Of a DNA stretch of 64,000 nt, positions 1-64,000 are shown piece by piece. The translations under genes were made by a program, and so were the position numbers. The DNA is taken from NCBI GenBank assembly GCA_002070185.1, contig MWCT01000002.1, positions 124,001-188,000 on the forward strand, written 5' to 3'. The first letter of the stretch is position 1, and each line of letters starts with the position of its first letter. The stretch comes from a candidate division BRC1 bacterium ADurb.Bin183. Its GTDB lineage: Bacteria > Sumerlaeota > Sumerlaeia > MWCT01. Under the pieces are notes generated by a model, which worked only from the letters and a program-made list of their open reading frames with translations, ran no database searches and had not been told where the DNA came from.

Positions 1-144
1 CATTTTCAAGTCCATCATCATGATGTGGGCGATGACGTTATTGAGTTTTTTCTTGCGGTTATAATACCCGACGAGTTTCTTATTGAGAAGCGTTTGAGCA
101 ATCTGATTGGATAAAAATTCAATTCGTTCCTCTGATAAACGCAC
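1..144 (-). CDS. DUF507 family protein (partial, C-terminus off the left edge)
   Basis: Reading leftward from a GTG at 142-144, 48 codons stay open to the window edge. The start is set by a strong ribosome binding site (AAGGAGGTGG on the minus strand, about 150-159) at good spacing. The visible part begins VRLSEERIEFLSNQI and is rich in charged and helical residues, like the N-terminus of the neighbouring gene (MRLKPEKIDDLANKI). The pair looks like tandem paralogues of the small DUF507 family, whose function is unknown. Two adjacent DUF507 genes is an arrangement I recall from other bacteria. The gene lies 30 bp downstream of its paralogue, so the two are probably co-transcribed. The assignment rests on similarity to the neighbour and general family recognition. 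Confidence 0.7.
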   Translation of the reverse strand, partial: MRLSEERIEFLSNQIAQTLLNKKLVGYYNRKKKLNNVIAHIMMMDLKM

Positions 145-174
145 GAAGCCACCTCCTTGATTAGGGATGGCTGG

Positions 175-456
175 TCAGAAAACCAGCCCGCGTTCTTTGG
201 CGATTTGTTTTTTTGCCTTGCGTAAAAGTTCTGCGAAATCAATATCGTCCCTGTAGATTCTTTTCAGGTGTTGTTGCAAAATTTTGCGCGCCTCCTCTTC
301 AATTTCATCTTCGCGCTGGAGGTCGAGAAGGATGGCGTTTTTGATTTCATGGAGGATGGCGGATTCATCGCCTCGAATAAGGACATCGGCATCCGCTTTC
401 ATTCCCTGAAGAATTTTGTTGGCAAGGTCGTCAATCTTTTCAGGTTTCAAACGCAT
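175..456 (-). CDS. DUF507 family protein
   Basis: A 93-residue, highly charged and almost entirely helical protein with no signal peptide or membrane segment, so probably cytoplasmic. The N-terminus (MRLKPEKIDDLANKILQGM) and the acidic/basic alternation in the second half fit the DUF507 family, whose biochemical role is not established. It is followed after 30 bp by a second, apparently paralogous DUF507 gene on the same strand. dacB lies upstream on the same strand across a 119-bp AT-rich spacer containing an imperfect inverted repeat (about 511-551). No catalytic motif is visible. Confidence is high that it is a real gene and moderate for the family name. Confidence 0.75.
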   Translation of the reverse strand: MRLKPEKIDDLANKILQGMKADADVLIRGDESAILHEIKNAILLDLQREDEIEEEARKILQQHLKRIYRDDIDFAELLRKAKKQIAKERGLVF

Positions 457-575
457 AAAAAATCCCTTTTATTTTGTCTTATCATCTAAAATTGCGATAA
501 ATCATTATGCCTTGAAAATGGTCTATTCAAGACATTTTTGGCATGAAAGCAATATTTATGAGGTTGGGCGCGTCG

Positions 576-2126
576 TCATTTTTCAGAGTATTCCGCCAGA
601 ATTTTGCAGGCGGCGTCTATTAATTTATCCGCGGTGTTCACCTCGCGTCTCAATTGATTGCACATCATGCTGAACACTAAAATCTCGCCGTCCGCGTTTT
701 TAACATATCCGGAGAGGCATCTGGTATAAGCGATATATCCCGCTTTTGCGCGGACGTTTCGATAAAGCGGCGGTTGGCTCATCCGATATTTCAGCTCGCC
801 GTCCACGCCGCCGAAGGAAAGGCTTTCGTAATATGTTTTTCGCAGCGTTTCTTTGTTATACATATACCGCAAAATAGCGCAGGTTTGACGGGGCTGAACA
901 AAATCTCTGCGGGAAAGTCCGCAGCCATCCTCCATGACCAGTTTTTCGGCGTTGGGCGCTCCGATTTTTTTAAGCCATGCTTTGACGGCATCCGCGCCCG
1001 ATTTAAAATCGCCCTGACCTTTGACCCGCCTGCCTATTGTTCGCAATAAATGATCCGCAAAAAAGTTGTGGCTTATTTTATTGACCAGCGGCAAGAAGTC
1101 GGAAAGCGGCGGAGACTGGTGAACGGCAATCAGTATTTTTTCAGAAGCGGGCGTCTTGTCTATGGATGCCGCATCAGGCAAATCGCGAATGTTCCTCGCC
1201 TTTCCCGCCACAGCTATTCCTTCTCGCTGGAGCGCCTCTTTCAACAAAAAGGCTGTATAACAGGCTCCATCCCAGACGGAGCCGCGCTGTGTGAAGGGTT
1301 TTGCATCAAGCGCCACCGTTCCGGCAAATCGGATGACGTTGCTGTCTGTTCCGCGCCAGACAATATCTCCTGTGGAGCCGGAACCGGGTTCTTTGGTGAT
1401 GACTTCGTTTATGACTGTAACATATTGAGTGCCGGGGTTTAAGGTGAGGAGCGCCTTATCGCCGACTTTTTTGCCGGGGGCAAGGGTGAAGCGGAAGCAA
1501 TTTTCTTCAATGGCAAGCCCGCTGGAGCCGGCGGAATACCAGTAAGGGATGTCATCAATTTCCCACGCGTCGCAGTAATATTCGTCAGTGAAATAACGTC
1601 CATCGCCGATGATATTTCCTTCCACTGATTGAATGCCTTTCTTCTTGAGTTCCTCCGCCCATGATTTGAGGAGGGCGGCGCTGCCATTCCAATCTTTTAT
1701 GTGCCACGAGCCGAGCGATGGGTCGCCTGAGCCGGTGATGAGGAGATGCCCTTTAAGGCTGCCGTTTTCTCCGATTGAACCGATGGCTTCGAGGCGGGTT
1801 TCGTAACGGAAGTTTTCGCCAAGGATATCGAGAGCGGCGGCGCCGGAATAGATTTTCATGTTGGAGGCGGGCAGCATCCACTTATTGCCGTTATAGTCAT
1901 AGAGTGTTTCGCCATCAAGTTTCTGGACGCACACCCCCCAGAGGGAATCGGCAAATTCCGGCACATCGAAGACATTATCCAGACTTTGCTTAATTGAGGA
2001 TCTTTGGCTCTGCGGTTGTTTATTGCGGGCAGCTGGGGCGGATTTTTTTGCATCGGCGCCGCTTATTTCAATGATAAAGAGTATCAACAATATATTCGTC
2101 AGAATCAGAGCCGGATATTTTTTCAT
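576..2126 (-). CDS. dacB: D-alanyl-D-alanine carboxypeptidase/endopeptidase (PBP4-type, peptidase S13)
   Basis: Periplasmic peptidase that trims or cleaves D-Ala-linked peptide stems of peptidoglycan. The 516-residue product has an N-terminal Sec signal (hydrophobic about 5-22). The serine-penicillin-recognising motifs are visible: SxxK as SNMK at about 88-91, SxN as SHN in KISHNFFADHLL, and the third motif as KAG in RAKAGYIAYTR. The family usually has KTG there, so the Thr-to-Ala change is notable. Family signatures TGSGDPSLGS and EDGCGLSRRDFVQP are also present. Length is normal for PBP4-like enzymes. A purine-rich GAAAGGCAAAG precedes the ATG. It is divergent from alr across 178 bp, so two cell-wall genes share one upstream region. 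Confidence 0.92.
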   Translation of the reverse strand: MKKYPALILTNILLILFIIEISGADAKKSAPAARNKQPQSQRSSIKQSLDNVFDVPEFADSLWGVCVQKLDGETLYDYNGNKWMLPASNMKIYSGAAALDILGENFRYETRLEAIGSIGENGSLKGHLLITGSGDPSLGSWHIKDWNGSAALLKSWAEELKKKGIQSVEGNIIGDGRYFTDEYYCDAWEIDDIPYWYSAGSSGLAIEENCFRFTLAPGKKVGDKALLTLNPGTQYVTVINEVITKEPGSGSTGDIVWRGTDSNVIRFAGTVALDAKPFTQRGSVWDGACYTAFLLKEALQREGIAVAGKARNIRDLPDAASIDKTPASEKILIAVHQSPPLSDFLPLVNKISHNFFADHLLRTIGRRVKGQGDFKSGADAVKAWLKKIGAPNAEKLVMEDGCGLSRRDFVQPRQTCAILRYMYNKETLRKTYYESLSFGGVDGELKYRMSQPPLYRNVRAKAGYIAYTRCLSGYVKNADGEILVFSMMCNQLRREVNTADKLIDAACKILAEYSEK

Positions 2127-2304
2127 TTTGCTTTGCCTTTCTAAATAATTGATTGATGAGTGTCATAATAGATGAAATCAGGAAGTCCAGAATATTCATA
2201 AAATCCGATTTATTGCGAGCCTTATGCCCATCAAATCATCTTGACCATAGGGCGCAAAGATTGAAAATCTACTTTATTCATAATTGCACAAAGTTGAGAG
2301 ATTC

Positions 2305-3477
2305 ATGAATTATTTATTTCGCAATACGTGGGTTGAGATTGACTTAGAGCAATTGAAGAGAAATATCGAGGCGCTTCGGGATTATACAGACGGCAAGGTC
2401 AAACTCGCGCCGGTTATCAAAGCGGACGCATACGGTCATGGAGCGGTTATCATTGCGCGAGAACTGGAACCGATGGGCGTTGAATATCTATGCGTTGCCG
2501 CGTTATCGGAAGCGCTGGAACTGAGGGAAAATGAGATTTGCGCTCCCCTGTTGGTCATGGGATATACAGAAAACCATTTATTGAAAATCGCCGTTGAACA
2601 CAATATCACCTTAACAATATTTGAATATGAGCAGGCAGAATTATTATCGCGCACAGCAAGGGAGAGCGGGGTTCCCGCAAAGGCGCACGTCAAGGTGGAT
2701 ACCGGATTTCACCGCTTGGGCAAAGAGCCGACGGACGAATTTGCCGAGGAAATTCTTCGCATGAGCCGTCTGCCGCATCTTTGCCTTGAAGGGATTTTTT
2801 CCCACTTGCGGCTTGCGGACACAACGGAAGACGCGGCTCAGTTCAAATCGCTCTCTGTTTTTATCGCGACATTAAAAAATTTGGGCGTTCATTTCAAATA
2901 CGCGCACATTTCTGACAGCATAGCGGCGGTCAAATATAAAGAGTATGCGTTGGATTTCATTCGCCCGGGCGCAATCATATATGGATACATTCCCCAATAT
3001 CAGGCAGGCATGATTGACGTGAAGCCCATCATGACTTTCAAAACAAAGATCACGCGCATTCAGAAATTGAAAAAAGGCGAGGGCGTGGGTTATGATGATA
3101 AATTCAAAGCAGGCGATAACACGGTTATTGGGACTCTTGCCGCCGGTTATGCGGACGGTTATCCCCGCTCTTTGAGCGGCAAGTCGGAGATTTTTATTCG
3201 GGGGAAACGCGCAAAATCTATCGGGTTGATTGCCATGGATCAGATGATAGCGGATGTTTCTGATATTCCCGATGCGCGGGCGGGAGATGAGGCGATTCTT
3301 TGGGGAGCGCAGGCGGGCGCTCCAAGCGTGCAAGAACTGGCAGGACTGGCAAATACCAACAAAAACAACATCATCTCCGGCATCTCGCGCCGCGTCCCGC
3401 GGGTTTATATGAAGGGCGGCGCTGTTGTAAAAATTTTGGATTATATGAGAATGCATCAAGGAGGCTTGAATGAATAA
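2305..3477 (+). CDS. alr: Alanine racemase
   Basis: PLP-dependent cytoplasmic enzyme interconverting L- and D-alanine for peptidoglycan. The PLP lysine motif VIKADAYGHGA lies near the N-terminus, and AAGYADGYPRSLSG and the C-terminal AMDQMIADV stretch are typical of the C-terminal beta domain. I chose the ATG at 2305 (MNYLFRNTWVEIDL) because a GAGAG element sits five bases upstream and homologues start close to WVEID. An in-frame TTG at 2284 would add seven residues without a better ribosome site. The 390-residue length is normal. The end overlaps the next gene by 8 bp, indicating translational coupling with the amidohydrolase. Confidence 0.94.
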   Translation: MNYLFRNTWVEIDLEQLKRNIEALRDYTDGKVKLAPVIKADAYGHGAVIIARELEPMGVEYLCVAALSEALELRENEICAPLLVMGYTENHLLKIAVEHNITLTIFEYEQAELLSRTARESGVPAKAHVKVDTGFHRLGKEPTDEFAEEILRMSRLPHLCLEGIFSHLRLADTTEDAAQFKSLSVFIATLKNLGVHFKYAHISDSIAAVKYKEYALDFIRPGAIIYGYIPQYQAGMIDVKPIMTFKTKITRIQKLKKGEGVGYDDKFKAGDNTVIGTLAAGYADGYPRSLSGKSEIFIRGKRAKSIGLIAMDQMIADVSDIPDARAGDEAILWGAQAGAPSVQELAGLANTNKNNIISGISRRVPRVYMKGGAVVKILDYMRMHQGGLNE

Positions 3478-4666
3478 CGAAACGCTCAAAGAAATGACGC
3501 GCCAAATCATGCCTTGGCTGATTGAGATAAGGCGGGATTTTCATATGCATCCGGAACTGGGCAGAAGGGAATTTCGCACGCAAGAAAAAATTATGCAGTA
3601 TTTGAACGAAATGGGCATCGAGCATTATAAAATCGCCGGGACCGGGTTGGTTGGAATGATAGAGGGCAAAGAAGGCGGGAATGTGGTGGCGCTCCGCGCC
3701 GATATTGACGCCCTGCCGATGCAGGAAAAAAATGAGGTTTCTTATAAATCGCAAAACGACGGCGTGATGCACGCCTGCGGTCACGACGCCCACACGACCA
3801 TCCTTTTAGGAGCCGCAAAAATTCTTAACGGGATGAGAAAACAATTCTGCGGGAAGGTGAAATTATTTTTTCAGCCGGACGAAGAAGGCAGCGGCGGCGC
3901 AGAGGTCATGGTCAAAGAGGGGTGCATGGACAACCCAACAGTTGATTATGTGCTGGGGCTTCATGTAATGGGTTATCTGCAAACGGGGCAAATTGAGATT
4001 CGTTATGGAAAACTCAACGCCTCCGCCGACTCGGTACAAATAATCGTGCGCGGCAAATCGGCGCACGGGGCGTATCCGGAAAAGGGCGCGGACGCTATCG
4101 TTGCGGCGGCGCATATCATCACGGCGCTTCAAACGCTTGTGAGCCGCAACATTTCCCCGCTGAATCCGGTTGCTTTGAGTTTTGGCAAAATATCCGGCGG
4201 AACGGCGGGCAATGCGCTTGCCGAGGAAGTCGCTATCGGCGGCACGCTGCGGACGCTTGACCCTGAGACTCGGCTTTATTGTAAAAACCGTTTGGAGGAG
4301 ATTGCCGAAAAGACCGCCGCCGCATTAGGCGCTTGCGTAGATGTGCGGGTTTATTTTGGATACAAGGCTCTAATCAATAATGACGAGATTGTGAGGGTTA
4401 TTGAGCAAACCGGCGCGGAGATGCTGGGCAAAGAAAATGTTGTTTACAAGGAATTTCCAAGCCTTGGCGCCGAGGATTTTTCATATTTTTTGGATAAGGC
4501 AAAGGGCGCGTTTTATCATCTTGGATGCGGCAATAAATCAAAAAATATAACGGCGATGATTCATAATTCATCGTTCGATATTGACGAGGATTGCCTTGGC
4601 GTGGGCGTTCAAATGCAGGCGGCAAATGCCTTAAAGCTTTTAAGCCGTAAAAAGAATCAGGAATAA
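3470..4666 (+). CDS. M20-family amidohydrolase (N-acyl-amino-acid hydrolase type)
   Basis: A 398-residue metallopeptidase-fold amidohydrolase that should remove an acyl group from an N-acylated amino acid. Visible family features are the metal-binding MHACGHDAHTT, the catalytic acidic stretch FFQPDEEGSGGAE, the dimerisation-domain motif SAHGAYPEKGADAI and the C-terminal metal ligand region GAEDFSYFL. There is no signal peptide. It starts inside the 3' end of alr behind a clear AAGGAGG site and is followed 2 bp later by an ABC exporter. Substrates in this family include hippurate, N-acetyl-diaminopimelate and other N-acyl amino acids. The link to alr makes a cell-wall or D-amino-acid substrate attractive, but that is inference. 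Confidence 0.88.
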   Translation: MNNETLKEMTRQIMPWLIEIRRDFHMHPELGRREFRTQEKIMQYLNEMGIEHYKIAGTGLVGMIEGKEGGNVVALRADIDALPMQEKNEVSYKSQNDGVMHACGHDAHTTILLGAAKILNGMRKQFCGKVKLFFQPDEEGSGGAEVMVKEGCMDNPTVDYVLGLHVMGYLQTGQIEIRYGKLNASADSVQIIVRGKSAHGAYPEKGADAIVAAAHIITALQTLVSRNISPLNPVALSFGKISGGTAGNALAEEVAIGGTLRTLDPETRLYCKNRLEEIAEKTAAALGACVDVRVYFGYKALINNDEIVRVIEQTGAEMLGKENVVYKEFPSLGAEDFSYFLDKAKGAFYHLGCGNKSKNITAMIHNSSFDIDEDCLGVGVQMQAANALKLLSRKKNQE

Positions 4667-4668
4667 CA

Positions 4669-6444
4669 ATGAAGCCGTTAGAACTCATTTTTTCCAATGC
4701 AAAAAAATACACCTCCTCGCTTGTGATAACAGCGCTGAGCATGATGGCGCTTGTGATTGTGCAGCTATTGGTTCCGTGGATTATCAAGATTTTGATTCAG
4801 ATGATTTCTGCGCAGGACGCGGGCATACAAACGATGCGCAAGATTGGCGTTTTGGCGCTGATTGTTTTTTGCGTTTATCTGGCGCGCAGCGTGCTTCAGT
4901 ATTTGCGGTTGTATCAATCGCACATAGCGGGATGGGGCGTTGTTGCGGATGTCCGCAAATATATTTACAACCATTTGCAGCGTCTTTCGCTGCGGTTCTA
5001 CCATGATAAACAGGTCGGGCAGCTGATGGCAAATGTCATCAACGACACCGACCTTTTTGAGCAGTTAATCGCCCATGCCATACCGGATGTGATTGTGAAT
5101 GCGGGGACATTTGTCGGCGTGACGCTTGTCCTTTTTTTTCTCAACTGGAAGTTGGCGCTCTTGAGCATGATTCCGATTCCGCTGGTTTTGCTTTCGATGA
5201 AATTCTATGCGCGATATGTCCGTCCCGCATTTCGCAAGCGTCAAAAGGAATGGGGAGATTTGAGCGCGATACTCAACGACAATCTTTCCGGCATCCGCGA
5301 AATCAAGGCGTTTACGCGCGAGCCGCACGAATCCGAGCGCGTCCACTTGCGGATAGAAAATTACCGCAAATCGCTTTTGAAGGCTTTGCGCTTGATGGCG
5401 ACTTTTCATCCTTTTGTTGAGTTTTCATCTTCCATCGGGACGTTGATTGTGATTTTCTTTGGGGGGCGGCTGGCTTTGACGGGACAGCTGCCTGTGGCTG
5501 ATTTGATTGCGTTTTTTTTATATCTTGAGATTTTTTATTCGCCGGTGCGGAATTTGAGCGGAGCATGGGAATCCGTGCAGAGCGCCATGGCGGGCGCGGA
5601 TCGTGTGGCGGATTTGTTGATGGAGGCAGAAGAGCCGCATAATGTTCCCAATGCTGTTCCAATTGTCGGCAGGGCGCGGGGGGATATTTCGTTTTGCCAT
5701 GTATGTTTCGAGTATAACGCAGGCATCCCGGTGCTGGAAGATATCAATCTTGATATTCCCGCCAAGAGCGTTGCGGCGCTTGTGGGTCCCTCGGGCGTGG
5801 GGAAATCAACGCTGGCAGGACTCGTGCCGCGTTTTTATGACGTGACAAACGGGGCAATCCGTTTGGACGGTCGGGATTTGCGCGAATACACTCTGGATAG
5901 TCTGCGCCGCCAGATAAGCATTGTCCTGCAGGATGTGTTCCTTTTTTATGGGAGCGTGCGCGATAATATCCTTTTTGGGCGACCGGGAGCAAACGATGAG
6001 GAGATGATCGCCGCGGCGCGCGCCGCCAATGCCCACGATTTCATCATGCGCCTGCCTGACGGCTATAATACCATAATTGGGGAACGGGGTGTGCGGCTTT
6101 CCGGCGGACAAAAGCAAAGGCTTTCAATTGCGCGAGCGGTTTTGAAAAATGCGCCCATCCTTATCCTTGACGAAGCCACATCCGCCGTGGACACGGAAAC
6201 GGAGATTCTGATTCAAGAGGCGATAGAAAACCTTATCAAAGGGAGGACGACTATCATCATTGCCCACCGTCTTTCGACTGTCCGCCGAGCAGATAATATC
6301 ATTGTTCTGGAAGATAAATCCGTGCGCGAGACAGGCACTCATGAACAACTGATGAGCATAAACGGTCTTTACAGCCGGCTCTATAACATGCAGAGGCTTT
6401 GGGAACCTAATGGCGAAAATATTTCGCCGTTATTGAACGTCTGA
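4669..6444 (+). CDS. ABC exporter, fused permease and ATPase (MsbA/lipid-exporter type)
   Basis: A 591-residue half-transporter with six predicted membrane segments in residues about 20-300 followed by a nucleotide-binding domain. The domain has Walker A GPSGVGKST, Q-loop region ISIVLQDVFLF, signature LSGGQKQR, Walker B ILILDEATSAVD and switch His in IIIAHRLSTV. This architecture suits homodimeric exporters of lipid A, other lipids, peptides or drugs. Neither substrate nor orthology to msbA can be decided from motifs. The ATG lies 2 bp after the amidohydrolase stop with AGGAATAAC upstream, so it is the last gene of the alr operon. A 124-bp spacer follows. Confidence 0.9.
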   Translation: MKPLELIFSNAKKYTSSLVITALSMMALVIVQLLVPWIIKILIQMISAQDAGIQTMRKIGVLALIVFCVYLARSVLQYLRLYQSHIAGWGVVADVRKYIYNHLQRLSLRFYHDKQVGQLMANVINDTDLFEQLIAHAIPDVIVNAGTFVGVTLVLFFLNWKLALLSMIPIPLVLLSMKFYARYVRPAFRKRQKEWGDLSAILNDNLSGIREIKAFTREPHESERVHLRIENYRKSLLKALRLMATFHPFVEFSSSIGTLIVIFFGGRLALTGQLPVADLIAFFLYLEIFYSPVRNLSGAWESVQSAMAGADRVADLLMEAEEPHNVPNAVPIVGRARGDISFCHVCFEYNAGIPVLEDINLDIPAKSVAALVGPSGVGKSTLAGLVPRFYDVTNGAIRLDGRDLREYTLDSLRRQISIVLQDVFLFYGSVRDNILFGRPGANDEEMIAAARAANAHDFIMRLPDGYNTIIGERGVRLSGGQKQRLSIARAVLKNAPILILDEATSAVDTETEILIQEAIENLIKGRTTIIIAHRLSTVRRADNIIVLEDKSVRETGTHEQLMSINGLYSRLYNMQRLWEPNGENISPLLNV

Positions 6445-6505
6445 CGGACAAGGAATCGCGCGGCGCCCCCGCAAAGAAGTCTTGATGTCAAATGGCAAAT
6501 CATGC

Positions 6506-6536
6506 TTGACGCGCAGACGCTTGTGTGAGGTAATTA
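6506..6536 (+). promoter_or_regulatory. Weak candidate sigma70 promoter for the redox operon
   Basis: TTGACG at 6506-6511 and TAATTA at 6531-6536 are separated by 19 bp, slightly longer than ideal. The site lies between the ABC exporter stop and the glutaredoxin-like start, whose ribosome site is GAGAGGAG. Support is motif-only. Confidence 0.25.
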
Positions 6537-6568
6537 AAACATATTAACAGAGAGGAGTAAAAAAATCT

Positions 6569-6805
6569 ATGGCGCAAAAGGTGATTGTATATTCTACGGC
6601 GACGTGCCCTTATTGTATCATGGTTAAAAATTTTCTAACGGAGCAAAAAATTCCTTTCGAAAATATTGACGTGGGCAAGGATCGCGAAGCGGCAAAAGCC
6701 ATGATTGAAAAATCGGGGCAGATGGGCGTGCCTGTGGTTGATATAGACGGCACCATTATTATCGGATTTAATAAACCCGAAATTATTAAGGCGCTGGGGA
6801 TTTAA
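6569..6805 (+). CDS. Glutaredoxin-like thioredoxin-fold protein (CPYC)
   Basis: A 78-residue single-domain thioredoxin-fold protein with the redox motif CPYC (TATCPYCIMVKNFL) and the cis-proline strand GVPVVDIDG. It has no signal peptide. The size and sequence fit the short glutaredoxin/NrdH-like group that is often co-transcribed with a flavin disulphide reductase. trxB follows 2 bp downstream, so this protein is probably the physiological disulphide partner of that reductase rather than a glutathione-dependent glutaredoxin. That partnership is inference from the operon. The ATG is preceded by GAGAGGAG at a somewhat long spacing of about 11 bases. Confidence 0.85.
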   Translation: MAQKVIVYSTATCPYCIMVKNFLTEQKIPFENIDVGKDREAAKAMIEKSGQMGVPVVDIDGTIIIGFNKPEIIKALGI

Positions 6806-6807
6806 TA

Positions 6808-7707
6808 ATGTATGACTTAATCATTATCGGGGCGGGTCCAGCCGGCATCACGGCTGCTATTTATGCCGCTCGAAAGCGAATGAATTTCATGATGGTCTCC
6901 AAAGACATCGGCGGGCAGACCGCTTTGAGCGGGGATGTGGAGAATTATCTGGGTTACCAGTTCATCACCGGTCCAGACCTTGCCGTCAAATTCAAAGAGC
7001 ATCTTGATAAATTCAATGTGGAGCTGAAGGTTGGCGAAGCGGCGACGCTTGTTCAAAAAGATGGAGAGATTATAAAGGTTCAAACCGATAAAGGCTCATA
7101 CGAGGCTCGGACGGCAATTGTGGCATCGGGGCGGATTCCGCGCCGGCTGGGCGCGGAGGGCGAAATGCAATTCATCAATCGCGGCGTGACATACTGCGCC
7201 ACGTGCGACGGTCCGCTTTTTGCCGACATGGATGTGGCGGTGGTCGGGGGCGGAAATTCGGGACTCGACGCCGTTCTTCAACTTGTGAACATCGCCGCCA
7301 AAATCCACCTTATTGAAGCGGCTCCTTCGTTGAAAGCGGATCCAGTCATGGTGGAAAAGGCGCGGCAAAGCGGCAAGACGGAAATTTACACAGAAACAAA
7401 AATCGTTTCTATTTATGGCGACACGTTTGTGAAAGGAATCAAGGCGCAGCGCGGCGCGGAATCTTTTGACATTCCGGTTCAGGGTGTTTTTATCGAAATA
7501 GGCTCCATGCCCGTGAGCGAGATTGTGCCGGCTGCGGCGAAAAATCCATTTGGCGAAATAATTGTAGATCCCAAATGCCGCACCAACATACCTGCCATTT
7601 TTGCGGCGGGAGATGTGACGGACGTTCCCGCCAAGCAGATTATTGTGGCATGCGGGGAGGGTTGTAAGGCGTTGCTCACGGCTTTTGAGTATTTAAGCAC
7701 AAAATGA
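6808..7707 (+). CDS. trxB: Thioredoxin reductase (NAD(P)H flavoprotein)
   Basis: A 299-residue FAD-dependent disulphide reductase. It shows the N-terminal FAD-binding IIGAGPAGITAAIYAARK, the redox-active CATCDG pair in the central NAD(P)H domain, the second dinucleotide motif VVGGGNSGLDAVLQL and the C-terminal FAD motif IFAAGDVTD. The length is normal for low-molecular-weight TrxB. It should pass electrons from NAD(P)H to the CPYC protein encoded immediately upstream. Whether NADH or NADPH is used cannot be told. Rubredoxin and a ferritin-like protein follow, making a compact anaerobe-style antioxidant operon. Confidence 0.93.
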   Translation: MYDLIIIGAGPAGITAAIYAARKRMNFMMVSKDIGGQTALSGDVENYLGYQFITGPDLAVKFKEHLDKFNVELKVGEAATLVQKDGEIIKVQTDKGSYEARTAIVASGRIPRRLGAEGEMQFINRGVTYCATCDGPLFADMDVAVVGGGNSGLDAVLQLVNIAAKIHLIEAAPSLKADPVMVEKARQSGKTEIYTETKIVSIYGDTFVKGIKAQRGAESFDIPVQGVFIEIGSMPVSEIVPAAAKNPFGEIIVDPKCRTNIPAIFAAGDVTDVPAKQIIVACGEGCKALLTAFEYLSTK

Positions 7708-7722
7708 AAAGGGGGGCGAGCA

Positions 7723-7908
7723 ATGGGACGCAAATATAAGTGCGGATGGTGCGGATGGATTTATGATCCAAGCCGCGGCGACCCCTCGCACGGAGTCGCG
7801 CCCGGCACGCCTTTTGAAGAGCTTCCCGACGATTGGCGATGCCCGGCATGCAACGCCCCGAAAGAGGAGTTTATTTTACTGGATATGGAAGGAGTAAAAG
7901 GATTATGA
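7723..7908 (+). CDS. Rubredoxin
   Basis: A 61-residue one-iron electron carrier. The two iron-binding knuckles are visible as [10 protein letters not shown] and [11 protein letters not shown], and the hydrophobic core stretch [11 protein letters not shown] is typical. Unusually for the family the first knuckle is CGWCGW rather than the common CxxCGY. The start follows a GGGGGGCGAG purine stretch. The stop overlaps the next gene's start (ATGA), so the ferritin-like protein is translationally coupled and is the likely electron acceptor. Confidence 0.95.
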
Positions 7909-8381
7909 CATACTTTAATGCCCAAGAAATCCTGAAATTTGCGGTGCGTATCGAAGAAAGCGGCGAGGAGTTTTACAGTCAAGCGGCGGCTCTTGCGGAA
8001 TCCGGCGAGGCGAAGCAGATTTTCCAATACCTTGCCGGGCAGGAACGCGAACACAAGGCTACATTTGAGAGTATGGCAGCCGAGGCAAACGCCGCATCCG
8101 CCCAGATGAGTTTCTCCGGCGATTATCAGGCTTATCTGGAGGCATATCTGGATAACATCCTTTTCCCTGTGGATACGATATCATCAAGAGTCACCGCGCT
8201 GAATGATATATTGAACGTGCTCAACTTTGGAATCAAAAGCGAGCTTGATTCGATTTTATTTTACCACGAATCAAAACGGATGCTCCCCGCATCCCAACAT
8301 GATGTGATTGACAAAATCATCGAGGAGGAGCGCCGTCATTTCATCAAACTCCTCGAGTTAAAAAAAATCCACAAAGGTTAA
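7905..8381 (+). CDS. Ferritin-like di-iron protein (rubrerythrin-type domain)
   Basis: A 158-residue four-helix-bundle protein with the carboxylate/His pattern of a di-iron site: Glu in [10 protein letters not shown], ExxH in [10 protein letters not shown], Glu in [13 protein letters not shown] and ExxH in [10 protein letters not shown]. It lacks the C-terminal rubredoxin domain of classical rubrerythrin, but a separate rubredoxin gene precedes it with a 4-bp overlap, so the two functions are split between genes. The likely role is peroxide reduction using electrons from rubredoxin and the upstream reductase. This is known for the family and inferred here. The coupled ATG at 7905, after GGAAGGAG, was chosen over an upstream in-frame extension. 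Confidence 0.85.
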
Positions 8382-8569
8382 GCTAATGCCCTTTCAAAAC
8401 CGTCCGGAGTATTCGCCTATCTGACATTGGTTTAATCTATATAAACGGCGGAGGTGCATTTTCCGCCAATAAATATCCATTTGGTTTCATATCGCCCAGC
8501 CATCCGATAAAATTTCCGCTATTCGCCCGCAACGCCCTATCCAAAATTGCAGAATGCCAGTCGTATTTC

Positions 8570-8598
8570 TTGACATGGAAACTATGGGTATTTAACAT
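8570..8598 (+). promoter_or_regulatory. Sigma70-like promoter for the periplasmic adaptor gene
   Basis: TTGACA at 8570-8575, a 17-bp spacer and TAACAT at 8593-8598 give a leader of roughly 25 bases ending in GGGAGA just before the ATG at 8630. It also supports that start over any upstream one. The remaining spacer back to 8382 holds a short hairpin (GGCGGA/TCCGCC, about 8443-8467) without a T tract and no visible gene. Confidence 0.5.
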
Positions 8599-8629
8599 CC
8601 CGTTCATAATTATTTCGGGAGAAAAAAGT

Positions 8630-9970
8630 ATGTTAAAAAAAGTCCCGTTTCTTTTATTTGCGTTGGCTGGATTTATCATTTGCGGTTGCGGCACCAAGCC
8701 GCAAGAGGCGGCGCCGGTTGCCGATATTATCGTGGAGACAATCAAACCCTCGGCGGCTGAGTTTCGCGAGTCATTCACAGAACAAGCCGTGACTCGGCTC
8801 AGCAAAACATATACTGTGACAATGCCCATGGAGGGGCGCATCGGGCGTATTGAACTGGAACTGGGAAGCGCCGTCAAAGCGGGGCAAAAAATTGCAACAC
8901 TCGACCGTGCGCCTTTAGAACTCGCCGTCGCCGAAATCGGCGCAACGGTGGCAGAGCTGGAATCTGCCATCGAATTGAGCCGCCACAAAAAACTTGAGGA
9001 GTCCGTGTTGGCAAGCGGGCGCAAGGCTATTGCAAACGCTGAGCAGGCGCTCAAAGCCGCAGACGCGCAGGTTGCCGCCGAAAAAACCCTTTATGACCGT
9101 TATGCCAAACAGGTCAAAAACAACCTTGACCTTGTTCATACAAGCGTTCTGCCGCCGGGCAAATTGGAAGAATCTGAGATGAATGCGAATAGCGCTTTGA
9201 TTGAATTGCGCAAGCGGGAATTTTCACGCGCTATTCTTGCCGCTATTTATGAGGCATATAAACTTGTTCCTGAAATAATGGAAGACAGAATGGAACACAA
9301 ATCGCTTGAAACTGCTGTCCTAACTAAAAAACTTGAACAGGCAAAGGCGCGTCTGGCGCAGGCGCAAAATAAGCTTAAATATGTCGAAATCCTTTCGCCC
9401 GCCGATGGCATTGTCCTTGAGATATTCAAGCATGGGGATGGTTATCTCCCCGCCGGCTCTGCGCTTTTTGTGATTGGCAATCTGAATGATTTAGAGGGCG
9501 AGGCTGAAATATTGACATCTCTTGTCCCGCGCATTGGAGTTGGGACTGAGGTGGTTATTGATGTGCCTTCTTACCCCAAACCCATAAATGGCAAGGTGAT
9601 TCGCATCGAGCCTGTCGGTTTCCAAAAAGCCTCTCCTTCCGGCGCTGTGGAACAAAGAGTCAAAGTTATTTTTTCTCTCGAAACAAAACCCGACGGGCTT
9701 GGTGTTCAATATGGGATAACCGCTCATTTTCATACCGGTTCCCGCGCAAGCGCGTTTGCCATACCAACCAAGGCGATTTATCGCGAGCCAAACGGCGCAG
9801 CGTTTGTTTATGCTGTCAGGAATAACGCGCTGGCTAAACAATCCGTGCAAATTCATCATGCGGAAGGCGATAAGACATTCGTCAATGGGGTGACAGCCGG
9901 CGACCTGCTGGCTCTTGAATTGCCGGGTGTTGTGTTTCAGGATGGGATGAAGGTTAAAATCAAAAAGTAG
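8630..9970 (+). CDS. Periplasmic adaptor lipoprotein (HlyD/RND membrane-fusion type)
   Basis: A 446-residue exported protein starting MLKKVPFLLF with a lipobox ending in CGCG, so probably lipid-anchored. It has the membrane-fusion layout: a lipoyl half-motif around MEGRIGRIELELGSAVKAGQKIATLD, an alpha-helical hairpin rich in Ala/Lys/Glu (about 100-265), the second lipoyl half around ILSPADGIVLEIFKHGDG, then beta-barrel and membrane-proximal domains. Such adaptors join an inner-membrane pump to an outer-membrane channel. No RND pump or TolC gene lies beside it, so partners must be elsewhere. It converges with the NfeD gene 8 bp away. ATG 8630 has both a ribosome site and an upstream promoter. 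Confidence 0.82.
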   Translation: MLKKVPFLLFALAGFIICGCGTKPQEAAPVADIIVETIKPSAAEFRESFTEQAVTRLSKTYTVTMPMEGRIGRIELELGSAVKAGQKIATLDRAPLELAVAEIGATVAELESAIELSRHKKLEESVLASGRKAIANAEQALKAADAQVAAEKTLYDRYAKQVKNNLDLVHTSVLPPGKLEESEMNANSALIELRKREFSRAILAAIYEAYKLVPEIMEDRMEHKSLETAVLTKKLEQAKARLAQAQNKLKYVEILSPADGIVLEIFKHGDGYLPAGSALFVIGNLNDLEGEAEILTSLVPRIGVGTEVVIDVPSYPKPINGKVIRIEPVGFQKASPSGAVEQRVKVIFSLETKPDGLGVQYGITAHFHTGSRASAFAIPTKAIYREPNGAAFVYAVRNNALAKQSVQIHHAEGDKTFVNGVTAGDLLALELPGVVFQDGMKVKIKK

Positions 9971-9978
9971 GCGATTCT

Positions 9979-11370
9979 TCAAGCCTCTTCATTGTACGGT
10001 TCAACCACAATCGAGCCGCCTTCAAGGCGAAGGACTTTGACTTTTGTTCCGGCTTGGATATATCCGCCCTGTGAAATGGCATCCATCCGCGCTCCGTCAA
10101 TACGAACAATCCCTGAAGGTCTCAGCACGGATTCCGCAAATCCAGTCCGTCCGATGGCAAAGGATAAATCCACCGACGCCACATGCCCTTTGGATGAGCT
10201 CATCTCAGTTTGAAGCGACAAATTCCGCCAGAGCCTTGTCTCCGGTAGAAACCTTACGATAAGCGCCATAGATAACGTCCCTAACACCAGAGACACAGCC
10301 AGCGTGGCAAGCGGCGGCAAAAGACGCCATGCGCTGATGCTGAATCCAGCCGGCGGCATGCGAAACATCGCCAGAAAAATGGAGACGATAATCAACCCGA
10401 TGCCCAAGAAACCAGCAAGCCCAAAACCGGGAATAACAAAAATTTCCAGAGCCAGCAACCCGAGTCCGATGAAAAACAAAATAATCTCAAGCCAGTTTGC
10501 CATCTGGGCGATGTGATTGCCCCAGAAAAATAGAACCAGCGCGATTCCTCCGACCAGCCCGCCGCCTCCAAAGCCCGGCGTTTTGAATTCGATGACCAGC
10601 CCTAAAATACCTATGAGCAGAAAAATCCAAGAATACATCGGATTGGAGATAAAACGTGCAAATTTTTCCGTTGCCGTTAGGACTGCTTTTTGGCAACCGG
10701 AAGGGCTGACTCCAATTTTTTCGACGAACTCTTCAAAGTTTTCACAGACGCCCGCCACAAATTTTTCTTTGAGGGCGACATCATCAGTCAAGGTGAGGGG
10801 TCGTCCTTTTTCCTGCAATCCCTTGAGACCGTAATTCGGGTCAACGAATGCTTGGGCGATATCTTCATTATGCCCTTTGCGTCGGGCGGTGGAGCGGAAT
10901 TCGCCGGAGACGTAGCTGATTAATTTGCCTTTTGGGACAGACAATTCATTCTCGTCGGAGGAAGCGCCTAACATGAAAGGTTGGGCGGCGCCGATGACGC
11001 CTCCGCGTTGCATCCAGATCTGGTCGGTGGATAGGGCTATTAAGGCTCCGGCGCTGACGGCTCGGTTGATGTAGGCAACGGTTTTGATTTTGGAATCAAC
11101 GATGGCGTCGCGAATGAGAAGCGCCGCTTCCACATCGCCCCCGAGTGTGTTGATGTTGAGAATGATGAAATCGGATTTGGCTTTTTCGGCTTTGATAATT
11201 CCCCTTTTCACAAAAAAGGGAAGAGCCTTGTCAATCGTTCCCTCAATCGGGATAATCAATGCGCGCTTTTGCGGTTTTTCAGCCAAACCATGAGCCAAAT
11301 AAATTTCAAGCGCCGCAATCAGAAACATGAATAGATAAACCATTGTTTTATTTTTTGTCTGTATTGTCAT
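9979..11370 (-). CDS. NfeD-type membrane serine protease (ClpP class)
   Basis: A 463-residue membrane protein with an N-terminal signal/anchor, then a ClpP-fold protease domain: NTLGGDVEAALLIRDAI and the nucleophile stretch NRAVSAGALIALSTD, followed by a Lys/Arg-rich region (RSTARRKGHNE) where the family's catalytic lysine lies. About four to five membrane spans follow (residues about 240-380). The protein ends in the small OB-like NfeD domain (SSKGHVASVDLSFAIGRTGFA to VVEPYNEE). Family members cleave membrane-associated substrates such as stomatin-like proteins. No stomatin/SPFH gene is adjacent, which is less common. The ATG is preceded by GGAGATGA. A promoter candidate lies at 11518-11546. 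Confidence 0.88.
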   Translation of the reverse strand: MTIQTKNKTMVYLFMFLIAALEIYLAHGLAEKPQKRALIIPIEGTIDKALPFFVKRGIIKAEKAKSDFIILNINTLGGDVEAALLIRDAIVDSKIKTVAYINRAVSAGALIALSTDQIWMQRGGVIGAAQPFMLGASSDENELSVPKGKLISYVSGEFRSTARRKGHNEDIAQAFVDPNYGLKGLQEKGRPLTLTDDVALKEKFVAGVCENFEEFVEKIGVSPSGCQKAVLTATEKFARFISNPMYSWIFLLIGILGLVIEFKTPGFGGGGLVGGIALVLFFWGNHIAQMANWLEIILFFIGLGLLALEIFVIPGFGLAGFLGIGLIIVSIFLAMFRMPPAGFSISAWRLLPPLATLAVSLVLGTLSMALIVRFLPETRLWRNLSLQTEMSSSKGHVASVDLSFAIGRTGFAESVLRPSGIVRIDGARMDAISQGGYIQAGTKVKVLRLEGGSIVVEPYNEEA

Positions 11371-11517
11371 ATCTCATCTCCATTGAGGGATGCCGCTTGC
11401 GACTTCATGAATGGCAAATTGCAGGTTCTAAACATTTTTTTAAACAACGATTGCCGAGCTGCAAATCTGCGGGGTTGCTGAATACTTTCATATTCATCAC
11501 CCTTACAATGATAATCT

Positions 11518-11546
11518 TTTATCTTTAAAAATGGCGCCGACGTCAA
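11518..11546 (-). promoter_or_regulatory. Sigma70-like promoter upstream of the NfeD gene
   Basis: On the minus strand TTGACG (11541-11546), a 17-bp spacer and GATAAA (11518-11523) are correctly ordered for transcription of the NfeD gene. They leave a leader of about 140 bases with no recognised structure. The T-rich stretch after the tRNA 3' end (11566-11582) lies just upstream and may end the tRNA transcript. Confidence 0.4.
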
Positions 11547-11582
11547 GATAAGAATGGTGTGTTTGCGAGCCAAAAAAAGAAA

Positions 11583-11658
11583 TGGAGCGGGAGACGGGAC
11601 TTGAACCCGCGACGACTAGCTTGGAAGGCTAGTGTTCTACCAACTGAACTACTCCCGC
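11583..11658 (-). tRNA. tRNA-Gly (anticodon TCC)
   Basis: A 76-base cloverleaf folds on the minus strand: acceptor GCGGGAG/CTCCCGC, D arm GTTC/GAAC with an AGTTGGTA loop, anticodon arm CTAGC/GCTAG with loop CTTCCAA (anticodon TCC), a five-base variable loop and T arm GCGGG/CCCGT with TTCAAGT. The discriminator is T and the CCA end is encoded. A TTGACA hexamer lies about 40 bp upstream, and a TTTCTTTTTTT tract follows the CCA. It stands alone between the glycosyltransferase and NfeD genes. Confidence 0.96.
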
Positions 11659-11714
11659 TCAAAACAATTGGATTGTCTCGCAAATGCCGCGCGAGCGTGT
11701 CAACCATAAAAAGT

Positions 11715-12494
11715 TTATGGTTTTACTTTTGGAGAAGGGGGTTTGCCAAAACGGAAACGAACGGTTTTTATGAGAAATGCCGCATTCCCCAGAATATAGC
11801 GGCGCCACATGCGCCGAGGTTCGACAATCAGACGAAAGAGCCATTCCAAACCGCATGTGCGCATCCAGCGCGGGGCGCGCGGCGTGACGCCCGCGTAATA
11901 TTCGAACAAAGCGCCCACGCACCATATAACGGGCGCCGCCAATTCTGAAAGGCGCGCGGCGGCAAATTTTTCCTGAAGCGGCACGCCCATTCCGATAAGG
12001 AGAATATCAGGATGAGTTTCTTTGATTTTTTGAACAAGCGCCTCCGCCTCATCTGGTTTGAAATACCCCGAATGGCAGCCAGCAACTTTCATGGCGGGGC
12101 AATTTTTTTTCAGATTTTCCGCCGCTTTCTCCGCCACGCCCGCAGCCGAACCGAGAAAATAAATGGATAGGTTTTCCTCCGCGCAGCGCTCGCAGAATGC
12201 CTCCAAGAAATCGCCTGCATTCACACGCTCCGGCAAGGGTTGTCCCAAAAATTTGGACGCCCAAACCACCGCTTGACCATCGGCATATACACAATCTGCG
12301 GCATCCACAATTCTCGCATAAACATCATCGCGAAAATAAAGATTGATGCAATGGGCGTTGAGATAGACGATGAGCCTCGGCTGTGATTTTTCCCGCGCCC
12401 AATGAATCGTTTGCTGAATGAACTCCTCAGTATTAAGGCAATCCATGACGATTCCAAAAGGGCGGGCGGTATTTCGATTATTTTGCCGATTCAT
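11715..12494 (-). CDS. WecG/TagA/CpsF-family glycosyltransferase
   Basis: A 259-residue cytoplasmic or membrane-peripheral enzyme. Family landmarks are the N-terminal YLNAHCINLYFRDD region, ADGQAVVWASKFLGQPLPERV, the GMGVPLQEKF stretch and the C-terminal basic segment GLEWLFRL.VEPRRMWRRY, which in this family contacts the membrane. Members add ManNAcA-like or ManNAc residues to undecaprenyl-linked intermediates for surface polysaccharides. The donor here is unknown. No other polysaccharide genes are adjacent. The stop codon lies inside a 9-bp inverted repeat (AACCATAAA/TTTATGGTT) that could form a hairpin at the mRNA end, though without a T tract. The upstream neighbour on this strand is the putative 6S RNA. 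Confidence 0.87.
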   Translation of the reverse strand: MNRQNNRNTARPFGIVMDCLNTEEFIQQTIHWAREKSQPRLIVYLNAHCINLYFRDDVYARIVDAADCVYADGQAVVWASKFLGQPLPERVNAGDFLEAFCERCAEENLSIYFLGSAAGVAEKAAENLKKNCPAMKVAGCHSGYFKPDEAEALVQKIKETHPDILLIGMGVPLQEKFAAARLSELAAPVIWCVGALFEYYAGVTPRAPRWMRTCGLEWLFRLIVEPRRMWRRYILGNAAFLIKTVRFRFGKPPSPKVKP

Positions 12495-12526
12495 ACGATG
12501 GACGGGAACGGATGATATATGGATTC

Positions 12527-12745
12527 AAAAAAATTAACCCCCACACCGCCGTGCTCGGGGTATTATTGAGTCACGAGATAGCAGGTGGGCGCCCTCACGA
12601 CCGCTTTTGAAGAGCCCGGCTGGAGGCGCGAAACCCCAACAGGCGGGACATGTCATACACGGAGGGATATTCGAGCTCCCGAATTGTGACTGTTGGCTCA
12701 ATAATTTAACCCTCTACACAAGCGTAGCAGGGGTTAATAGCCGAA
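12527..12745 (-). ncRNA. Structured RNA, probably 6S RNA, with intrinsic terminator
   Basis: About 210 bases fold on the minus strand into a long rod. The ends pair (TTAACCCC with GGGGTTAA). Internal strands pair AGGGTTAAATTATTGAG against CTCAATAATACCCC, then TCAC with GTGA. The middle holds a large loop and an apical stem that includes a GGGCGCCCACC segment. The 3' end runs directly into TTTTTTT (12527-12533), so transcription is leftward and the closing stem doubles as a terminator. No ORF fits. Rod shape, length, a central bubble and a poly-T end suit 6S RNA, the regulator that binds sigma70 RNA polymerase. It is not RNase P or tmRNA by size or motifs. The assignment is by shape only. The rest of the 12495-12909 gap contains nothing else I recognise. 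Confidence 0.5.
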
Positions 12746-12909
12746 TTCACTTATCAAACAACTGATTAAGTCAATACTTTATCCGCCCTTTTGATGTCAA
12801 GTGGAAATATTAATTAAAGGCATGATATTTCCTGATAAAAATACCTTGCATCGCAGGATTAATCCAATTAATAATCAGTCACATTTTTAGGGAGGGCAAA
12901 CATTAAGAC

Positions 12910-14070
12910 ATGAAAGTTAAATTTCAAAATAAAGGCGAACTTCTCTATGCCACACAGGTGGCAAACGGCATTGTGCTTCAGCAAACCAGTCTGCCGATTC
13001 TGAGCAACATCCTCATTGAAGCGTCGGGTCAGGAAGTAACATTCATGGGTTGCGACAGCGATTCATCCGTAAAATGTAAAATTAAGGCGGTGGAAGCGGA
13101 GGGAAAAATCACGGTGCCCGCCGTGCCGTTTGTGAATCTGGTGCGCGAATTGCCGGAAAACAACTCTTTTGAAGTTCTGTTTGCCCTCAACGAAAACGGC
13201 GTTGTTGACGTGACGTCGGGCACCAATGAATACCATTTGCAGACCATGTCGCCGGAAGATTTCCCGGAATGGAAGGCTATAGAGCCGCTTGTTTCTTTTG
13301 AGATAACCCAGGAGGTGTTAAAAAAGCTCATCACCAAAACCCTGTTTGCCGTTCCTGATAAAGACCCACGCAAGGTGCTTCTTGGCGCATATCTGACGGT
13401 GGATAACAACTTTCCGGATGTTGCGAAAGCTCCCGCAGAGGAAACGTCCTGCCATTTACGCATGGCGGCGACGGATGGGAAAACTCTTGGTTATATGGAT
13501 GCTATAGGAACAGGGCGCAAGGGTCAGGAATCAATCGGAGTGGTCATCCCTCAAAAAACGTTGGGAGAGGTCCAGAAAGTGCTTATTGGGCAAGGTCTTG
13601 TTCAAGTCGGCATTGGCGAGCGCCATATTTATTTCCGCATCAATGATATTGAATTCAAAACGAACAAAATAGACGGCGAATTCCCAAATTATGAATTGGT
13701 GCTCCCCAAGGATTTTGAGTATGTTATAACATTGGATAAGACCGCCTTCAGCAAGGCAATTCGTCGAGCGGCTATAGTCACGGAATCCCAAACCAGCGCC
13801 GTTACTTTTAAATTTAAACCCGACGAGCTGGAACTGGAAGCCAAAACTTTTGACCTTGGTTCATACAAGGGCAACCTTTATAAGCCGCAAATTGAATACG
13901 AAGGCAAGCCGTTCGAACTTTCCATCAATCAGACCTACCTCATGAAGACTCTCAATGTGATGGAAACAGATAAAATCACGATGCATGTCAAATCTCCATC
14001 GCACCCGATTATTTTCCGTGAAGAGGATCACCTCGACACTCTCTTTCTTGTCATGCCAATTAAAATGTAA
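12910..14070 (+). CDS. dnaN: DNA polymerase III beta subunit (sliding clamp)
   Basis: A 386-residue cytoplasmic protein with three repeated clamp domains. It starts MKVKFQNKGELLYATQVANGIV, with ISNILIEA-like domain-1 features (LPILSNILIEASGQEVTFMGCD), and ends HLDTLFLVMPIKM, closely matching the canonical VMPMRL-type C-terminus that seals the clamp ring. It confers processivity on the replicase by encircling DNA. GGGAGGG lies upstream of the ATG. The gene is solitary: no dnaA, recF or gyrB flank it, so this is not the common origin-linked arrangement. It converges with the M48 protease gene. Confidence 0.95.
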   Translation: MKVKFQNKGELLYATQVANGIVLQQTSLPILSNILIEASGQEVTFMGCDSDSSVKCKIKAVEAEGKITVPAVPFVNLVRELPENNSFEVLFALNENGVVDVTSGTNEYHLQTMSPEDFPEWKAIEPLVSFEITQEVLKKLITKTLFAVPDKDPRKVLLGAYLTVDNNFPDVAKAPAEETSCHLRMAATDGKTLGYMDAIGTGRKGQESIGVVIPQKTLGEVQKVLIGQGLVQVGIGERHIYFRINDIEFKTNKIDGEFPNYELVLPKDFEYVITLDKTAFSKAIRRAAIVTESQTSAVTFKFKPDELELEAKTFDLGSYKGNLYKPQIEYEGKPFELSINQTYLMKTLNVMETDKITMHVKSPSHPIIFREEDHLDTLFLVMPIKM

Positions 14071-14130
14071 TCGTGAAATAGGTTGGGGGAACGGATGTTG
14101 AATCTCCAAAAGGGTGGGGGGATTAGGTTA

Positions 14131-14192
14131 TTTGATGTTTGATTTTTCGGGATGGGGCGGCTTAGAATTAAGCCAACCTCCTGAACATCAAA
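14131..14192. terminator. Nested hairpin between convergent dnaN and M48 genes
   Basis: A 9-bp inverted repeat TTTGATGTT (14131-14139)/AACATCAAA (14184-14192) encloses a second hairpin GGCTTA/TAAGCC (14159-14174). It sits in the 150-bp space between the two stop codons, where a bidirectional transcription end is expected. There is no clean T tract on either side, so intrinsic termination is uncertain. Confidence 0.35.
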
Positions 14193-14220
14193 ACAAACTT
14201 GCCCTTTACTCCCCTTCTCC

Positions 14221-15945
14221 TCAATATCCCGCATCTTCAATGAGAATCTGGAGAATTTCGAGTTCATCGCCGTCAAACCAGACCTGTTTGCATGATTTGC
14301 AATCGTCAACTTCCACAAAATATTGATAGCTGAAAAGACGCCGTATCATGCCAAATCCGCAGAGCGGGCAGTTGTGCAAAGTTTTTTTGCTATGGTGTTT
14401 TTCGGCATTTTTAATTCGATTAACGGCTTGAACGTTAATTTGGTTTTCTCGTTTCCAACGACGGGCTTTGCGCAGCAGATAGTCGGAGGGTTTGACCTCT
14501 CGGCGGGCGATGATGCGGACGATGCCTGCCTCAGGCACAAGCCTTCCGCCGCATCGCTGGCATTGTTTTATTGGAACTCCCTCATAATGGGAATCTGCAA
14601 GATTTTGACCGCAAACGGGGCATTGTCCTTTGGCGGGATTTTTCTTTTGGGAGGCGCGGAAGGTTTCCAATATGGGGGGAAAACTCCGCGCCAAAGCGGG
14701 TTCATCGCTGCCAGCCGGGCGCACCGTCGCCATGCCGGTGAACCATGGGATGGTAAAAAGGGTTGCGATGGTGAAAGGACCTTCCCATTTGCCTTGGCTA
14801 TTGCGAATTTCCCAAAGAGAACCAACGTCAGGATTGGCATAATCTGAAGCGGGCGCATCGTCAGAAAATTCGCGCGATGGTTTTTCATCCACAGATGATA
14901 TTTGGATTCGGGCGTTTTCCCTTTGTTGATTTTGCTCCATGATATCGCTCAGAGCCTTAAGGACGGTTTTATTTGCCATACCCATCAAGCGGTTTATGCG
15001 TTCCATGACAGGGGGATGAGTGGAAAAAATTTTTGATAAAAACCCCTGCTCGGCAATTTCCCCCGCGCTCTCCGGCGGCACAATGAAGAGAGGGCTATAA
15101 ATCTCGCCGGCATCGCCGAGATAGGAAAAACTTTTATGCGCTTTATAAATAACGCGTGCGAGCGCCTCCGGATTGCGTGTGATTTGCACCGCGTTGGCAT
15201 CGGCAAGATACTCTCTTTGTCGGCTAATGGTGAATGTAAAGAGCCGCGAGAGCAACGCGAGAGCTCCCGAAATTGTTTGACCAAGCAATTCCATCTGGCG
15301 TCCTTCAGGGCGTTGCATCCATGTATTGAAAAAGACGGGGCGCTCTTCTTCTATTTCGAGCATATCCGAGAGGCGCTGAAAAATATTTCCAAGGGCGCAT
15401 GCAAATGTTATGTAGAGGGCGTCGCCGCTCATGATGTGCGCCAGTTCATGGGCGATGGCAGATTGCAATTCCTCCCTCGTGAACCGCGCCAGCGCCCCTT
15501 CGGTAGCGGCGATGATTGGGACGCCGTCCGCGCCGATTATGGCGCATGTATTGACAGAATTGGCGGGGATCACGCAGATGCGAATCGGTTTTTTGCAACC
15601 GGCGCCAATCCGCACCTCTTCCACAATATCGCCCAATTTTTTGTGATATAGGTCTGAGGTATCGAGGGGCGCCGCCCGAAGTTTTTCCAGAATGAACTCA
15701 GCGCCGCTGGTTTTGGCGTTCTCCCATTGAAAAATTGCAAGGAGGGCGGATATAACAAAAATTATAACAAAATGCCATGGGGAAAAAATGGGGATTCCTA
15801 ACAGCGCGCTAAAAATTACGCCGGCTATGAGCGCATAAAGTATTCCCACGCCGATAAAATAAAAAAGAATTAAGCCAATAAACAGCCAGATTGTGCGTTG
15901 CGTTTGCTGTTCTTGAATTTGATAAAACGTCCGCCGCTCTTCCAT
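14221..15945 (-). CDS. M48-family membrane metalloprotease with C-terminal GYF_2-like and zinc-ribbon domains
   Basis: 574 residues. Two membrane segments (about 18-45 and 58-75) precede an HtpX/M48 peptidase domain with the zinc motif HELAH at about 166-170 and the downstream REYLADANAV glutamate region. A further part resembles a GYF_2 domain (SLWEIRNSQGKWEGPFTIATL). Two zinc ribbons follow, with cysteine pairs in CPVCGQNL/CQRCGG and CPLCGFGM/CKSCKQVWFDGDE. Family members act in membrane protein quality control. The appended zinc ribbons suggest substrate or partner binding on the cytoplasmic side, which is inference. The gene is almost twice the length of HtpX. It is divergent from an exported protein gene. 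Confidence 0.85.
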   Translation of the reverse strand: MEERRTFYQIQEQQTQRTIWLFIGLILFYFIGVGILYALIAGVIFSALLGIPIFSPWHFVIIFVISALLAIFQWENAKTSGAEFILEKLRAAPLDTSDLYHKKLGDIVEEVRIGAGCKKPIRICVIPANSVNTCAIIGADGVPIIAATEGALARFTREELQSAIAHELAHIMSGDALYITFACALGNIFQRLSDMLEIEEERPVFFNTWMQRPEGRQMELLGQTISGALALLSRLFTFTISRQREYLADANAVQITRNPEALARVIYKAHKSFSYLGDAGEIYSPLFIVPPESAGEIAEQGFLSKIFSTHPPVMERINRLMGMANKTVLKALSDIMEQNQQRENARIQISSVDEKPSREFSDDAPASDYANPDVGSLWEIRNSQGKWEGPFTIATLFTIPWFTGMATVRPAGSDEPALARSFPPILETFRASQKKNPAKGQCPVCGQNLADSHYEGVPIKQCQRCGGRLVPEAGIVRIIARREVKPSDYLLRKARRWKRENQINVQAVNRIKNAEKHHSKKTLHNCPLCGFGMIRRLFSYQYFVEVDDCKSCKQVWFDGDELEILQILIEDAGY

Positions 15946-16142
15946 GATAACCGCCTTGTGAAAAATATGATGTTATTGAGGGCAAAGCGGAGTCAAGGAT
16001 TGATTCATGAAACGAAAACAACGAGCGGATATTGTGTTATTTTTTTGATTGAATGGGGGCGAGGCGGACGGATAGGAAATTATGAGATTTTCGACATTGC
16101 GTATAAACATCTTTTTGGATTTATTGATGGAAGGGGATTGCG

Positions 16143-17249
16143 ATGTTTCGCAAACGAAACGGCTCATTTTGTTCGTGCTCTTGGGAGAGGTTTGCCACAA
16201 TTGGCGTGATAGGGCTGGGGGTTCTACTTTGTGTGATAAGCGCCTTTGCAAAGAAAAAAACGGAACTTTGGAAAACCCTTCCACGTCCAGTGGCGGAAGA
16301 TATCTGGGTGAGACCGGCTTCGAGCGTTTTGGCTCAGCCTATCTGGGGTCATGCTAATGGAATAAGGGTCGGGCTGCACCCGATGTCGGGTCCCCGCGGG
16401 CTGCTTCGAGTTTTTACCCCCTATATGGGTCAGCCGGATTCGGTGCTTATCAATTTCATAGCAGTTGAGCCGATTGCGCAGGGAGAGGATTGGCGCAGTT
16501 TTTCCGAAATGGAACAAAGCAAATTAGACAAGGTTCAGGGGAAAAGATTCTGGAGCGCAAACTCGCCCGAAGATGAGACCCCGCGGATATCCCACCATTC
16601 CCCCGCAAGCGGCGTTATTGAAAAGGAAGGCACAACGCAAACTCTCACTGTTTATATTCTGGTGGAACCTTTTGACAACGGGGCAAAGGTTTATTTGCGT
16701 CTGCGGTTTCACTCGGAGCGTCCTTACGAATTCAGCGTAGCGGCTTTTGCGCGGAAGGATTCCAAGCCGTTAAAACATTGCATTCTCACGGCGACTATGG
16801 GGAATTTTGCGCGTCTGCGGGAACTCCATCTCAAAAGCTCTGTTACGACATCTTTGGAATTATGGCGTGATTTCAAAGGGGATGATTTTACGCCTCATGC
16901 CGAATTTTCTCTATCGGATTTGATTCGCAACAAAAAGGGACATGCCTTGTTTATCGCCGCTCCAAATGAAAAGAATCCCGAAGAGGCAAAGTATTCGCCT
17001 GATACCGTTTACTGGTGGAAATATCAAGGAAAGCCATCCACCCAATATTGGCGATGCGAAAACCCTCAACCGCAGCTTAAGGGGCTGGTCAATGGACGCG
17101 CCTGCTTCTGGGGCGGGCAGTCGCCGATTCCCGGCGGCGTGTCGTTTGAGAATTTTGAATTGATGGAGCCTTTCAAGGATGGCGCGGAATATTGGTTTGG
17201 CATCACGCCCCAGCCGCCGATGGAGTTCATAAAAAGCGAAATGGAGTAA
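16143..17249 (+). CDS. Exported protein of unknown function
   Basis: A 368-residue protein with a long N-region and a hydrophobic segment (about 19-35) ending near AFAKKK, consistent with a signal peptide or anchor. The rest is beta-rich, with many Trp/Tyr and runs such as YWWKYQGKPSTQYWRC and a C-terminal FELMEPFKDGAEYWFGI. I recognise no catalytic motif or named domain. It may be a carbohydrate-binding or surface protein, but this is only a guess from the aromatic, beta-strand character. The ATG has an excellent GGAAGGGG site. Downstream, after 75 bp, lies the SRP RNA gene. Confidence 0.7.
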   Translation: MFRKRNGSFCSCSWERFATIGVIGLGVLLCVISAFAKKKTELWKTLPRPVAEDIWVRPASSVLAQPIWGHANGIRVGLHPMSGPRGLLRVFTPYMGQPDSVLINFIAVEPIAQGEDWRSFSEMEQSKLDKVQGKRFWSANSPEDETPRISHHSPASGVIEKEGTTQTLTVYILVEPFDNGAKVYLRLRFHSERPYEFSVAAFARKDSKPLKHCILTATMGNFARLRELHLKSSVTTSLELWRDFKGDDFTPHAEFSLSDLIRNKKGHALFIAAPNEKNPEEAKYSPDTVYWWKYQGKPSTQYWRCENPQPQLKGLVNGRACFWGGQSPIPGGVSFENFELMEPFKDGAEYWFGITPQPPMEFIKSEME

Positions 17250-17324
17250 CGAATTGACGTTGACAGGCATATTGAGGGGCGCATAAAACCCTTTTTGTTT
17301 GTGTTTGATATTACATACTGAGTT

Positions 17325-17597
17325 GGCCGTGCTAAGTGGGGAGCTAGCGGTGCCCTATACCTGCAATCCGCTACAGCAGGACGAATGTCCGCCCCCGGGT
17401 TCGGCTGGTCAGGCAGAATCGGGCAAGTGGCGTTGAAGGTTGGGTCCTGCGCAACAGGGTTCTCCGAACCGGGTCAGGCCTTGACGGGAGCAGCCATAAG
17501 GAGAATCCCCTGTGTGCCGCAGGAGCGCCTAACTGGAGTTAACTATCCGACGCTCACCTGGTTGGTCGCTCTCAAAGGTGGACTGCACGGCCTTTTT
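17325..17597 (+). ncRNA. ffs: Signal recognition particle RNA, large bacterial type with Alu domain
   Basis: About 270 bases begin GGCCGTGC and end GCACGGCC followed by TTTTT, so the termini pair and may also terminate transcription. The 5' part carries the Alu-domain consensus (GTGCTAAGTGGGGAGCTAGC, GGTGCCCTATACCTGCAATC). The middle and 3' parts carry the S-domain signature: GGGTCCTGCGCAACAGGGTT, then GGGTCAGGCC and GGGAGCAGCCATAAGG, then TGTGCCGCAGG. It works with Ffh in co-translational membrane targeting. The apical loop between GGGTCAGGCC and GGGAGCAGCC reads TTGAC instead of the usual purine tetraloop (CGGAA-type sequence). Possession of the Alu domain separates this organism from the many Gram-negatives with 4.5S RNA only. 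Confidence 0.93.
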
Positions 17598-17618
17598 AAT
17601 TGGGCGCGAGGTTTTAGT

Positions 17619-18095
17619 TTGAGGGTCTTTAATAAATTTACTATGGTTATTGCCACAGGGTTGGGAACTGGTTATTTTCCAATATCCGGCACGGTTGCTT
17701 CGGCGCTGGCAGTTGCGCTCTATTTGCCCGTTTCATATCTGAATACCCGTAACATTATTCTTGTTTTTTACGTGGGGATATTATTTTTCCTGACCGGCGT
17801 CTCCATATTAACTGCTGAAATTGCGGAGAAGCAACTGGGCGAAAAAGACCCGCACAAGGTTGTTATTGATGAGATAACCGGGTATTTTTTTGCCATGTTT
17901 CTATTGCCCACCGCGCCTTTTTATCTTGCGGCATCATTTTTCATTTTTCGATTATTTGATATTTGGAAGCCATTCCCCATCCGCCAGTCGCAACGGCTTC
18001 GGGGCGGCTTGGGCATCACAATTGACGATGTTCTGGCGGGCATTTATACTTGTCTTTTATTGCATATTTTCCACTGGTTATTTCCCGCTGTTTAG
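17619..18095 (+). CDS. pgpA: Phosphatidylglycerophosphatase A
   Basis: A 158-residue inner-membrane phosphatase that converts phosphatidylglycerophosphate to phosphatidylglycerol. The N-terminal motif IATGLGTGYFPISGTVASA matches the family's ATGxGxGYxPxxPGTxGS with Pro-to-Ser drift. The acidic motif VVIDEITGYFFAMFL and the C-terminal GLGITIDDVLAGIYT are conserved active-site regions, and about four hydrophobic spans are visible. I start at TTG 17619 because GCGAGG lies seven bases upstream and homologues have a few residues before IATG. ATG 17643 is the alternative. A longer upstream reading frame merely runs through the SRP RNA. The gene begins about 22 bp after that RNA. Confidence 0.88.
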   Translation: MRVFNKFTMVIATGLGTGYFPISGTVASALAVALYLPVSYLNTRNIILVFYVGILFFLTGVSILTAEIAEKQLGEKDPHKVVIDEITGYFFAMFLLPTAPFYLAASFFIFRLFDIWKPFPIRQSQRLRGGLGITIDDVLAGIYTCLLLHIFHWLFPAV

Positions 18096-18114
18096 CTGAT
18101 ACAGCGTTCCCATC

Positions 18115-18144
18115 TTGACACATGAATCCGCGGACTGGTATTAT
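18115..18144 (+). promoter_or_regulatory. Sigma70-like promoter for the GH113 gene
   Basis: TTGACA (18115-18120), an 18-bp spacer and TATTAT (18139-18144) form a near-consensus promoter after the pgpA stop. The leader to the start at 18240 is about 90 bases, with no recognised riboswitch. Confidence 0.5.
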
Positions 18145-18239
18145 TATTTTCGTTTTTTAGGATTGCTGTTAATAGCGAATTGGTTTTGTTCATCGCTTGA
18201 ATTTGCACGACTGCGGGTTTGCTTGTTAAGGTTCATGTT

Positions 18240-19403
18240 ATGAGATTTATGAAAACGCTTGCCTTATTGCTTTTGACGCAAACAGCAAATCTTTTTGCTG
18301 CGGCTCTAACGAGCGATGTTACGACAACAGCGCCGTTTTCTTTCATGCGCGGGATAAATTTTTGCGGTTATTGGAATAATGATTATGAGCATGATTACTC
18401 CTCCCGCTCGATTGCAAAAATCGCAGAGACGGGAAACAACTGGGTTTCTATCCTTGTCACATGGTATCAGGAGGATGAGAAAAGCACGGCAATTTATATG
18501 GATTCCGACAAAACTCCATCGGATAAATCTGTTCGGAAAGCCATCAGCGATGCGAAAAATCTTGGGCTCCGTGTAAGCCTGAAACCGCATATTGATCTTG
18601 GGAACGGCAAATGGCGGGCGGATATCGGCGCGCCCCAGTATGTGTCCGATGCCAATTTCGACGCCTTCTTTGCCGCATGGTTCGCCTCCTACAAGTCGTT
18701 CATGAATCATTATGCGGAAATGGCGGAGGAATCTGGCACGGAGATGCTGGTCATCGGAACGGAACTTATTAATACCACCGAGCGGCAAAATGGAAAAACC
18801 TTGCCCGCGTGGGTTGCCTACATCGGAGAACTGCGGCAGAAATACAGCGGTAAACTCACCTATGCCGCTGATTGGTCGGAATGGAGAGATGTCTCCGCGC
18901 CGCAAACAAAAATATTCTGGAAGGATTTTTGGCAGGCGCTTGATTATATTGGCATTGATGCCTATTACCCCCTCTCGAAAAAGGAAAATGCGACCATTTC
19001 GGAACTTGTTTTGGGGTGGCAGCAACCGCTTTCTGTTTTAGAACAGATGAGCGCGGCATTTCAAAAGCCGGTGGTTTTTACGGAATTCGGTTTTCGGAGC
19101 GTTGAAAAGTGTTATATTAGTCCGGGAGATTATAAATTGAACTTCCCCGCCAGCGAGGAGTGCCAGCGCAATTCCTACATAGCGACATATCAGGCGCTTA
19201 CCGGACGCAAATGGTTGTCGGGTATTTTTTGGTGGAGCTGGATGCCTTATTTAAAAAGCGATATAACCAACCCCGAAAATCCCTGGTGGGTGACGCAAAA
19301 ATATCAGGGCTATCTCAGGGATTACACTCCTGAGGGCAAGAGCGCCGAATCTATTTTGAAAAACGAGAACCTGACGGCGGGGAAAAAATGGGCGTCGTAT
19401 TGA
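18240..19403 (+). CDS. Glycoside hydrolase family 113-like secreted enzyme
   Basis: A 387-residue exported TIM-barrel protein (MRFMKTLALLLLTQTANLFA signal). GH113-type features are the N-terminal MRGINFCGYWNNDY, the strand ETGNNWVSILVTWYQED, the general acid in LVIGTELINT, IGIDAYYPLS, and the nucleophile in VVFTEFGFRS followed by WLSGIFWWSW. Characterised family members are beta-1,4-mannanases acting by retention. The exact substrate here is unproven. The ATG at 18240 has AAGG eight bases upstream. An in-frame TTG and a second ATG at 18249 are alternatives. The gene has its own promoter, and a T10 stretch follows it. Confidence 0.85.
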   Translation: MRFMKTLALLLLTQTANLFAAALTSDVTTTAPFSFMRGINFCGYWNNDYEHDYSSRSIAKIAETGNNWVSILVTWYQEDEKSTAIYMDSDKTPSDKSVRKAISDAKNLGLRVSLKPHIDLGNGKWRADIGAPQYVSDANFDAFFAAWFASYKSFMNHYAEMAEESGTEMLVIGTELINTTERQNGKTLPAWVAYIGELRQKYSGKLTYAADWSEWRDVSAPQTKIFWKDFWQALDYIGIDAYYPLSKKENATISELVLGWQQPLSVLEQMSAAFQKPVVFTEFGFRSVEKCYISPGDYKLNFPASEECQRNSYIATYQALTGRKWLSGIFWWSWMPYLKSDITNPENPWWVTQKYQGYLRDYTPEGKSAESILKNENLTAGKKWASY

Positions 19404-19430
19404 ACCGGCGGATAAGCATCTAAACCCGTT

Positions 19431-19461
19431 GGCGCTCAAGGGCGTCGCGCATTTTTTTTTT
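19431..19461 (+). terminator. Possible intrinsic terminator after the GH113 gene
   Basis: A short GC-rich stem (GGCGC/GCGTC with one wobble) is followed by GCGC and ten consecutive T residues at 19452-19461. The T tract is convincing and the stem weak. The following 145 bp to the methyltransferase start contain no recognised gene. Confidence 0.4.
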
Positions 19462-19606
19462 GAGGTTCTGAAAGGATTAGCTATTCCAGTTGGCGTCCCG
19501 CCTATTTGATAATATCTTTAACCTCGAAATTTATAAAGATGGCAGCATCATCGCTTATTGACGCCTTTCAATTTTTTGTTTTATGGAATAATAAATCCAT
19601 TGATGA

Positions 19607-20281
19607 ATGTTGAAGGAAAAGATATTTTTTTTAATTATGGAGAAGCGAAATTTCGACAAGGACGCGGCGGCGTGGGATGAGCCGCCGCGGCGAATCAAGA
19701 TGGCGGAGGATATTGTCAATGCCATCAGGCAGGCAATCCCGCTGAATGCAAAAATGTCGGCGCTTGATTTTGGATGCGGGACGGGGCTTGTCTCGCTGAG
19801 GCTGCTGCCATTTGTAGGGTCTGTGACCGGGGTGGATAGTTCGCAGGGTATGATTGATGTTTTCAAGTCAAAGATTGAAAATCAAAATCTCAAAAATGCG
19901 CGAGCCATCCGTCTTGATATTGACGATGGCGATGTCCTCGAGGGTTGTTTTGATCTAATCATGTCCAGCATGACCATCCATCACATTCAGGATATTGCGT
20001 CATTGTTCGCTCAATTTTACGACGCAACCGCGCCCGAGGGATACATTGCGATTGCCGATTTAGATAGCGACGGCGGTTTATTCCACACGAATAAGATTGG
20101 CGTTTTTCATAATGGATTTAATCGCGCCGAGCTGAGTCGAATGATGGAGAATGCGGGTTTTGCCAATATCCGTGATTTCACAGCTGTTAAAACAAATAAA
20201 ATCGGCGCTGACGGAAAAGAGGGCGTATTCAGCATATTTCTTTTGACGGGGCAAAAATGCGCTCATTTGGGGAAGCAATGA
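19607..20281 (+). CDS. Class I SAM-dependent methyltransferase
   Basis: A 224-residue soluble protein with a Rossmann-type SAM-binding core: motif I LDFGCGTGLVSLRLL, motif II region VTGVDSSQGMIDV, and the post-motif strand FDLIMSSMTIHHI with the acidic residue pattern of small-molecule methyltransferases. The substrate is not predictable. The protein may really start at ATG 19637 (MEKRNFDKDAAAWDEP), which matches typical N-termini better, although its AAGGA site is rather far upstream. The 3' end overlaps the hypF start as ATGA, so it is co-translated with the hydrogenase maturation genes. Whether it has a maturation role is unknown. Confidence 0.82.
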   Translation: MLKEKIFFLIMEKRNFDKDAAAWDEPPRRIKMAEDIVNAIRQAIPLNAKMSALDFGCGTGLVSLRLLPFVGSVTGVDSSQGMIDVFKSKIENQNLKNARAIRLDIDDGDVLEGCFDLIMSSMTIHHIQDIASLFAQFYDATAPEGYIAIADLDSDGGLFHTNKIGVFHNGFNRAELSRMMENAGFANIRDFTAVKTNKIGADGKEGVFSIFLLTGQKCAHLGKQ

Positions 20282-22629
20282 CACAGCGTTTACGAATATG
20301 CGTGGAAGGGCGCGTTCAGGGGGTTGGTTTTCGTCCTGCGGTATTCCGCCATGCCAGAGACTGCGGGCTTGCGGGATGGGTGACCAACACCTCCGAAGGC
20401 GTTTTGATTGAAGTGGAAGGCGCGCATGAAAAGGCGGAAACGTTCCTTGCCCTGCTCCAAAGCGCTCCCCCGCCGATGGCAAAGATTGTCAAGATTATCC
20501 ATGAGTGGATTGAGCCGAAAGGCGAAAACGTTTTTCAAATTGTGCCGAGCATCGGAGTTGAAAAACCCAAAACGCAAGTCTCTCCCGATATCGCCCTTTG
20601 CGCCGATTGCCGCCGCGAGTTGCTCGACCCGAACAATCGGCGATTTTATTATCCGTTCATCAATTGCACAAATTGCGGGCCGCGTTTCACGATTGTGCGC
20701 GGCATTCCTTACGATCGCGAAAAAACCACGATGCGTATTTTTGAGATGTGCGCCGACTGCCGCCGAGAATATGAAGAGCCGCTCAACCGCAGATTCCACG
20801 CGCAACCGAATGCGTGCCCCGTTTGCGGTCCTCGAATTTCAATTACAACAGAGCCATCGAATTTTAGCCATCAGCCGTCCGCAGAAAACAGAAAAACGGA
20901 TATTCAGGAAATAGCAAAAATGTTGAAGGCGGGAAAGATTGTTGCCATCAAGGGGCTGGGGGGATTTCATCTGGCGTGCGATGCGGCAAGCGATTCGGCT
21001 GTGCAAACCCTGCGCCAACGAAAGGGGCGTTATGACAAACCTTTTGCGCTTATGGCGCGGGACGCGGAGACCGTCAAACAATATTGCGAGGTTTCGCCGG
21101 AAGAGGAGCGATTGCTTCAAAGCGCGGCTTCGCCGATAGTCATCCTCAAGCGCCGTATCTCCGATTCTCCTTTTTTCCCTGTCTCAGATTTTGTTGCGCC
21201 GCATAATCAATACCTTGGATTCATGCTCCCATACACGCCATTGCATGCCCTGATTATGCAGGAGGCGCCGCCTGTTCTGGTGATGACATCGGGGAATGTA
21301 TCCAAAGAGCCGATTGCTTATGAGAACGAGGAAGCGGGGGCGCGGTTGGGAGCAATTGCGGATTTTTTCGTAACGCATAATCGCGGCATCGAAACATCCT
21401 GCGATGATTCCGTGACTCGGATTTTTCCCAAGACGGGGGAAGAGATGATTCTGCGGCGGTCTCGCGGTTATGCCCCATCGCCGTTGAAATTACCGTTTGC
21501 GGCAAAGGCGCCCATTCTTGCCTGCGGCGCTCATTTCAGCAACACATTCGCGTTGGCTTCGGGCGATGAGATTCAAATCAGCCACCATATTGGGGATTTA
21601 GAAAATCTGGAGGCTTTAACGGCGTTTGAAAAAGGTATTGCCCATTTCAGGAATATTTTTGAGATAAATCCGGAGATTGCCTTTTGCGACTTGCACCCGG
21701 ACTATCTCTCCACAAAATATGCGCGGGACACCGCGGCGGCGGAGCCAACTTTCCGTGTTATCGGCGTTCAACATCACCATGCGCACATCGCCTCCTGCAT
21801 GGCGGATAACCAAATTCCGCCCGAAACAAAAGTCATCGGCGTCGCATTTGACGGCACAGGTCTGGGGGCGGACGGGGCTATGTGGGGCGGGGAATTTTTA
21901 ATTGCGGACTATCGAGATTTTAAGCGCGCGGCTCATCTGAAATATCTCCCGCTACCCGGCGGCGAGGCGGCGATTCGCGAGCCTTGGCGCATGGCGGCGG
22001 TCTATCTTCGCGACGCCTTTGGCGAAAATTTTGCGAAGATTGATATTGATTTCAACCGGCGGATGAACCGCGCCAAATGGGCAACGCTCCAAAACATGAT
22101 TGCCGGCGAGGTCAACTCGCCGCCGACTTCAAGCATGGGGCGTCTTTTTGATGCTGTGGCTTCGCTTTGCGGCGCAAGGGACAGTATTAATTACGAGGGG
22201 CAGGCGGCGATTGAACTTGAGATGGCGGGCGGCGACGGGCAATGGGTAATGGATAATGGACAAAGCAGATACCTTTATGAGATTGTGACAGATGCGGGTC
22301 TGCGGGTTATTGATTGCCGCGCGATAATTAGAGGGGTTGTGGAGGACTTGCAAAAGGGGATGGATATCAAATCCATATCCATAAAATTTCATGAAACGGT
22401 GTCGGCAATTATTGCAGATATTTGCAAAGAATTGCGCGAGACTTCCGCGATAAATAATGTTGCCTTGAGCGGCGGGGTGTTTCAAAATATGATGCTTCTG
22501 CGCCGCGCATTCGAGCTATTGACAGAGGCGGGGTTCAAGGTTCATGTCCATTCGCATGTGCCGCCGAATGACGGCGGTATTTCACTGGGACAGGCTATTA
22601 TTGCCGCCGCCCAATTGCAGGAGGTTTGA
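20278..22629 (+). CDS. hypF: Carbamoyltransferase HypF ([NiFe]-hydrogenase maturation)
   Basis: A 783-residue cytoplasmic enzyme that makes the carbamoyl group used for the cyanide ligands of [NiFe]-hydrogenase. Domains in order are an acylphosphatase-like domain (VEGRVQGVGFRPAVFRHA), two zinc-finger modules with CADCRREL/CTNCGPRF and CADCRREY/CPVCGPR, a YrdC-like domain (KIVAIKGLGGFHLACDA) and a Kae1-like domain with the metal motif QHHHAHIASCMAD and the nucleotide region GVAFDGTGLGADG. Length is normal. The ATG at 20278 follows GGGGAAG and overlaps the methyltransferase stop; an ATG at 20257 is less likely. It is the first gene of a tight hypF-C-D-E run. Confidence 0.96.
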   Translation: MTQRLRICVEGRVQGVGFRPAVFRHARDCGLAGWVTNTSEGVLIEVEGAHEKAETFLALLQSAPPPMAKIVKIIHEWIEPKGENVFQIVPSIGVEKPKTQVSPDIALCADCRRELLDPNNRRFYYPFINCTNCGPRFTIVRGIPYDREKTTMRIFEMCADCRREYEEPLNRRFHAQPNACPVCGPRISITTEPSNFSHQPSAENRKTDIQEIAKMLKAGKIVAIKGLGGFHLACDAASDSAVQTLRQRKGRYDKPFALMARDAETVKQYCEVSPEEERLLQSAASPIVILKRRISDSPFFPVSDFVAPHNQYLGFMLPYTPLHALIMQEAPPVLVMTSGNVSKEPIAYENEEAGARLGAIADFFVTHNRGIETSCDDSVTRIFPKTGEEMILRRSRGYAPSPLKLPFAAKAPILACGAHFSNTFALASGDEIQISHHIGDLENLEALTAFEKGIAHFRNIFEINPEIAFCDLHPDYLSTKYARDTAAAEPTFRVIGVQHHHAHIASCMADNQIPPETKVIGVAFDGTGLGADGAMWGGEFLIADYRDFKRAAHLKYLPLPGGEAAIREPWRMAAVYLRDAFGENFAKIDIDFNRRMNRAKWATLQNMIAGEVNSPPTSSMGRLFDAVASLCGARDSINYEGQAAIELEMAGGDGQWVMDNGQSRYLYEIVTDAGLRVIDCRAIIRGVVEDLQKGMDIKSISIKFHETVSAIIADICKELRETSAINNVALSGGVFQNMMLLRRAFELLTEAGFKVHVHSHVPPNDGGISLGQAIIAAAQLQEV

Positions 22630-22631
22630 GT

Positions 22632-22856
22632 ATGTGCCTTGCCGTTCCGATGAAAATTGTTGAGTTAAAAGATATGGAAGCGATAGTGGAACTGGGCGGT
22701 GTTCGGCGCTCCGTCAGTCTAACGCTCTTGACCGAAGACACGCTACAAGTCGGCGATTATGTGATTGTCCATGCCGGCTTTGCCATTCAGAAATTGGACG
22801 ACGACGATGCGCGCGAGCGGCTCATCCTTTTGAAAGAGATGCTGGAGCTGGCATGA
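22632..22856 (+). CDS. hypC: Hydrogenase maturation chaperone HypC
   Basis: A 74-residue chaperone that carries the Fe(CN)2CO group with HypD and delivers it to the large hydrogenase subunit. The sequence begins MCLAVPMKIVEL, whose Cys2 is the essential iron-binding residue after Met removal, so the ATG at 22632 is the right start rather than the in-frame TTG at 22626. GGAGG lies eight bases upstream. The OB-like remainder (VGDYVIVHAGFAIQKLD) is typical. The end overlaps hypD by 4 bp (ATGA). Confidence 0.96.
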   Translation: MCLAVPMKIVELKDMEAIVELGGVRRSVSLTLLTEDTLQVGDYVIVHAGFAIQKLDDDDARERLILLKEMLELA

Positions 22857-23950
22857 AATATCTGGATGAATATCGAGATCCGGCGCTGGCGCATAGAATT
22901 CTTGATAAAATCGCCGAGGCGTGCGGGGAGCGTTCCGAACTCGCCGCCATCATGGAGGTATGCGGGACGCACACGATGAGCATTGCGCGGGCGGGATTGC
23001 GCAGTTTGCTGGGCGAAAACTTGCGGCTGCTTTCAGGTCCGGGGTGTCCGGTTTGTGTGACGCCCAATGATTATCTGGATCGCGCAATAGCCATAGCGCG
23101 GCAACGGGATGCCATCATTGCCACATTTGGCGATATGATGAAAGTGCCGGGGTCATCCTCTTCGCTTTATCAGGAACGGGGCAACGGGGCGCGCATCGAG
23201 ATGGTCTATTCCCCTCTGGATGCCTTGAAAATAGCTGAACAGAATCCGCTGAATAAAGTTATATTTTTGGGCGTTGGATTCGAGACAACTGCGCCAACTG
23301 TCGCGGCTACGCTTGCCAAAGCGCGGGCGGACGGTGTGAAGAATTTTTTTGTCCTTTGCGGTCATAAAATCGTGCCGCCTGCTCTTTTTGCTTTGGTGAA
23401 CGATCCCGAACTAAAACTGGATGGATTTTTGTGTCCGGGGCATGTCAGCGCCATCATCGGCTCGCGTCCTTATGAATTTATTGCGCGCGATTATGGGCTT
23501 CCGTGCGTTATTGCGGGATTCGAGCCTTTAGATATATTGCAAGGGATCTGGATGATTCTGCGTCAGATTATTGAAAAGCGCGGCGCGTCTGTCGAGATTC
23601 AATATTCGCGCGCCGTGGCAGCGGAGGGCAATCCCAAAGCGGCGGCGTTCATGGAAAAGGTGTTTGAGCCGGTGGATTCCATTTGGCGCGGGCTTGGGAA
23701 AATCCCCGCCAGCGGTCTTGCAATCAAAGAAGAGTTCGGGGATTGGGATGCGGCGCGCGTGATACAGGCGGATGTGGGGGAAACGCGGGAGCCTGCGGGA
23801 TGCATCTGCGGCATGATATTGCGGGGCGTCAGATTGCCGATGGATTGTCCGCTTTTCCGCAAAACCTGCACGCCGGAAAACCCGGTCGGCGCGTGCATGG
23901 TATCCTCCGAGGGGACATGCGCCGCATATTACAAATATGGGAACGGATGA
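22853..23950 (+). CDS. hypD: Hydrogenase maturation protein HypD
   Basis: A 365-residue iron-sulphur protein that forms the scaffold for Fe(CN)2CO assembly with HypC and HypE. Landmarks are VCGTHTMSIARAGLRSLLG, LSGPGCPVCVTP with its redox cysteines, GVGFETTAPTVA, CGHKIVPPAL and CPGHVSAIIG. The C-terminal cysteine cluster of the 4Fe-4S site is visible as CGMILRG, MDCPLF, KTCTPENPVGACMV and GTCAAY. Length and order match the family. It is coupled to hypC by ATGA, and the 3' end lies next to the hypE start. Confidence 0.96.
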   Translation: MKYLDEYRDPALAHRILDKIAEACGERSELAAIMEVCGTHTMSIARAGLRSLLGENLRLLSGPGCPVCVTPNDYLDRAIAIARQRDAIIATFGDMMKVPGSSSSLYQERGNGARIEMVYSPLDALKIAEQNPLNKVIFLGVGFETTAPTVAATLAKARADGVKNFFVLCGHKIVPPALFALVNDPELKLDGFLCPGHVSAIIGSRPYEFIARDYGLPCVIAGFEPLDILQGIWMILRQIIEKRGASVEIQYSRAVAAEGNPKAAAFMEKVFEPVDSIWRGLGKIPASGLAIKEEFGDWDAARVIQADVGETREPAGCICGMILRGVRLPMDCPLFRKTCTPENPVGACMVSSEGTCAAYYKYGNG

Positions 23951-23957
23951 AAGAAAT

Positions 23958-24995
23958 ATGGGGATAACGGAAAAAATCGCGGGCGAAAAAATTACACTGG
24001 CTCATGGCAGCGGCGGAATTCAGATGCACAACCTTATTCGCTCCCTGTTTCAAAAACGTTTTCGCAATGAATGGCTGGACCAGATGTCCGATTCCGCTGT
24101 AATTGGCAATCCGGTTGGCGACGGCGATGCCTTATGCTTTACCACAGATTCGTATGTTGTGTCTCCGCTTTTTTTCCCCGGCGGGGATATTGGCAAGCTT
24201 GCCGTCTGCGGGACGGTCAACGACCTTGCCGTTGAGGGCGCGACGCCGCTTTTTCTTTCGTGCGGGTTTATTGTGGAGGAGGGTTGCGAAATTTTGGTTC
24301 TTGAAAAAGTGGCGGACAGCATGGCGGATGCTGCTCGAGCCGCCGGTGTAAAAATTGTCGCCGGCGATTTTAAGGTGGTGGAAAAGGGCAAAGCGGATTC
24401 GATTTTTATTAATACTTCTGGAATCGGTCGCCGAAGCCGCAGCCGATGTTTTGGGCGGGAACACATCCGCGCGGGCGATAAGGTTCTCATCAATGGTTTT
24501 ATAGGCGAGCATGGCGCGGCGGTGATGGCGGCGCGCGGGAATTTTGACCTTCAATCTGATATCAAATCCGATTGCGCCCCTCTGAACGGCATCATTTCGG
24601 ATATGCTGGCAGTCTCGGAGGGCATTCGTTTCATGCGCGACCCCACGCGCGGCGGAATCGCCACAACGTTGAATGAAATAGCAGAGGGCGCAAATTTCGG
24701 GATTACGCTTGACGAAGCGGCGCTCCCCCTTCGCGATGATGTCAAAGCCGCATGTGAAATCTTGGGGTTCGACCCTTTATATCTTGCCAATGAGGGCAAG
24801 GTCATCGCAATTGTTTCTGCGGAGGATTCCTCTTGTGTTCTTGATGCCATGCGCAGTCATACGCTGGGACGCGAGAGCCGCATCATCGGCGAAGTGACAG
24901 CATCCCATGCGGGAAGAGTTGTGATGAAAACGCTGCTTGGAGCGCATCGCATTATTGACATGCTTTCCGGCGAGCAGCTGCCGCGCATCTGTTGA
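23958..24995 (+). CDS. hypE: Hydrogenase maturation protein HypE
   Basis: A 345-residue PurM-like ATPase that dehydrates the carbamoyl group on its own C-terminal cysteine to thiocyanate. The N-terminal LAHGSGGIQMHNLI, the ATP-binding CGTVNDLAVEGATP, the glycine-rich RDPTRGGIATTLNEIA and the obligatory C-terminus LPRIC are all present. The terminal Cys is the cyanide carrier. I start at ATG 23958, after a GGATGAAAG stretch. The in-frame ATG at 23937 would overlap hypD by 14 bp. No hydrogenase structural gene, hypA or hypB follows. The next features are on the opposite strand. Confidence 0.95.
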   Translation: MGITEKIAGEKITLAHGSGGIQMHNLIRSLFQKRFRNEWLDQMSDSAVIGNPVGDGDALCFTTDSYVVSPLFFPGGDIGKLAVCGTVNDLAVEGATPLFLSCGFIVEEGCEILVLEKVADSMADAARAAGVKIVAGDFKVVEKGKADSIFINTSGIGRRSRSRCFGREHIRAGDKVLINGFIGEHGAAVMAARGNFDLQSDIKSDCAPLNGIISDMLAVSEGIRFMRDPTRGGIATTLNEIAEGANFGITLDEAALPLRDDVKAACEILGFDPLYLANEGKVIAIVSAEDSSCVLDAMRSHTLGRESRIIGEVTASHAGRVVMKTLLGAHRIIDMLSGEQLPRIC

Positions 24996-25013
24996 AACAA
25001 TCGCACATTCGCT

Positions 25014-25184
25014 TTATTTCTCAAAATCGGCGGCGTCTTGTTCCTTTTCCAACTGGGACTCCACATCAAGAGGATAGACGATATTTTCCGTTTTGCTTTT
25101 GAAAATAAGCCGAAAACAATAAAAGCAAAGTCCGGTTATAATCGCCCATGAAGCAATCATGAAAATCCATCCCTGAGCTGTCAT
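25014..25184 (-). CDS. Small single-span membrane protein, companion of NSS-type sodium symporters
   Basis: A 56-residue protein starting [19 protein letters not shown], with one hydrophobic span (about 6-28), a basic stop-transfer region ([10 protein letters not shown]) and an acidic tail. Small proteins of this shape commonly follow bacterial neurotransmitter:sodium symporter genes and are thought to be accessory subunits. AGGGAGGT lies seven bases before the ATG, and the start overlaps the expected stop of the upstream symporter remnant as ATGA. The gene looks intact although its partner is not, so it may be an orphan. The family link is by overall pattern and context. Confidence 0.6.
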
Positions 25185-25434
25185 GACGACAACCTCCCTT
25201 CGCGGGCATGGCGCTTCCATGCGAGAATTTGCCGCCATAGCGTCCCATCCCCCATTCAACCCAACACATAGGAATGCCAAGGAGCAAAAAGGCAATAAAA
25301 TAGGGAATCAAAAAAACTCCGCCGCCATTTTGTGTGGCAACGGACGGAAAGCGAAGGAAATTGCCCAGTCCGACGGCGCTTCCGGCTACGGAAAGAACCA
25401 CGCCGAGTCTGGATGCCCATTGCTGACGCTTCAT
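25181..25434 (-). pseudogene. Sodium:neurotransmitter symporter (NSS) with large internal deletion
   Basis: The first 75 codons from ATG 25434 encode a good NSS N-terminus: [20 protein letters not shown], with the Na+/substrate-binding first helix, then [19 protein letters not shown] and [16 protein letters not shown]. At about 25210 homology stops. Another frame then reads [12 protein letters not shown] and ends in a TGA overlapping the next gene's ATG, exactly where a full symporter gene would end. NSS proteins are normally about 450-510 residues, so roughly 1.2 kb appears to be missing, leaving the two ends out of frame. The product cannot be a working transporter. An assembly collapse is the main alternative explanation. 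Confidence 0.75.
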
Positions 25435-25468
25435 GTCATAATCCTTTCTTTTTGATTTTGGCTTCCCT

Positions 25469-25500
25469 AAAAAAGAAAAATGCCCGCTTTCGCGGGCATT
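25469..25500 (-). terminator. Intrinsic terminator of the HEAT/Cys-rich operon
   Basis: A perfect 9-bp stem AATGCCCGC/GCGGGCATT with a four-base loop (25479-25500) is followed on the minus strand by TTTTTCTTTTTT (A-rich plus strand 25469-25480). It lies 56 bp past the stop of the Cys-rich protein gene. Confidence 0.85.
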
Positions 25501-25555
25501 ATTTTAAGACATGCTGGCGTTTAAGACAGTAATCCAGAGTTAAAGCGAGAATTGA

Positions 25556-26602
25556 TTAGCTTCCGCAATTATTGCAGAGACCGCAATTATTGCAGGGATT
25601 GCACTCGTTATTGCACTGGTTACAACAATCCGTTTCAGTCGGGATCAACAACTCAAGGACATCACATTCGGTAAGCATTTCGCACCAATCCGCAGGATCC
25701 TTGATGAGGTTGGTTGTTCCATAACCGACTTTGGCGTTGCCTTTGAGCGTCCCACAACCGCATTCACCGCAGCCGCTGGCGGCGGTGGCGTTGTAGTTAA
25801 TTGTGAGGTTCTTGCTCTTGAGGTTGAATTTGCCTTTTCTTCCGTTCCAGGCAGATGTAACTTTGGCATCTTCGGTCCAGGTTTCGGCAATAAGAACTGT
25901 TCCGCTGGCTTTTGCGCCTTTACCGCAGATATCGCCACTCCAGCAACCGACGTTATAGGTGACGCCGTGAGGAATATCGGCAATGATAAGGTCGCAAACG
26001 GCGAACTTGTTCTTGTAACCGCAAGGATTGGCGCAGCTGCTCTTGATGTTCATGTTGAATTCCTCAACCACTGAGATAGCATACTGGCTGCAGAAATCCT
26101 GCCCTGCCCAAAGATAGGTGATAACCATGGATGTTTTGACTTCGCCGACTTTTTTCCGGCTGCAGGGATCTGTCAGTTTGGTTTTGAAAGAAAGATAGAT
26201 TGCCTCGTTATTAACGGTCTGGCAATTCACGCAGCTTTTGGTGCCCTTGATTTTGAGTTTGGCTTTGGCGGAAGTGCCTGGGAAAACGTAATCAATGTCG
26301 CCGTCGTTATCGGCGTCAATCTCGGCAGAATTCAGTGTTACGGAAACATTTCCTTTAACATCCTGGACCAGGCAATAATTTGTGATCGTGTTGACATCGG
26401 TCTTACATGTGCCGCAGCCGCTCTGGCAGGTTTGCCCGCAGGGATCGCAGCTTGGACAGTTTTCTGTGCTGCCGGTAACCGTGAAATCACAATCGGAGAT
26501 ATTCACGATATTGACATAACCGACATTAACTTGAGCAAAAACAGTCAGCGCAGCCACGGAGAAGATAGCGATCAAAACTCCGAGTTTGCATTTAGATAAC
26601 AT
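25556..26602 (-). CDS. Secreted cysteine-rich protein of unknown function
   Basis: A 348-residue protein with a Sec signal (LGVLIAIFSVAALTVFAQ) and about 30 cysteines in the mature part. They cluster at both ends: CPSCDPCGQTCQSGCGTC near the N-terminus and CNNECNPCNNCGLCNNC at the C-terminus, with spaced pairs between. The centre is beta-rich and Gly/Lys/Asn-rich. The pattern suggests a heavily disulphide-bonded or metal-binding surface protein. I recognise no named family. ATG 26602 is preferred because GGAGG sits nine bases upstream; the ATG at 26611 would abut the ribosome site. It follows the HEAT-repeat gene after 25 bp and ends before a strong terminator, so the two are probably co-expressed. 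Confidence 0.8.
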   Translation of the reverse strand: MLSKCKLGVLIAIFSVAALTVFAQVNVGYVNIVNISDCDFTVTGSTENCPSCDPCGQTCQSGCGTCKTDVNTITNYCLVQDVKGNVSVTLNSAEIDADNDGDIDYVFPGTSAKAKLKIKGTKSCVNCQTVNNEAIYLSFKTKLTDPCSRKKVGEVKTSMVITYLWAGQDFCSQYAISVVEEFNMNIKSSCANPCGYKNKFAVCDLIIADIPHGVTYNVGCWSGDICGKGAKASGTVLIAETWTEDAKVTSAWNGRKGKFNLKSKNLTINYNATAASGCGECGCGTLKGNAKVGYGTTNLIKDPADWCEMLTECDVLELLIPTETDCCNQCNNECNPCNNCGLCNNCGS

Positions 26603-26627
26603 AATTTCCATCCTCCATTTTTTTTGG

Positions 26628-28007
26628 TTAGTTTTTAATCAACTTATCAGCCAGCGAGCGGATCCGAAGATTACTGTCATTCGTTAACGTTTGCAGAAAT
26701 TCTGTGCCTTGATCACCCCCTATCGTACGTATTAAATTTATAGCTCTAATCCTTATTTCTTCTTCATAACGAATTGAGGAATATTCCTTTGCCATATCGA
26801 GCAGATAGTCATTGTTTTCGGGCGACATTTCCATATCGGATGAGGAGTAATTTTCCACAAGGGCGCTGGCAAGGGCAAGACGTTGGGAGGCGTCTGTGCG
26901 GCGGTCAATTTCCTCGCGCAGCACTGAGCGCGCGCTATCAAGGTTGATACTGGAAAGGGCATCGGAGATATGCTCCACACCCGCGCCATCCGCATTAATA
27001 AGATTCTGCGATAATTCGCCTTCGATTCTTGCCAGACTTTCAGAATTCAGTTTTTCATCGTCCGTCAGGTTTGTGATCATTTCAGAGATGGCGCTGTAAA
27101 TTTCTCTGCGCGTATCTTCAGAAACATTAGCGGTGGTAAGACGCAAAAGGGTGTCAAGCGCTTCTGGGGTTTCCATAGATGTGATGGATTTAAGCATGTC
27201 ATCGTAATATTCCTCTTGAGAAGATTCGCCCATTTTTTCTTCAAGGAAACGCAGTCCGTCTTGACCAAGGAATCTTGCAGCGGAGGCGCGCGCCTCCATC
27301 GAGGCGGATTCATTAGCCATGAGCAGATTCAGGTTTGTCAATATTTCCGGGTCTTTAACTTCTTGAACCGTTTTAAGGAGCGAGGCTATGACGGTATAGT
27401 TATCTTTTTTGAGCATTTCTTTTTTCAGGAATGGGTCTATATCGCCGCCTGCTGCATGATATATGGATTTGCTTGCCATGAATTGAATCGTGGGATGGGG
27501 GTTTTTTGCCATTTCTTCCAAAAGGGCATAGATGGCTTTTTCCCCGCCGATTTCCCCAAGAATTTTAACCAGCTCCAATTTCATTTTGAGCCCGACTTCT
27601 TTATCCGAAAGCATTTTCTGGATTTGAGGAATGGCGCCCTCGCCAAGTTTGGCGATTTGTTTTGCTATTTCACGAATGATTTTCGGATTTTTTCCTTCCA
27701 ATTGCGATTTCAGTTCCTCAATCAATGAATTAAACTCATCCGGCTTTGCCGCTGATGCTGCGGGGGCTTTGGGCGCCGCAGGTGAAACGACGGCTGTCTG
27801 CTGTTGAGCAGGTTGAGAATCGGCGTCAGCCGCTTCCTGGGTTCGACTTTGCTCCTCAGCGGGTTTAATTGTTTCAGTCTTGTTTGCCGGTTTTACCGCC
27901 GTGTTATCTGTTGTATTGCGAACCATGTTGAGCGCAAACAGTCCAATTGCCACGACGACTACAATCAACGGCAGAATAAGACTTATTTTTTTGGAAATAA
28001 AATCCAT
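26628..28007 (-). CDS. Membrane-anchored HEAT-repeat protein
   Basis: A 459-residue protein with an N-terminal hydrophobic anchor (ISLILPLIVVVVAIGLFAL), a low-complexity Ala/Pro/Gln/Glu linker (about 35-95) and an alpha-helical solenoid of HEAT-like repeats to the end. Units such as GEGAIPQIQKMLSDKE, GEIGGEKAIYALLEEMA and IRTIGGDQGTEFLQTL are visible. Such solenoids mediate protein-protein binding; here the domain would face the periplasm. I start at ATG 28007 (MDFISKK), with GAGAGGT upstream. Twelve more in-frame residues from a TTG-type start are less likely. A good promoter lies at 28058-28085. It forms an operon with the Cys-rich secreted protein. Confidence 0.82.
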   Translation of the reverse strand: MDFISKKISLILPLIVVVVAIGLFALNMVRNTTDNTAVKPANKTETIKPAEEQSRTQEAADADSQPAQQQTAVVSPAAPKAPAASAAKPDEFNSLIEELKSQLEGKNPKIIREIAKQIAKLGEGAIPQIQKMLSDKEVGLKMKLELVKILGEIGGEKAIYALLEEMAKNPHPTIQFMASKSIYHAAGGDIDPFLKKEMLKKDNYTVIASLLKTVQEVKDPEILTNLNLLMANESASMEARASAARFLGQDGLRFLEEKMGESSQEEYYDDMLKSITSMETPEALDTLLRLTTANVSEDTRREIYSAISEMITNLTDDEKLNSESLARIEGELSQNLINADGAGVEHISDALSSINLDSARSVLREEIDRRTDASQRLALASALVENYSSSDMEMSPENNDYLLDMAKEYSSIRYEEEIRIRAINLIRTIGGDQGTEFLQTLTNDSNLRIRSLADKLIKN

Positions 28008-28030
28008 TAATAAAATAGACCTCTCGAGCC

Positions 28031-28050
28031 CATTAATCAACACATTAATG
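28031..28050. repeat. 7-bp inverted repeat in the HEAT-gene leader
   Basis: CATTAAT and ATTAATG flank six bases (CAACAC) just downstream of the -10 element and upstream of the ribosome site of the HEAT gene. The position suits a repressor operator or an early mRNA hairpin. No T tract follows. Confidence 0.35.
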
Positions 28051-28057
28051 GCTTACG

Positions 28058-28085
28058 TTTATAAACAGCCCCATTGTCTTGTCAA
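28058..28085 (-). promoter_or_regulatory. Strong sigma70-like promoter for the HEAT/Cys-rich operon
   Basis: On the minus strand a consensus TTGACA (28080-28085) is separated by 16 bp from TATAAA (28058-28063, five of six consensus bases). The upstream sequence is very AT-rich (28086-28140), like an UP element. It points at the start at 28007. Confidence 0.65.
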
Positions 28086-28172
28086 TATTAAAATAAAAAA
28101 TATAAAATATTTTTGGATATTTTTTTTGACGCGATAATAAAGCACAAAAAGAAATAATCTTCATAAATTGCT

Positions 28173-30218
28173 TTAATTTCTGGGCAGCAGAACATCGCCG
28201 ATGTCAACGTTTGCATTCTGCCCCGGATGCGCCGATTTGATATGGACTAACTGGTGTTGAGAATCTTCCACAGTTATGTCATAAACACCCTGCGGGACGT
28301 TGAGCAAAACAAATCGCCCGTCGGGGAAACTTGTCGTTTGGATGTTCTTGCCGTTGCCGGTGAGTATGACTGTTGCGCCGCCGATGGGTAAGCGCGTCTG
28401 GGCGTCAAGGGCGCGTCCGTTGAATGTGTTCGGGTCGGGCGTCATGGCAATATCTCCCAGATTCAAATTGCCGCCCGCCGGCGCTGTGATATTTTGTTGC
28501 TGGAATCGGTAGGCGTAACCCCATGTCTGGAAAAGATGATTGCCGCCTGTGACATTATAAAAAATGAAGTCGCCGTTGAGGAGGCTTGAGGTTTTCCATG
28601 GGGCGTAAACGCCGTCGTTCATCTGCGCAACGGCGTTGTAAACAGGAAGTCCATTGACCGCATCAAGGAGGCGTCCGTTGACCGTGCCGCCAATCGGCTC
28701 AATCTGAATAATACCCATATCTGTCGCGGCGCCGGATGTTTGGGTAAAACCTTTTTGAGCAAAACTATATGCCCACCCCCATGTTTGCAGGTTGCGGCTG
28801 CCAGCCGGAATGTTTACAAGGATGAAGCGTCCGTTGACATTCGTGATGGTTTGTTTGCCGTCGCCGCCGCCATCGTATTGCACCTGCGCGCCCATGATGG
28901 GACGTCCTGTGTTTTTATCAACCACCTGACCGCGCGCCGTGTCGGGGATGATGGTGAAGGCAAGACTGCCGACATCCGTCGGACCCGATGCGTTGACATC
29001 AATATTCTTTTCTTGAAATGTGTAGGCGTAACCCCATGATTGCAATTTGTGCGCGCCCGGCGTTACGAAGATGAGCATGAAGTTGCCTTGTTCATCCGTA
29101 AGCGTGCGCCACTGATTGCCGCCATCAAGTTGCACCGTTGCCGCCGCGAGCGGCTCGTGGGTTTTACTGTCCACGAGTTTGCCGACGACAGTACCAACCA
29201 TCTTAGCAAGATTGATTGTTCCGACGTTGGTGTTTTGCCCATTGAGAACATTTACATTCTGCTGTTTGAATTCATAGGCAAATCCCCAGACTTGCAAAGT
29301 GCGGGAGCCGCTTGGCGCGCCGAAGATTTCAAACTTGCCCTGCGCATTTGTGAAGGCTTGGAATGCGCCGCCGTCTATCTGCACAGTTGCGCCGTTTATC
29401 GGCTTTTGCGTTTGTGCATCTTTGAGAATGCCGGTCACATGAGTATTAGGCAGCGGCGTTGGGGTGGGTGCGGCTGAAAACCACGCGGAAGAGGCAAGCG
29501 CTTCTTTTGTGGATGGATTATATATGATGACAACGGGGCGCAGATTGGCTGCGTTGGAGCTTGGGACGGTTCCGGTAAATGAGCCTGTCAGGTCAACACT
29601 TCCCGCCGATGGCAGCGAAAAATCCGCCGTTCCGAGATGGGCGCGCACAACGCCGTTCAGGACCTTTAATCCATTTTGCGCATTATAGGGGATGTTATCT
29701 TCGATAATCAGGAATAAAGCCTTGGCTGCGCCCTGATAGCCGCTGGTTGTGGAGATTTTTGCCGTGAGTTGCGGATTGTCAGGACCAATAACGCCGGTGA
29801 TGTTGACTGTGAATGGAGCGACGCCGGATGTCCGATTTTGTTCGTTTGTTATTTGGGCGACATATTTATTATATAAATTCGCAATGGCTGATTCGCCTTC
29901 GGAAACGGTGGGACCGCCGGTGACTTTACCAAGACCGTTGAAAAATACGGTCGGCGTTCCGCTTGCGCCATAGAATTTTTGACGCTCAGAACAGATGTTA
30001 TTTTTGAATGAATCATTCACATGATAGGCTAAGATGATAACATCATAAAAGGAATAGTTTGCTTTAACGCGGTCGAGAGCCATTCCTGCGCCATAGCAGT
30101 GACTGCAATTAGTGCTGACGAATTCTTCAATAACAACGGGTCGGTTAGCGGCGATACAGGGTAAAATAAACAGCGAAAATAGCAGGGACGCGACAACTGC
30201 CAACAACAACTTTTTCAT
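28173..30218 (-). CDS. Secreted thioredoxin-like protein with five carboxypeptidase-regulatory-like repeats
   Basis: 681 residues. A Sec signal (1-23) is followed by a thioredoxin/Omp28-like region with CSHC at about 38-41 and the cis-proline stretch GTPTVFFNG. Then comes a beta-sandwich-like spacer and, after a PTPTPLP linker, five tandem repeats of about 80 residues (from about 260 to the end). Each repeat has a carboxypeptidase regulatory-like core (GATVQIDGG, G.F.I, PSGS/PAGS) and the recurrent motif LQ.WG.AY.F.Q, for example LQVWGFAYEF, LQSWGYAYTF, LQTWGWAYSF and FQTWGYAYRF. The last repeat has diverged from the motif. Such repeats are usually cell-surface or glycan-associated. The function is unknown. 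A weak promoter (TTGACA at 30291-30296) lies upstream. Confidence 0.83.
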   Translation of the reverse strand: MKKLLLAVVASLLFSLFILPCIAANRPVVIEEFVSTNCSHCYGAGMALDRVKANYSFYDVIILAYHVNDSFKNNICSERQKFYGASGTPTVFFNGLGKVTGGPTVSEGESAIANLYNKYVAQITNEQNRTSGVAPFTVNITGVIGPDNPQLTAKISTTSGYQGAAKALFLIIEDNIPYNAQNGLKVLNGVVRAHLGTADFSLPSAGSVDLTGSFTGTVPSSNAANLRPVVIIYNPSTKEALASSAWFSAAPTPTPLPNTHVTGILKDAQTQKPINGATVQIDGGAFQAFTNAQGKFEIFGAPSGSRTLQVWGFAYEFKQQNVNVLNGQNTNVGTINLAKMVGTVVGKLVDSKTHEPLAAATVQLDGGNQWRTLTDEQGNFMLIFVTPGAHKLQSWGYAYTFQEKNIDVNASGPTDVGSLAFTIIPDTARGQVVDKNTGRPIMGAQVQYDGGGDGKQTITNVNGRFILVNIPAGSRNLQTWGWAYSFAQKGFTQTSGAATDMGIIQIEPIGGTVNGRLLDAVNGLPVYNAVAQMNDGVYAPWKTSSLLNGDFIFYNVTGGNHLFQTWGYAYRFQQQNITAPAGGNLNLGDIAMTPDPNTFNGRALDAQTRLPIGGATVILTGNGKNIQTTSFPDGRFVLLNVPQGVYDITVEDSQHQLVHIKSAHPGQNANVDIGDVLLPRN

Positions 30219-30375
30219 AGCCGGCTCCTTTTCTTTTTTTTAGATTTTCAAACAAATATGAGCGGGGTTATGTTTATTGTGAAATGACGGTGTCAAGAGC
30301 AACCATTTATAAAATTTTTGTCGGGTTCATTATTCTCCTTGATTCAGAGTTATCAATTGCGCTGTGTATTCTTTC

Positions 30376-31680
30376 ATGAGAATCAATAAATACATTCTTT
30401 CGGCTTTGATGATTTCGATAGCTGCCATCTGCTGCAACTGTTCTCGTCCTGAGAATCTGGCAAAGGGGAAAACAGAAATCGTTTTTTGGACGGGGTGGAC
30501 GGGGCAAGAGATGGATGCGCTTCAAAAGATTATTGACCGCTTTAATGCATCGCAACCGAGCATCCATTGCCGTCTTGTCACAGTCGCGGGCGTTTATCAA
30601 AAGGTGCGCATTGCCTTTGCCGGAGGCGACACGCCCGACCTGATGTCGTGCATCTGGGCGGAGGAACTCGCCAGTTACGCCATCCGCGACGTCCTTGAGC
30701 CGCTCGATTCCTATATCGCCCAATCGGGGCGCAACCTCGCCAAAGAATACATGCCCGGCTTATGGCGCATGTTCCATTTTGACGGCAAGGTTTATGCGTT
30801 GGCGATGACCACGAATGGCTCAGTCTTCTTTTATAACAAAGACATCTTTCAAGAAGTTGGCTGGGGCGCCGACCGCGTCCCCAAAACGCTGGATGAATTC
30901 GAAGAGATTAACGACCGCTGCGTGAAATACAGCAAGGACGGCAACCTTGAGCGTTATGGGACTCTTCCCTACAATGTCATTTTCTGGGGATATGTTTTCG
31001 GCGGGAGCTGGTATGATGAGGCGGCGCGCAAGGTGACGATGAACCGTCCGGAAAATGTGCGGGCGTTGGAATGGATGCAAAAGATTTCGCACAGATATGA
31101 CGTGCGGAAATTGCGCCGGTTTGAAAAATCTTTCGGCGGCTGGATAACCTCCGCCAACTGCCCGTTTTACGTTGGCAAGGCGGCGATATATCATTCAGGC
31201 GAATACATGACGCATCATCTAAAGAAATATGCACCCCAAATAAATTACGGATGGTTTGCCTATCCGAGCCCGCCGGGGGGACGCGCCAACTGCTGCCTTG
31301 TGGGCGGGTCGGTGTTTGCGATTCCTGCGGCGTCAAAGCACAAGGCGGAGGCGTGGGAATTATTGAATTATCTGACGCAGCCGGAGCAGATAAAGGAATT
31401 TTGTCTGGCGCTGCACAACCTGCCGCCGCTGATTGAAGTGGCGAAAGACCCCGCCTTCACAAGCGACCCGGTGTATCGGGATTTGGCGGAGATTATGAGC
31501 GGGGAGAATGTTTTCGGACCGCCGCCGCTGCCTATTTGGGCGCGCTGCATGACGGAGCTCAACCGCGCGGAGGAATATGCGGTTTATGGCGACGGCTCGC
31601 CCCAGCAGCTCCTCGACGATGTTCAGACGCGTATGCAAAAAGAAATAGACCGGCTGTTGGAGCAGAAGAGGGGGAAGTAG
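30376..31680 (+). CDS. Sugar ABC transporter solute-binding lipoprotein (family 1)
   Basis: A 434-residue lipoprotein with a lipobox region AAICCNC near residue 20 and the type-1 solute-binding fold: an early IVFWTGWTGQEMDALQKII, a VPKTLDEFEEINDRC hinge-region motif, GGSVFAIPAASKHKAEAWEL and a C-terminal helical part. These proteins deliver oligosaccharides or sugar derivatives to MalF/MalG-type permeases. Two such permeases are encoded on the minus strand about 11 kb away (42.3-44.1 kb), but the pairing is inference. No ATPase gene is seen. I chose ATG 30376. An in-frame GTG lies at 30364, and neither has a clear ribosome site. Confidence 0.85.
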   Translation: MRINKYILSALMISIAAICCNCSRPENLAKGKTEIVFWTGWTGQEMDALQKIIDRFNASQPSIHCRLVTVAGVYQKVRIAFAGGDTPDLMSCIWAEELASYAIRDVLEPLDSYIAQSGRNLAKEYMPGLWRMFHFDGKVYALAMTTNGSVFFYNKDIFQEVGWGADRVPKTLDEFEEINDRCVKYSKDGNLERYGTLPYNVIFWGYVFGGSWYDEAARKVTMNRPENVRALEWMQKISHRYDVRKLRRFEKSFGGWITSANCPFYVGKAAIYHSGEYMTHHLKKYAPQINYGWFAYPSPPGGRANCCLVGGSVFAIPAASKHKAEAWELLNYLTQPEQIKEFCLALHNLPPLIEVAKDPAFTSDPVYRDLAEIMSGENVFGPPPLPIWARCMTELNRAEEYAVYGDGSPQQLLDDVQTRMQKEIDRLLEQKRGK

Positions 31681-31713
31681 AAGCAGTTAAATTTTAGATT
31701 CGTTTTGTGCCAA

Positions 31714-32659
31714 TCAAACTTTAATTTTGTCGAGACGCGGTTTGATTGCTTTGTGAAAACGAATCAGCCCTTCTATCATCTCATCTTGTATTTGGGGCCA
31801 TATTTCTTTATTTAACAATCCGCCTTGTGTACATTTTTTATATATTCTAGACGATCTCTTGTCATCAAGACGCTCCCAATAAAGTTGCTCGCCAAGTTCG
31901 TTCTCAATTGAATTTTTCTGTTTATATAACTCATCAAATATCTCTTTATTTTTTTCGCCAGTGTCATGGTCATAATAAATATATAATTCAATCCTAGCCC
32001 GATCCATGAGAATATAATAATTAAATGAAACACCTGTTTTTCCCGCCCCCATTGAGATCCAACTAGATGTGCCAGGTGAAATATTTGAAAACAATTTTGT
32101 TTTTCCCTTACTTCTCTCTAAAAGAGATTGCCAAAATTCGAGACGTAAATAATGACGAGCCGCCAACTCTTTTTTTGTCTTGCCAGTTTCCTTTGACTGA
32201 GTATCCGGCGCCGCTAGTAAACAAAGGCGCGTAAGGCGAGTCGCCTATCTTTGTCGCCTCCACTTTAACAAGATAGAAAGAAATGTTTTCGCCGGTAGAT
32301 TCATTCAACCAATCAATGACTTTCTGATGTTCAGGGCGCGGGGCTGAGGTTATCCAAATTGCCATGCTTGCCTCGAGGTTAACTAAATAGGTCAATAGTT
32401 TCCCCAGATGATCATGATCTGTTCGTTCAAGTTGGTTCTCAATAATAACATAATGACCATCATTATCCTCACAAAGGAGGTCGACATTAAATTCCCCAAC
32501 TTCTTTTTCCCGTTGAACGACAGAAAGTTCGACATTAAGACGTTCTGCAAGGTCTTCAATATGTTCTTCCATCCATACAGTGAAGTGCTTTGCTTCTTTG
32601 GGAAAAACTTGGCGTATTGGAACTATTTCCAAACGACCGATATTTTTTTGCTTTTCCAT
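31714..32659 (-). pseudogene. DUF4268-domain protein interrupted by a frameshift
   Basis: Two overlapping frames on the minus strand together make one protein of about 310 residues. The first (from 32659, MEKQKNIGRLEIVPIRQVFP) has an endonuclease-like core: FNVDLLCEDNDGHYVIIENQLERTDHDHLGK, with the D...ExQ pattern of a PD-(D/E)xK-like fold. The second frame continues KETGKTKKELAARHYLRLEF and carries the DUF4268 end (SPGTSSWISMGAG to AIKPRLDKI). The frames meet near 32195-32230 and differ by one extra base (or two missing). A T7 run at 32170-32176 is close by. It may be a real pseudogene, a programmed shift or a sequencing error. It lies 29 bp after the DUF2075 gene in an AT-rich island. Confidence 0.75.
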
Positions 32660-32688
32660 TTATTTCCTCCTTGAGGTTTAATAATAAT

Positions 32689-34689
32689 CTATTTTATGAT
32701 TGGAATTCCAAGTTCAGATAGATAAAAATAAGTTGAATCATAATATTTTGCTGCCCTCGTTTGATCGTTAATATCACCTTGGGGTACAAAAATTACCATT
32801 CCCTGCCGAGCGCGAGTGAGCAAGACTCGATAAGCATTTCGCAGATAACGACGATTATCTGTGTTTAATATATTAATCCAACGGTCACCTCGAAAATCAT
32901 GAAAATCCCAATCCGAACCATTAAAACGTAAATCCCCATCCCACGTTACCAATACCCAGTCTAATTCCAACCCCTGAACTTGAAATTCAGTAGCAGCATC
33001 TTCAAGATAGTAACTTGATCGAGTATCACCCTTATCATTTAAAAACCAATGAACAGGATCGATATCCACGCGAACATCAATAGCGTGAGGTTTAAGTCGC
33101 TGAGCTTTCGATGAAGCAACTAAACCATACCTTTCAGAGCCTCTTGCATGTGAATGTATCCACTGTTTAGCCTGGTCTAAATTCCGAGTAAGAGCAATGG
33201 GGTAACGCTCTGCAATTTTCGCATATGTCTCTCGCGCACTTTTCATTTCACAATCAAGCAAAGCCTTAACGAAAGTAGAAACATGCTCGGCTCGAAATGA
33301 TCTCATAGAAACAGCGAGATGAAGGCAATCGTCAAAACATGAATTTTGCCGTTTCCCCACAACTTCCAAAGCCTTGCCAGCAGCATATTCGCTATCAACA
33401 AGGCGAGACGAAATATATATATTCCAGTGCGGAAATTTGTTGTTTATAGCTTCAAGCCAAGCGTCAATCCCTGCTTCGCCTGTATTGATTTCCTGTCCAC
33501 CGCCAACAAGACAAATGATAACCGCCCATTCTGAATGACGATCCATACAAGAAATAAGAAACTCCGGTTCTGAAACCTTAAAGCCAGGGCGTTTCTTTTT
33601 GCGATGCATGAAATTAGCGGTTTGCCGTAAGTTCCATGCTCTTTGTGCCTCGTCGAAGATGACAACATGTTCATCCGGTGGGGTAGAATTTATCAATGCG
33701 TCATCACGAAAATGATGGATATTCTGAATGAATGATTTGACGCTTTCCTTAACTTTACCCTTTCTCACTCTCATTCCTTGCTTCTTTTTACGTTCATATT
33801 CATCGCGGGCAAGGGCTTCTCTAAGAACGGCAACAAGGGGACCATTACCCGAAAGAAAGACAGCATGAGTTGATAAATCTAAATCTCGTCTGTGTGTCGC
33901 AATATTCAGCCCCAATAATGTTTTCCCCGCTCCTGGGACCCCGGTGACAAAACATATGATTTTCAATTTTCGTGATCGTGCATCTTCTATCAATTCTTCG
34001 ACCCGCTGCGAAGTGATTCGCAAATTCTGTGCTCCAGCATCATATCGGGCAATGGCTTCAACTGAATGCTGGGCATAAAGGGCTCGAGCTGCTTCAACAA
34101 TTGTTGGAGTCGGATGATACGGAGCACATGTCCACTGTTGTCCATCAATTTTCCCAGTGGGAAACCTATTAATAACTTTTTCTATAACCTGACGAAAACC
34201 AGCAGGGTGTAGTAAAATCGGACGATATACTTTGTCAGCGTCTTCTTGAAGCGTGAACGGAACTGATGTCATTGCTGCTGTTGCTATTAATATCGGGATA
34301 ATTGGAACGGTATGACTTGCTTCATGGAAATTTTTCAAATCCAAAGCATAATCCCAAACTTGCTCTATGGCTGCTCGAGTAAATGAGATTTCTCCAACTT
34401 TGAACTCTATAACAATAATGACAGAGTTTATAATTAGCACTGCATCAATTCTTCGACCCATGCGCGGGATATTAAATTCCAAAAATAATGAACCATTAAG
34501 ACCGCTCAAATTCTCCTTAAAAAATGTTATTTCTTCCAACCAAGCATTTGTTTGTGTGGAAAGCAGTGTAAAGTCACAGTTTTTTGTTAACTGACCAATG
34601 ATACTATTAGAATCAGATTGTAAGAATTCTTTTATATCTGCGCTATACCAAGATCGCGATGTAGTTTTTATATCTGACATAACATTCAT
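32689..34689 (-). CDS. DUF2075 helicase-like ATPase with N-terminal nuclease-like domain
   Basis: A 666-residue soluble protein. Residues about 70-115 resemble a PD-(D/E)xK nuclease core (RRIDAVLIINSVIIVIEFKVG: Asp82, Glu95, Lys97, then a Gln/Trp helix AIEQVWDYALDL). A superfamily-1-like ATPase follows, with Walker A GVPGAGKT (about 250-257), Walker B VVIFDEAQRAW and a late motif AYRVLLTRARQGMVIFVP. This is the DUF2075 type, related to the Schlafen-type helicases and common in defence neighbourhoods. It is followed by the frameshifted DUF4268 gene, and both are markedly AT-rich compared with flanking genes, suggesting joint acquisition. A defence role is inference. The start could be ATG 34689 or 34680. 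Confidence 0.8.
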   Translation of the reverse strand: MNVMSDIKTTSRSWYSADIKEFLQSDSNSIIGQLTKNCDFTLLSTQTNAWLEEITFFKENLSGLNGSLFLEFNIPRMGRRIDAVLIINSVIIVIEFKVGEISFTRAAIEQVWDYALDLKNFHEASHTVPIIPILIATAAMTSVPFTLQEDADKVYRPILLHPAGFRQVIEKVINRFPTGKIDGQQWTCAPYHPTPTIVEAARALYAQHSVEAIARYDAGAQNLRITSQRVEELIEDARSRKLKIICFVTGVPGAGKTLLGLNIATHRRDLDLSTHAVFLSGNGPLVAVLREALARDEYERKKKQGMRVRKGKVKESVKSFIQNIHHFRDDALINSTPPDEHVVIFDEAQRAWNLRQTANFMHRKKKRPGFKVSEPEFLISCMDRHSEWAVIICLVGGGQEINTGEAGIDAWLEAINNKFPHWNIYISSRLVDSEYAAGKALEVVGKRQNSCFDDCLHLAVSMRSFRAEHVSTFVKALLDCEMKSARETYAKIAERYPIALTRNLDQAKQWIHSHARGSERYGLVASSKAQRLKPHAIDVRVDIDPVHWFLNDKGDTRSSYYLEDAATEFQVQGLELDWVLVTWDGDLRFNGSDWDFHDFRGDRWINILNTDNRRYLRNAYRVLLTRARQGMVIFVPQGDINDQTRAAKYYDSTYFYLSELGIPIIK

Positions 34690-35001
34690 TCAAATGATAA
34701 TACTATCCGATATATTCAATAATCGTTTTGGAAAGAGTCACAAATATGTGAAAACCAATTACTGAAAATTTGTGCAATAATTCAACCTCGCTCGTCAAGC
34801 GATTAAAACTGGCGGGGATGGGTGGAAAGCCATGCCTAATCGAGCAATTTGGAACATTCAGGCAGATGATTGATACAATATTTGGGAAGAAGTACAGCCG
34901 GTAGCGCGGTCATCTATTTTCTTGACGGGAAATGTTCATTTCAAGTTTATCTCTGCCTTATTATCAAAAAGCGTAAATATTAATTTGGAGAGTTTTTTTT
35001 C
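34690..35001. other. 312-bp intergenic stretch
   Basis: Divergent spacer between the DUF2075 gene and the flavoprotein gene. I see no gene. One frame at about 34790-34870 stays open for some 25 codons but matches nothing I recognise. A weak promoter for the flavoprotein may be TTGACG (34922-34927) with TTTATC (34946-34951), followed by GGAGAG before the ATG. Confidence 0.4.
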
Positions 35002-36381
35002 ATGGCTGATATTATTAAAGAAGCGGGGCGGGAGATTCCCGTTATTAAACGGGCGCATGTGCTGGTGGTCGGGGGCGGGACGGCGGGCGTGCCTGCCGCT
35101 ATCGCCGCGGCGCGCCGGGGCAAAAAGACCGTTCTTGTCGAGCAACTCGCCTTCCTCGGCGGCACGGCGACTGCGGGACTCGTCACGCCTTTGATGCACA
35201 ATAACATCAAGGGCAACCCTTCGCCTTCCGGCATCAATTCAGAAATTATCGCGCGTCTGCTTGATTGCAACGCGGCGGCGGTTGATAGTAGCGGCAATGA
35301 CGGCTGGTTCGATCCGGTTTATCTGGCATTTGTCCTTGAGCAGATGGCTCTGGAAGCAGGGGTTGATATTTTATTCAACTCTTTTTTTTGTTCCGCTATC
35401 TGCGATGGAGGCGTTATCAAGGGCATCGTTGTGGAGAACAAGGGCGGTCGCGGAGCGATTCTGGCAGAGCGTGTGATTGACGCCACCGGCGATGCGGATG
35501 TTGCCTTTCGATGCGGCGCGCCGTTTGCTTCCGGCAGACCGGGCAATGGCATCAATCAGCCGACCAGTTTGCGTTTTGAAATGGGCGGAATAGATTTTGA
35601 TAAATTCTGCCGGTTTTTGGAATCGCTGGGGCAGAAGGGGGAGATGTCGCCGCCTTTTTTCCATACTGCTATGGTTTGGGGGCGGAAGTGGGCGCTGGAG
35701 CCGATTTTTCGTCAGGCGGTTGAGGCGGGAGATCTTGAGGAGCGGGACGGGAATTATTTTCAGGCGTTCGGGATTCCGGGCAAACCGGGGTGTGTTTCGT
35801 TCAACTGTCCGGAGATTGAACCGGAGGCGGATGTGACGCGTCCGGATTATCAATCGCATGCGCTTGTGGATGGGCGCCGCGCCATCTTGCGGCTTGTTTG
35901 TTTTATGAAAAAGTATTTTGCGGGTTTTGAAAATGCGTGGTTGATGCATGGGGCGGCGATGCTGGGCGTGCGGGAATCGCGTCGGATTGTCGGCGAATAT
36001 GTGCTGACTAGTCGTGATATTTTGACATATACCAAATTTGAGGATGCGATTGCGCGGAGCAATTATCCTGTGGATGTTCACGGGGCGCAGGTGGAATGCG
36101 GGGAGTTTGAGATTCCCATTGTTCCGGAGGGAGAGCGTTATTTTGAAATCCCTTATCGCTGCCTTGTGCCGAAGGGGGTGGAGAATCTGCTTGTGGCGGG
36201 GCGCTCTTTTTCATCGGATTATGTCGGACAGTCGTCGCCGAGGGTGCAGCCGAGTTGCCGCGCCTTCGGAGAGGCTGCGGGAATTGCCGCGGCGCTTTCG
36301 ATGGAGATGGGGATAAATCCCCGCGCCCTTGACGGACGCAAGGTGCGCGCCATTATGAAAGAAGCGGGCGCATATTTATAA
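35002..36381 (+). CDS. FAD-dependent oxidoreductase (FAD_oxidored family)
   Basis: A 459-residue flavoprotein without an obvious signal. It starts with an FAD-binding Rossmann motif VLVVGGGTAGVPAAIAAARR and the second acidic ribose-binding strand KTVLVEQ. The family-typical FLGGTATAGLVTPLMH follows, then RVIDATGDADVAFRCGAPF and the C-terminal NLLVAGRSFSSDYVGQSSPRVQPSCRAFGEAAGIAA. These enzymes are numerous in bacteria that degrade complex carbohydrates, but the substrate is generally unknown. GGAGAG precedes the ATG by ten bases. The papain-like protease gene starts 18 bp after it (GGGG ribosome site), so they may be co-transcribed; a functional link is not evident. Confidence 0.85.
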   Translation: MADIIKEAGREIPVIKRAHVLVVGGGTAGVPAAIAAARRGKKTVLVEQLAFLGGTATAGLVTPLMHNNIKGNPSPSGINSEIIARLLDCNAAAVDSSGNDGWFDPVYLAFVLEQMALEAGVDILFNSFFCSAICDGGVIKGIVVENKGGRGAILAERVIDATGDADVAFRCGAPFASGRPGNGINQPTSLRFEMGGIDFDKFCRFLESLGQKGEMSPPFFHTAMVWGRKWALEPIFRQAVEAGDLEERDGNYFQAFGIPGKPGCVSFNCPEIEPEADVTRPDYQSHALVDGRRAILRLVCFMKKYFAGFENAWLMHGAAMLGVRESRRIVGEYVLTSRDILTYTKFEDAIARSNYPVDVHGAQVECGEFEIPIVPEGERYFEIPYRCLVPKGVENLLVAGRSFSSDYVGQSSPRVQPSCRAFGEAAGIAAALSMEMGINPRALDGRKVRAIMKEAGAYL

Positions 36382-36399
36382 ATTATGCGGGGTTGTATT

Positions 36400-37833
36400 A
36401 TGAAAAAAGTTATCATTATATCAATCATTCTATTGATTGCTTTTTGCTCATGGAACGCTTTTGGCATTAATGCGGCGGATGTGCAAAAATCTATTCAGGA
36501 AAAGGGCGAGCAGTGGCTGGCGGGGGATACTGCGGTTTCCAAGTTGACGCCCGAACAGCAGAAGAAACTCGGAGGTGCGCTGCCCGAACCGGCGTCCATT
36601 CTGGAACGTAAAATCAAAGAGGGCGCGAAAAGGCAGCTCAAAGACGTCCGCGCGATACCTGCAAAATGGGATTGGCGCGATAAGGACGGTCAGAATTGGG
36701 TCTCGCCCATTCGGGATCAGGATCCTTACGGGACATGCGCCGCCTTTTCAAGCATTGCCTGCCTTGAGTCTTTGATGAAAATTCAAAGCGGCAATCCCTC
36801 GCTTAACGTGGATTTATCGGAGCGATTCATTTTTGCTTATGGCGGCGGGGATATAAACAAAGGCTGGTGGGCTTCGCAGGCTGGGGATTTTCTCATGACG
36901 GTTGGAACCGTTTCAGAAGTCAATTATCCTTATTCCGCATGGACGGGAGAGATACCTTCGGACGCTCCCACCAATCACATCTTCAATAACAAAAGTTTTT
37001 TTGTCGAGGATTGGATAGCCCTTGCCATGCCCGGCTCTCCGGCAACCGAAGAGCAGATTAAAACAGCCGTAATGGATGGACCTATTATGGCATGGCTGAA
37101 TATTTATGAGGATTTGACGACTTATTCAGGGGGCGTTTACAGCCACATTACCGGCGGTTTTCTGGGCGCGCATTATGTGGCTCTCATCGGCTGGGATGAC
37201 GCCGGGGATTATTGGATTTGCAAGAACAGCTGGGGAACGTGGTGGGGCGAAAGCGGATTTTTGCGCATCAGGAAATCCAACGGCGGCGCAAGCGATTTTT
37301 GCCAATACGCCTATAAATTATTTCCCCGCATATCGGAAGGCATGATGTATTTCAAAGGCAGCGAGGGCGCTTTAGCCATTCCAGACGGGGCATCGCATCT
37401 TATTGATTCTGCGATTGTGCGCGGGTTTGCTCAACCGCAGGATATTACAATTGGATTCCGCGCTATCCATCCCCGCCTAACAGATTTGAAGTTCTGGTTG
37501 CAGAATCCCGCAAGCGGCAGTGTTCTTTTCCTTGATAAAAAAGGCGGGAGCTATCCAAATTTTGAGGGGCTTTTCCTGAATGGCAAATGCTCATGGAGCG
37601 TCAGCGATTTGATTAACATGCGCCAGATGAGCGGCATTGAGTTTGGCTCCTATCGCGGCTGCGCTCGTCCGGATAATAATATTCTATCTTTGACAGCCAA
37701 TTCGGGCGGCTCGTGGTCAATCAAGATTCAGGATGATGTTGCCGGACAATCGGGAAGCCTTTCTTGGTGGGGCGTTTATTTAAGCGCAGAGCCTGCGACG
37801 AATGTGCCTTCATTAAATTGGAATGGTTATTAG
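36400..37833 (+). CDS. Secreted papain-like (C1) cysteine protease with C-terminal P-like domain
   Basis: A 477-residue exported protein (MKKVIIISIILLIAFCSWNAFG signal). A short pro-region is followed by a C1 peptidase domain beginning IPAKWDWRDKDG. The catalytic Cys is in YGTCAAFSSIACLES, the oxyanion Gln in SPIRDQDPYG, the His in GAHYVALIGWDD and the Asn in CKNSWGTWWGESGF. After about residue 325 a beta-sandwich resembling the proprotein-convertase P domain follows (DSAIVRGFAQPQDITIG, PASGSVLFLDKKGG, SWSIKIQDDVAGQSGSLSWW). The active-site set is complete, so an active secreted protease is expected. The start at 36400 was chosen over ATG 36385 because a GGGGTTG site precedes it. Confidence 0.88.
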   Translation: MKKVIIISIILLIAFCSWNAFGINAADVQKSIQEKGEQWLAGDTAVSKLTPEQQKKLGGALPEPASILERKIKEGAKRQLKDVRAIPAKWDWRDKDGQNWVSPIRDQDPYGTCAAFSSIACLESLMKIQSGNPSLNVDLSERFIFAYGGGDINKGWWASQAGDFLMTVGTVSEVNYPYSAWTGEIPSDAPTNHIFNNKSFFVEDWIALAMPGSPATEEQIKTAVMDGPIMAWLNIYEDLTTYSGGVYSHITGGFLGAHYVALIGWDDAGDYWICKNSWGTWWGESGFLRIRKSNGGASDFCQYAYKLFPRISEGMMYFKGSEGALAIPDGASHLIDSAIVRGFAQPQDITIGFRAIHPRLTDLKFWLQNPASGSVLFLDKKGGSYPNFEGLFLNGKCSWSVSDLINMRQMSGIEFGSYRGCARPDNNILSLTANSGGSWSIKIQDDVAGQSGSLSWWGVYLSAEPATNVPSLNWNGY

Positions 37834-37883
37834 AGATAAATCACCTTATAGTTCGTTGTTATTTTTTAACATTTGATGCGATT

Positions 37884-39071
37884 TTATGGCTCTCGGACAA
37901 GGCGGAATCCGCCTGCTTTATACCATGGCGGATTTTGGAATCGTTCGCCCGGGCGGATATATTGGGATGATGAAATGAAGTTTCCGCCTTTCAGAACTTT
38001 TTCATTTCCGATTTCAGGACCTGCGGGGTTTTTTGAAGTTGTGATATCGGACGCGCCATCGAACCAGTCGCGGCACCATTCCATCACGTTTCCAGCCACG
38101 TCGTAGATTCCGAAGCGATTGGGCGGATATGTCCCAACTGGCATAAGGTTTTCCCACGCCTTTCCGTCGCGGCGTCCAAAATTGGCGCGCCCATCGGGGT
38201 TTTCGTTTCCCCATGGGAACGGCTGGACGACAAGACCTCCGCGCGCCGCCCTCTCCCATTGAGCCTCCGTTGGGAGGAGATATTTTCGTTTTGTGCCTTT
38301 GGAAAGCATCTCGCAAAAGGCGTTTGCGCCGACCCAAGACAAGGGATAAGCTGGTTTATTTTCGCATCCGGGGCGAGGTATGAATTTGCCCTCTTTTTTG
38401 ATAATGGTGGAGTCGTCGAATATTAAAATGAAATCCTTTTTTTCGGGGTCTTTTACTGCATTGAGGAAGATGCAATATTGGCGCGCGGTGACCTCATGTT
38501 TGCCAATCCAATAACCGTCAAGGAAGACAAGGGGGGAGCCGGATGAACCCCAGCGGCTGCCGTATGTGAATTGTCCGGAGTTAATCCAAATCATTTCCAT
38601 ATCCAGCCCGCCCGCCTTTTCCACATAATCTTTGGAGGGGTCAAGATCAGGCGGAAGCGGCTCAGGGGTATTTTTAACCATTGTTTCGCGGGGGCGCGGT
38701 TTTTCGGGCGTCCAGTTTATGATATCGTCATCTGTTCCCGCTATGCGGTCGGGACCTTTAGAAAAGAGGTCAAAGGGTTTATCATGCGCGCCGGGGAATT
38801 GGTAATCGTATTTTTCTCCCCATAAATCAACAGGTTCTTGCGGGAGATAAGGACCTTTCCAAGTTTCGGGGTCAACAGTGATGGGGCGGCGCACAAGGGC
38901 GGCAAGTCCCTGTTGCGTTCCGGGGAAAGTTCCGACATCTTTTTCATATTCAGAGAGGGCTTTTTCAATAGGTTCAAGAAGCCCTGTGCCCTCTTGTGCG
39001 GATAAAAATGGGGCAAACAAGCAAAAAGCCAACGAAAAATGGATGATTTTTTTTATCATAGATAAGAACAT
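37884..39071 (-). CDS. Secreted fusion of a GspG-like pseudopilin domain and a SUMF1 (formylglycine-generating-enzyme-like) domain
   Basis: 395 residues. A normal Sec signal (IIHFSLAFCLFAPFLSAQ) replaces the prepilin leader. Residues about 30-120 match the GspG globular domain: ALSEYEKDVGTFPGTQQGL, WKGPYLPQEP, DLWGEKYDYQFPG, and DLFSKGPDRIAGTDDDIINW with the acidic loop that binds calcium in GspG. From about 155 to the end it is a SUMF1/FGE-sulfatase domain (EMIWINSGQFTYGS, GKHEVTARQYC, PTEAQWERAARGG, GIYDVAGNVMEWCRDW, KVLKGGNF, GFRLVREP). I do not see the paired active-site cysteines of true FGE, so it may be a binding or lectin-like SUMF1 domain. It is divergent from a pseudopilin gene. Confidence 0.85.
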   Translation of the reverse strand: MFLSMIKKIIHFSLAFCLFAPFLSAQEGTGLLEPIEKALSEYEKDVGTFPGTQQGLAALVRRPITVDPETWKGPYLPQEPVDLWGEKYDYQFPGAHDKPFDLFSKGPDRIAGTDDDIINWTPEKPRPRETMVKNTPEPLPPDLDPSKDYVEKAGGLDMEMIWINSGQFTYGSRWGSSGSPLVFLDGYWIGKHEVTARQYCIFLNAVKDPEKKDFILIFDDSTIIKKEGKFIPRPGCENKPAYPLSWVGANAFCEMLSKGTKRKYLLPTEAQWERAARGGLVVQPFPWGNENPDGRANFGRRDGKAWENLMPVGTYPPNRFGIYDVAGNVMEWCRDWFDGASDITTSKNPAGPEIGNEKVLKGGNFISSSQYIRPGERFQNPPWYKAGGFRLVREP

Positions 39072-39089
39072 ATATTGAAAATATGTTCT
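39065..39089. repeat. 9-bp inverted repeat at the start of the GspG-SUMF1 gene
   Basis: AGAACATAT (39065-39073) and ATATGTTCT (39081-39089) are perfect inverted copies around ATTGAAA. The repeat overlaps the ATG at 39071 and lies in the 106-bp space between two divergent genes. It could be an operator for one or both, or a translation-controlling hairpin. If the protein starts at ATG 39059 it lies wholly in the leader. Confidence 0.45.
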
Positions 39090-39136
39090 GCGTCAAGGCA
39101 GAATTTTGTTGACCGTTGAAACGTTTTAATAGCATG

Positions 39137-39160
39137 GGTTTTTTATCTTTGATAAAAACC
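39137..39160. repeat. Hairpin in the leader of the pseudopilin gene
   Basis: GGTTTTTTATC (39137-39147) pairs with GATAAAAACC (39151-39160) around a three-base loop, with one bulged T. It ends 17 bases before the pseudopilin ATG, just ahead of its AGGA ribosome site. It may affect translation or be chance AT-rich pairing. Confidence 0.3.
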
Positions 39161-39177
39161 AAATCAGGAATCTTTGT

Positions 39178-39762
39178 ATGAAAGTAAAATTAGGATTTAC
39201 GCTTATTGAACTCCTTATCGTTGTGGCGATTATCGCCATCCTTGCGGCTATCGCCGTCCCTAACTTTTTGGAGGCGCAGATTCGTTCAAAGGTCTCGCGC
39301 GCCAGAGCGGACATGCGCTCGGTTGCCACAGCGTTGGAATCATATCGCACCGACCACAACGATTATCCATGGATTGAACGATATCCAGGCTATGCCTTGC
39401 CGCGCACCTTGACTACTCCGCAGGCTTATTTGACGTCTATACCTAAAGATAGTTTCGGTTTATCCAAGTCAACGGATTTATACAACGATCCAGCCGAAAC
39501 ATGGAAGACAACTCTGGATTATTTTTATGCAACGAAAAAATATTATGATTTCTATGGTTGGCTCTGGCATGTATATCCGGGCGGCAGCACGGGCAATCCG
39601 GCGGCTTGGGTATTCCAAAGCAAGGGACCCGACCTTTGCTGGGCGCGAAGACCTTCCGATGGGGGCGTGGGCGTGGATGAACTTGATCGTCCGTATACAT
39701 ATCAATACGATCCCACTAACGGCACTGTGAGTCTCGGGAATATTGTGCGTTCTGGTCCTTGA
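39178..39762 (+). CDS. Type II secretion/type IV pilin-like pseudopilin
   Basis: A 194-residue prepilin. The leader MKVKLG is followed by the cleavage/methylation motif FTLIELLIVVAIIAILAAIA with the conserved Glu5, then an amphipathic helix (EAQIRSKVSRARADMRSVAT) and a globular domain with LESYRTDHNDYPW and a C-terminal DELDRPYTYQYDPTNG. The long insert around TTPQAY to GWLWHVYPGG and the FQSKGPDL motif are like the solo GspG-type pseudopilins that occur in many copies in some candidate phyla. It would be processed by a prepilin peptidase and sit in the inner membrane or a pseudopilus. It is divergent from the GspG-SUMF1 fusion, which carries a related globular domain. Confidence 0.9.
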   Translation: MKVKLGFTLIELLIVVAIIAILAAIAVPNFLEAQIRSKVSRARADMRSVATALESYRTDHNDYPWIERYPGYALPRTLTTPQAYLTSIPKDSFGLSKSTDLYNDPAETWKTTLDYFYATKKYYDFYGWLWHVYPGGSTGNPAAWVFQSKGPDLCWARRPSDGGVGVDELDRPYTYQYDPTNGTVSLGNIVRSGP

Positions 39763-39799
39763 GTTTTCAAGGCTCGAAAAAGGGAAGGCAAACTGGGTT

Positions 39800-39933
39800 T
39801 TAATCTTCGATGATTTTTCGGGGGCGCCAATATCATCGGGGAATGTTATTCCAAGTTTTCTTGCCATTGCCGAATTGATGGCTATCTGCGATGAGAACTT
39901 TTGGTTGCGGTCGGCGACGATGTCTAAATTTTG
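39800..39933 (-). pseudogene. Possible C-terminal remnant of an ABC substrate-binding protein
   Basis: An open minus-strand frame overlapping the end of the Cache gene reads NLDIVADRNQKFSSQIAINS, then AMARKLGITFPDDIGAPEKS. The pattern IN..MA+.LGI..P recalls the last 30 residues of TrpX-type (PF04392-like) binding proteins. No start codon, ribosome site or upstream homology in that frame is seen, so if real it is only a fragment. It may be a chance frame in the 161-bp space between converging genes. Confidence 0.2.
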
Positions 39934-41150
39934 AGATAGATGAAATAAACCATGCCGATGAATTTTCCGCCATCTTTAACTGGGACAAAAAAGAATTGTC
40001 CCGTTTTTCCTTCAAGAAGTTGGCGTTCCAGAAATGATTCTTGCTGTGATTCGAGGATTTTCAAAAAAGCGGCGTCCTTTTCGTATGTCCCCGTTCGGAA
40101 ATCATAAAGGGCAAGGCTGTTTTCCTTTGGATATCCGCCGATATTGACGCCTTCGGGGGATATCCATTGAATGGAATATATGCCGTAATGGCGTTTGTGA
40201 AATTCTTTGAAGATTGAGTTTATATTATCATCATTCCGCTCCGACATGTTTTTTATCAGCGTTGCATCTTTGGCTAATTTTCTTAAGGCATCCATGGCTG
40301 GAAGTTCAACGAAAGAGGCTTTTGTTTTTTTATTTGGAGCCGCTCCATCCGCCAGCGCATGTTCCGCGACAAGGCGATATTGTGCGTCATGGATGCCGAA
40401 GGTTGTCCAATAAACGTTTTTATAAACTCTTGTCTGGCTGCTTCTATCATAGTAATTGTATTCGCCTGCGCCGTTTTCCTTTTCAGCGATTTCTTTACCA
40501 AGCGCCATGAGTTCGGGGAACTCCTGATACAATAAATCTGTAAAAAGGTTTCGCCCGATTTCTTCGATATTCTCTTTGAAAATAATCCTGCCATCCTTTT
40601 GCATAACCCATGCTTTCAGGGGAATGCCAGCTGTGGCGGCGGTGATAGCGCGCGAAGTAAGCGCATCGAGCCGCAAAAGGAGACTGACCGAGGCGGTTAT
40701 CTTTTTTTCATCGGAAAAAATGGGATGGGCAAAACTGACGGCATCGAATCCCTCCGCGCTTCGGAAGACTTCGCTTAATACAGGCGCGCCCTTTGCGCGG
40801 AGTCGAATCACATGGGGCTGCGAGCTGATATCAACCCCCTCATGGGATTTGAAGTCTTTCGGCTCAATCATCGTCATGATGCCGTTGATATCCACAAAGG
40901 CGCAGTCATAAACGGCGGGATCTTTTTTGCAAAAGTCGTTAAGAATCTGTCTTATATCTTTTTCTTTCAAATCGGCGGCGGAAAGGTTCCGGGCGGCTTC
41001 AGCAAGATATTTGTCAATAGATTCGAGGTTGCTGGAGATATCCGCTTTCATCTTTGAAAGAGCCGGCGGTTGATTAATCGGCGTTTCATCCGCATTTATA
41101 AGGTTGATTGCCATCAAAGAAAACAAGATGACAAACAGTTTCTTTTTCAT
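39924..41150 (-). CDS. Secreted Cache-like sensor-domain protein without a signalling domain
   Basis: A 408-residue exported protein (MKKKLFVILFSLMAINLINA signal). The body has the layout of periplasmic Cache (PDC) sensors: a helical start with ALSKMKADISSNLESIDKYL, strands YDCAFVDINGIMTMIEP and FAHPIFSDEKKITASVSLLL, and LKAWVMQKDGRIIFKENIEEIG. A second similar half follows (HYGIYSIQWISPEGVNIGGYP to GQFFFVPVKDGGKFIGMVYFI), so it is probably two Cache domains in tandem. Normally such domains are followed by a membrane span and a kinase or methyl-accepting domain. Here the protein ends, so it would be a free periplasmic or surface ligand-binder. It lies 15 bp upstream-facing of the glycosidase-like gene on the same strand. 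Confidence 0.7.
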   Translation of the reverse strand: MKKKLFVILFSLMAINLINADETPINQPPALSKMKADISSNLESIDKYLAEAARNLSAADLKEKDIRQILNDFCKKDPAVYDCAFVDINGIMTMIEPKDFKSHEGVDISSQPHVIRLRAKGAPVLSEVFRSAEGFDAVSFAHPIFSDEKKITASVSLLLRLDALTSRAITAATAGIPLKAWVMQKDGRIIFKENIEEIGRNLFTDLLYQEFPELMALGKEIAEKENGAGEYNYYDRSSQTRVYKNVYWTTFGIHDAQYRLVAEHALADGAAPNKKTKASFVELPAMDALRKLAKDATLIKNMSERNDDNINSIFKEFHKRHYGIYSIQWISPEGVNIGGYPKENSLALYDFRTGTYEKDAAFLKILESQQESFLERQLLEGKTGQFFFVPVKDGGKFIGMVYFIYLKI

Positions 41151-41165
41151 CTCTTTGGCTCCTTT

Positions 41166-42314
41166 TCATTTGTTGGAATAATCGCCGAGTGAAAACTCAT
41201 AAAATATGATGGAATTAAAACCGCCCTCTCGCGCCTCTTTGCCAAATTGGCGCATCCACGCGAGGTTGCGGCGCGATGGTTTGAGCGAGCCAATATCCGC
41301 ATGAGCCTTTATGACTATATTGGGCTGTATCGCGCGGGAACGAGCCACATACGCCTCAGCATAGGCACGGACAAATTCCGGCTGGAGGTCGGGCTGAGTC
41401 CAATCCTGCCAAGCATCCTCAATAATCAAAACATCCGGTTTGAGGAATTTGAGTGCGGCGTCCAAGTCTTGCGCCTGATACTCGCGGGATTTTTCCGGCG
41501 CCACCGTGCAATCTGAAAGATGCATGTGAATCAGGCGGATGCCCGGGCGGACTTTAAGCGCTTCATCGTAAAGCCGTTTGGAAAATTGCAGAATCGAATT
41601 GACGCGGAAGTCCTGCCATTTGTGATAAATCTGGTAGTTGGTTGTATTGAGCGTTTCCGGGGTGTTCAAAAAATCAATCGGATCCGCGCCTGTTTGCTCC
41701 TTAAAAAGGCGCGTGCAGTTGTCGCAAATGCAGGCGTATTTCCCTCGATTGGGATTTTCCGCATAGGGTCCTCCCCAGATCTCGAACCATGGCTCGGCGA
41801 GTTCAATGGCATCATAGGGAACGGCGCCCAATATTCGCCGAACCTCGGAGCAGGCGTGTTCAGTAAAAGCCTCTGAGTTAGGGCAGAGATAGACGCGCCA
41901 GTCATATCGGCTGGAACCGTCAAGCATCTTCTGCCGCCAGTCCGGATGGAGATCATAAGCCGCAAAATCCGTTGTCGGGTAGAGCCTCAGCACACAAGAC
42001 ATGCCTTTTTCATGAAAGGTTTTCACCATTAGGTTCTGCTGCTGCAGCGGGATGTTGGCGACGATGATGATGTGGACGGCGTTGAAGCCGAGGCTTTTAA
42101 TTTCCTCCGCCCAGTCTTCCCACGATTTTTTTTTGTAGAATTCGAACGCCGGATCCACCGCGATGGAATCGCTTGTCAGCCGCTGCATGGCGACCGTTGA
42201 AGAGTTGCCAGTTCCCATCATGATTTCCCCTCCCATATTCAACATAAGTTCATTGGCGCAGGCAGCCCCCGCGCTTAAAAAGAGAATGATTATAAATCTC
42301 AATCGGCGCGTCAT
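41166..42314 (-). CDS. Secreted TIM-barrel glycosidase-like protein
   Basis: A 382-residue exported protein (RRLRFIIILFLSAGAACANE signal). The body looks like a clan GH-A-style barrel: WAEEIKSLGFNAVHIIIV, YDAIELAEPWFEIWGG with a possible acid/base Glu, CICDNCTRLFKEQTG as in several large TIM-barrel glycosidases, IRLIHMHLSDC, and late strands VLIIEDAWQDW and FNSIIFYEFSLGDYS. The GH family is not assignable by eye. ATG 42314 overlaps the permease stop (ATGA) and is preceded by GTGAAAGG, so it is translationally coupled to the sugar permeases. A longer frame upstream lies inside the permease gene. A role in processing the imported glycan is inferred. Confidence 0.75.
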   Translation of the reverse strand: MTRRLRFIIILFLSAGAACANELMLNMGGEIMMGTGNSSTVAMQRLTSDSIAVDPAFEFYKKKSWEDWAEEIKSLGFNAVHIIIVANIPLQQQNLMVKTFHEKGMSCVLRLYPTTDFAAYDLHPDWRQKMLDGSSRYDWRVYLCPNSEAFTEHACSEVRRILGAVPYDAIELAEPWFEIWGGPYAENPNRGKYACICDNCTRLFKEQTGADPIDFLNTPETLNTTNYQIYHKWQDFRVNSILQFSKRLYDEALKVRPGIRLIHMHLSDCTVAPEKSREYQAQDLDAALKFLKPDVLIIEDAWQDWTQPDLQPEFVRAYAEAYVARSRAIQPNIVIKAHADIGSLKPSRRNLAWMRQFGKEAREGGFNSIIFYEFSLGDYSNK

Positions 42315-43141
42315 CCTTTCACCCCGCCGAGCGTGATGCCTTTCACGAATGTTTTTTGGGTGAGGAAAAACAGGACAATCACAGGAAGAGTCATCATCGT
42401 GGATAGCGCCATGAGTTGCGCCCATTCGGCATCGTGCTGACCCAGAAATTGCTGCAACCCCACCGCAAGGGTGTATTTGGAATTATCCGTCAGATAAATC
42501 AGCGGACCCATAAAATCGTTCCAGTTGCCTAAAAAAGTAAAGAGCGCCACCGTCAGAAGCGCCGGTTTTGCCAGCGGAAGGATAATCTTTGCGTAGATGC
42601 CTAATTCCGAACAGCCGTCAATAACCGCCGCTTCGCTTAACTCCTGCGGGATGCCCATAAAGAATTGTCGAAGAAGAAAGATGAAAAACGCCGAGCCGAA
42701 AAATGAGGGAACAATCAGCGGGAGAAATGTTCCAATCCAGCCCAGCTCGCGGAATATTCTGAAAACGGGCAAGAGCGTAACCTGTCCGGATAGCATCATC
42801 GTTGCAAGCAGAATCAAGAAAAAGAAGTCGCGCCCGAACCAACGGATGCGACCGAAGCCGTAAGCAACCAGACTGCACGAAAGCGCCGCGCCAATCACGT
42901 TGCTGACGCAAATCATAAGCGTGTTAGCCAGATAGCGCAAGAAGGGGATATACCGAATCGCCTTGCTGTAATTCTGCCACTTAAACATTTGCGGCAGCCA
43001 CCGCACCTGCGCCGTGAAAATCTCGCTGTCGCTTTTAAGGGATGTCATCACCATCCAATAAAACGGCACAAAAAAAAGCGCGCCGAAAAATATCAACGCT
43101 CCGTGTCCAGCGATATGATATAATATGTTTTCCTTTTTCAT
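42311..43141 (-). CDS. Sugar ABC transporter permease (MalG type)
   Basis: A 276-residue inner-membrane protein with six predicted spans. The cytoplasmic EAA loop (ELSEAAVIDGCSELGIYAKI, then ILPLAKPAL) docks to the ATPase, and the early FVPFYWMVMTSLKSDSEIF is typical of MalG-type subunits. It follows the MalF-type subunit by 24 bp and overlaps the glycosidase gene by 4 bp. No ATPase is encoded nearby. A shared MsmK/UgpC-like ATPase elsewhere is likely from what is known of these systems. The solute-binding lipoprotein at 30.4 kb is a possible partner. Confidence 0.92.
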   Translation of the reverse strand: MKKENILYHIAGHGALIFFGALFFVPFYWMVMTSLKSDSEIFTAQVRWLPQMFKWQNYSKAIRYIPFLRYLANTLMICVSNVIGAALSCSLVAYGFGRIRWFGRDFFFLILLATMMLSGQVTLLPVFRIFRELGWIGTFLPLIVPSFFGSAFFIFLLRQFFMGIPQELSEAAVIDGCSELGIYAKIILPLAKPALLTVALFTFLGNWNDFMGPLIYLTDNSKYTLAVGLQQFLGQHDAEWAQLMALSTMMTLPVIVLFFLTQKTFVKGITLGGVKG

Positions 43142-43165
43142 CGGTCTTTATCGCCCATAAGATGA

Positions 43166-44107
43166 TTATCTGCTCCCCTCGCCTTCATAATACACCCAGC
43201 GGCGGGAGGTTTTCATCACAAAAATCGTTGCCGCAAGAATCAACAAAAATAACAGCCATGCCATCGCCGAAGCATATCCCAGTTGAAAATCCAAAAAAGC
43301 CCTGTTGAAAAGATGCAGGGCATAAAAAAGCGTGGCATCTTGCGGTCCGCCCTGCGTCATCACAAACGCCTGCGTGAAATATTGGAAATAGCCGATAATC
43401 CCCATGATGAGGTTGAAAAGTAAAATGGGGCTTATCATCGGGAGTGTGACATGCCGGAACTTTGTGAAAATCCCCGCGCCGTCCACTTCCGCCGCTTCAT
43501 AGAGCTGGGGCGGAACTTCCTGCAATCCCGCCAAAAAGATAAGCATCCCGCCGCCCGCCTGCCACAATCCCATCAGTATCAATGCGGGTTTTGCCAGTTT
43601 TGGGTCAACCAGCCAGCCGACCATGTCAATCCCGAAAAGGCGCAAGGCGTGATTAATCAAACCATATTCGGGATTCAGCAGCCACATCCAAAGGACGCTC
43701 ACAGCAATCACAGGCGCAATAGATGGGAGGTAGAGAATTGTTCGATAGATGGATTGTCCGCGCACCTTCAAATCGAGCAGAATCGCAAGAAAAAGAGAAA
43801 AAGCCAGCGTAATCGGCATAGCAATCAGAACCATGTAAAAGGTGTTCACAAGCGCCCGCCAGAAGAGCGGGTCTTCCAAAAGCATAACTCTATAATTATC
43901 AACTCCCGCCCAAACAGGCGGCGAAAAGCCGTCGAATCGGCAGAAGCTCCAGTAAAATGAGGCGCAAATCGGATATAGGGTAAAGACAATCAAACCAATA
44001 AGCCATGGGGCAATAAAGAGCAAGCCGTTGCGCAGATTCCGCCGTTCGACCGGCGAGCGCGCCGTCTCCTGCCAATGTGCCAAAATAGAATATTGAGTTT
44101 TTTTCAT
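43166..44107 (-). CDS. Sugar ABC transporter permease (MalF type)
   Basis: A 313-residue inner-membrane subunit with six spans. It starts with a cytoplasmic tail, then GLLFIAPWLIGLIVFTLYPI typical of MalF/UgpA-type permeases. The EAA loop is ELYEAAEVDGAGIFTKFRHV, TLPMISPIL. It is the first gene of a permease-permease-glycosidase unit on the minus strand. Upstream lies a 418-bp spacer with an inverted repeat (44231-44256) that may carry the control region. Confidence 0.92.
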   Translation of the reverse strand: MKKTQYSILAHWQETARSPVERRNLRNGLLFIAPWLIGLIVFTLYPICASFYWSFCRFDGFSPPVWAGVDNYRVMLLEDPLFWRALVNTFYMVLIAMPITLAFSLFLAILLDLKVRGQSIYRTILYLPSIAPVIAVSVLWMWLLNPEYGLINHALRLFGIDMVGWLVDPKLAKPALILMGLWQAGGGMLIFLAGLQEVPPQLYEAAEVDGAGIFTKFRHVTLPMISPILLFNLIMGIIGYFQYFTQAFVMTQGGPQDATLFYALHLFNRAFLDFQLGYASAMAWLLFLLILAATIFVMKTSRRWVYYEGEGSR

Positions 44108-44525
44108 CGCAGCCCTAAATCCCTTTATAACATACAGTATTTTCTACGGGATGAATTTGGCGGACGGCAAGAATAATCAGCGTGTCCGTCGGAGTTTTTT
44201 TCGAGCATACCGCATTGACGAGCCCGTTTTGCGCCGATAAGCTGGACTTATGGCGCTTGCATAGGATGCCGAATCTACCAAAGCATCGTAATATGCGGCA
44301 TTCAAAACGGCGCGTCCAATCTCTCATCGGGAGCGCGCAAAATAATTATTTTTTTAATCTCGCAAAAGTATCAATATTCAGTTGACTTCCCGCCTCGGTT
44401 TTGTGGTAGAACGAAGGAGTTGGATGAATGGAATAACATAAAAAGTTAAATCATCTATTTGACTTTTTGGTTTTTTTAAGAATTAAAAAAAGAGATTGTA
44501 TATTTATTCGCATGAGGAAAGATTG
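44108..44525. other. 418-bp divergent intergenic region with an inverted repeat
   Basis: No convincing gene. It contains an imperfect 10-bp inverted repeat, GCGCCGATAAG (44231-44241) and CTTATGGCGC (44247-44256) with one unpaired G. It lies about 125 bp upstream of the permease start and could be an operator for the sugar operon. On the plus strand, TTAAGA (44476-44481) and TATATT (44499-44504), 17 bp apart, form a possible promoter for the NTPase gene at 44526. Nothing else recognisable. Confidence 0.35.
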
Positions 44526-45020
44526 ATGGTCGCCCAAATATACATGCTTATTGGAGATGTAAACAGCGGGAAGAGTTCCGTCCTTTCCAAATGGGTTGAT
44601 GAATACAAAGAAGAGGGGCGGCTGGTTGGCGGAGTTCTGGCACCGGCGCATTGGTTCAAAGGGGAGAAAGTCTATTATGATGCGGTAGATATAGAAACAG
44701 GGAAGCGCCATATTTTCGCCTCAACCAAACCGATATCGGAGGCGGAAACTTTTGGGCGTTTTTGGTTTTCAAAAAGAGGCAAGCAGCTGGCGGAGCGCGC
44801 CATAACGAAGATAAAAGAAAATTACGATGTGGGCATCGTGGACGAAATCGGTCCTTTGGAGCTGGAGGGAAAGGGGCTTGCCCGCGCCTTTAAAGCTGTT
44901 CTAACTCACCCGCCAAAAAAGTTGATTATATCTGTTCGCGAATCGCTTGTTGACGACGTGGTCAGCGCGTTTGGGCTGAACAGGTTCGAGAAGTTAAATG
45001 TTCTTTCTCAAAAGCCTTGA
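44526..45020 (+). CDS. THEP1-like nucleoside-triphosphatase
   Basis: A 164-residue soluble P-loop protein. Walker A is GDVNSGKSS at the N-terminus, Walker B VGIVDEIGPLELEG in the middle, and a late strand KLIISVRESLVDDVV. This is the pattern of the THEP1/DUF2478 NTPases, which hydrolyse NTPs but have no settled physiological role. ATG 44526 is chosen because GAGGA lies about eight bases upstream; the frame extends upstream without a better start. The gene stands alone and converges with the zinc-ribbon gene. Confidence 0.82.
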   Translation: MVAQIYMLIGDVNSGKSSVLSKWVDEYKEEGRLVGGVLAPAHWFKGEKVYYDAVDIETGKRHIFASTKPISEAETFGRFWFSKRGKQLAERAITKIKENYDVGIVDEIGPLELEGKGLARAFKAVLTHPPKKLIISVRESLVDDVVSAFGLNRFEKLNVLSQKP

Positions 45021-45035
45021 TAATCATGCGGCGGT

Positions 45036-45365
45036 TTAAAGCAATTGACCGCATTGGTCGCATCGGGTGGCTATTGCGACGTTGGGCGCGCCGCAGAAAG
45101 GGCAGATTTTGCCAGTGTCGCCCGATCTGAATGTGCGGAAGATTTTAAAAACTTTTGGCGCTGTGGCAGTCACAATATCCAGTTTGTTATCCTGCAATCC
45201 AGAAGTTTCTTCATCTTTTTGGTATGCAAATTCCACCAGATAAATAGCAAGGTCTGCGATATAATTAGGGAAATTGGGGTCATCCTTGTAGAGTTCTGTA
45301 TTCTTTTTCAGAATCTCCGCAATCTCATCGCGGGTGAATGATTTTTTTGCGCTCTGATAAGCCAT
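45036..45365 (-). CDS. Small zinc-ribbon protein
   Basis: A 109-residue soluble protein with a helical N-terminal part (SFTRDEIAEILKKNTELY, YIADLAIYLVEFAYQ) and a C-terminal zinc ribbon with two cysteine pairs, CPFCGAPN and CDQCGQLL. No signal or membrane span is present. I recognise no named family; such ribbons bind zinc and often nucleic acid or protein. It lies 29 bp downstream of folC on the same strand and is probably co-transcribed. ATG 45365 is preferred to the in-frame TTG two codons upstream. Confidence 0.72.
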   Translation of the reverse strand: MAYQSAKKSFTRDEIAEILKKNTELYKDDPNFPNYIADLAIYLVEFAYQKDEETSGLQDNKLDIVTATAPKVFKIFRTFRSGDTGKICPFCGAPNVAIATRCDQCGQLL

Positions 45366-45394
45366 AAGCAAATTTACACAAAAGCGATATTTTA

Positions 45395-46807
45395 TTATTC
45401 AACATTAATTGAAGTATCGTCCTTTTGGGTTTGCGTTGTCAAATCCAAAAATTTTTTTGCGGGGGCAATGTTGTATAAAGACCCGGCAACCACAATCATG
45501 TCATCATCTGAAACAAGCATCGCCGCCTGTTTGATTGCGCTTTCCAAAGATTTGCAAACCATTGCATCGGGGTTGTCTGGGTGAACGATTTCCGCCAAAC
45601 TTTCCGCCGGCAAGGCGCGGGGCGATGATGGAGCGAACAGAATAACTTTTTTGAGATGTTTATCTTTTTTTAATTCATTCCAAATCCCGCCGGCATTTTT
45701 CCCTTTCAGGATTCCGAGTATAAGGATTTTTTGACGTTTTGGAAAATACTGCTCAAGCGTTTTTCTAAGGGCGGCGGCGGAAAGCGGGCAATGGGCTCCG
45801 TCAATCACAACAAGAGGTTTTCTACATGAGATTTCAATCCGTCCGCGCCAATTGGTGTCTGCCAAACCGCCAACGGCTTTTTCCATCTCAAAATCCAAAA
45901 GCCCGTCAATCTTCAACTGGCGCAAGGCAGCAACTGCTGTGCGGGCGTTTTCCGCCTGATGCTCCCCTATCAAAGGAATAAAAACCTCAAAATCTCCCAT
46001 TGCATCCACATCAAAGGCAAGGCGTTGCCCTGATACGGCGCTTTCGGCATTTCTGGAATTATGCAATCCTTTTGGAATGAGAATTGCCTTCTGCTCGCTG
46101 CGAATAAGTTCCGCCTCTTGCGCGCGCGCGGCTGAAGTCAGAACGGGGATAATCCGATTTTGAAATTTTTGCAGTTGTTTGGAGATAACGCAGGGCGTGC
46201 GGAATTTTATGATACCGGCTTTTTCGCGCGCGATGTCGGCAATATCGTTTCCAAGGAGGTTGGTATGATCGAGCCCGAGCGCGGTGATGACGCAGAGAAT
46301 GGGGTTGAGGACATTGGTGGAATCGAGGCGTCCGCCAAGTCCTGTTTCGATAATCGCCACATCCACTTTTTCATCGTTAAAAAAAAGGAACGCCAGCGCG
46401 GTCAGCAGTTCAAAAACCGTTCGGTATCCTTTTAGGGGCGGTGTGTAAGATTGAGATTGGGCATCCCGCAAAAATTCGACGTATCGGACAAAACAGGACT
46501 CCGATATGGAATTGCCGTCTATGCGAAATCTTTCGCAATAGGAGGAAAGATGCGGCGAGGTGTAGAGTCCTGTATGCAACCCCGCTTTCAGGAGCGCCGC
46601 CTCCAGCATAGCCGCCACGGAGCCTTTGCCCTTTGTTCCGGCAATGTGAATCGCCGGAAACCCCTGTTGCGGATTGCCCAGCGAATCAAGGAATTCGAAA
46701 AACGAATCCAGTTTAAATGTCAGAGGGTCGTAGGCAAGCGTATCGAGTCTTCGCTCATAATTGATAAACTGCTCAAGGTAGCGTTCAACATCGCTGTAAG
46801 ACTTCAT
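45395..46807 (-). CDS. folC: Bifunctional folylpolyglutamate/dihydrofolate synthase
   Basis: A 470-residue Mur-ligase-fold enzyme that adds glutamate to dihydropteroate and to reduced folates with ATP. Motifs are the P-loop IHIAGTKGKGSVAAMLE, the substrate and omega-loop region YTSPHLSSYCERFRIDG, VAIIETGLGGRLDSTNVL, LDHTNLLGNDIADIAREKAGI and the C-terminal domain start VVIDGAHCPLSAAALR. The length is slightly above average. ATG 46807 follows GGGGATTTC; an in-frame TTG at 46831 is unlikely. It is followed by the zinc-ribbon gene and divergent from a lipoprotein gene. Confidence 0.93.
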   Translation of the reverse strand: MKSYSDVERYLEQFINYERRLDTLAYDPLTFKLDSFFEFLDSLGNPQQGFPAIHIAGTKGKGSVAAMLEAALLKAGLHTGLYTSPHLSSYCERFRIDGNSISESCFVRYVEFLRDAQSQSYTPPLKGYRTVFELLTALAFLFFNDEKVDVAIIETGLGGRLDSTNVLNPILCVITALGLDHTNLLGNDIADIAREKAGIIKFRTPCVISKQLQKFQNRIIPVLTSAARAQEAELIRSEQKAILIPKGLHNSRNAESAVSGQRLAFDVDAMGDFEVFIPLIGEHQAENARTAVAALRQLKIDGLLDFEMEKAVGGLADTNWRGRIEISCRKPLVVIDGAHCPLSAAALRKTLEQYFPKRQKILILGILKGKNAGGIWNELKKDKHLKKVILFAPSSPRALPAESLAEIVHPDNPDAMVCKSLESAIKQAAMLVSDDDMIVVAGSLYNIAPAKKFLDLTTQTQKDDTSINVE

Positions 46808-47024
46808 TCCGAAATCCCCATGCGCCGACAAATTGGGAAATTCCCTATTATGATGCCTGCCTTAACTGCAAGAAATATCAGCCGAATTTTATTATAATCG
46901 CCAAACAAAATTTATTTTTCATGAATCTTTATTGAATGTTGACAACAAACTATGGGGATTATATGAACTATCCAATTGCGTGTGAATTTTTAATTTTCCT
47001 CTATGGGAAAGGATGGTTTTTGTT

Positions 47025-47585
47025 ATGTTTTCGAACAAAATCGCCACGCGGGTTCTTATAGGAACTTTGCTGGCATTGTTGATGTTTGGATGCGGTTTTG
47101 CCAACAAACCCTTGCATTTGAAATATGATGCGGAGGGCAAACCTGTCATGACGAAACACTACCGCAAATATGTTGTCAGGGATTTTATAACCAAAGTCAA
47201 CACGATTGCTTATAAGAAAAACAATACCAGCGGACCTCATTTTCTGCTCTCGCCCATTCAAAAAGAGATTAAGGAGAAATACGGTCCGCCCAGTTATATC
47301 AGCCCCTCATGGCTTTCTCAGCGAGGGGATTACGTGATTGAATGGCTTTATTGGGAAAAGGGTTTAATGTTCCAGTTTGTCAATAGACAGCTTGTTTATG
47401 AGGGTTCTTTATCAGACAAGGAACGCGTGCTTGTCATGTATGGTTATCCCGATGATGCCAGAATTTATTTACTTGAGGGCGTTGGCGTAAGGGAAAATTT
47501 TTATTATTACACTATGTTTGGGACATCTCAAAAGACATTTAATTTCATGGATGGCAAAATTGTAGGGAATACGTCATTTCAATAA
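47025..47585 (+). CDS. Predicted lipoprotein of unknown function
   Basis: A 186-residue protein with a signal and lipobox (VLIGTLLALLMFGCG), so probably membrane-lipid anchored. The rest is Tyr- and Lys-rich with a short motif KYGPPSYISPSW, reminiscent of small outer-membrane assembly-type lipoproteins, then DYVIEWLYWEKGLMFQF. No domain is recognised with confidence. The start at 47025 has GGAAAGG at suitable distance; the ATG at 47013 abuts that site. A TPR lipoprotein gene follows after 48 bp. Confidence 0.72.
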   Translation: MFSNKIATRVLIGTLLALLMFGCGFANKPLHLKYDAEGKPVMTKHYRKYVVRDFITKVNTIAYKKNNTSGPHFLLSPIQKEIKEKYGPPSYISPSWLSQRGDYVIEWLYWEKGLMFQFVNRQLVYEGSLSDKERVLVMYGYPDDARIYLLEGVGVRENFYYYTMFGTSQKTFNFMDGKIVGNTSFQ

Positions 47586-47633
47586 GATAAGCGTTTGGAT
47601 TAATTCTATATTATTAAAAGGGCGGGGATGGTC

Positions 47634-48968
47634 ATGAAAAAATATGCCGCGACAATGTTTTCCCTTCTTTGGCTCTTGTGGTGCATTCTAACATCCGGCT
47701 GCTCCTTTTTGAATCCCAAAACGCCCGAGGAGACGCGGCGCGAGGCGATAGACCATTTTGGAAAGGGCTTGAAACTCGAAGAGGAAGGCAAATATCTTCT
47801 TGCTGTGGAGGAATTCCTTCAGGCGGAAGAGATTTCGCCCAGAGCGGCAATTTATTTTCACCTCGGCACTTGTTTTCTCCACCTTAATGAGCCAGACCGA
47901 GCAACCGCCTACCTTGAGAGGGCGGTGGAAATGGCGCCCGACTACAAAGAGGCAAAGGTTGAACTGGAGCGGGCGCGACTGGGTTCGCGAAAAATGGATC
48001 GAATGATTGCCGCCAAATCCGAACGCAGCACTCCAACGCCCCCTCCCCCTCTTGAAATTCAAACCCCAACGCCAACGCCTATAGCCGAACCAACCCGCCA
48101 AGCACCAACTCCCGAACCTTCCCCCGCCGAGCCCGTCCCAGCCGTTGCCAAGCCGTCCACCCCAGCGTCTGTTGAGCAAAAAATCGAGCCATCGGCGCAG
48201 CCAAAAACAGATGAACTCATACCCCTGCCATCCATTGACACCGCCAAATCCAAAGATGAAAAGAAGCCGGCGTCAAAGCCGCTCCCATCAATGGCAGAAG
48301 TTCAAAAATCCCTTTTCCCGAATTTATATGACGGCAAATCTGATGATGACGTCAGAGAAGACAAAGCCAAAACCGAGCGTTACATCGAGCGCAAAAAGAA
48401 AAGCGCCAGCGATTATGATTTCCACATGGATAAGGCGCGCCAGTATCAAGATGCGAAATTATATAATACTGCCATTCTTGAATATGTGGATGCCCTCAAG
48501 GCTGATCCCGATTCGCTGGACGCTATTTCAGAACTTGCGGAGATGTATCGCCTGACAAGGCGGCAGGAGCGCGCAAACAGGGTTTTTGCAAACGCAAAAA
48601 TAAACTTTCCGCAAAATCCAAAGTTTTTTCTCAAATGGGGAAATCTTTTTCTTTCTATGGAACGATTGAATGAGGCTGAGGAGAAATTCCGCGAAGCTCT
48701 TTATTATTCCCCCAATTACCCATCTGCGATGAATAACCTCGGCATTATTGAGATGCGCCGGAAGAACTACGAGCAGGCGGTGGGATATTTTGAATCAGTC
48801 TTATCGCAGGACTCCGGATTTACAAGCGCCCATCTGAATCTTGGGATTATTTACAGCGACCACTTGAAAAATCGGGCAAAAGCCATCGAGCATTTTGAGG
48901 CATACATCAAGGCTGGCGGCGAACGCTCCGATGAAGTCAAAAAATGGCTGAAAGCCCTCAAGCCGTAA
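47634..48968 (+). CDS. TPR-repeat lipoprotein
   Basis: A 444-residue exported protein with lipobox LTSGCSF near residue 20. An N-terminal TPR pair (about 40-115: AIDHFGKGLKLEEEGKYLLA, AIYFHLGTCFLHLNEPDRAT) is followed by a Pro/Thr/Glu-rich linker with repeated PTP motifs (about 130-190). A C-terminal TPR array (about 265-435: YNTAILEYVDALKADPDSLD, FFLKWGNLFLSMERLNEAEE, AMNNLGIIEMRRKNYEQAV) completes the protein. TPR lipoproteins usually assemble envelope machines such as secretins or pili. The partner here is unknown. GGCGGGGATGG precedes ATG 47634. It converges with the HtrA gene. Confidence 0.85.
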   Translation: MKKYAATMFSLLWLLWCILTSGCSFLNPKTPEETRREAIDHFGKGLKLEEEGKYLLAVEEFLQAEEISPRAAIYFHLGTCFLHLNEPDRATAYLERAVEMAPDYKEAKVELERARLGSRKMDRMIAAKSERSTPTPPPPLEIQTPTPTPIAEPTRQAPTPEPSPAEPVPAVAKPSTPASVEQKIEPSAQPKTDELIPLPSIDTAKSKDEKKPASKPLPSMAEVQKSLFPNLYDGKSDDDVREDKAKTERYIERKKKSASDYDFHMDKARQYQDAKLYNTAILEYVDALKADPDSLDAISELAEMYRLTRRQERANRVFANAKINFPQNPKFFLKWGNLFLSMERLNEAEEKFREALYYSPNYPSAMNNLGIIEMRRKNYEQAVGYFESVLSQDSGFTSAHLNLGIIYSDHLKNRAKAIEHFEAYIKAGGERSDEVKKWLKALKP

Positions 48969-48982
48969 AAGAATCCGAATCG

Positions 48983-50134
48983 CTATTTATATTCCTTAAC
49001 GATATATTTAAGTTTCAGGATTTTGCCATCGCGAAAGACTTCCAGTTCAAAGGAATCGCCCACCTGCAAGGCGCTGAAATACGCCATCAAATCCGCTGAA
49101 TTTCTGACCTCGCGACCATTTGCTTTTTTAATGATGTCGCCCACCTGCAACCCGCAGGCTTCCGCCGCGCCGCCTTTTTCCATTCTTCGCACAACAGAGC
49201 CGAATCTATCATTTGTTTTGAGAATCCTCATCAGATGCGGCGTCAAATTGACGCACTCAAAATCCCGCCAAAGCGGGCGGATTTGTCCATACTCCAGAAT
49301 CTCTTTGATAACCGATTTTATGCGGTTGATGGGTATGGCGAATCCGATGCCGTGAGAACCGCCCGAGCGCGACATGATGAAAGTGTTTACGCCAACGACC
49401 TCGCCGTTCATGTTAATCAAAGGTCCGCCGGAATTGCCGGGGTTGATGGCGGCATCCGTCTGAATCATGTTGGTATAAACGCGCATGTTATTCATATCCG
49501 GATTGAAGGAGCGGTTAACGGCGCTGATAACGCCCGCTGTCACGGTGGGGTGCGGGTCTTCTATAAGATTGCCAAAAGGGTTGCCCAGCGCAATCACTGA
49601 CTCTCCAATCATTATGTCATCGGAATTTCCAAGTTCCACATAAGGCAGATTGCCCACATCCTTGATTTTCAATACCGCCACATCCACGACTTTATCGGCA
49701 TCGAGAATATCCGCTTCCACCTCCCGCCCGTCGGTCAGCGTGACAATGACTTTCTGCGCCCCTTCAATCACGTGAAAATTGGTGACCACATGCCCTGCGG
49801 AATCAAGGATAAACCCAGAGCCGAGAAATGGGATTTTTTCTTCATAGGGATAAAGAATGAAGGGGTTGAAGAAATCATGCAGGGCGGGGTCGAGTTGGCG
49901 CATATAAGCCGTCCGAATGGCGCCGACGTTCACAACCGCGGGGCTGACTTTTTGCGCAACGTCAACGATGCGGGTTCGGCGGGATGAGGCGTCGCGCGTA
50001 TTTTCCTTTGCCTCCGCGTTTGCAATGAACCCCTTTTTTCCCGCATCCCTTTCCTGCCAGAAATTGGCGGAAACAAAAAAGAAAAGATTCGACACGGTTA
50101 TCAGACACAGGATTATCCACGACTTGCGCGACAT
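48983..50134 (-). CDS. HtrA/DegP-type trypsin-like protease with one PDZ domain
   Basis: A 383-residue periplasmic protein with an N-terminal anchor (IILCLITVSNLFFFVSA). The catalytic triad is visible: His in HVVTNFHVIEGAQ, Asp in ADKVVDVAVLKI and Ser in DAAINPGNSGGPLIN. A C-terminal PDZ domain (FGSVVRRMEKGGAAEACGLQ, VGDIIKKANGREV) follows. It should degrade misfolded envelope proteins, like DegS/DegQ-type enzymes with a single PDZ. It ends a minus-strand run of sixA, the pilin-like gene and this gene, with a 31-bp gap to the pilin-like gene. Confidence 0.93.
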   Translation of the reverse strand: MSRKSWIILCLITVSNLFFFVSANFWQERDAGKKGFIANAEAKENTRDASSRRTRIVDVAQKVSPAVVNVGAIRTAYMRQLDPALHDFFNPFILYPYEEKIPFLGSGFILDSAGHVVTNFHVIEGAQKVIVTLTDGREVEADILDADKVVDVAVLKIKDVGNLPYVELGNSDDIMIGESVIALGNPFGNLIEDPHPTVTAGVISAVNRSFNPDMNNMRVYTNMIQTDAAINPGNSGGPLINMNGEVVGVNTFIMSRSGGSHGIGFAIPINRIKSVIKEILEYGQIRPLWRDFECVNLTPHLMRILKTNDRFGSVVRRMEKGGAAEACGLQVGDIIKKANGREVRNSADLMAYFSALQVGDSFELEVFRDGKILKLKYIVKEYK

Positions 50135-50165
50135 AGCAGTCCCTTTCTTTTAAGCCTTCGGACAA

Positions 50166-50630
50166 TTATTGCCCGAGTTGTTTTTTGGCGCGTTCCAGAA
50201 TGGATGCGGCTGGAACCATCGGTTGGGATGGCGCAACAACGCTTTCTGCCCGGTTCGGGTCGCGGCGTTCTTGCATGGGCTCTTGCCCCGGCGGCGGGAA
50301 ATGAATCGGGCAGTAAACGTTGCCTTTATCGTCAATGATGTAATCCACATGGTCGGGACAACGCGGCACAGATATCTGCGCCCTGCGCAATTTTTCAATC
50401 GTCACAGCCTCGCCCGGATTGGAAATCGTCCATGAGATGATGGCTGTCCCAAGGGTCTGACGGTTGACTGCGCAGGCGGCATCCGAACTTTTATCAAGTT
50501 GCGTTTCCACATAAGTTTTCTGAGTCGCCTTATCCTTTGTGAAATAATGTCCCGCAAGGATCATAATAATCACCAGCGCCATGAGGATGCTTAAAAACAC
50601 AAATCCAGCTGATTTTCTGCGAGCGCACAT
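50166..50630 (-). CDS. Divergent pilin-like (minor pseudopilin-type) membrane protein
   Basis: A 154-residue protein with a short basic leader, then SAGFVFLSILMALVIIMILA. This looks like a prepilin helix after a Gly but with Ser in place of Glu5, as in GspK-like minor pseudopilins. The soluble part has the cysteine pattern seen in competence-type pilins: DAACAVNRQTLGTAIISWTI, GEAVTIEKLRRAQ, VPRCPDHVDYIIDDKGNVYC and PIHF. A Pro/Gln-rich tail follows. A pilus or secretion role is inferred. The alternative is a simple membrane-anchored protein. It lies between sixA and the HtrA gene on the same strand. Confidence 0.6.
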   Translation of the reverse strand: MCARRKSAGFVFLSILMALVIIMILAGHYFTKDKATQKTYVETQLDKSSDAACAVNRQTLGTAIISWTISNPGEAVTIEKLRRAQISVPRCPDHVDYIIDDKGNVYCPIHFPPPGQEPMQERRDPNRAESVVAPSQPMVPAASILERAKKQLGQ

Positions 50631-50719
50631 ATATAGCCTCTTTAATAAAAGAGTGAGTTCTCTTAAACTTAATGCAAGAATTATGCCGTTTAAGCGTCAG
50701 CGGAGGCAAGTAAAAAAAA

Positions 50720-51193
50720 TTAAAGAGTTAAATCGCTCAATAATTCCGGATATAAAAACCAGATCAGGCGCCAGCTGCCGAGACTTGTACCCAGACAAGC
50801 TATCCCGCCGGTGGGAAAAGTAATAAATTCATTATCTCGGTTACAGTTAAGAAGTTTACAGGTAAGTTTATCCACAAAGGGGAGGTGGCTCACTATCATA
50901 AGGTCGTCGCGCAGGGAAAGGATTTCTTCGATGATGGGGTCAACGGGGTCTTCTGGGTTCAGCCCGTCAATTGATTTGATTTCTTTTTGGGAATCCACGG
51001 CGGAGGAAAGGATTTCTGCGGTTTGTCGGGAGCGTTCCTTTCCGCTGTGCCAGATTTCCGCCACAGCGAGTTTGCGTGGTTTAAGAAACGCCGCCAGTTT
51101 TTCAATGTCGCGGCGACCATCTGAAGACAAAGGTCTTGCCGGATTTATAGATTTTGATAATGCATCTCCGTGGCGGACAACATAGAGTTTCAT
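50720..51193 (-). CDS. sixA: Phosphohistidine phosphatase SixA-like (histidine phosphatase superfamily)
   Basis: A 157-residue soluble enzyme. It starts MKLYVVRHGDA with the catalytic RHG, followed by RPLSSDGRRDIEKLA, WHSGKERSRQTAEIL with the second Arg, and a late His in MIVSHLPFVDKLTCKLL. This is the SixA subgroup, which removes phosphate from phosphohistidine in phosphorelay or PTS proteins. The target in this organism is unknown. It lies 182 bp downstream of fbaB on the same strand. Confidence 0.87.
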   Translation of the reverse strand: MKLYVVRHGDALSKSINPARPLSSDGRRDIEKLAAFLKPRKLAVAEIWHSGKERSRQTAEILSSAVDSQKEIKSIDGLNPEDPVDPIIEEILSLRDDLMIVSHLPFVDKLTCKLLNCNRDNEFITFPTGGIACLGTSLGSWRLIWFLYPELLSDLTL

Positions 51194-51374
51194 GGGACAA
51201 CCTCGAAAAAAAGTATAGCCGCAATCTTACAACTCTTGCGCCGATGGGCATCAAAATGTCGTCAATCCAGTCCCTTCAAAAACCGCATAAATCAAAGAGC
51301 AACCGTTGGATTTTTCATAACCGTTTCCCACGCTTTTTGGTTTGAATATTAATAGTTTGCCCGCAAGTCGGTTA

Positions 51375-52424
51375 TCAAGCCGCGCCGACTTCCTTGCACA
51401 GGTAAATATCCTGTATGAGGTGCATCAACGCGATGCCATCTTTCATCGGTTTCTGAAATGCCTTGCGACCGGTGATGAGTCCCATGCCGCCGGCGCGTTT
51501 GTTGATGACAGCGGTGCGGACAGCCTGCGCCATGTCGTTGGCGCCGGAGGCTCCGCCGGAGTTAATCAATCCCGCGCGTCCCATGAAGCAGTTCACCACC
51601 TGATAACGCGTCAGGTCAATAGGATTGTCCGAGGAAAGTTCCGAATAGACCTTGTCGTGCGTTTTGCCGAATTTAATGGCTTTATAACCGCCGTTGTTTT
51701 CCGGCTGCTTTTGCTTGATAATATCCGCTTCGATGGTAACGCCCAGATGATTCGCCTGACCGGTAAGGTCGGCGGCAAGGTGGTAATCTTTATCCGTCTT
51801 AAAGGCGGAATTGCGGAGGTAAGCCCAGAGGATGGTAACCAGCCCAAGGCTATGGGCATATTCAAAGCATCGGGAAATTTCCACAATTTGGCGGGAGCTT
51901 TCATTCGAGCCGTAATAAATCGTGGCGCCCACTGCAACCGCTCCCAATTTGAAAGCCTGATCCACGCTGGCAAAAAGGATCTGGTCATATTTATTAGGAT
52001 AGGTCAAAAATTCATTATGGTTGATTTTAACGATGAAGGGAATTCTGTGGGCATATTTGCGGGCGACACTGCCGAGCACGCCGAGCGTGGACGCCACGGC
52101 GTTGCAGCCGCCTTCTATCGCCAGTTTGATGATGTTTTCGGGGTCGAAGTATATCGGGTTGGGCGCAAAAGACGCGCCAGCCGAGTGTTCGATTCCCTGA
52201 TCCACCGGCAGGATTGAAAGATAACCCGTTCCCGCCAGACGCCCGTTATTGAAAATAGACTGCAAGTTGCGCAAGACCGCCGGCGGACGGTCAGAGGGGA
52301 TGCAAACGCGTTCCACAAAATCGGGACCCGGCAGATGCAACTGCTCCTTTTTAATCGTTTTGCACTCATGCTTAAGCAGAGAATCTGCTTCGCCGCCAAG
52401 ATATTCAGCGATTTTTTCAATCAT
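51375..52424 (-). CDS. fbaB: Class I fructose-bisphosphate aldolase (FbaB/DhnA type)
   Basis: A 349-residue metal-independent aldolase interconverting fructose-1,6-bisphosphate and the triose phosphates through a Schiff base. Close family landmarks are [20 protein letters not shown], the TIM-barrel strand [12 protein letters not shown], the lysine stretch [34 protein letters not shown] and [29 protein letters not shown] precedes the ATG. It starts 24 bp after the sodium:solute symporter gene and is probably co-transcribed with it, so central carbon flux and uptake are linked here. Confidence 0.94.
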
Positions 52425-52448
52425 AACAACCTTCCTCCTTCAAATATT

Positions 52449-54194
52449 TTAACCGCGCCCCAATTGGGCGTCAGGGTCTGTTTCAGCAATTTTTCCGGAT
52501 TGCAAGATAACACCGGCAAGAATCATGATGCTCATGCCCAATACGGAAAACCAGGGCCAACCAATTGTCAGATGCGCGCCCTCTTTATTAGTATAAAGGT
52601 TGAGAAAGAAAATAAATATGAGAAACGGTATGATTCTTAATATAATCCCTTTGGACTCTTCGCCGAAAACAAGCGCGGCGATAACCATCATCGCCATGGA
52701 TAGCAAAATTAGCACGCTCAGCGCCCATTGCGTATGCTGAGCCACGGCAAGAACAGTCATAACGCTCAATGTTGCCGCCCATGGCAGAGCGCGCGAGCCG
52801 CGCCGCAATTTGGGATTTAGCGCTAAGATGAACGTTCCCAAAATACCGCCGGCTGTCAAGCCCACAACGCTCAAGGCAAGTTCGATAATCAATCCCTTGC
52901 CCTGCCAGACTTCCCAAAAACCCGAAGCCATCGCGCAAAGAACCACACCCCAGATGCAGACAAAAAAGCGGCTCTGGCGTATGTGGTCGGCGTCTGTCCC
53001 TTTTAATTTGCCCGCCGCTCGCAGACTTGAAATGGATTGCTCCGCCAATGCCGATAGGATGCCTTCCAAGGAGGAGATTGCCGCCGCGAAAATGCCCGCT
53101 ACGATAAAACCGCCAATCAATGGGTGAACGCGGTATTTTATAAACACCGGCAAAACATTATTGTTGCTGACTTCAATGGGATGCAATTCAGCCGGTCCAA
53201 CGTTTGGTATGTTTGCCTTCTGGTAGAAATACCATAGCCCAACACCGACAAAAAGGCAGATAATCATGATGACTTGGCTTACGCTGCTCCAGATGAGCGC
53301 CTTACGCGCATCCTTTTCATTTTTGCAGCAAAAAGCGCGCTGAACCATTAGTTGATCCGTTCCATACGACCCAAGGCTGCCCAGCGATGAGGCGATTATC
53401 GCCGCCCAAAAAGTGTAATTCATACTCAGATCAAAATCCCAGTTCAGCCAGTGGAGTTTGCCCGCTTCATACGCTGTATTCACCATTGTGCCAATGGAAA
53501 TTCCCTGTTGTCCGAGTGTTATGATAACCACAGCAAGAGTGACCAGAGCGGAGAAAACAAAGATGAGAAACTGGACAACATCCGTCCAAATAACAGTCAC
53601 AATGCCGCCCATGAATGTCCAGAGAACGGCAAAGACACCCACGAACCATATTGATGCATGGATTGCGCCGCTTTCGCCCATCCATGCGGGGAAGATATCG
53701 CCGAGGAGGACGCGGAAAACCATAGCGGTTAAAAGAACGCGCGTGCCCTGTCCCAGCGCGCCGCCGATCATAAAAAGGTAGCTGGTCATCTTCCTTGCGC
53801 GCTCCCCGAGTTTGTTGCCGATGTATTCATACGGGCTGTAGATTTCTTGCTCATAATAGGCGGGGACAAAAAGAAAGGCAACCAGAATTCTCCCGACGAT
53901 AGTCCCAATTCCCAGCACCATATATGCCATATTGCCTGTTGTAGCCCAGAGAAAGGCGGGAACGCCGACAAGGGTCATGGCGCTGATTTCTGTGGCGATG
54001 ATTGAACCTGAGACCGCCCACCAAGGGAGTTTTCTTCCGCCGAGGAAGAAATCGCGGATGGTCGCCTGTTTGCCGGACATGGCATGTCCGAACCAGGTTG
54101 TGAAGAGCACATACGCCGCAACCACAGCCCAGCTTAAAGAATTGAATCGGCTGGGCAGTTCAGCGGCATTGTCAACTAATGTTGAAACATCCAT
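52449..54194 (-). CDS. Sodium:solute symporter (SSS family)
   Basis: A 581-residue inner-membrane protein with about 13-14 predicted spans. Family marks are the early IRDFFLGGRKLPWWAVSGSI, the TEISAMTLVGVPAFLW helix, FMGGIVTVIWTDVVQF and the conserved GFIVAGIFAAAISSLEGILS ion-site region. It couples Na+ entry to uptake of a sugar, organic acid or similar solute; the substrate is not predictable. It is followed 24 bp later by fbaB. A candidate -35 element (TTGACT, about 54262-54267 on the minus strand) lies upstream without a good -10. Confidence 0.92.
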   Translation of the reverse strand: MDVSTLVDNAAELPSRFNSLSWAVVAAYVLFTTWFGHAMSGKQATIRDFFLGGRKLPWWAVSGSIIATEISAMTLVGVPAFLWATTGNMAYMVLGIGTIVGRILVAFLFVPAYYEQEIYSPYEYIGNKLGERARKMTSYLFMIGGALGQGTRVLLTAMVFRVLLGDIFPAWMGESGAIHASIWFVGVFAVLWTFMGGIVTVIWTDVVQFLIFVFSALVTLAVVIITLGQQGISIGTMVNTAYEAGKLHWLNWDFDLSMNYTFWAAIIASSLGSLGSYGTDQLMVQRAFCCKNEKDARKALIWSSVSQVIMIICLFVGVGLWYFYQKANIPNVGPAELHPIEVSNNNVLPVFIKYRVHPLIGGFIVAGIFAAAISSLEGILSALAEQSISSLRAAGKLKGTDADHIRQSRFFVCIWGVVLCAMASGFWEVWQGKGLIIELALSVVGLTAGGILGTFILALNPKLRRGSRALPWAATLSVMTVLAVAQHTQWALSVLILLSMAMMVIAALVFGEESKGIILRIIPFLIFIFFLNLYTNKEGAHLTIGWPWFSVLGMSIMILAGVILQSGKIAETDPDAQLGRG

Positions 54195-54400
54195 TTCTCA
54201 CCTCTTTTTGTAATTTGTCCAATAATTATGAACGAAACAATAACCCTTCCCCGGCAAAGTCAACAATTTTATATACATTAAATCCGCCTTTCTCAAAAAT
54301 TCCCAGTTAACAAATTTTATTGACAAGACATCAGCAAATATATGACAAAGAAAATTAGTTGCTTATTCAAGCGCTTATCCTCATAAAAAGGACATTGATA

Positions 54401-54820
54401 ATGGCTGGATACTTCCAAATATATGTTATAGGTGAACCCGGAGGTATTTTCGGGGCAGATGGGGTTAATCCAATTAAATTCATGATACTTGTAGGAAATT
54501 CCGACCGCCAGTGGTTAGAACCTGTGTATGTTGACAATGCTATTGTGCCAATTGGCAACCTGCGAGTAATTATACCTGCTTATCCGAATGATCCGAACTC
54601 GTTGATGGATGCATGCATCGCTTTTTGTCCTGAACATTTCAGGACATGTCCTTCTTTAGAGAAGGTCTGCAAATTGCTTAAAGGTATTGATTGTTTAGAC
54701 TTTAATCTATCCCCTGAACAAATTCCCTCAGATTGGTATAGCCTTCGCAAAGAAGCAAAGCCATTATTCAATACAATGAAAATTTGGCAAGCAGATTTGG
54801 TTCAAGTGAAAGGTATTTGA
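54401..54820 (+). CDS. Unknown 139-residue protein paired with the GGCT-HEPN gene
   Basis: A soluble protein with no signal or membrane segment. It starts MAGYFQIYVIGEPGGIFGAD and contains a strand-rich first half (KFMILVGNSDRQWLEP, NAIVPIGNLRVIIP), a central Cys/His-containing part (ACIAFCPEHFRTCPSLEKVC) and a helical end. I recognise no family. ATG 54401 has AAAGGA about eight bases upstream, so the in-frame extension from 54359 is unlikely. Only 3 bp separate its stop from the next start, so the two proteins are coupled. This looks like a two-component unit in which this protein might be a regulator, antitoxin or sensor; that is inference. AT-rich compared with flanking genes. Confidence 0.7.
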   Translation: MAGYFQIYVIGEPGGIFGADGVNPIKFMILVGNSDRQWLEPVYVDNAIVPIGNLRVIIPAYPNDPNSLMDACIAFCPEHFRTCPSLEKVCKLLKGIDCLDFNLSPEQIPSDWYSLRKEAKPLFNTMKIWQADLVQVKGI

Positions 54821-54823
54821 GCG

Positions 54824-55684
54824 ATGAAAATGAAAAACCCACAGGATATATCATTACCTTTTTTTGCCTATGGCATATTCAAACCCGGGCAATTGGCATT
54901 TTTTCAAATTAGAGAGTTCGTCTGTGATAAAAAACCTATCAAAGTCAAAGGTGGTTTATTAATTCGCGATGGTTTGCCTATAATAAATTTAAAAGGTTAT
55001 GGTTTTGTTAATGGCGCGTTGATTTTTTTTGAAAAAGGGAAAGAGGAAGACGCTTACGGCTGCATTTCAGCCATGGAGCCGGATAAGCATTACAAGTGGT
55101 CTACTCTAACGGTTAATAATGAAATTGATAATGATAACAAACCACAAACAGCTAATGTTCTGGCAGGAATTAAACCCCTAAAGGGCAGCATATACTATGA
55201 GGGTGACAATTGGGATGGATGGGAGGACCCATTATTTAATGAAGCATTAGAAGTAGTAGAAGATGAGTCAAAACAAGGATGTGAATGGGACCTTAAGTAC
55301 ATGTTCAAATTACAAATGGCGTATCTTCTTCTTTGGTCATCTATAGAGCGCTATGTTTCCTTACGTTACCATTTTGGAGACAAGGCGACCATGAAAATTC
55401 AACAATTGGCACGGGAAAAAATTTTTGCCCTGAGTCTCAAAGAAATCGTCAAGAAGAAACGTTATTTATATCGCGCTGATAAGCCGGGAGAAAAATTAAC
55501 TCTTGATCCTAAAGATCCCAAAAAATCGGTCCCTTACTACTATCAAATTAGGTCAAATATAATACATCGCGGAAAGGGAGGGCTAGATAATTTGGCTCTG
55601 ATAAAAAAGTCACTACAGGAGTTACTGCAAATCTTTCGTAATGTTTTAGAGGCAGCTAAAGATGATGCCGAAAAAATAACTTAA
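54824..55684 (+). CDS. Fusion of a gamma-glutamylcyclotransferase-like domain and a HEPN-like (RX4H) domain
   Basis: A 286-residue soluble protein. The N-terminal half begins LPFFAYGIFKPGQLAFFQI, resembling the substrate-loop motif YGxxxxG of the GGCT/AIG2-like fold. A strand with acidic residues (NGALIFFEKGKEEDAYGC) and YKWSTLTV follow where that fold continues. The C-terminal half is helical (MFKLQMAYLLLWSSIERYVS) and ends with YYYQIRSNIIHRGKGG. Arg243 and His248 form the RX4H motif of HEPN RNase or nucleotide-binding domains. HEPN proteins are frequent toxins or defence effectors. I know of no described system with this exact layout, but cannot search. It is coupled to the unknown gene upstream and lies in an AT-rich island. 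Confidence 0.65.
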   Translation: MKMKNPQDISLPFFAYGIFKPGQLAFFQIREFVCDKKPIKVKGGLLIRDGLPIINLKGYGFVNGALIFFEKGKEEDAYGCISAMEPDKHYKWSTLTVNNEIDNDNKPQTANVLAGIKPLKGSIYYEGDNWDGWEDPLFNEALEVVEDESKQGCEWDLKYMFKLQMAYLLLWSSIERYVSLRYHFGDKATMKIQQLAREKIFALSLKEIVKKKRYLYRADKPGEKLTLDPKDPKKSVPYYYQIRSNIIHRGKGGLDNLALIKKSLQELLQIFRNVLEAAKDDAEKIT

Positions 55685-55712
55685 GTCCAACATCTAAATA
55701 TTTAAAAATAAT

Positions 55713-57812
55713 TTACCGGTAAAGATCAAGGTCGTCATAGAGATAGGGGATTTTAGCAAAGGCGGGGTATGCCTCAGCGCCGCGGCTGCCGACGCCGCCG
55801 GCAATCTCAAGGGGGAAAGGCTTTTCCTTTTTCTCGTCTTTTTCACCGCTTTTTGTTGAGCCTGAGCGAATTTCTTCAAACTTCAGTTTGAGCAATTCGC
55901 GTTGTTCGGGATTCATGGCAATAACGCGGTCTGCCCCTTCGCTTTCTATGTGGTAGATAATGGGACCGTCTTTAAGGGCGCGGATTCCTTCGGCTGTTAT
56001 TTCGCCGTTTTCTCGCCGTCCATCAATCAAGGCGGGGTCGAGGTCAAGCCCTGTATGAAGACGAAGTTCCGGGTAGGCAATCAAGTCGGCGCGGGAGATG
56101 CGAAATTCGTGAGCGCTTTCATATCCCAGACGATCGAGTTCTGCCTTTGCCTGTTTGACAACCGGCGCGTTGGGATATTCGGCAACAAGGCGGGATAGAT
56201 GGCGCGTTTTCTGCTCGGAATCTTCATGTTGCGAGATGAGCACGAAGAGATGGCGGGCATAGCGGTCTTCGAGTTTCTTTAAATATTCGGGTGAATAGTC
56301 GCCTGCGCTTTTGGCGTATTGCAGAGTTTTTTCATATTGCCCTTGTTTTTGGCTTAGGGTTGCGAGTTTTTTTCTTAATTCAAGCGATGCCTTATTATAC
56401 GGAAATTCCCTCACGTAGATGGCGGCGGCGTCCATGACATTATCAGCGGGAACGGGCGCGGAGAATATGCTTTGAACTCCTCTCACGGCAACATCGAGGG
56501 CGAAGAAAACACCAAGATTTTGGGCGGCGCTTTGCGGCGCTCCCGCCGCGCCGCTGGAGACCATATAAATTTGTTCATCAGTCGAACGCGCGCCGAAGAG
56601 GATAAATTTGCGCAATTCAGCAGCCCGCGCTTTTTCCGCCTGTTCAACGGCAAGGATGCTATTCATATTAGGATTGGCAATAATTTCCCGCGCATAGTCA
56701 GCCGCATTTGTTCGGGGATAATTGCGGGGGATTTGGCGCGCTTCTTTAAAGAAATCTTCTTTTTTCGCGCTATAAAATACAGCCAGCGGCGCCGCATAAG
56801 ACGCGTCATCCGCATAATTGGATTGCGGGTATTTATTGTTAAACTTCCGCGCTCGTTCAAAAATGAGAGAGGCATTCCCCGCCGCAACGGCGTTGACCAA
56901 CGTCCCATAAGCGCTCTCTTCTTCTTTTGAATGGAAATATTCTTCGCCGGCAAGGACGGACATTGCGGCGAGATATTTGCGATTTTGGCGCGCTTTGAGC
57001 GAGTGGACCGCCTCGATTTTCTTTTTAATTTTTTCGGATTGGGGATTTAAGACAAGTGCGTTTTGAAAATGGAACAACGCCGTATCAAGGAATTCTCTAC
57101 GGAGGTTGAGTTTCCCCAAATTATACTCCTGTTTAAAAAGCTGTTTTTTTCTTTTTTCAGAAAAGCGGGCGTTAAGTTTTTTATACTCTTCGGAATTAGG
57201 CGGAGCGGAGTATTTTTTTTCCGATTGGTTCAAAAGAAAGGAAGCCTTTCTTTCAAGCGGCGAGGATTGAGAAACGCGAAACGTTCCATATATGAGGTCA
57301 ATAGGCAGTTGAAACAGCGGCTGCATTTGCCCTTGAAATAGACTGGACACGGCGGAGGAGGCGCGGTTCAGTCCGCTGGTGTAATTATTGTATCTATTCT
57401 GCCGCAGGAGACTCAACGCTGCGAGATATTCATCCTGTTGCAGATTATTGTTTATCTGCTCGGTCAAATAAGCATCGGCGCCGGCTCGCTTGATTTTTTT
57501 TTGCCAGTAGATAAAAGATTCGCGCTCGCGGAGTCCCGCGGCATAAAGATAAATCAGATTGTCCTCCAGATGCAGCGGCTCTTTTGGGTTTGCGGTCTGC
57601 GCATTTTCCATGACATCTTTCCATAAGGCTTCGTTATCGCCATACAGAGATTTAGCCATTGCGCGGTTCAATATGGCGACGTATTTTGTATCGGCGTCTT
57701 TATGCAAGGAATCTGCGGCGGCAAAAATCGGCAGAAGAAATGTACCCAGCAGAAGAAAGAGGATTAAACTTTTCTCATCAAATTGGCGCGATGTAAATGA
57801 TTTGATAGTCAT
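55713..57812 (-). CDS. Large exported TPR-like protein of unknown function
   Basis: A 699-residue protein with an N-terminal signal (LILFLLLGTFLLPIFAAA) and an almost wholly alpha-helical body. TPR-like pairs appear in several places: LNLRREFLDTALFHFQNAL, KFNNKYPQSNYADDASYA, TLSQKQGQYEKTLQYAKSAG and SRLVAEYPNAPVVKQAKAEL. The C-terminal 120 residues are different (LRLHTGLDLDPALIDGRREN) and end in a Gly-rich stretch and LYDDLDLYR. It resembles tol-pal/BamD-like tetratricopeptide envelope proteins in style, but no named family is clear. It converges with the GGCT-HEPN gene. The upstream 305 bp divide it from the pilM operon. Confidence 0.75.
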   Translation of the reverse strand: MTIKSFTSRQFDEKSLILFLLLGTFLLPIFAAADSLHKDADTKYVAILNRAMAKSLYGDNEALWKDVMENAQTANPKEPLHLEDNLIYLYAAGLRERESFIYWQKKIKRAGADAYLTEQINNNLQQDEYLAALSLLRQNRYNNYTSGLNRASSAVSSLFQGQMQPLFQLPIDLIYGTFRVSQSSPLERKASFLLNQSEKKYSAPPNSEEYKKLNARFSEKRKKQLFKQEYNLGKLNLRREFLDTALFHFQNALVLNPQSEKIKKKIEAVHSLKARQNRKYLAAMSVLAGEEYFHSKEEESAYGTLVNAVAAGNASLIFERARKFNNKYPQSNYADDASYAAPLAVFYSAKKEDFFKEARQIPRNYPRTNAADYAREIIANPNMNSILAVEQAEKARAAELRKFILFGARSTDEQIYMVSSGAAGAPQSAAQNLGVFFALDVAVRGVQSIFSAPVPADNVMDAAAIYVREFPYNKASLELRKKLATLSQKQGQYEKTLQYAKSAGDYSPEYLKKLEDRYARHLFVLISQHEDSEQKTRHLSRLVAEYPNAPVVKQAKAELDRLGYESAHEFRISRADLIAYPELRLHTGLDLDPALIDGRRENGEITAEGIRALKDGPIIYHIESEGADRVIAMNPEQRELLKLKFEEIRSGSTKSGEKDEKKEKPFPLEIAGGVGSRGAEAYPAFAKIPYLYDDLDLYR

Positions 57813-58117
57813 TTTATATTTGACAAGCGTCCGACATTTAAATAATGAATTAAAACTAATTTCATGTTAAACGCTTATACCATAGAATAAGTTCCCATTT
57901 ATTGAGTGTTTCTAAAGAATGCAATCGGAATCGAAAAAGACTGATGCGGGTTCGCTGAAAATTGTAAATATTCATCAACATCAGTAAAAAAGCGGTTGAC
58001 TTTCACAAGAGCAAGGAATACTTCTAATATTTGTTATGTTTATGATGATACACTTTTTTAAGATTGGATGAATAAGATTATTTTTGTCAAAGGGATGGGA
58101 TGAGGGGTATATTGTAA
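57813..58117. other. 305-bp divergent promoter region
   Basis: AT-rich spacer between the TPR-like gene (minus) and the pilM-pilN gene (plus), with no gene seen. On the plus strand TTGACT (57996-58001) with TACTTC (58019-58024) at 17 bp is a weak promoter candidate, and GAGGGG lies ten bases before the pilM start. The minus-strand control elements are not clear. Confidence 0.35.
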
Positions 58118-60040
58118 ATGGCGCATCTAAAAAAATGCCTCGGCATTGAATTGGGCTCCGATTCCATCAAAGTAGCGGAAGCTGCCGTTGAAAAAGACGG
58201 CATCCGCCTTTTAAAAACCGCGAGCGCTCCGTTGGATATTCCCGCAGACGCCTCTCGCAATGACAAGCACAAAATCACAGTTAATATTTTAAAAGGACTT
58301 TTGAAAAGCAAAAAAATAACCACCAAAGAAGCTGTTTTTTGTATTGCGGGGCAAACCGTTTTTGTCCGCCGATTCAAACTCCCTAAAACAACTCCGGAAC
58401 GTCTTGCGCGTATTATTAATTATGAAGCCCGTCAACAGATTCCGTTTCCGATTGAAAAAACGATGCTGGAGTATCAGGTTTACGAGGAACCGGAAAGTCA
58501 GGACGTGGACGTCTTCCTTGTTGCGCTTAAAAAAGATGTTCTTTATGATTTTATGGATATTGTGGATAGAACCGGTCTTAAGCCGATGGGGGTGAACATC
58601 AGCAATCTGGCGTTATTCAACTTCCATGCCCTGGACGGCTGTCCCGCAGAGCTCTTTGCCAACCGTTTCAAATCATCCAAAAAGAAAATCTCTCTCGATA
58701 TCAAACTGCCGCCCTTTTTTGAAAAACTTAAAAAAATCAAAAAGAAAAAAGGCGCCGAACAAGCGGAAGAAAAAGGGGATGCAGAGTCCGAATTTGCCGC
58801 CCCGGAGATGGTGCACGCTTATTTGAACATCGGCGCAACTATGACCGATTTGACCATCGGTTCATCCGGCGCAAAACCCATGCTCGGTTTCACCAGAAGC
58901 ATCCCAGTAGCTGGCAACTCCATCACACAGGCAATCTTGGAGCAGAGCGAAGGCGTGAAGGACTTCAAAGAGGCGGAGCAGATTAAAAGAGAAAAAACGA
59001 CGATTCTCTCTATGAGCGCCGATATTTCACCGTCTATTAATGAACAGGCATCCGAAGCGGCAACGGGCGTTGTGGACCGTCTCATTGCCGAGCTGCGCCG
59101 TTCCATTGATTTCTATATCTCCCAGCCGGACGGCATGGCGGTTGATGAAATTATCCTTTCCGGCGGGCAGTCCCTTTTGCCCAACCTTGCCAGTTATATT
59201 GAGGAAAAGTTAAACACTACGGTAAAAGTATATGAAACCCCCGCCGGAACCAATATCAAAGGAATTGAGGAGGCTGGAAAGGAACTCAGCCTTTACCCGA
59301 TCCCCATCGGTCTTGCGCTTTCGGGACTTGGTCAGGCGGCGCTCCAAATAGATTTCCTCCCAACGGATCGAAAAGTTGCCATCAAATTCAAGAGGAAAAA
59401 AGGGTTTGTCGCCCTTTTGGCTGCTATGGTGGCGGGGACAATTCTTTTGGGCACGATGAGCGGTAATCATTATATTGCCATTTACAAAGATCAGACCGGC
59501 ATATATCAGGATGAATACATCCGCAACTCACCCATGATTAAAAGGATTGAGAGCGTTACCAAAATAGAAGAGGATTTAAAGACAAAATTCGATAATCTTG
59601 CCAAAGGTTTGACAACAGAAAGGGCTTATCCCCTCTTTAGGTGGTTAGAAATACTCGAAGCCAAACCGGCGGATGTTCTTGTTTCATCTCTTAAAATCTT
59701 CCCCGATGGGAGAGTGGTGGTTGAGGGTTATACAGAAGACCAAAACTCCGCGGTAAAGTTTTCGGAGCATCTAAACGAGGAGCTTGGCACCAAGCAGCAA
59801 AATCTTGAAGACCGCGGCGCAAGGTTGGACGATATCCGTTCCGAATTCAATGACCTTTTCAAAAAAGATGTGTATAAGTTTTCCATCAGCATGAAATACA
59901 AAAATCGCTTTTCCCGCGTGCAAGAGGCGCAGACAGCCGCCCCCACAACACAGCAACAGCAAAGAGGTCCCGTCCCTTCGGGACCTGTGCCTATGCCGGG
60001 AAGAAGCGGAAGAATCGCATTGCCTGAAGGTGAAATATAA
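58118..60040 (+). CDS. pilM: Fused PilM-PilN-like type IV pilus/secretion assembly protein
   Basis: 640 residues. The first about 430 form a PilM-type actin-like ATPase: CLGIELGSDSIKVAEA, TPERLARIINYEARQQIPFP, VDVFLVALKKDVLYDFMDIV, LNIGATMTDLTI and IILSGGQSLLPNLASYIEE, with a Lys/Glu-rich cytoplasmic insert around 200-235. Then QIDFLPTDRKVAIKF matches the PilN start, followed by one membrane span (FVALLAAMVAGTILLGTM), a coiled-coil region and a ferredoxin-like periplasmic domain (VLVSSLKIFPDGRVVVEGYT). PilM and PilN are usually two proteins bound through the PilN N-terminal peptide. Here they are covalently joined. A Pro/Gln tail ends it. First gene of a pilus or secretion operon. Confidence 0.87.
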   Translation: MAHLKKCLGIELGSDSIKVAEAAVEKDGIRLLKTASAPLDIPADASRNDKHKITVNILKGLLKSKKITTKEAVFCIAGQTVFVRRFKLPKTTPERLARIINYEARQQIPFPIEKTMLEYQVYEEPESQDVDVFLVALKKDVLYDFMDIVDRTGLKPMGVNISNLALFNFHALDGCPAELFANRFKSSKKKISLDIKLPPFFEKLKKIKKKKGAEQAEEKGDAESEFAAPEMVHAYLNIGATMTDLTIGSSGAKPMLGFTRSIPVAGNSITQAILEQSEGVKDFKEAEQIKREKTTILSMSADISPSINEQASEAATGVVDRLIAELRRSIDFYISQPDGMAVDEIILSGGQSLLPNLASYIEEKLNTTVKVYETPAGTNIKGIEEAGKELSLYPIPIGLALSGLGQAALQIDFLPTDRKVAIKFKRKKGFVALLAAMVAGTILLGTMSGNHYIAIYKDQTGIYQDEYIRNSPMIKRIESVTKIEEDLKTKFDNLAKGLTTERAYPLFRWLEILEAKPADVLVSSLKIFPDGRVVVEGYTEDQNSAVKFSEHLNEELGTKQQNLEDRGARLDDIRSEFNDLFKKDVYKFSISMKYKNRFSRVQEAQTAAPTTQQQQRGPVPSGPVPMPGRSGRIALPEGEI

Positions 60041-60043
60041 TAG

Positions 60044-60625
60044 ATGGACGTTAAAGAACAACTGGGTATCCTTTGGATTAAGATTAAGGCGAACGTTGAC
60101 CGGACGGCTTTTGTTGTTTTCCTAATTCTACTCATCGCCATGGTTGGCATTTACGGCTATGAGATGTCCAAACAGCCGCCTGAAATGCCGGACATCAGCA
60201 CCGGCAAATTTACCCAGCTGATCCCGAATGAAAATTATGATAAAGTCATGAACTATATCCGTAGCGAAACGGAGTTAGATAAAAACGAAAAAATTCGCAA
60301 AATCCGCGACTTTAATATTTTTGACTACAAATACGTGCGCGACCGCGATGAATTGCAAAAAGAAGCTGATAAAAAATATGAGAGAGCGGCGCAGCTGTTT
60401 AGCGAAAACAAGATTGATGATTCGGAAAAGATTTTGAAAGAAATACTCCTGACATGGCCGACGCATATAAGCGCCAAGGAGTTGCTGGATAAGATTGTCA
60501 AGGCAAAGATGCCAACACCCACTCCCAAACCGACTGCACCGGCTGTTCCTCCGATGGAGGGCGCTGTTGGGTTGGAACCCACTCCGGCAGCAGGGCAGCA
60601 ACCGGGCGAGCCTCCTCTAATTTAG
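60044..60625 (+). CDS. Single-span membrane protein with TPR-like periplasmic part (pilus/secretion operon)
   Basis: A 193-residue protein with a short cytoplasmic N-terminus, one membrane span (FVVFLILLIAMVGIYGYE), then a charged helical region including a TPR-like pair (KYERAAQLFSENKIDDSEKI, LKEILLTWPTHISAKELLDK) and a Pro/Thr-rich tail. It starts 3 bp after the pilM-pilN stop. The position is where PilO or PilP normally lies, but the sequence does not clearly match either, so it may replace them or be a lineage-specific component. A 112-bp spacer precedes the secretin-like gene. Confidence 0.75.
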   Translation: MDVKEQLGILWIKIKANVDRTAFVVFLILLIAMVGIYGYEMSKQPPEMPDISTGKFTQLIPNENYDKVMNYIRSETELDKNEKIRKIRDFNIFDYKYVRDRDELQKEADKKYERAAQLFSENKIDDSEKILKEILLTWPTHISAKELLDKIVKAKMPTPTPKPTAPAVPPMEGAVGLEPTPAAGQQPGEPPLI

Positions 60626-60737
60626 GTTTCGTGGGCGGGTTTTTATGGCTTATTTTACTTGACACACAAATGCTCCCTGTTAGGTTTCTTAAATAATGGT
60701 AGGGCAATCAATCCTTGAGATTAAAGGAGAGTCTAAA

Positions 60738-63700
60738 GTGCATATGATGAACAAGAAGGTATTTTCGTGGAAAACCGTCCTCGTACTCATCTCCCTCCTC
60801 GCCGCGCTGGCACTTGCAGCCTCAGCGAAGGATTCCAAGAGGCTTGCGCAAGAGAACCCTGCGCCCTCTCCCTACGCTAAGGAAAATACCGCGGAAATCG
60901 AAAGCCATTTAACTAAGGCTAAAAATTATTTTGAAAAGGCGGAATTCAGCTATGCTGAAATGTTCTATGACATGGCTCTCCGTTTGGACAAGGACAATGC
61001 CGCCATCAAAGCCAGAATTGAAGATACCCGCCAGTATCGCGCCCGTCAAAAAGAGCTCTTGGATGCCGCCCCAAAAGGCGACAAGAGAAACGAGTATCTG
61101 AACACGAAATATAAAACCGCAGTGCAGCTTTTCAAGGACAAGAAATACCCAGAGGCTTATAAAGAATTCGAAGAAATCTGGCTGATTGTCCCCAATGGCG
61201 AATTCAAGGCAACCAAAAAATACATGTCCAATACACGCGAAAAACTTGATCAAGCAGAAGCAAAACCCGCCGCGCCTAAAACCCCTGCCGTTCCCACAGA
61301 CAAAGAAGCAGCCAAGGCTCAAAAAGAAAAAATCAACGCGCTCATCAAAGAAAGCGAAGCCCTCCTGAAAAAAGATAATTTTGACGCCGCAGCCGCCAAA
61401 AATGCCGAGGCGCTTGCCATTGATAAAGACAATAAAGACGCCCTTAAATTAAAGGCTAATATCGAAAAGAAAAAAGCAAACGCCCTCGCCAAAGCCGAAG
61501 CCCAGCAAAAGAAAATTGCAGAAGTGGAGAAAAAACGCGAGGAAGAGGCAGCGAGACAAAAGGCGCTGGCTGAGCAAAAACAAAAAGAGGCGGACCTGAA
61601 AAAAATCAAAGAGGCGGAAGAAAAAGAAAAAAAGGAAGCCGAAAGGCTTAGAAAATCCGCCGCAGAGCGCGCCGCCAAACTGAAAGAAAAAGAAGAAGAG
61701 GCTAAAAAAACTGCCGAAAAACCGACGCCCGCCCAGGTTGAGGAAACAAAGCAAAAAGCGCAAAAAGAAGCCGAAGAGGCTCGTTTGAAATCAGAACAAG
61801 AGGCGCAACAGAAAAAGGCTGCCGATGAACTGAAAAAGAAAGAAGAAGACGCGCGCCTGAAAGCTGAAAAAGAAAAAAAAGAAATCGAAGAAAAGTTAAA
61901 ACTTGAACAACAGAAAAAGCAGGAAGCCGAAGCCGCTCTCAAAAAAGCAGAAGAGTTAAAAAAGCAAGAAGCGGAAAAAATCAAAAAGGAAGCAGAAACC
62001 AAAACCGCAGAGCAACTGAAGAAAGAAAAAGAAGCGGAAGAGGCTCGTTTAAAAGCGGAAAAAGAAAAGAAAGACGCAGAGGCTAAAGCAGCCGACGATC
62101 AGAAAAAGAAGGAAGAAGAAGCCCGCATCAAAGCCGAAAAAGAAAAGGCTGATAAAGAAAAAAAGGATGCCGAAGCCAAAAAGATTGCCGAAGAACAGCG
62201 CAAAAAAGATGAAGAAAATCAGATTAAAAAACTTCAGGAAGAAAAACTAAATAAAGCCAAAGCGCTTGTCGCCGACGCTCAGAAGGCTCTCGACAAAGGC
62301 AATCTGGATGAAGCCATTAAAAAGGCTGATGAAGCCCTTAAAATTGAACCACTTTTTGCAGAGGCAACAACAGTAAAAAATGCCGCTCTAGAGAAGAAAA
62401 AGAAAATCGAGGAAGCAGACCAGGCAAAGAAAGCCAAAGAGCTCGCTGAGAAAACTAAAAAAGAGCAAATTTCGCGCGCCCTTGCTGACGGCAATGCATT
62501 ATTCAACAATAATAAGTATGATGATTCCACCACAAAATTTCAGGAAGTTATACGCCTTGACCCCGCTAATTCCGAAGCCAAAAAGATGCTGGATAAACTC
62601 GCCCAGATAAAGGCGCAGGAAAAGCAGAAAACCATTCAGGGGTTAATCCTTGACGGCAAATCCTTCTTGGCTCAAAACAGGCTCGATGATTCCCGCAAAA
62701 AATTTGAGGAAGTCCTCAAATACGATGTGAATAACAGGGAAGCTCAAACAGGTCTTCAGGAAATCTCCCGCCGATGGGCTGATGCGGCGCGCCGCTTGGA
62801 AGAAGAGGCGAAAGCTAAAGTTGCCGCCGATGCTCAAAAAGCCTTTGATGAAGGCTTGAAGGCATACGAGAAAAAAGATATTGAAACAGCCATAGCCTGC
62901 TGGCAGGAAGCCCTGAAAATTAAACCCGACCATCTTAAAGCCAAAACCTATCTGGAAGAAACGCAGGGCGAATATGATGCTTTCCTTAAAAGCAAAGCCG
63001 AAAAAGACGCTTTTGATAAAAAGGAAGCCGATGCTCAGGCGAAAATGAAAACCCTTATCAGTGTTTCCACAACGGTTCCCCACACGCCTCTCATCAGCTT
63101 TCTGGATAGCCTTTCTATCATTAGCGGGATTAATTTTTACGTGACCAGCGGCGTGGAAGCAACAGTGGACGCAAAATTTGTTGATACGCCCCTGAATGAG
63201 GTTTTGGATACGCTGCTGAATCCTATCGGGCTCAAGTGGAGCCGTAAATCCGGTTCGGATGTGGTGACTATTACCCCGGACCTTCAAACAAAGATTTTTA
63301 ACCTTTCAAGCGCCGAAGCCGCCAAAGTCAAAGCCATCATCGAAAGCGGCGACATTCACCGCTTGCTTTGGGGCAAGGACGGAACGCCGAAACTTAAAGG
63401 CGTGGATTTAACGCTTGATGACCGCGAAGGCATTCTTGTCAGCGTTGATTCGGCGCCGAATATCCAGAAATTGGAAGCCTTTTTGCATGACCTGCGGACA
63501 CAGGCTCCACCGGCTCTTGAATACCGCACCTATCGTTTGCGCGAAGGCGAAGGTCCCAAAGTCAAATCCCTTTTAGAGCAGATTCTCAAAGCAGATGACA
63601 GCGCCCCCTATTCGCAGGATAGAAAGCTGCTCCTTGATGACCGCGACTTGATTGTCAAGGATGTGGCGGAGAATATCAAAAAGGTCGAGCAGATTCTGCA

Positions 63701-64000
63701 GGAGAAGGATTTTATCGAAAAACTCCGCAGCGATACTTTGCAGCTGCGCACTTGGCCTCTTGCTCCCCGCGAGGCGTTGAAGAACAATCCGGATCAGCTG
63801 CGCCAGTTTGGCGACTGGGTTGTACAGGTTATCAGCGTTATGCTATATGCCAAAAGCACCCGTTCTAAGGCGGAGGCGGAAGGGCGCCGGCTCTGGTGGG
63901 ATCAGCCGAATCTTCTTTTGACGGTTGTTGACTACCCCGATAATATCCTCGCCGTGGATGATTTTATCAACTCGCTGCCGCAGTTGGAGGTCAAAACAAA
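60738..64000 (+). CDS. Secretin-like protein with a very long charged coiled-coil/TPR N-terminal region (partial)
   Basis: Open to the right edge: 1087 complete codons are visible. It starts at GTG 60738 with AAAGGAGA seven bases upstream; ATGs at 60744 and 60747 are too far from that site. A Sec signal (KTVLVLISLLAALALAASA) is followed by a helical pair (KNYFEKAEFSYAEMFYDMAL). A Lys/Glu/Ala-rich coiled coil of about 320 residues (about 210-510) comes next, then TPR-like repeats (KALDKGNLDEAIKKADEALK, GNALFNNNKYDDSTTKFQEV, GLKAYEKKDIETAIACWQEA). From about 770 a secretin STN/N0-like domain appears (SGINFYVTSGVEATVDAKFV, PLNEVLDTLLNPIGLKW), then N1-type modules (YRTYRLREGEGPKVKSLLEQ). The membrane-channel part should lie beyond the window. 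It probably forms the outer-membrane pore of the pilM-pilN system. Confidence 0.85.
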   Translation, partial: MHMMNKKVFSWKTVLVLISLLAALALAASAKDSKRLAQENPAPSPYAKENTAEIESHLTKAKNYFEKAEFSYAEMFYDMALRLDKDNAAIKARIEDTRQYRARQKELLDAAPKGDKRNEYLNTKYKTAVQLFKDKKYPEAYKEFEEIWLIVPNGEFKATKKYMSNTREKLDQAEAKPAAPKTPAVPTDKEAAKAQKEKINALIKESEALLKKDNFDAAAAKNAEALAIDKDNKDALKLKANIEKKKANALAKAEAQQKKIAEVEKKREEEAARQKALAEQKQKEADLKKIKEAEEKEKKEAERLRKSAAERAAKLKEKEEEAKKTAEKPTPAQVEETKQKAQKEAEEARLKSEQEAQQKKAADELKKKEEDARLKAEKEKKEIEEKLKLEQQKKQEAEAALKKAEELKKQEAEKIKKEAETKTAEQLKKEKEAEEARLKAEKEKKDAEAKAADDQKKKEEEARIKAEKEKADKEKKDAEAKKIAEEQRKKDEENQIKKLQEEKLNKAKALVADAQKALDKGNLDEAIKKADEALKIEPLFAEATTVKNAALEKKKKIEEADQAKKAKELAEKTKKEQISRALADGNALFNNNKYDDSTTKFQEVIRLDPANSEAKKMLDKLAQIKAQEKQKTIQGLILDGKSFLAQNRLDDSRKKFEEVLKYDVNNREAQTGLQEISRRWADAARRLEEEAKAKVAADAQKAFDEGLKAYEKKDIETAIACWQEALKIKPDHLKAKTYLEETQGEYDAFLKSKAEKDAFDKKEADAQAKMKTLISVSTTVPHTPLISFLDSLSIISGINFYVTSGVEATVDAKFVDTPLNEVLDTLLNPIGLKWSRKSGSDVVTITPDLQTKIFNLSSAEAAKVKAIIESGDIHRLLWGKDGTPKLKGVDLTLDDREGILVSVDSAPNIQKLEAFLHDLRTQAPPALEYRTYRLREGEGPKVKSLLEQILKADDSAPYSQDRKLLLDDRDLIVKDVAENIKKVEQILQEKDFIEKLRSDTLQLRTWPLAPREALKNNPDQLRQFGDWVVQVISVMLYAKSTRSKAEAEGRRLWWDQPNLLLTVVDYPDNILAVDDFINSLPQLEVKT

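Follow-up and report, generated by a model that had tools for sequence, protein, structure and literature searches.

The open reading frame at positions 37884-39071 of the window (the whole 64,000-nucleotide stretch of DNA that was analysed) encoded a protein of new architecture built from known domains: the globular head of the pseudopilin GspG, devoid of the prepilin leader and polymerising helix, is joined behind an ordinary signal peptide to a domain of the FGE/SUMF1 type. The fusion is real, conserved, and rare, and is one case of a wider reuse of pseudopilin heads without the helix. With somewhat more confidence than doubt, we regard it as a binding protein with two domains that is exported, does not polymerise, and belongs to a locus for glycan uptake. 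The features of the ORF were as follows.

37884..39071, minus strand: whole ORF of 395 amino acids (signal peptide, GspG head, linker, and FGE/SUMF1 domain), with orthologues in two other genomes
38997..39071, minus strand: signal peptide, residues 1-25, without a prepilin leader (judged by eye)
38712..38981, minus strand: leaderless GspG (T2SSG) head, residues 31-120 (Pfam and solved GspG heads)
38712..38762, minus strand: acidic loop SKGPDRIAGTDDDIINW, residues 104-120 (putative GspG calcium loop, by homology)
38598..38711, minus strand: linker, residues 121-158, of which residues 121-150 are rich in proline and evolve fast
37893..38597, minus strand: FGE/SUMF1-like domain, residues 159-393 (Pfam, PDB alignment, and AlphaFold)
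37956..37973, minus strand: site of the FGE cysteine pair, with S367 and I372 in place of the cysteines (alignment to solved FGE)

The coordinates and description of this ORF in an earlier note, made from the sequence, were right; a second in-frame ATG was located at codon 5. The window's own genome (G000; 3.4 Mb) belongs to Sumerlaeota, and full-length orthologues with 58% identity were found in the other two members of the same family: L009/L051 in G015 and L010/L050 in G014. Since these orthologues occur in two separate MAGs, a mis-joined assembly, which the earlier note had named as a potential flaw, was excluded by the in-frame fusion in three genomes from separate assemblies. The fusion was detected in 3 of the 40 Sumerlaeota genomes searched. 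On named contigs, 540 stretches encoded a relative, with the same two orthologues as the top matches, and among the 79 loci kept from the matches listed, a head profile found these two and no others; in 288 genomes of Verrucomicrobiota (the phylum of G041), no place contained both domains at E 1e-25. The previous claim of an unusual architecture needs refinement: the exact fusion is rare, whereas GspG heads without a leader recur as a module joined to many different partners. No account of leaderless GspG heads or of a GspG-FGE fusion was found in the open-licence literature; other literature may hold one.

Pfam T2SSG matched residues 32-120 (E 1.6e-23; 83.2 bits against a cut-off of 21; positions 18-108 of the 108 in the profile) and the acidic loop GPDRIAGTDDDIINW was found, in agreement with the globular GspG pattern, including this loop, originally read at residues 30-120. 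The score with the NCBIfam GspG model (TIGR01710) was 77.3 bits, under the equivalog cut-off of 88.85. Identity to GspG was 47-52% in the best matches, and a profile built from the fused heads of all three genomes matched solved GspG heads with E 2.3e-19 (PDB 2kep); the likeness of the head is, therefore, far beyond chance. A globular head with the GPY...D.WG...GPD...DDI pattern is shared with GspG/PulG, the major pseudopilin of the T2SS; on the other hand, the fusion differs from GspG/PulG in the loss of the prepilin leader and polymerising helix, in the Sec signal that it bears instead, and in its position outside a T2SS operon. The T2SSG profile began at positions 1-7 in the strongest prepilin-type GspGs of Sumerlaeota (among the matches listed) versus position 18 in the fusion, and because of this late start the polymerising helix is considered to be missing from the fused head. 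The N_methyl model of Pfam gave no match in the fusion ORF. The N-terminus (KK, a hydrophobic run, and SAQ, with GFxxxE absent) was judged by eye to be an ordinary signal peptide, and plain signal peptides were read in the same manner in all three fusion orthologues. Based on the profile start, the lack of an N_methyl match, and the signal read by eye, the proposal that a Sec signal had replaced the prepilin leader and helix was borne out, and with it that of a soluble pseudopilin head joined to an FGE-like domain behind this signal.

The acidic loop of GspG binds calcium. D108, D115, D116, I117, N119, and W120 were invariant across the three orthologues; the loop of the fused head would, by homology, be the GspG calcium loop, and the head is probably calcium-stabilised. 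The positions that we take to be the inter-subunit salt-bridge residues of PulG varied among the fusion orthologues and orphan GspGs. The structure prediction recommended in the earlier note (AlphaFold, whole protein, 34 rows) succeeded in part: the FGE domain took the FGE fold, with most of its ten-residue blocks having pLDDT >90, but the head mostly had pLDDT <50, and the mean pLDDT of the head alone (three-row alignment) was 40. Since the head was below 50 almost throughout both runs, a GspG-like fold is predicted for it from homology.

The pN and pS values among the three orthologues (Nei-Gojobori counts) indicated that the head (pN, 0.235-0.269) and the FGE domain (0.232-0.273) are equally constrained and under purifying selection, and that the linker is not: pN in residues 121-150 was 0.43-0.51, about twice the value of the head or FGE domain. 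The pS values between orthologues (0.63-0.90) were near saturation. The low pN of the head, equal to that of the FGE domain, shows that the head is kept by selection. An assembly artefact or a decaying gene can, thus, be set aside for all practical purposes, refuted as it is by in-frame orthologues from three separate assemblies and by purifying selection.

The remainder of the protein had been assigned as a whole to SUMF1; this domain is present, but it starts near residue 159 and is preceded by a linker of ~38 residues. Pfam FGE-sulfatase matched residues 159-393 (E 1.3e-43; 149.9 bits against a cut-off of 23.3), and the top PDB matches were formylglycine-generating enzymes, with TvpA, PvdO, and PorK ranking lower. 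S367 and I372 are aligned with the two catalytic cysteines of FGE; across the three orthologues, the residues at these positions were S/S/S and I/I/V. Sulfatase (PF00884) gave no match at E 1e-3 in the window's own genome (94.9% complete), and 10 of the 14 controls matched; FGE-type matches in the same genome numbered eight. Because both catalytic cysteines are replaced and PF00884 is unmatched, the protein is very unlikely to be a sulfatase activator, and this function was rejected; the FGE-like domain may instead bind a ligand or have some unrelated enzymatic activity. Several proteins other than FGEs have the same fold (Treponema TvpA, PvdO, and PorK/GldK). The fusion, which is without the FGE cysteine pair, differs from them in bearing a pseudopilin head, and scored far under the cut-offs of NCBIfam PvdO (64 versus 500 bits) and GldK (84.5 versus 350 bits); PvdO and EgtB both matched below cut-off. 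A variable protein of a diversity-generating retroelement (DGR) was also rejected: blastn of 37884-38400 against the window returned itself and a 20-base match (E 0.094), with no template-like repeat.

The genes that accompany the fusion were as follows.

39178..39762, plus strand: divergent prepilin-type pseudopilin, adjoining the fusion in two of three genomes
36385..37833, plus strand: papain-type (C1) peptidase with a signal peptide, convergent neighbour in two of three genomes
41166..42425, minus strand: GHL6-like glycosidase homologue, in the cluster in three of three genomes
42311..44107, minus strand: two permeases of a sugar-type ABC importer, with orthologues in three of three genomes (named by eye)
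30364..31677, plus strand: SBP_bac_1 solute-binding protein, with orthologues in the same cluster of the two other genomes

The solute-binding protein, two permeases, GHL6-like protein, and fusion were found in one region in all three genomes; in the window, the SBP_bac_1 gene is located ~6 kb beyond the C1 peptidase, apart from the permeases. The GHL6 scores of Pfam (18.9 and 25.0) were under the cut-off of 35. Relatives of the GHL6-like protein (37-40%) were also present in three genomes of another family (f13), in which no fusion was found, and, therefore, this gene does not need the fusion. The divergent pseudopilin (76% identical between G000 and G015), the C1 peptidase, and an FAD oxidoreductase were near the fusion in G000 and G015. 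In G014, a CBM9-type protein occupies the place of the pseudopilin upstream of the fusion, and the contig stops 271 bases past the fusion. A tie to the neighbouring pseudopilin, as had been suggested, is unsupported so far: the two genes are adjacent in G000 and G015, but not in G014, and an obligate pairing is weakened for this reason. The gene beside the fusion (39927-41150) encodes an exported protein with a double Cache and without an evident output domain; it had no counterpart on the G015 and G014 contigs compared. A PilM-like gene (PilM_2) followed by two more ORFs at 58118-63998 of the window likely belongs to a type IV pilus cluster.

Since the helix and prepilin cleavage site are both absent, the head would be unable to enter a filament by itself, and may be a small soluble recognition or spacer module, probably stabilised by calcium. 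The SUMF1 domain would bind a ligand in the periplasm or at the cell surface, most plausibly a glycan, judging from the gene neighbourhood and fold family alone. Docking of the fusion to the pseudopilus is possible but unsupported, and an alternative to the binding protein, of which we are rather doubtful, is that the fusion acts as an adaptor, as the earlier note had proposed, or as a cargo tag: the head would dock on GspG-type pseudopilins or periplasmic parts of the T2SS, and the FGE domain would be carried or displayed. Both a T2SS-like operon and an orphan GspG (L003) are present in the same genome, the head is constrained as well as close to GspG (47-52%), and the prepilin adjoining the fusion in two of three genomes would be compatible with a role at the filament. 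However, the fusion is outside the T2SS operon and has no adjacent pseudopilin in G014, some leaderless heads elsewhere are attached to membrane anchors whose tails are zinc-ribbon-like or cytoplasmic (by eye), and do not resemble cargo, and pseudopilins assemble mainly via the N-terminal helix, which is missing here.

The FGE-like domain may also be an enzyme similar to PvdO, CalU17, or ToxD, which share the FGE fold but differ in chemistry, with the head as a mere stabiliser. All three were among the PDB matches, and NCBIfam PvdO and EgtB were matched below cut-off; nevertheless, every equivalog cut-off was missed by far, as already described for PvdO, and this explanation is considered unlikely. 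An inhibitor or decoy of pseudopilus assembly, also raised in the earlier note, is very unlikely: although capping of head-head contacts by a head without the helix is conceivable, no result was in favour, such contacts are probably minor, and the wide occurrence of leaderless heads with unrelated partners is not suggestive of an inhibitor.

The head was probably acquired from a paralogous orphan GspG, or from a near relative of such a paralogue, as one of several captures of pseudopilin heads. The fused heads of the three genomes formed one clade (100/99) in a tree of 36 rows, within orphan GspG-type prepilins (96/92), including L003; a tree of 74 rows placed this clade as sister to the same orphan GspGs (99/89). 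The GspG of the T2SS operon (L005) was apart from the fused heads in both trees. L142, L143, L146, L147, L148, L150, L151, L154, L156, and L160 were left out of the former tree, and L029, L142, L143, L146, L147, and L156 out of the latter; matches of <55 profile positions (<65 for the Sumerlaeota set) were also left out of the tree sampling. The leaderless state required eight changes on the 74-row tree (93 columns; L164 and L166 not counted), of which strongly supported branches force two, and a single origin of the 19 leaderless heads from Sumerlaeota was neither demonstrated nor rejected (p-AU 0.054). The T2SS-like operon, with its own GspG (L005), is located on another contig (C9) of the same genome; models of E, F, G, J, K, and D matched, most of them below the curated cut-offs and GspG above. 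The orphan GspG-type prepilin L003/L042 (9410-9850 of G000:C19) is encoded right after dnaA, and related orphans occur across Sumerlaeota.

Leaderless heads were also found with other partners, and such heads passed the Pfam cut-off in further proteins. A non-random sample from Sumerlaeota consisted of 33 T2SSG places, selected from the matches listed mainly for a late profile start or long frame. Twelve of them were exported proteins of the FecR type that end in a leaderless head (L040 and L129-L139, the last cut by a contig end), from 12 genomes including the window's own. The FecR score of Pfam was above the cut-off in L040 and below it in L129 (18.8 versus 24), and the other members were assigned by resemblance. 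As in the fusion, a leaderless GspG head is part of an exported protein; these proteins differ in the C-terminal position of the head, the FecR-like partner, and a separate head clade (100/99). Proteins of this type occur in at least 12 of 40 Sumerlaeota genomes, and the copy of the window's own genome, L040, is at 2316-3710 of G000:C4. Four of the 33 places contained only a signal peptide or lipobox and a head (L140, L149, L152, and L153), six had other leaderless layouts (L141, L144, L145, L155, L156, and L158), and the remaining 11 were prepilin-type (ten) or cut off (L159). Among 32 chosen places in Verrucomicrobiota, 18 were leaderless and 14 were prepilin-type, as judged by motif and reading (L204 and similar cases included). 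Some membrane-anchored leaderless heads carried zinc-ribbon-like or cytoplasmic tails (by eye). Lipoprotein-like and DUF3352-like layouts were observed in Aminicenantes (L164, L166, and L169), with the DUF3352 score of L164 being under the cut-off.

GspG is a filament subunit, the function of which depends on the helix. Severed GspG heads seem to be reusable: in Sumerlaeota, Verrucomicrobiota, and Aminicenantes, they were found combined with FecR, ankyrin, or glutathione-peroxidase domains or with membrane anchors. The helixless head is under selection and occurs in several unrelated protein contexts, which suggests that the head by itself is useful. Only as a speculation, and one that is more likely wrong than right, helixless heads in these three phyla may be a module that can be transferred between exported proteins of unrelated kinds (SUMF1, FecR, ankyrin, glutathione-peroxidase, and membrane-anchored tails) and that links them to a type II/type IV filament or its periplasmic machinery. 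Leaderless heads also provide a natural experiment on recognition by pseudopilin heads, and a warning for annotation: a "type II secretion system protein GspG" named from the T2SSG domain alone may not be a pseudopilin.

Several of the individual layouts deserve mention. L163 (1453-2214), from Opitutia (Verrucomicrobiota), consisted of a signal peptide, ankyrin repeats (with Pfam support), and a leaderless GspG head, and L179 (655-1674), from the phylum of G041, of a membrane anchor, a leaderless GspG head, and a glutathione-peroxidase domain (Pfam support). L155 and L156 (Sumerlaeota) and L164 and L166 (Aminicenantes) were exported DUF3352-like proteins, the terminal pilin-like domain of which was whole and retained a hydrophobic helix without a prepilin leader. 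L145 was a long protein in which a membrane-peptidase-like part with HExxH, which we take by eye to be M56-like, was combined with two pilin-like heads.
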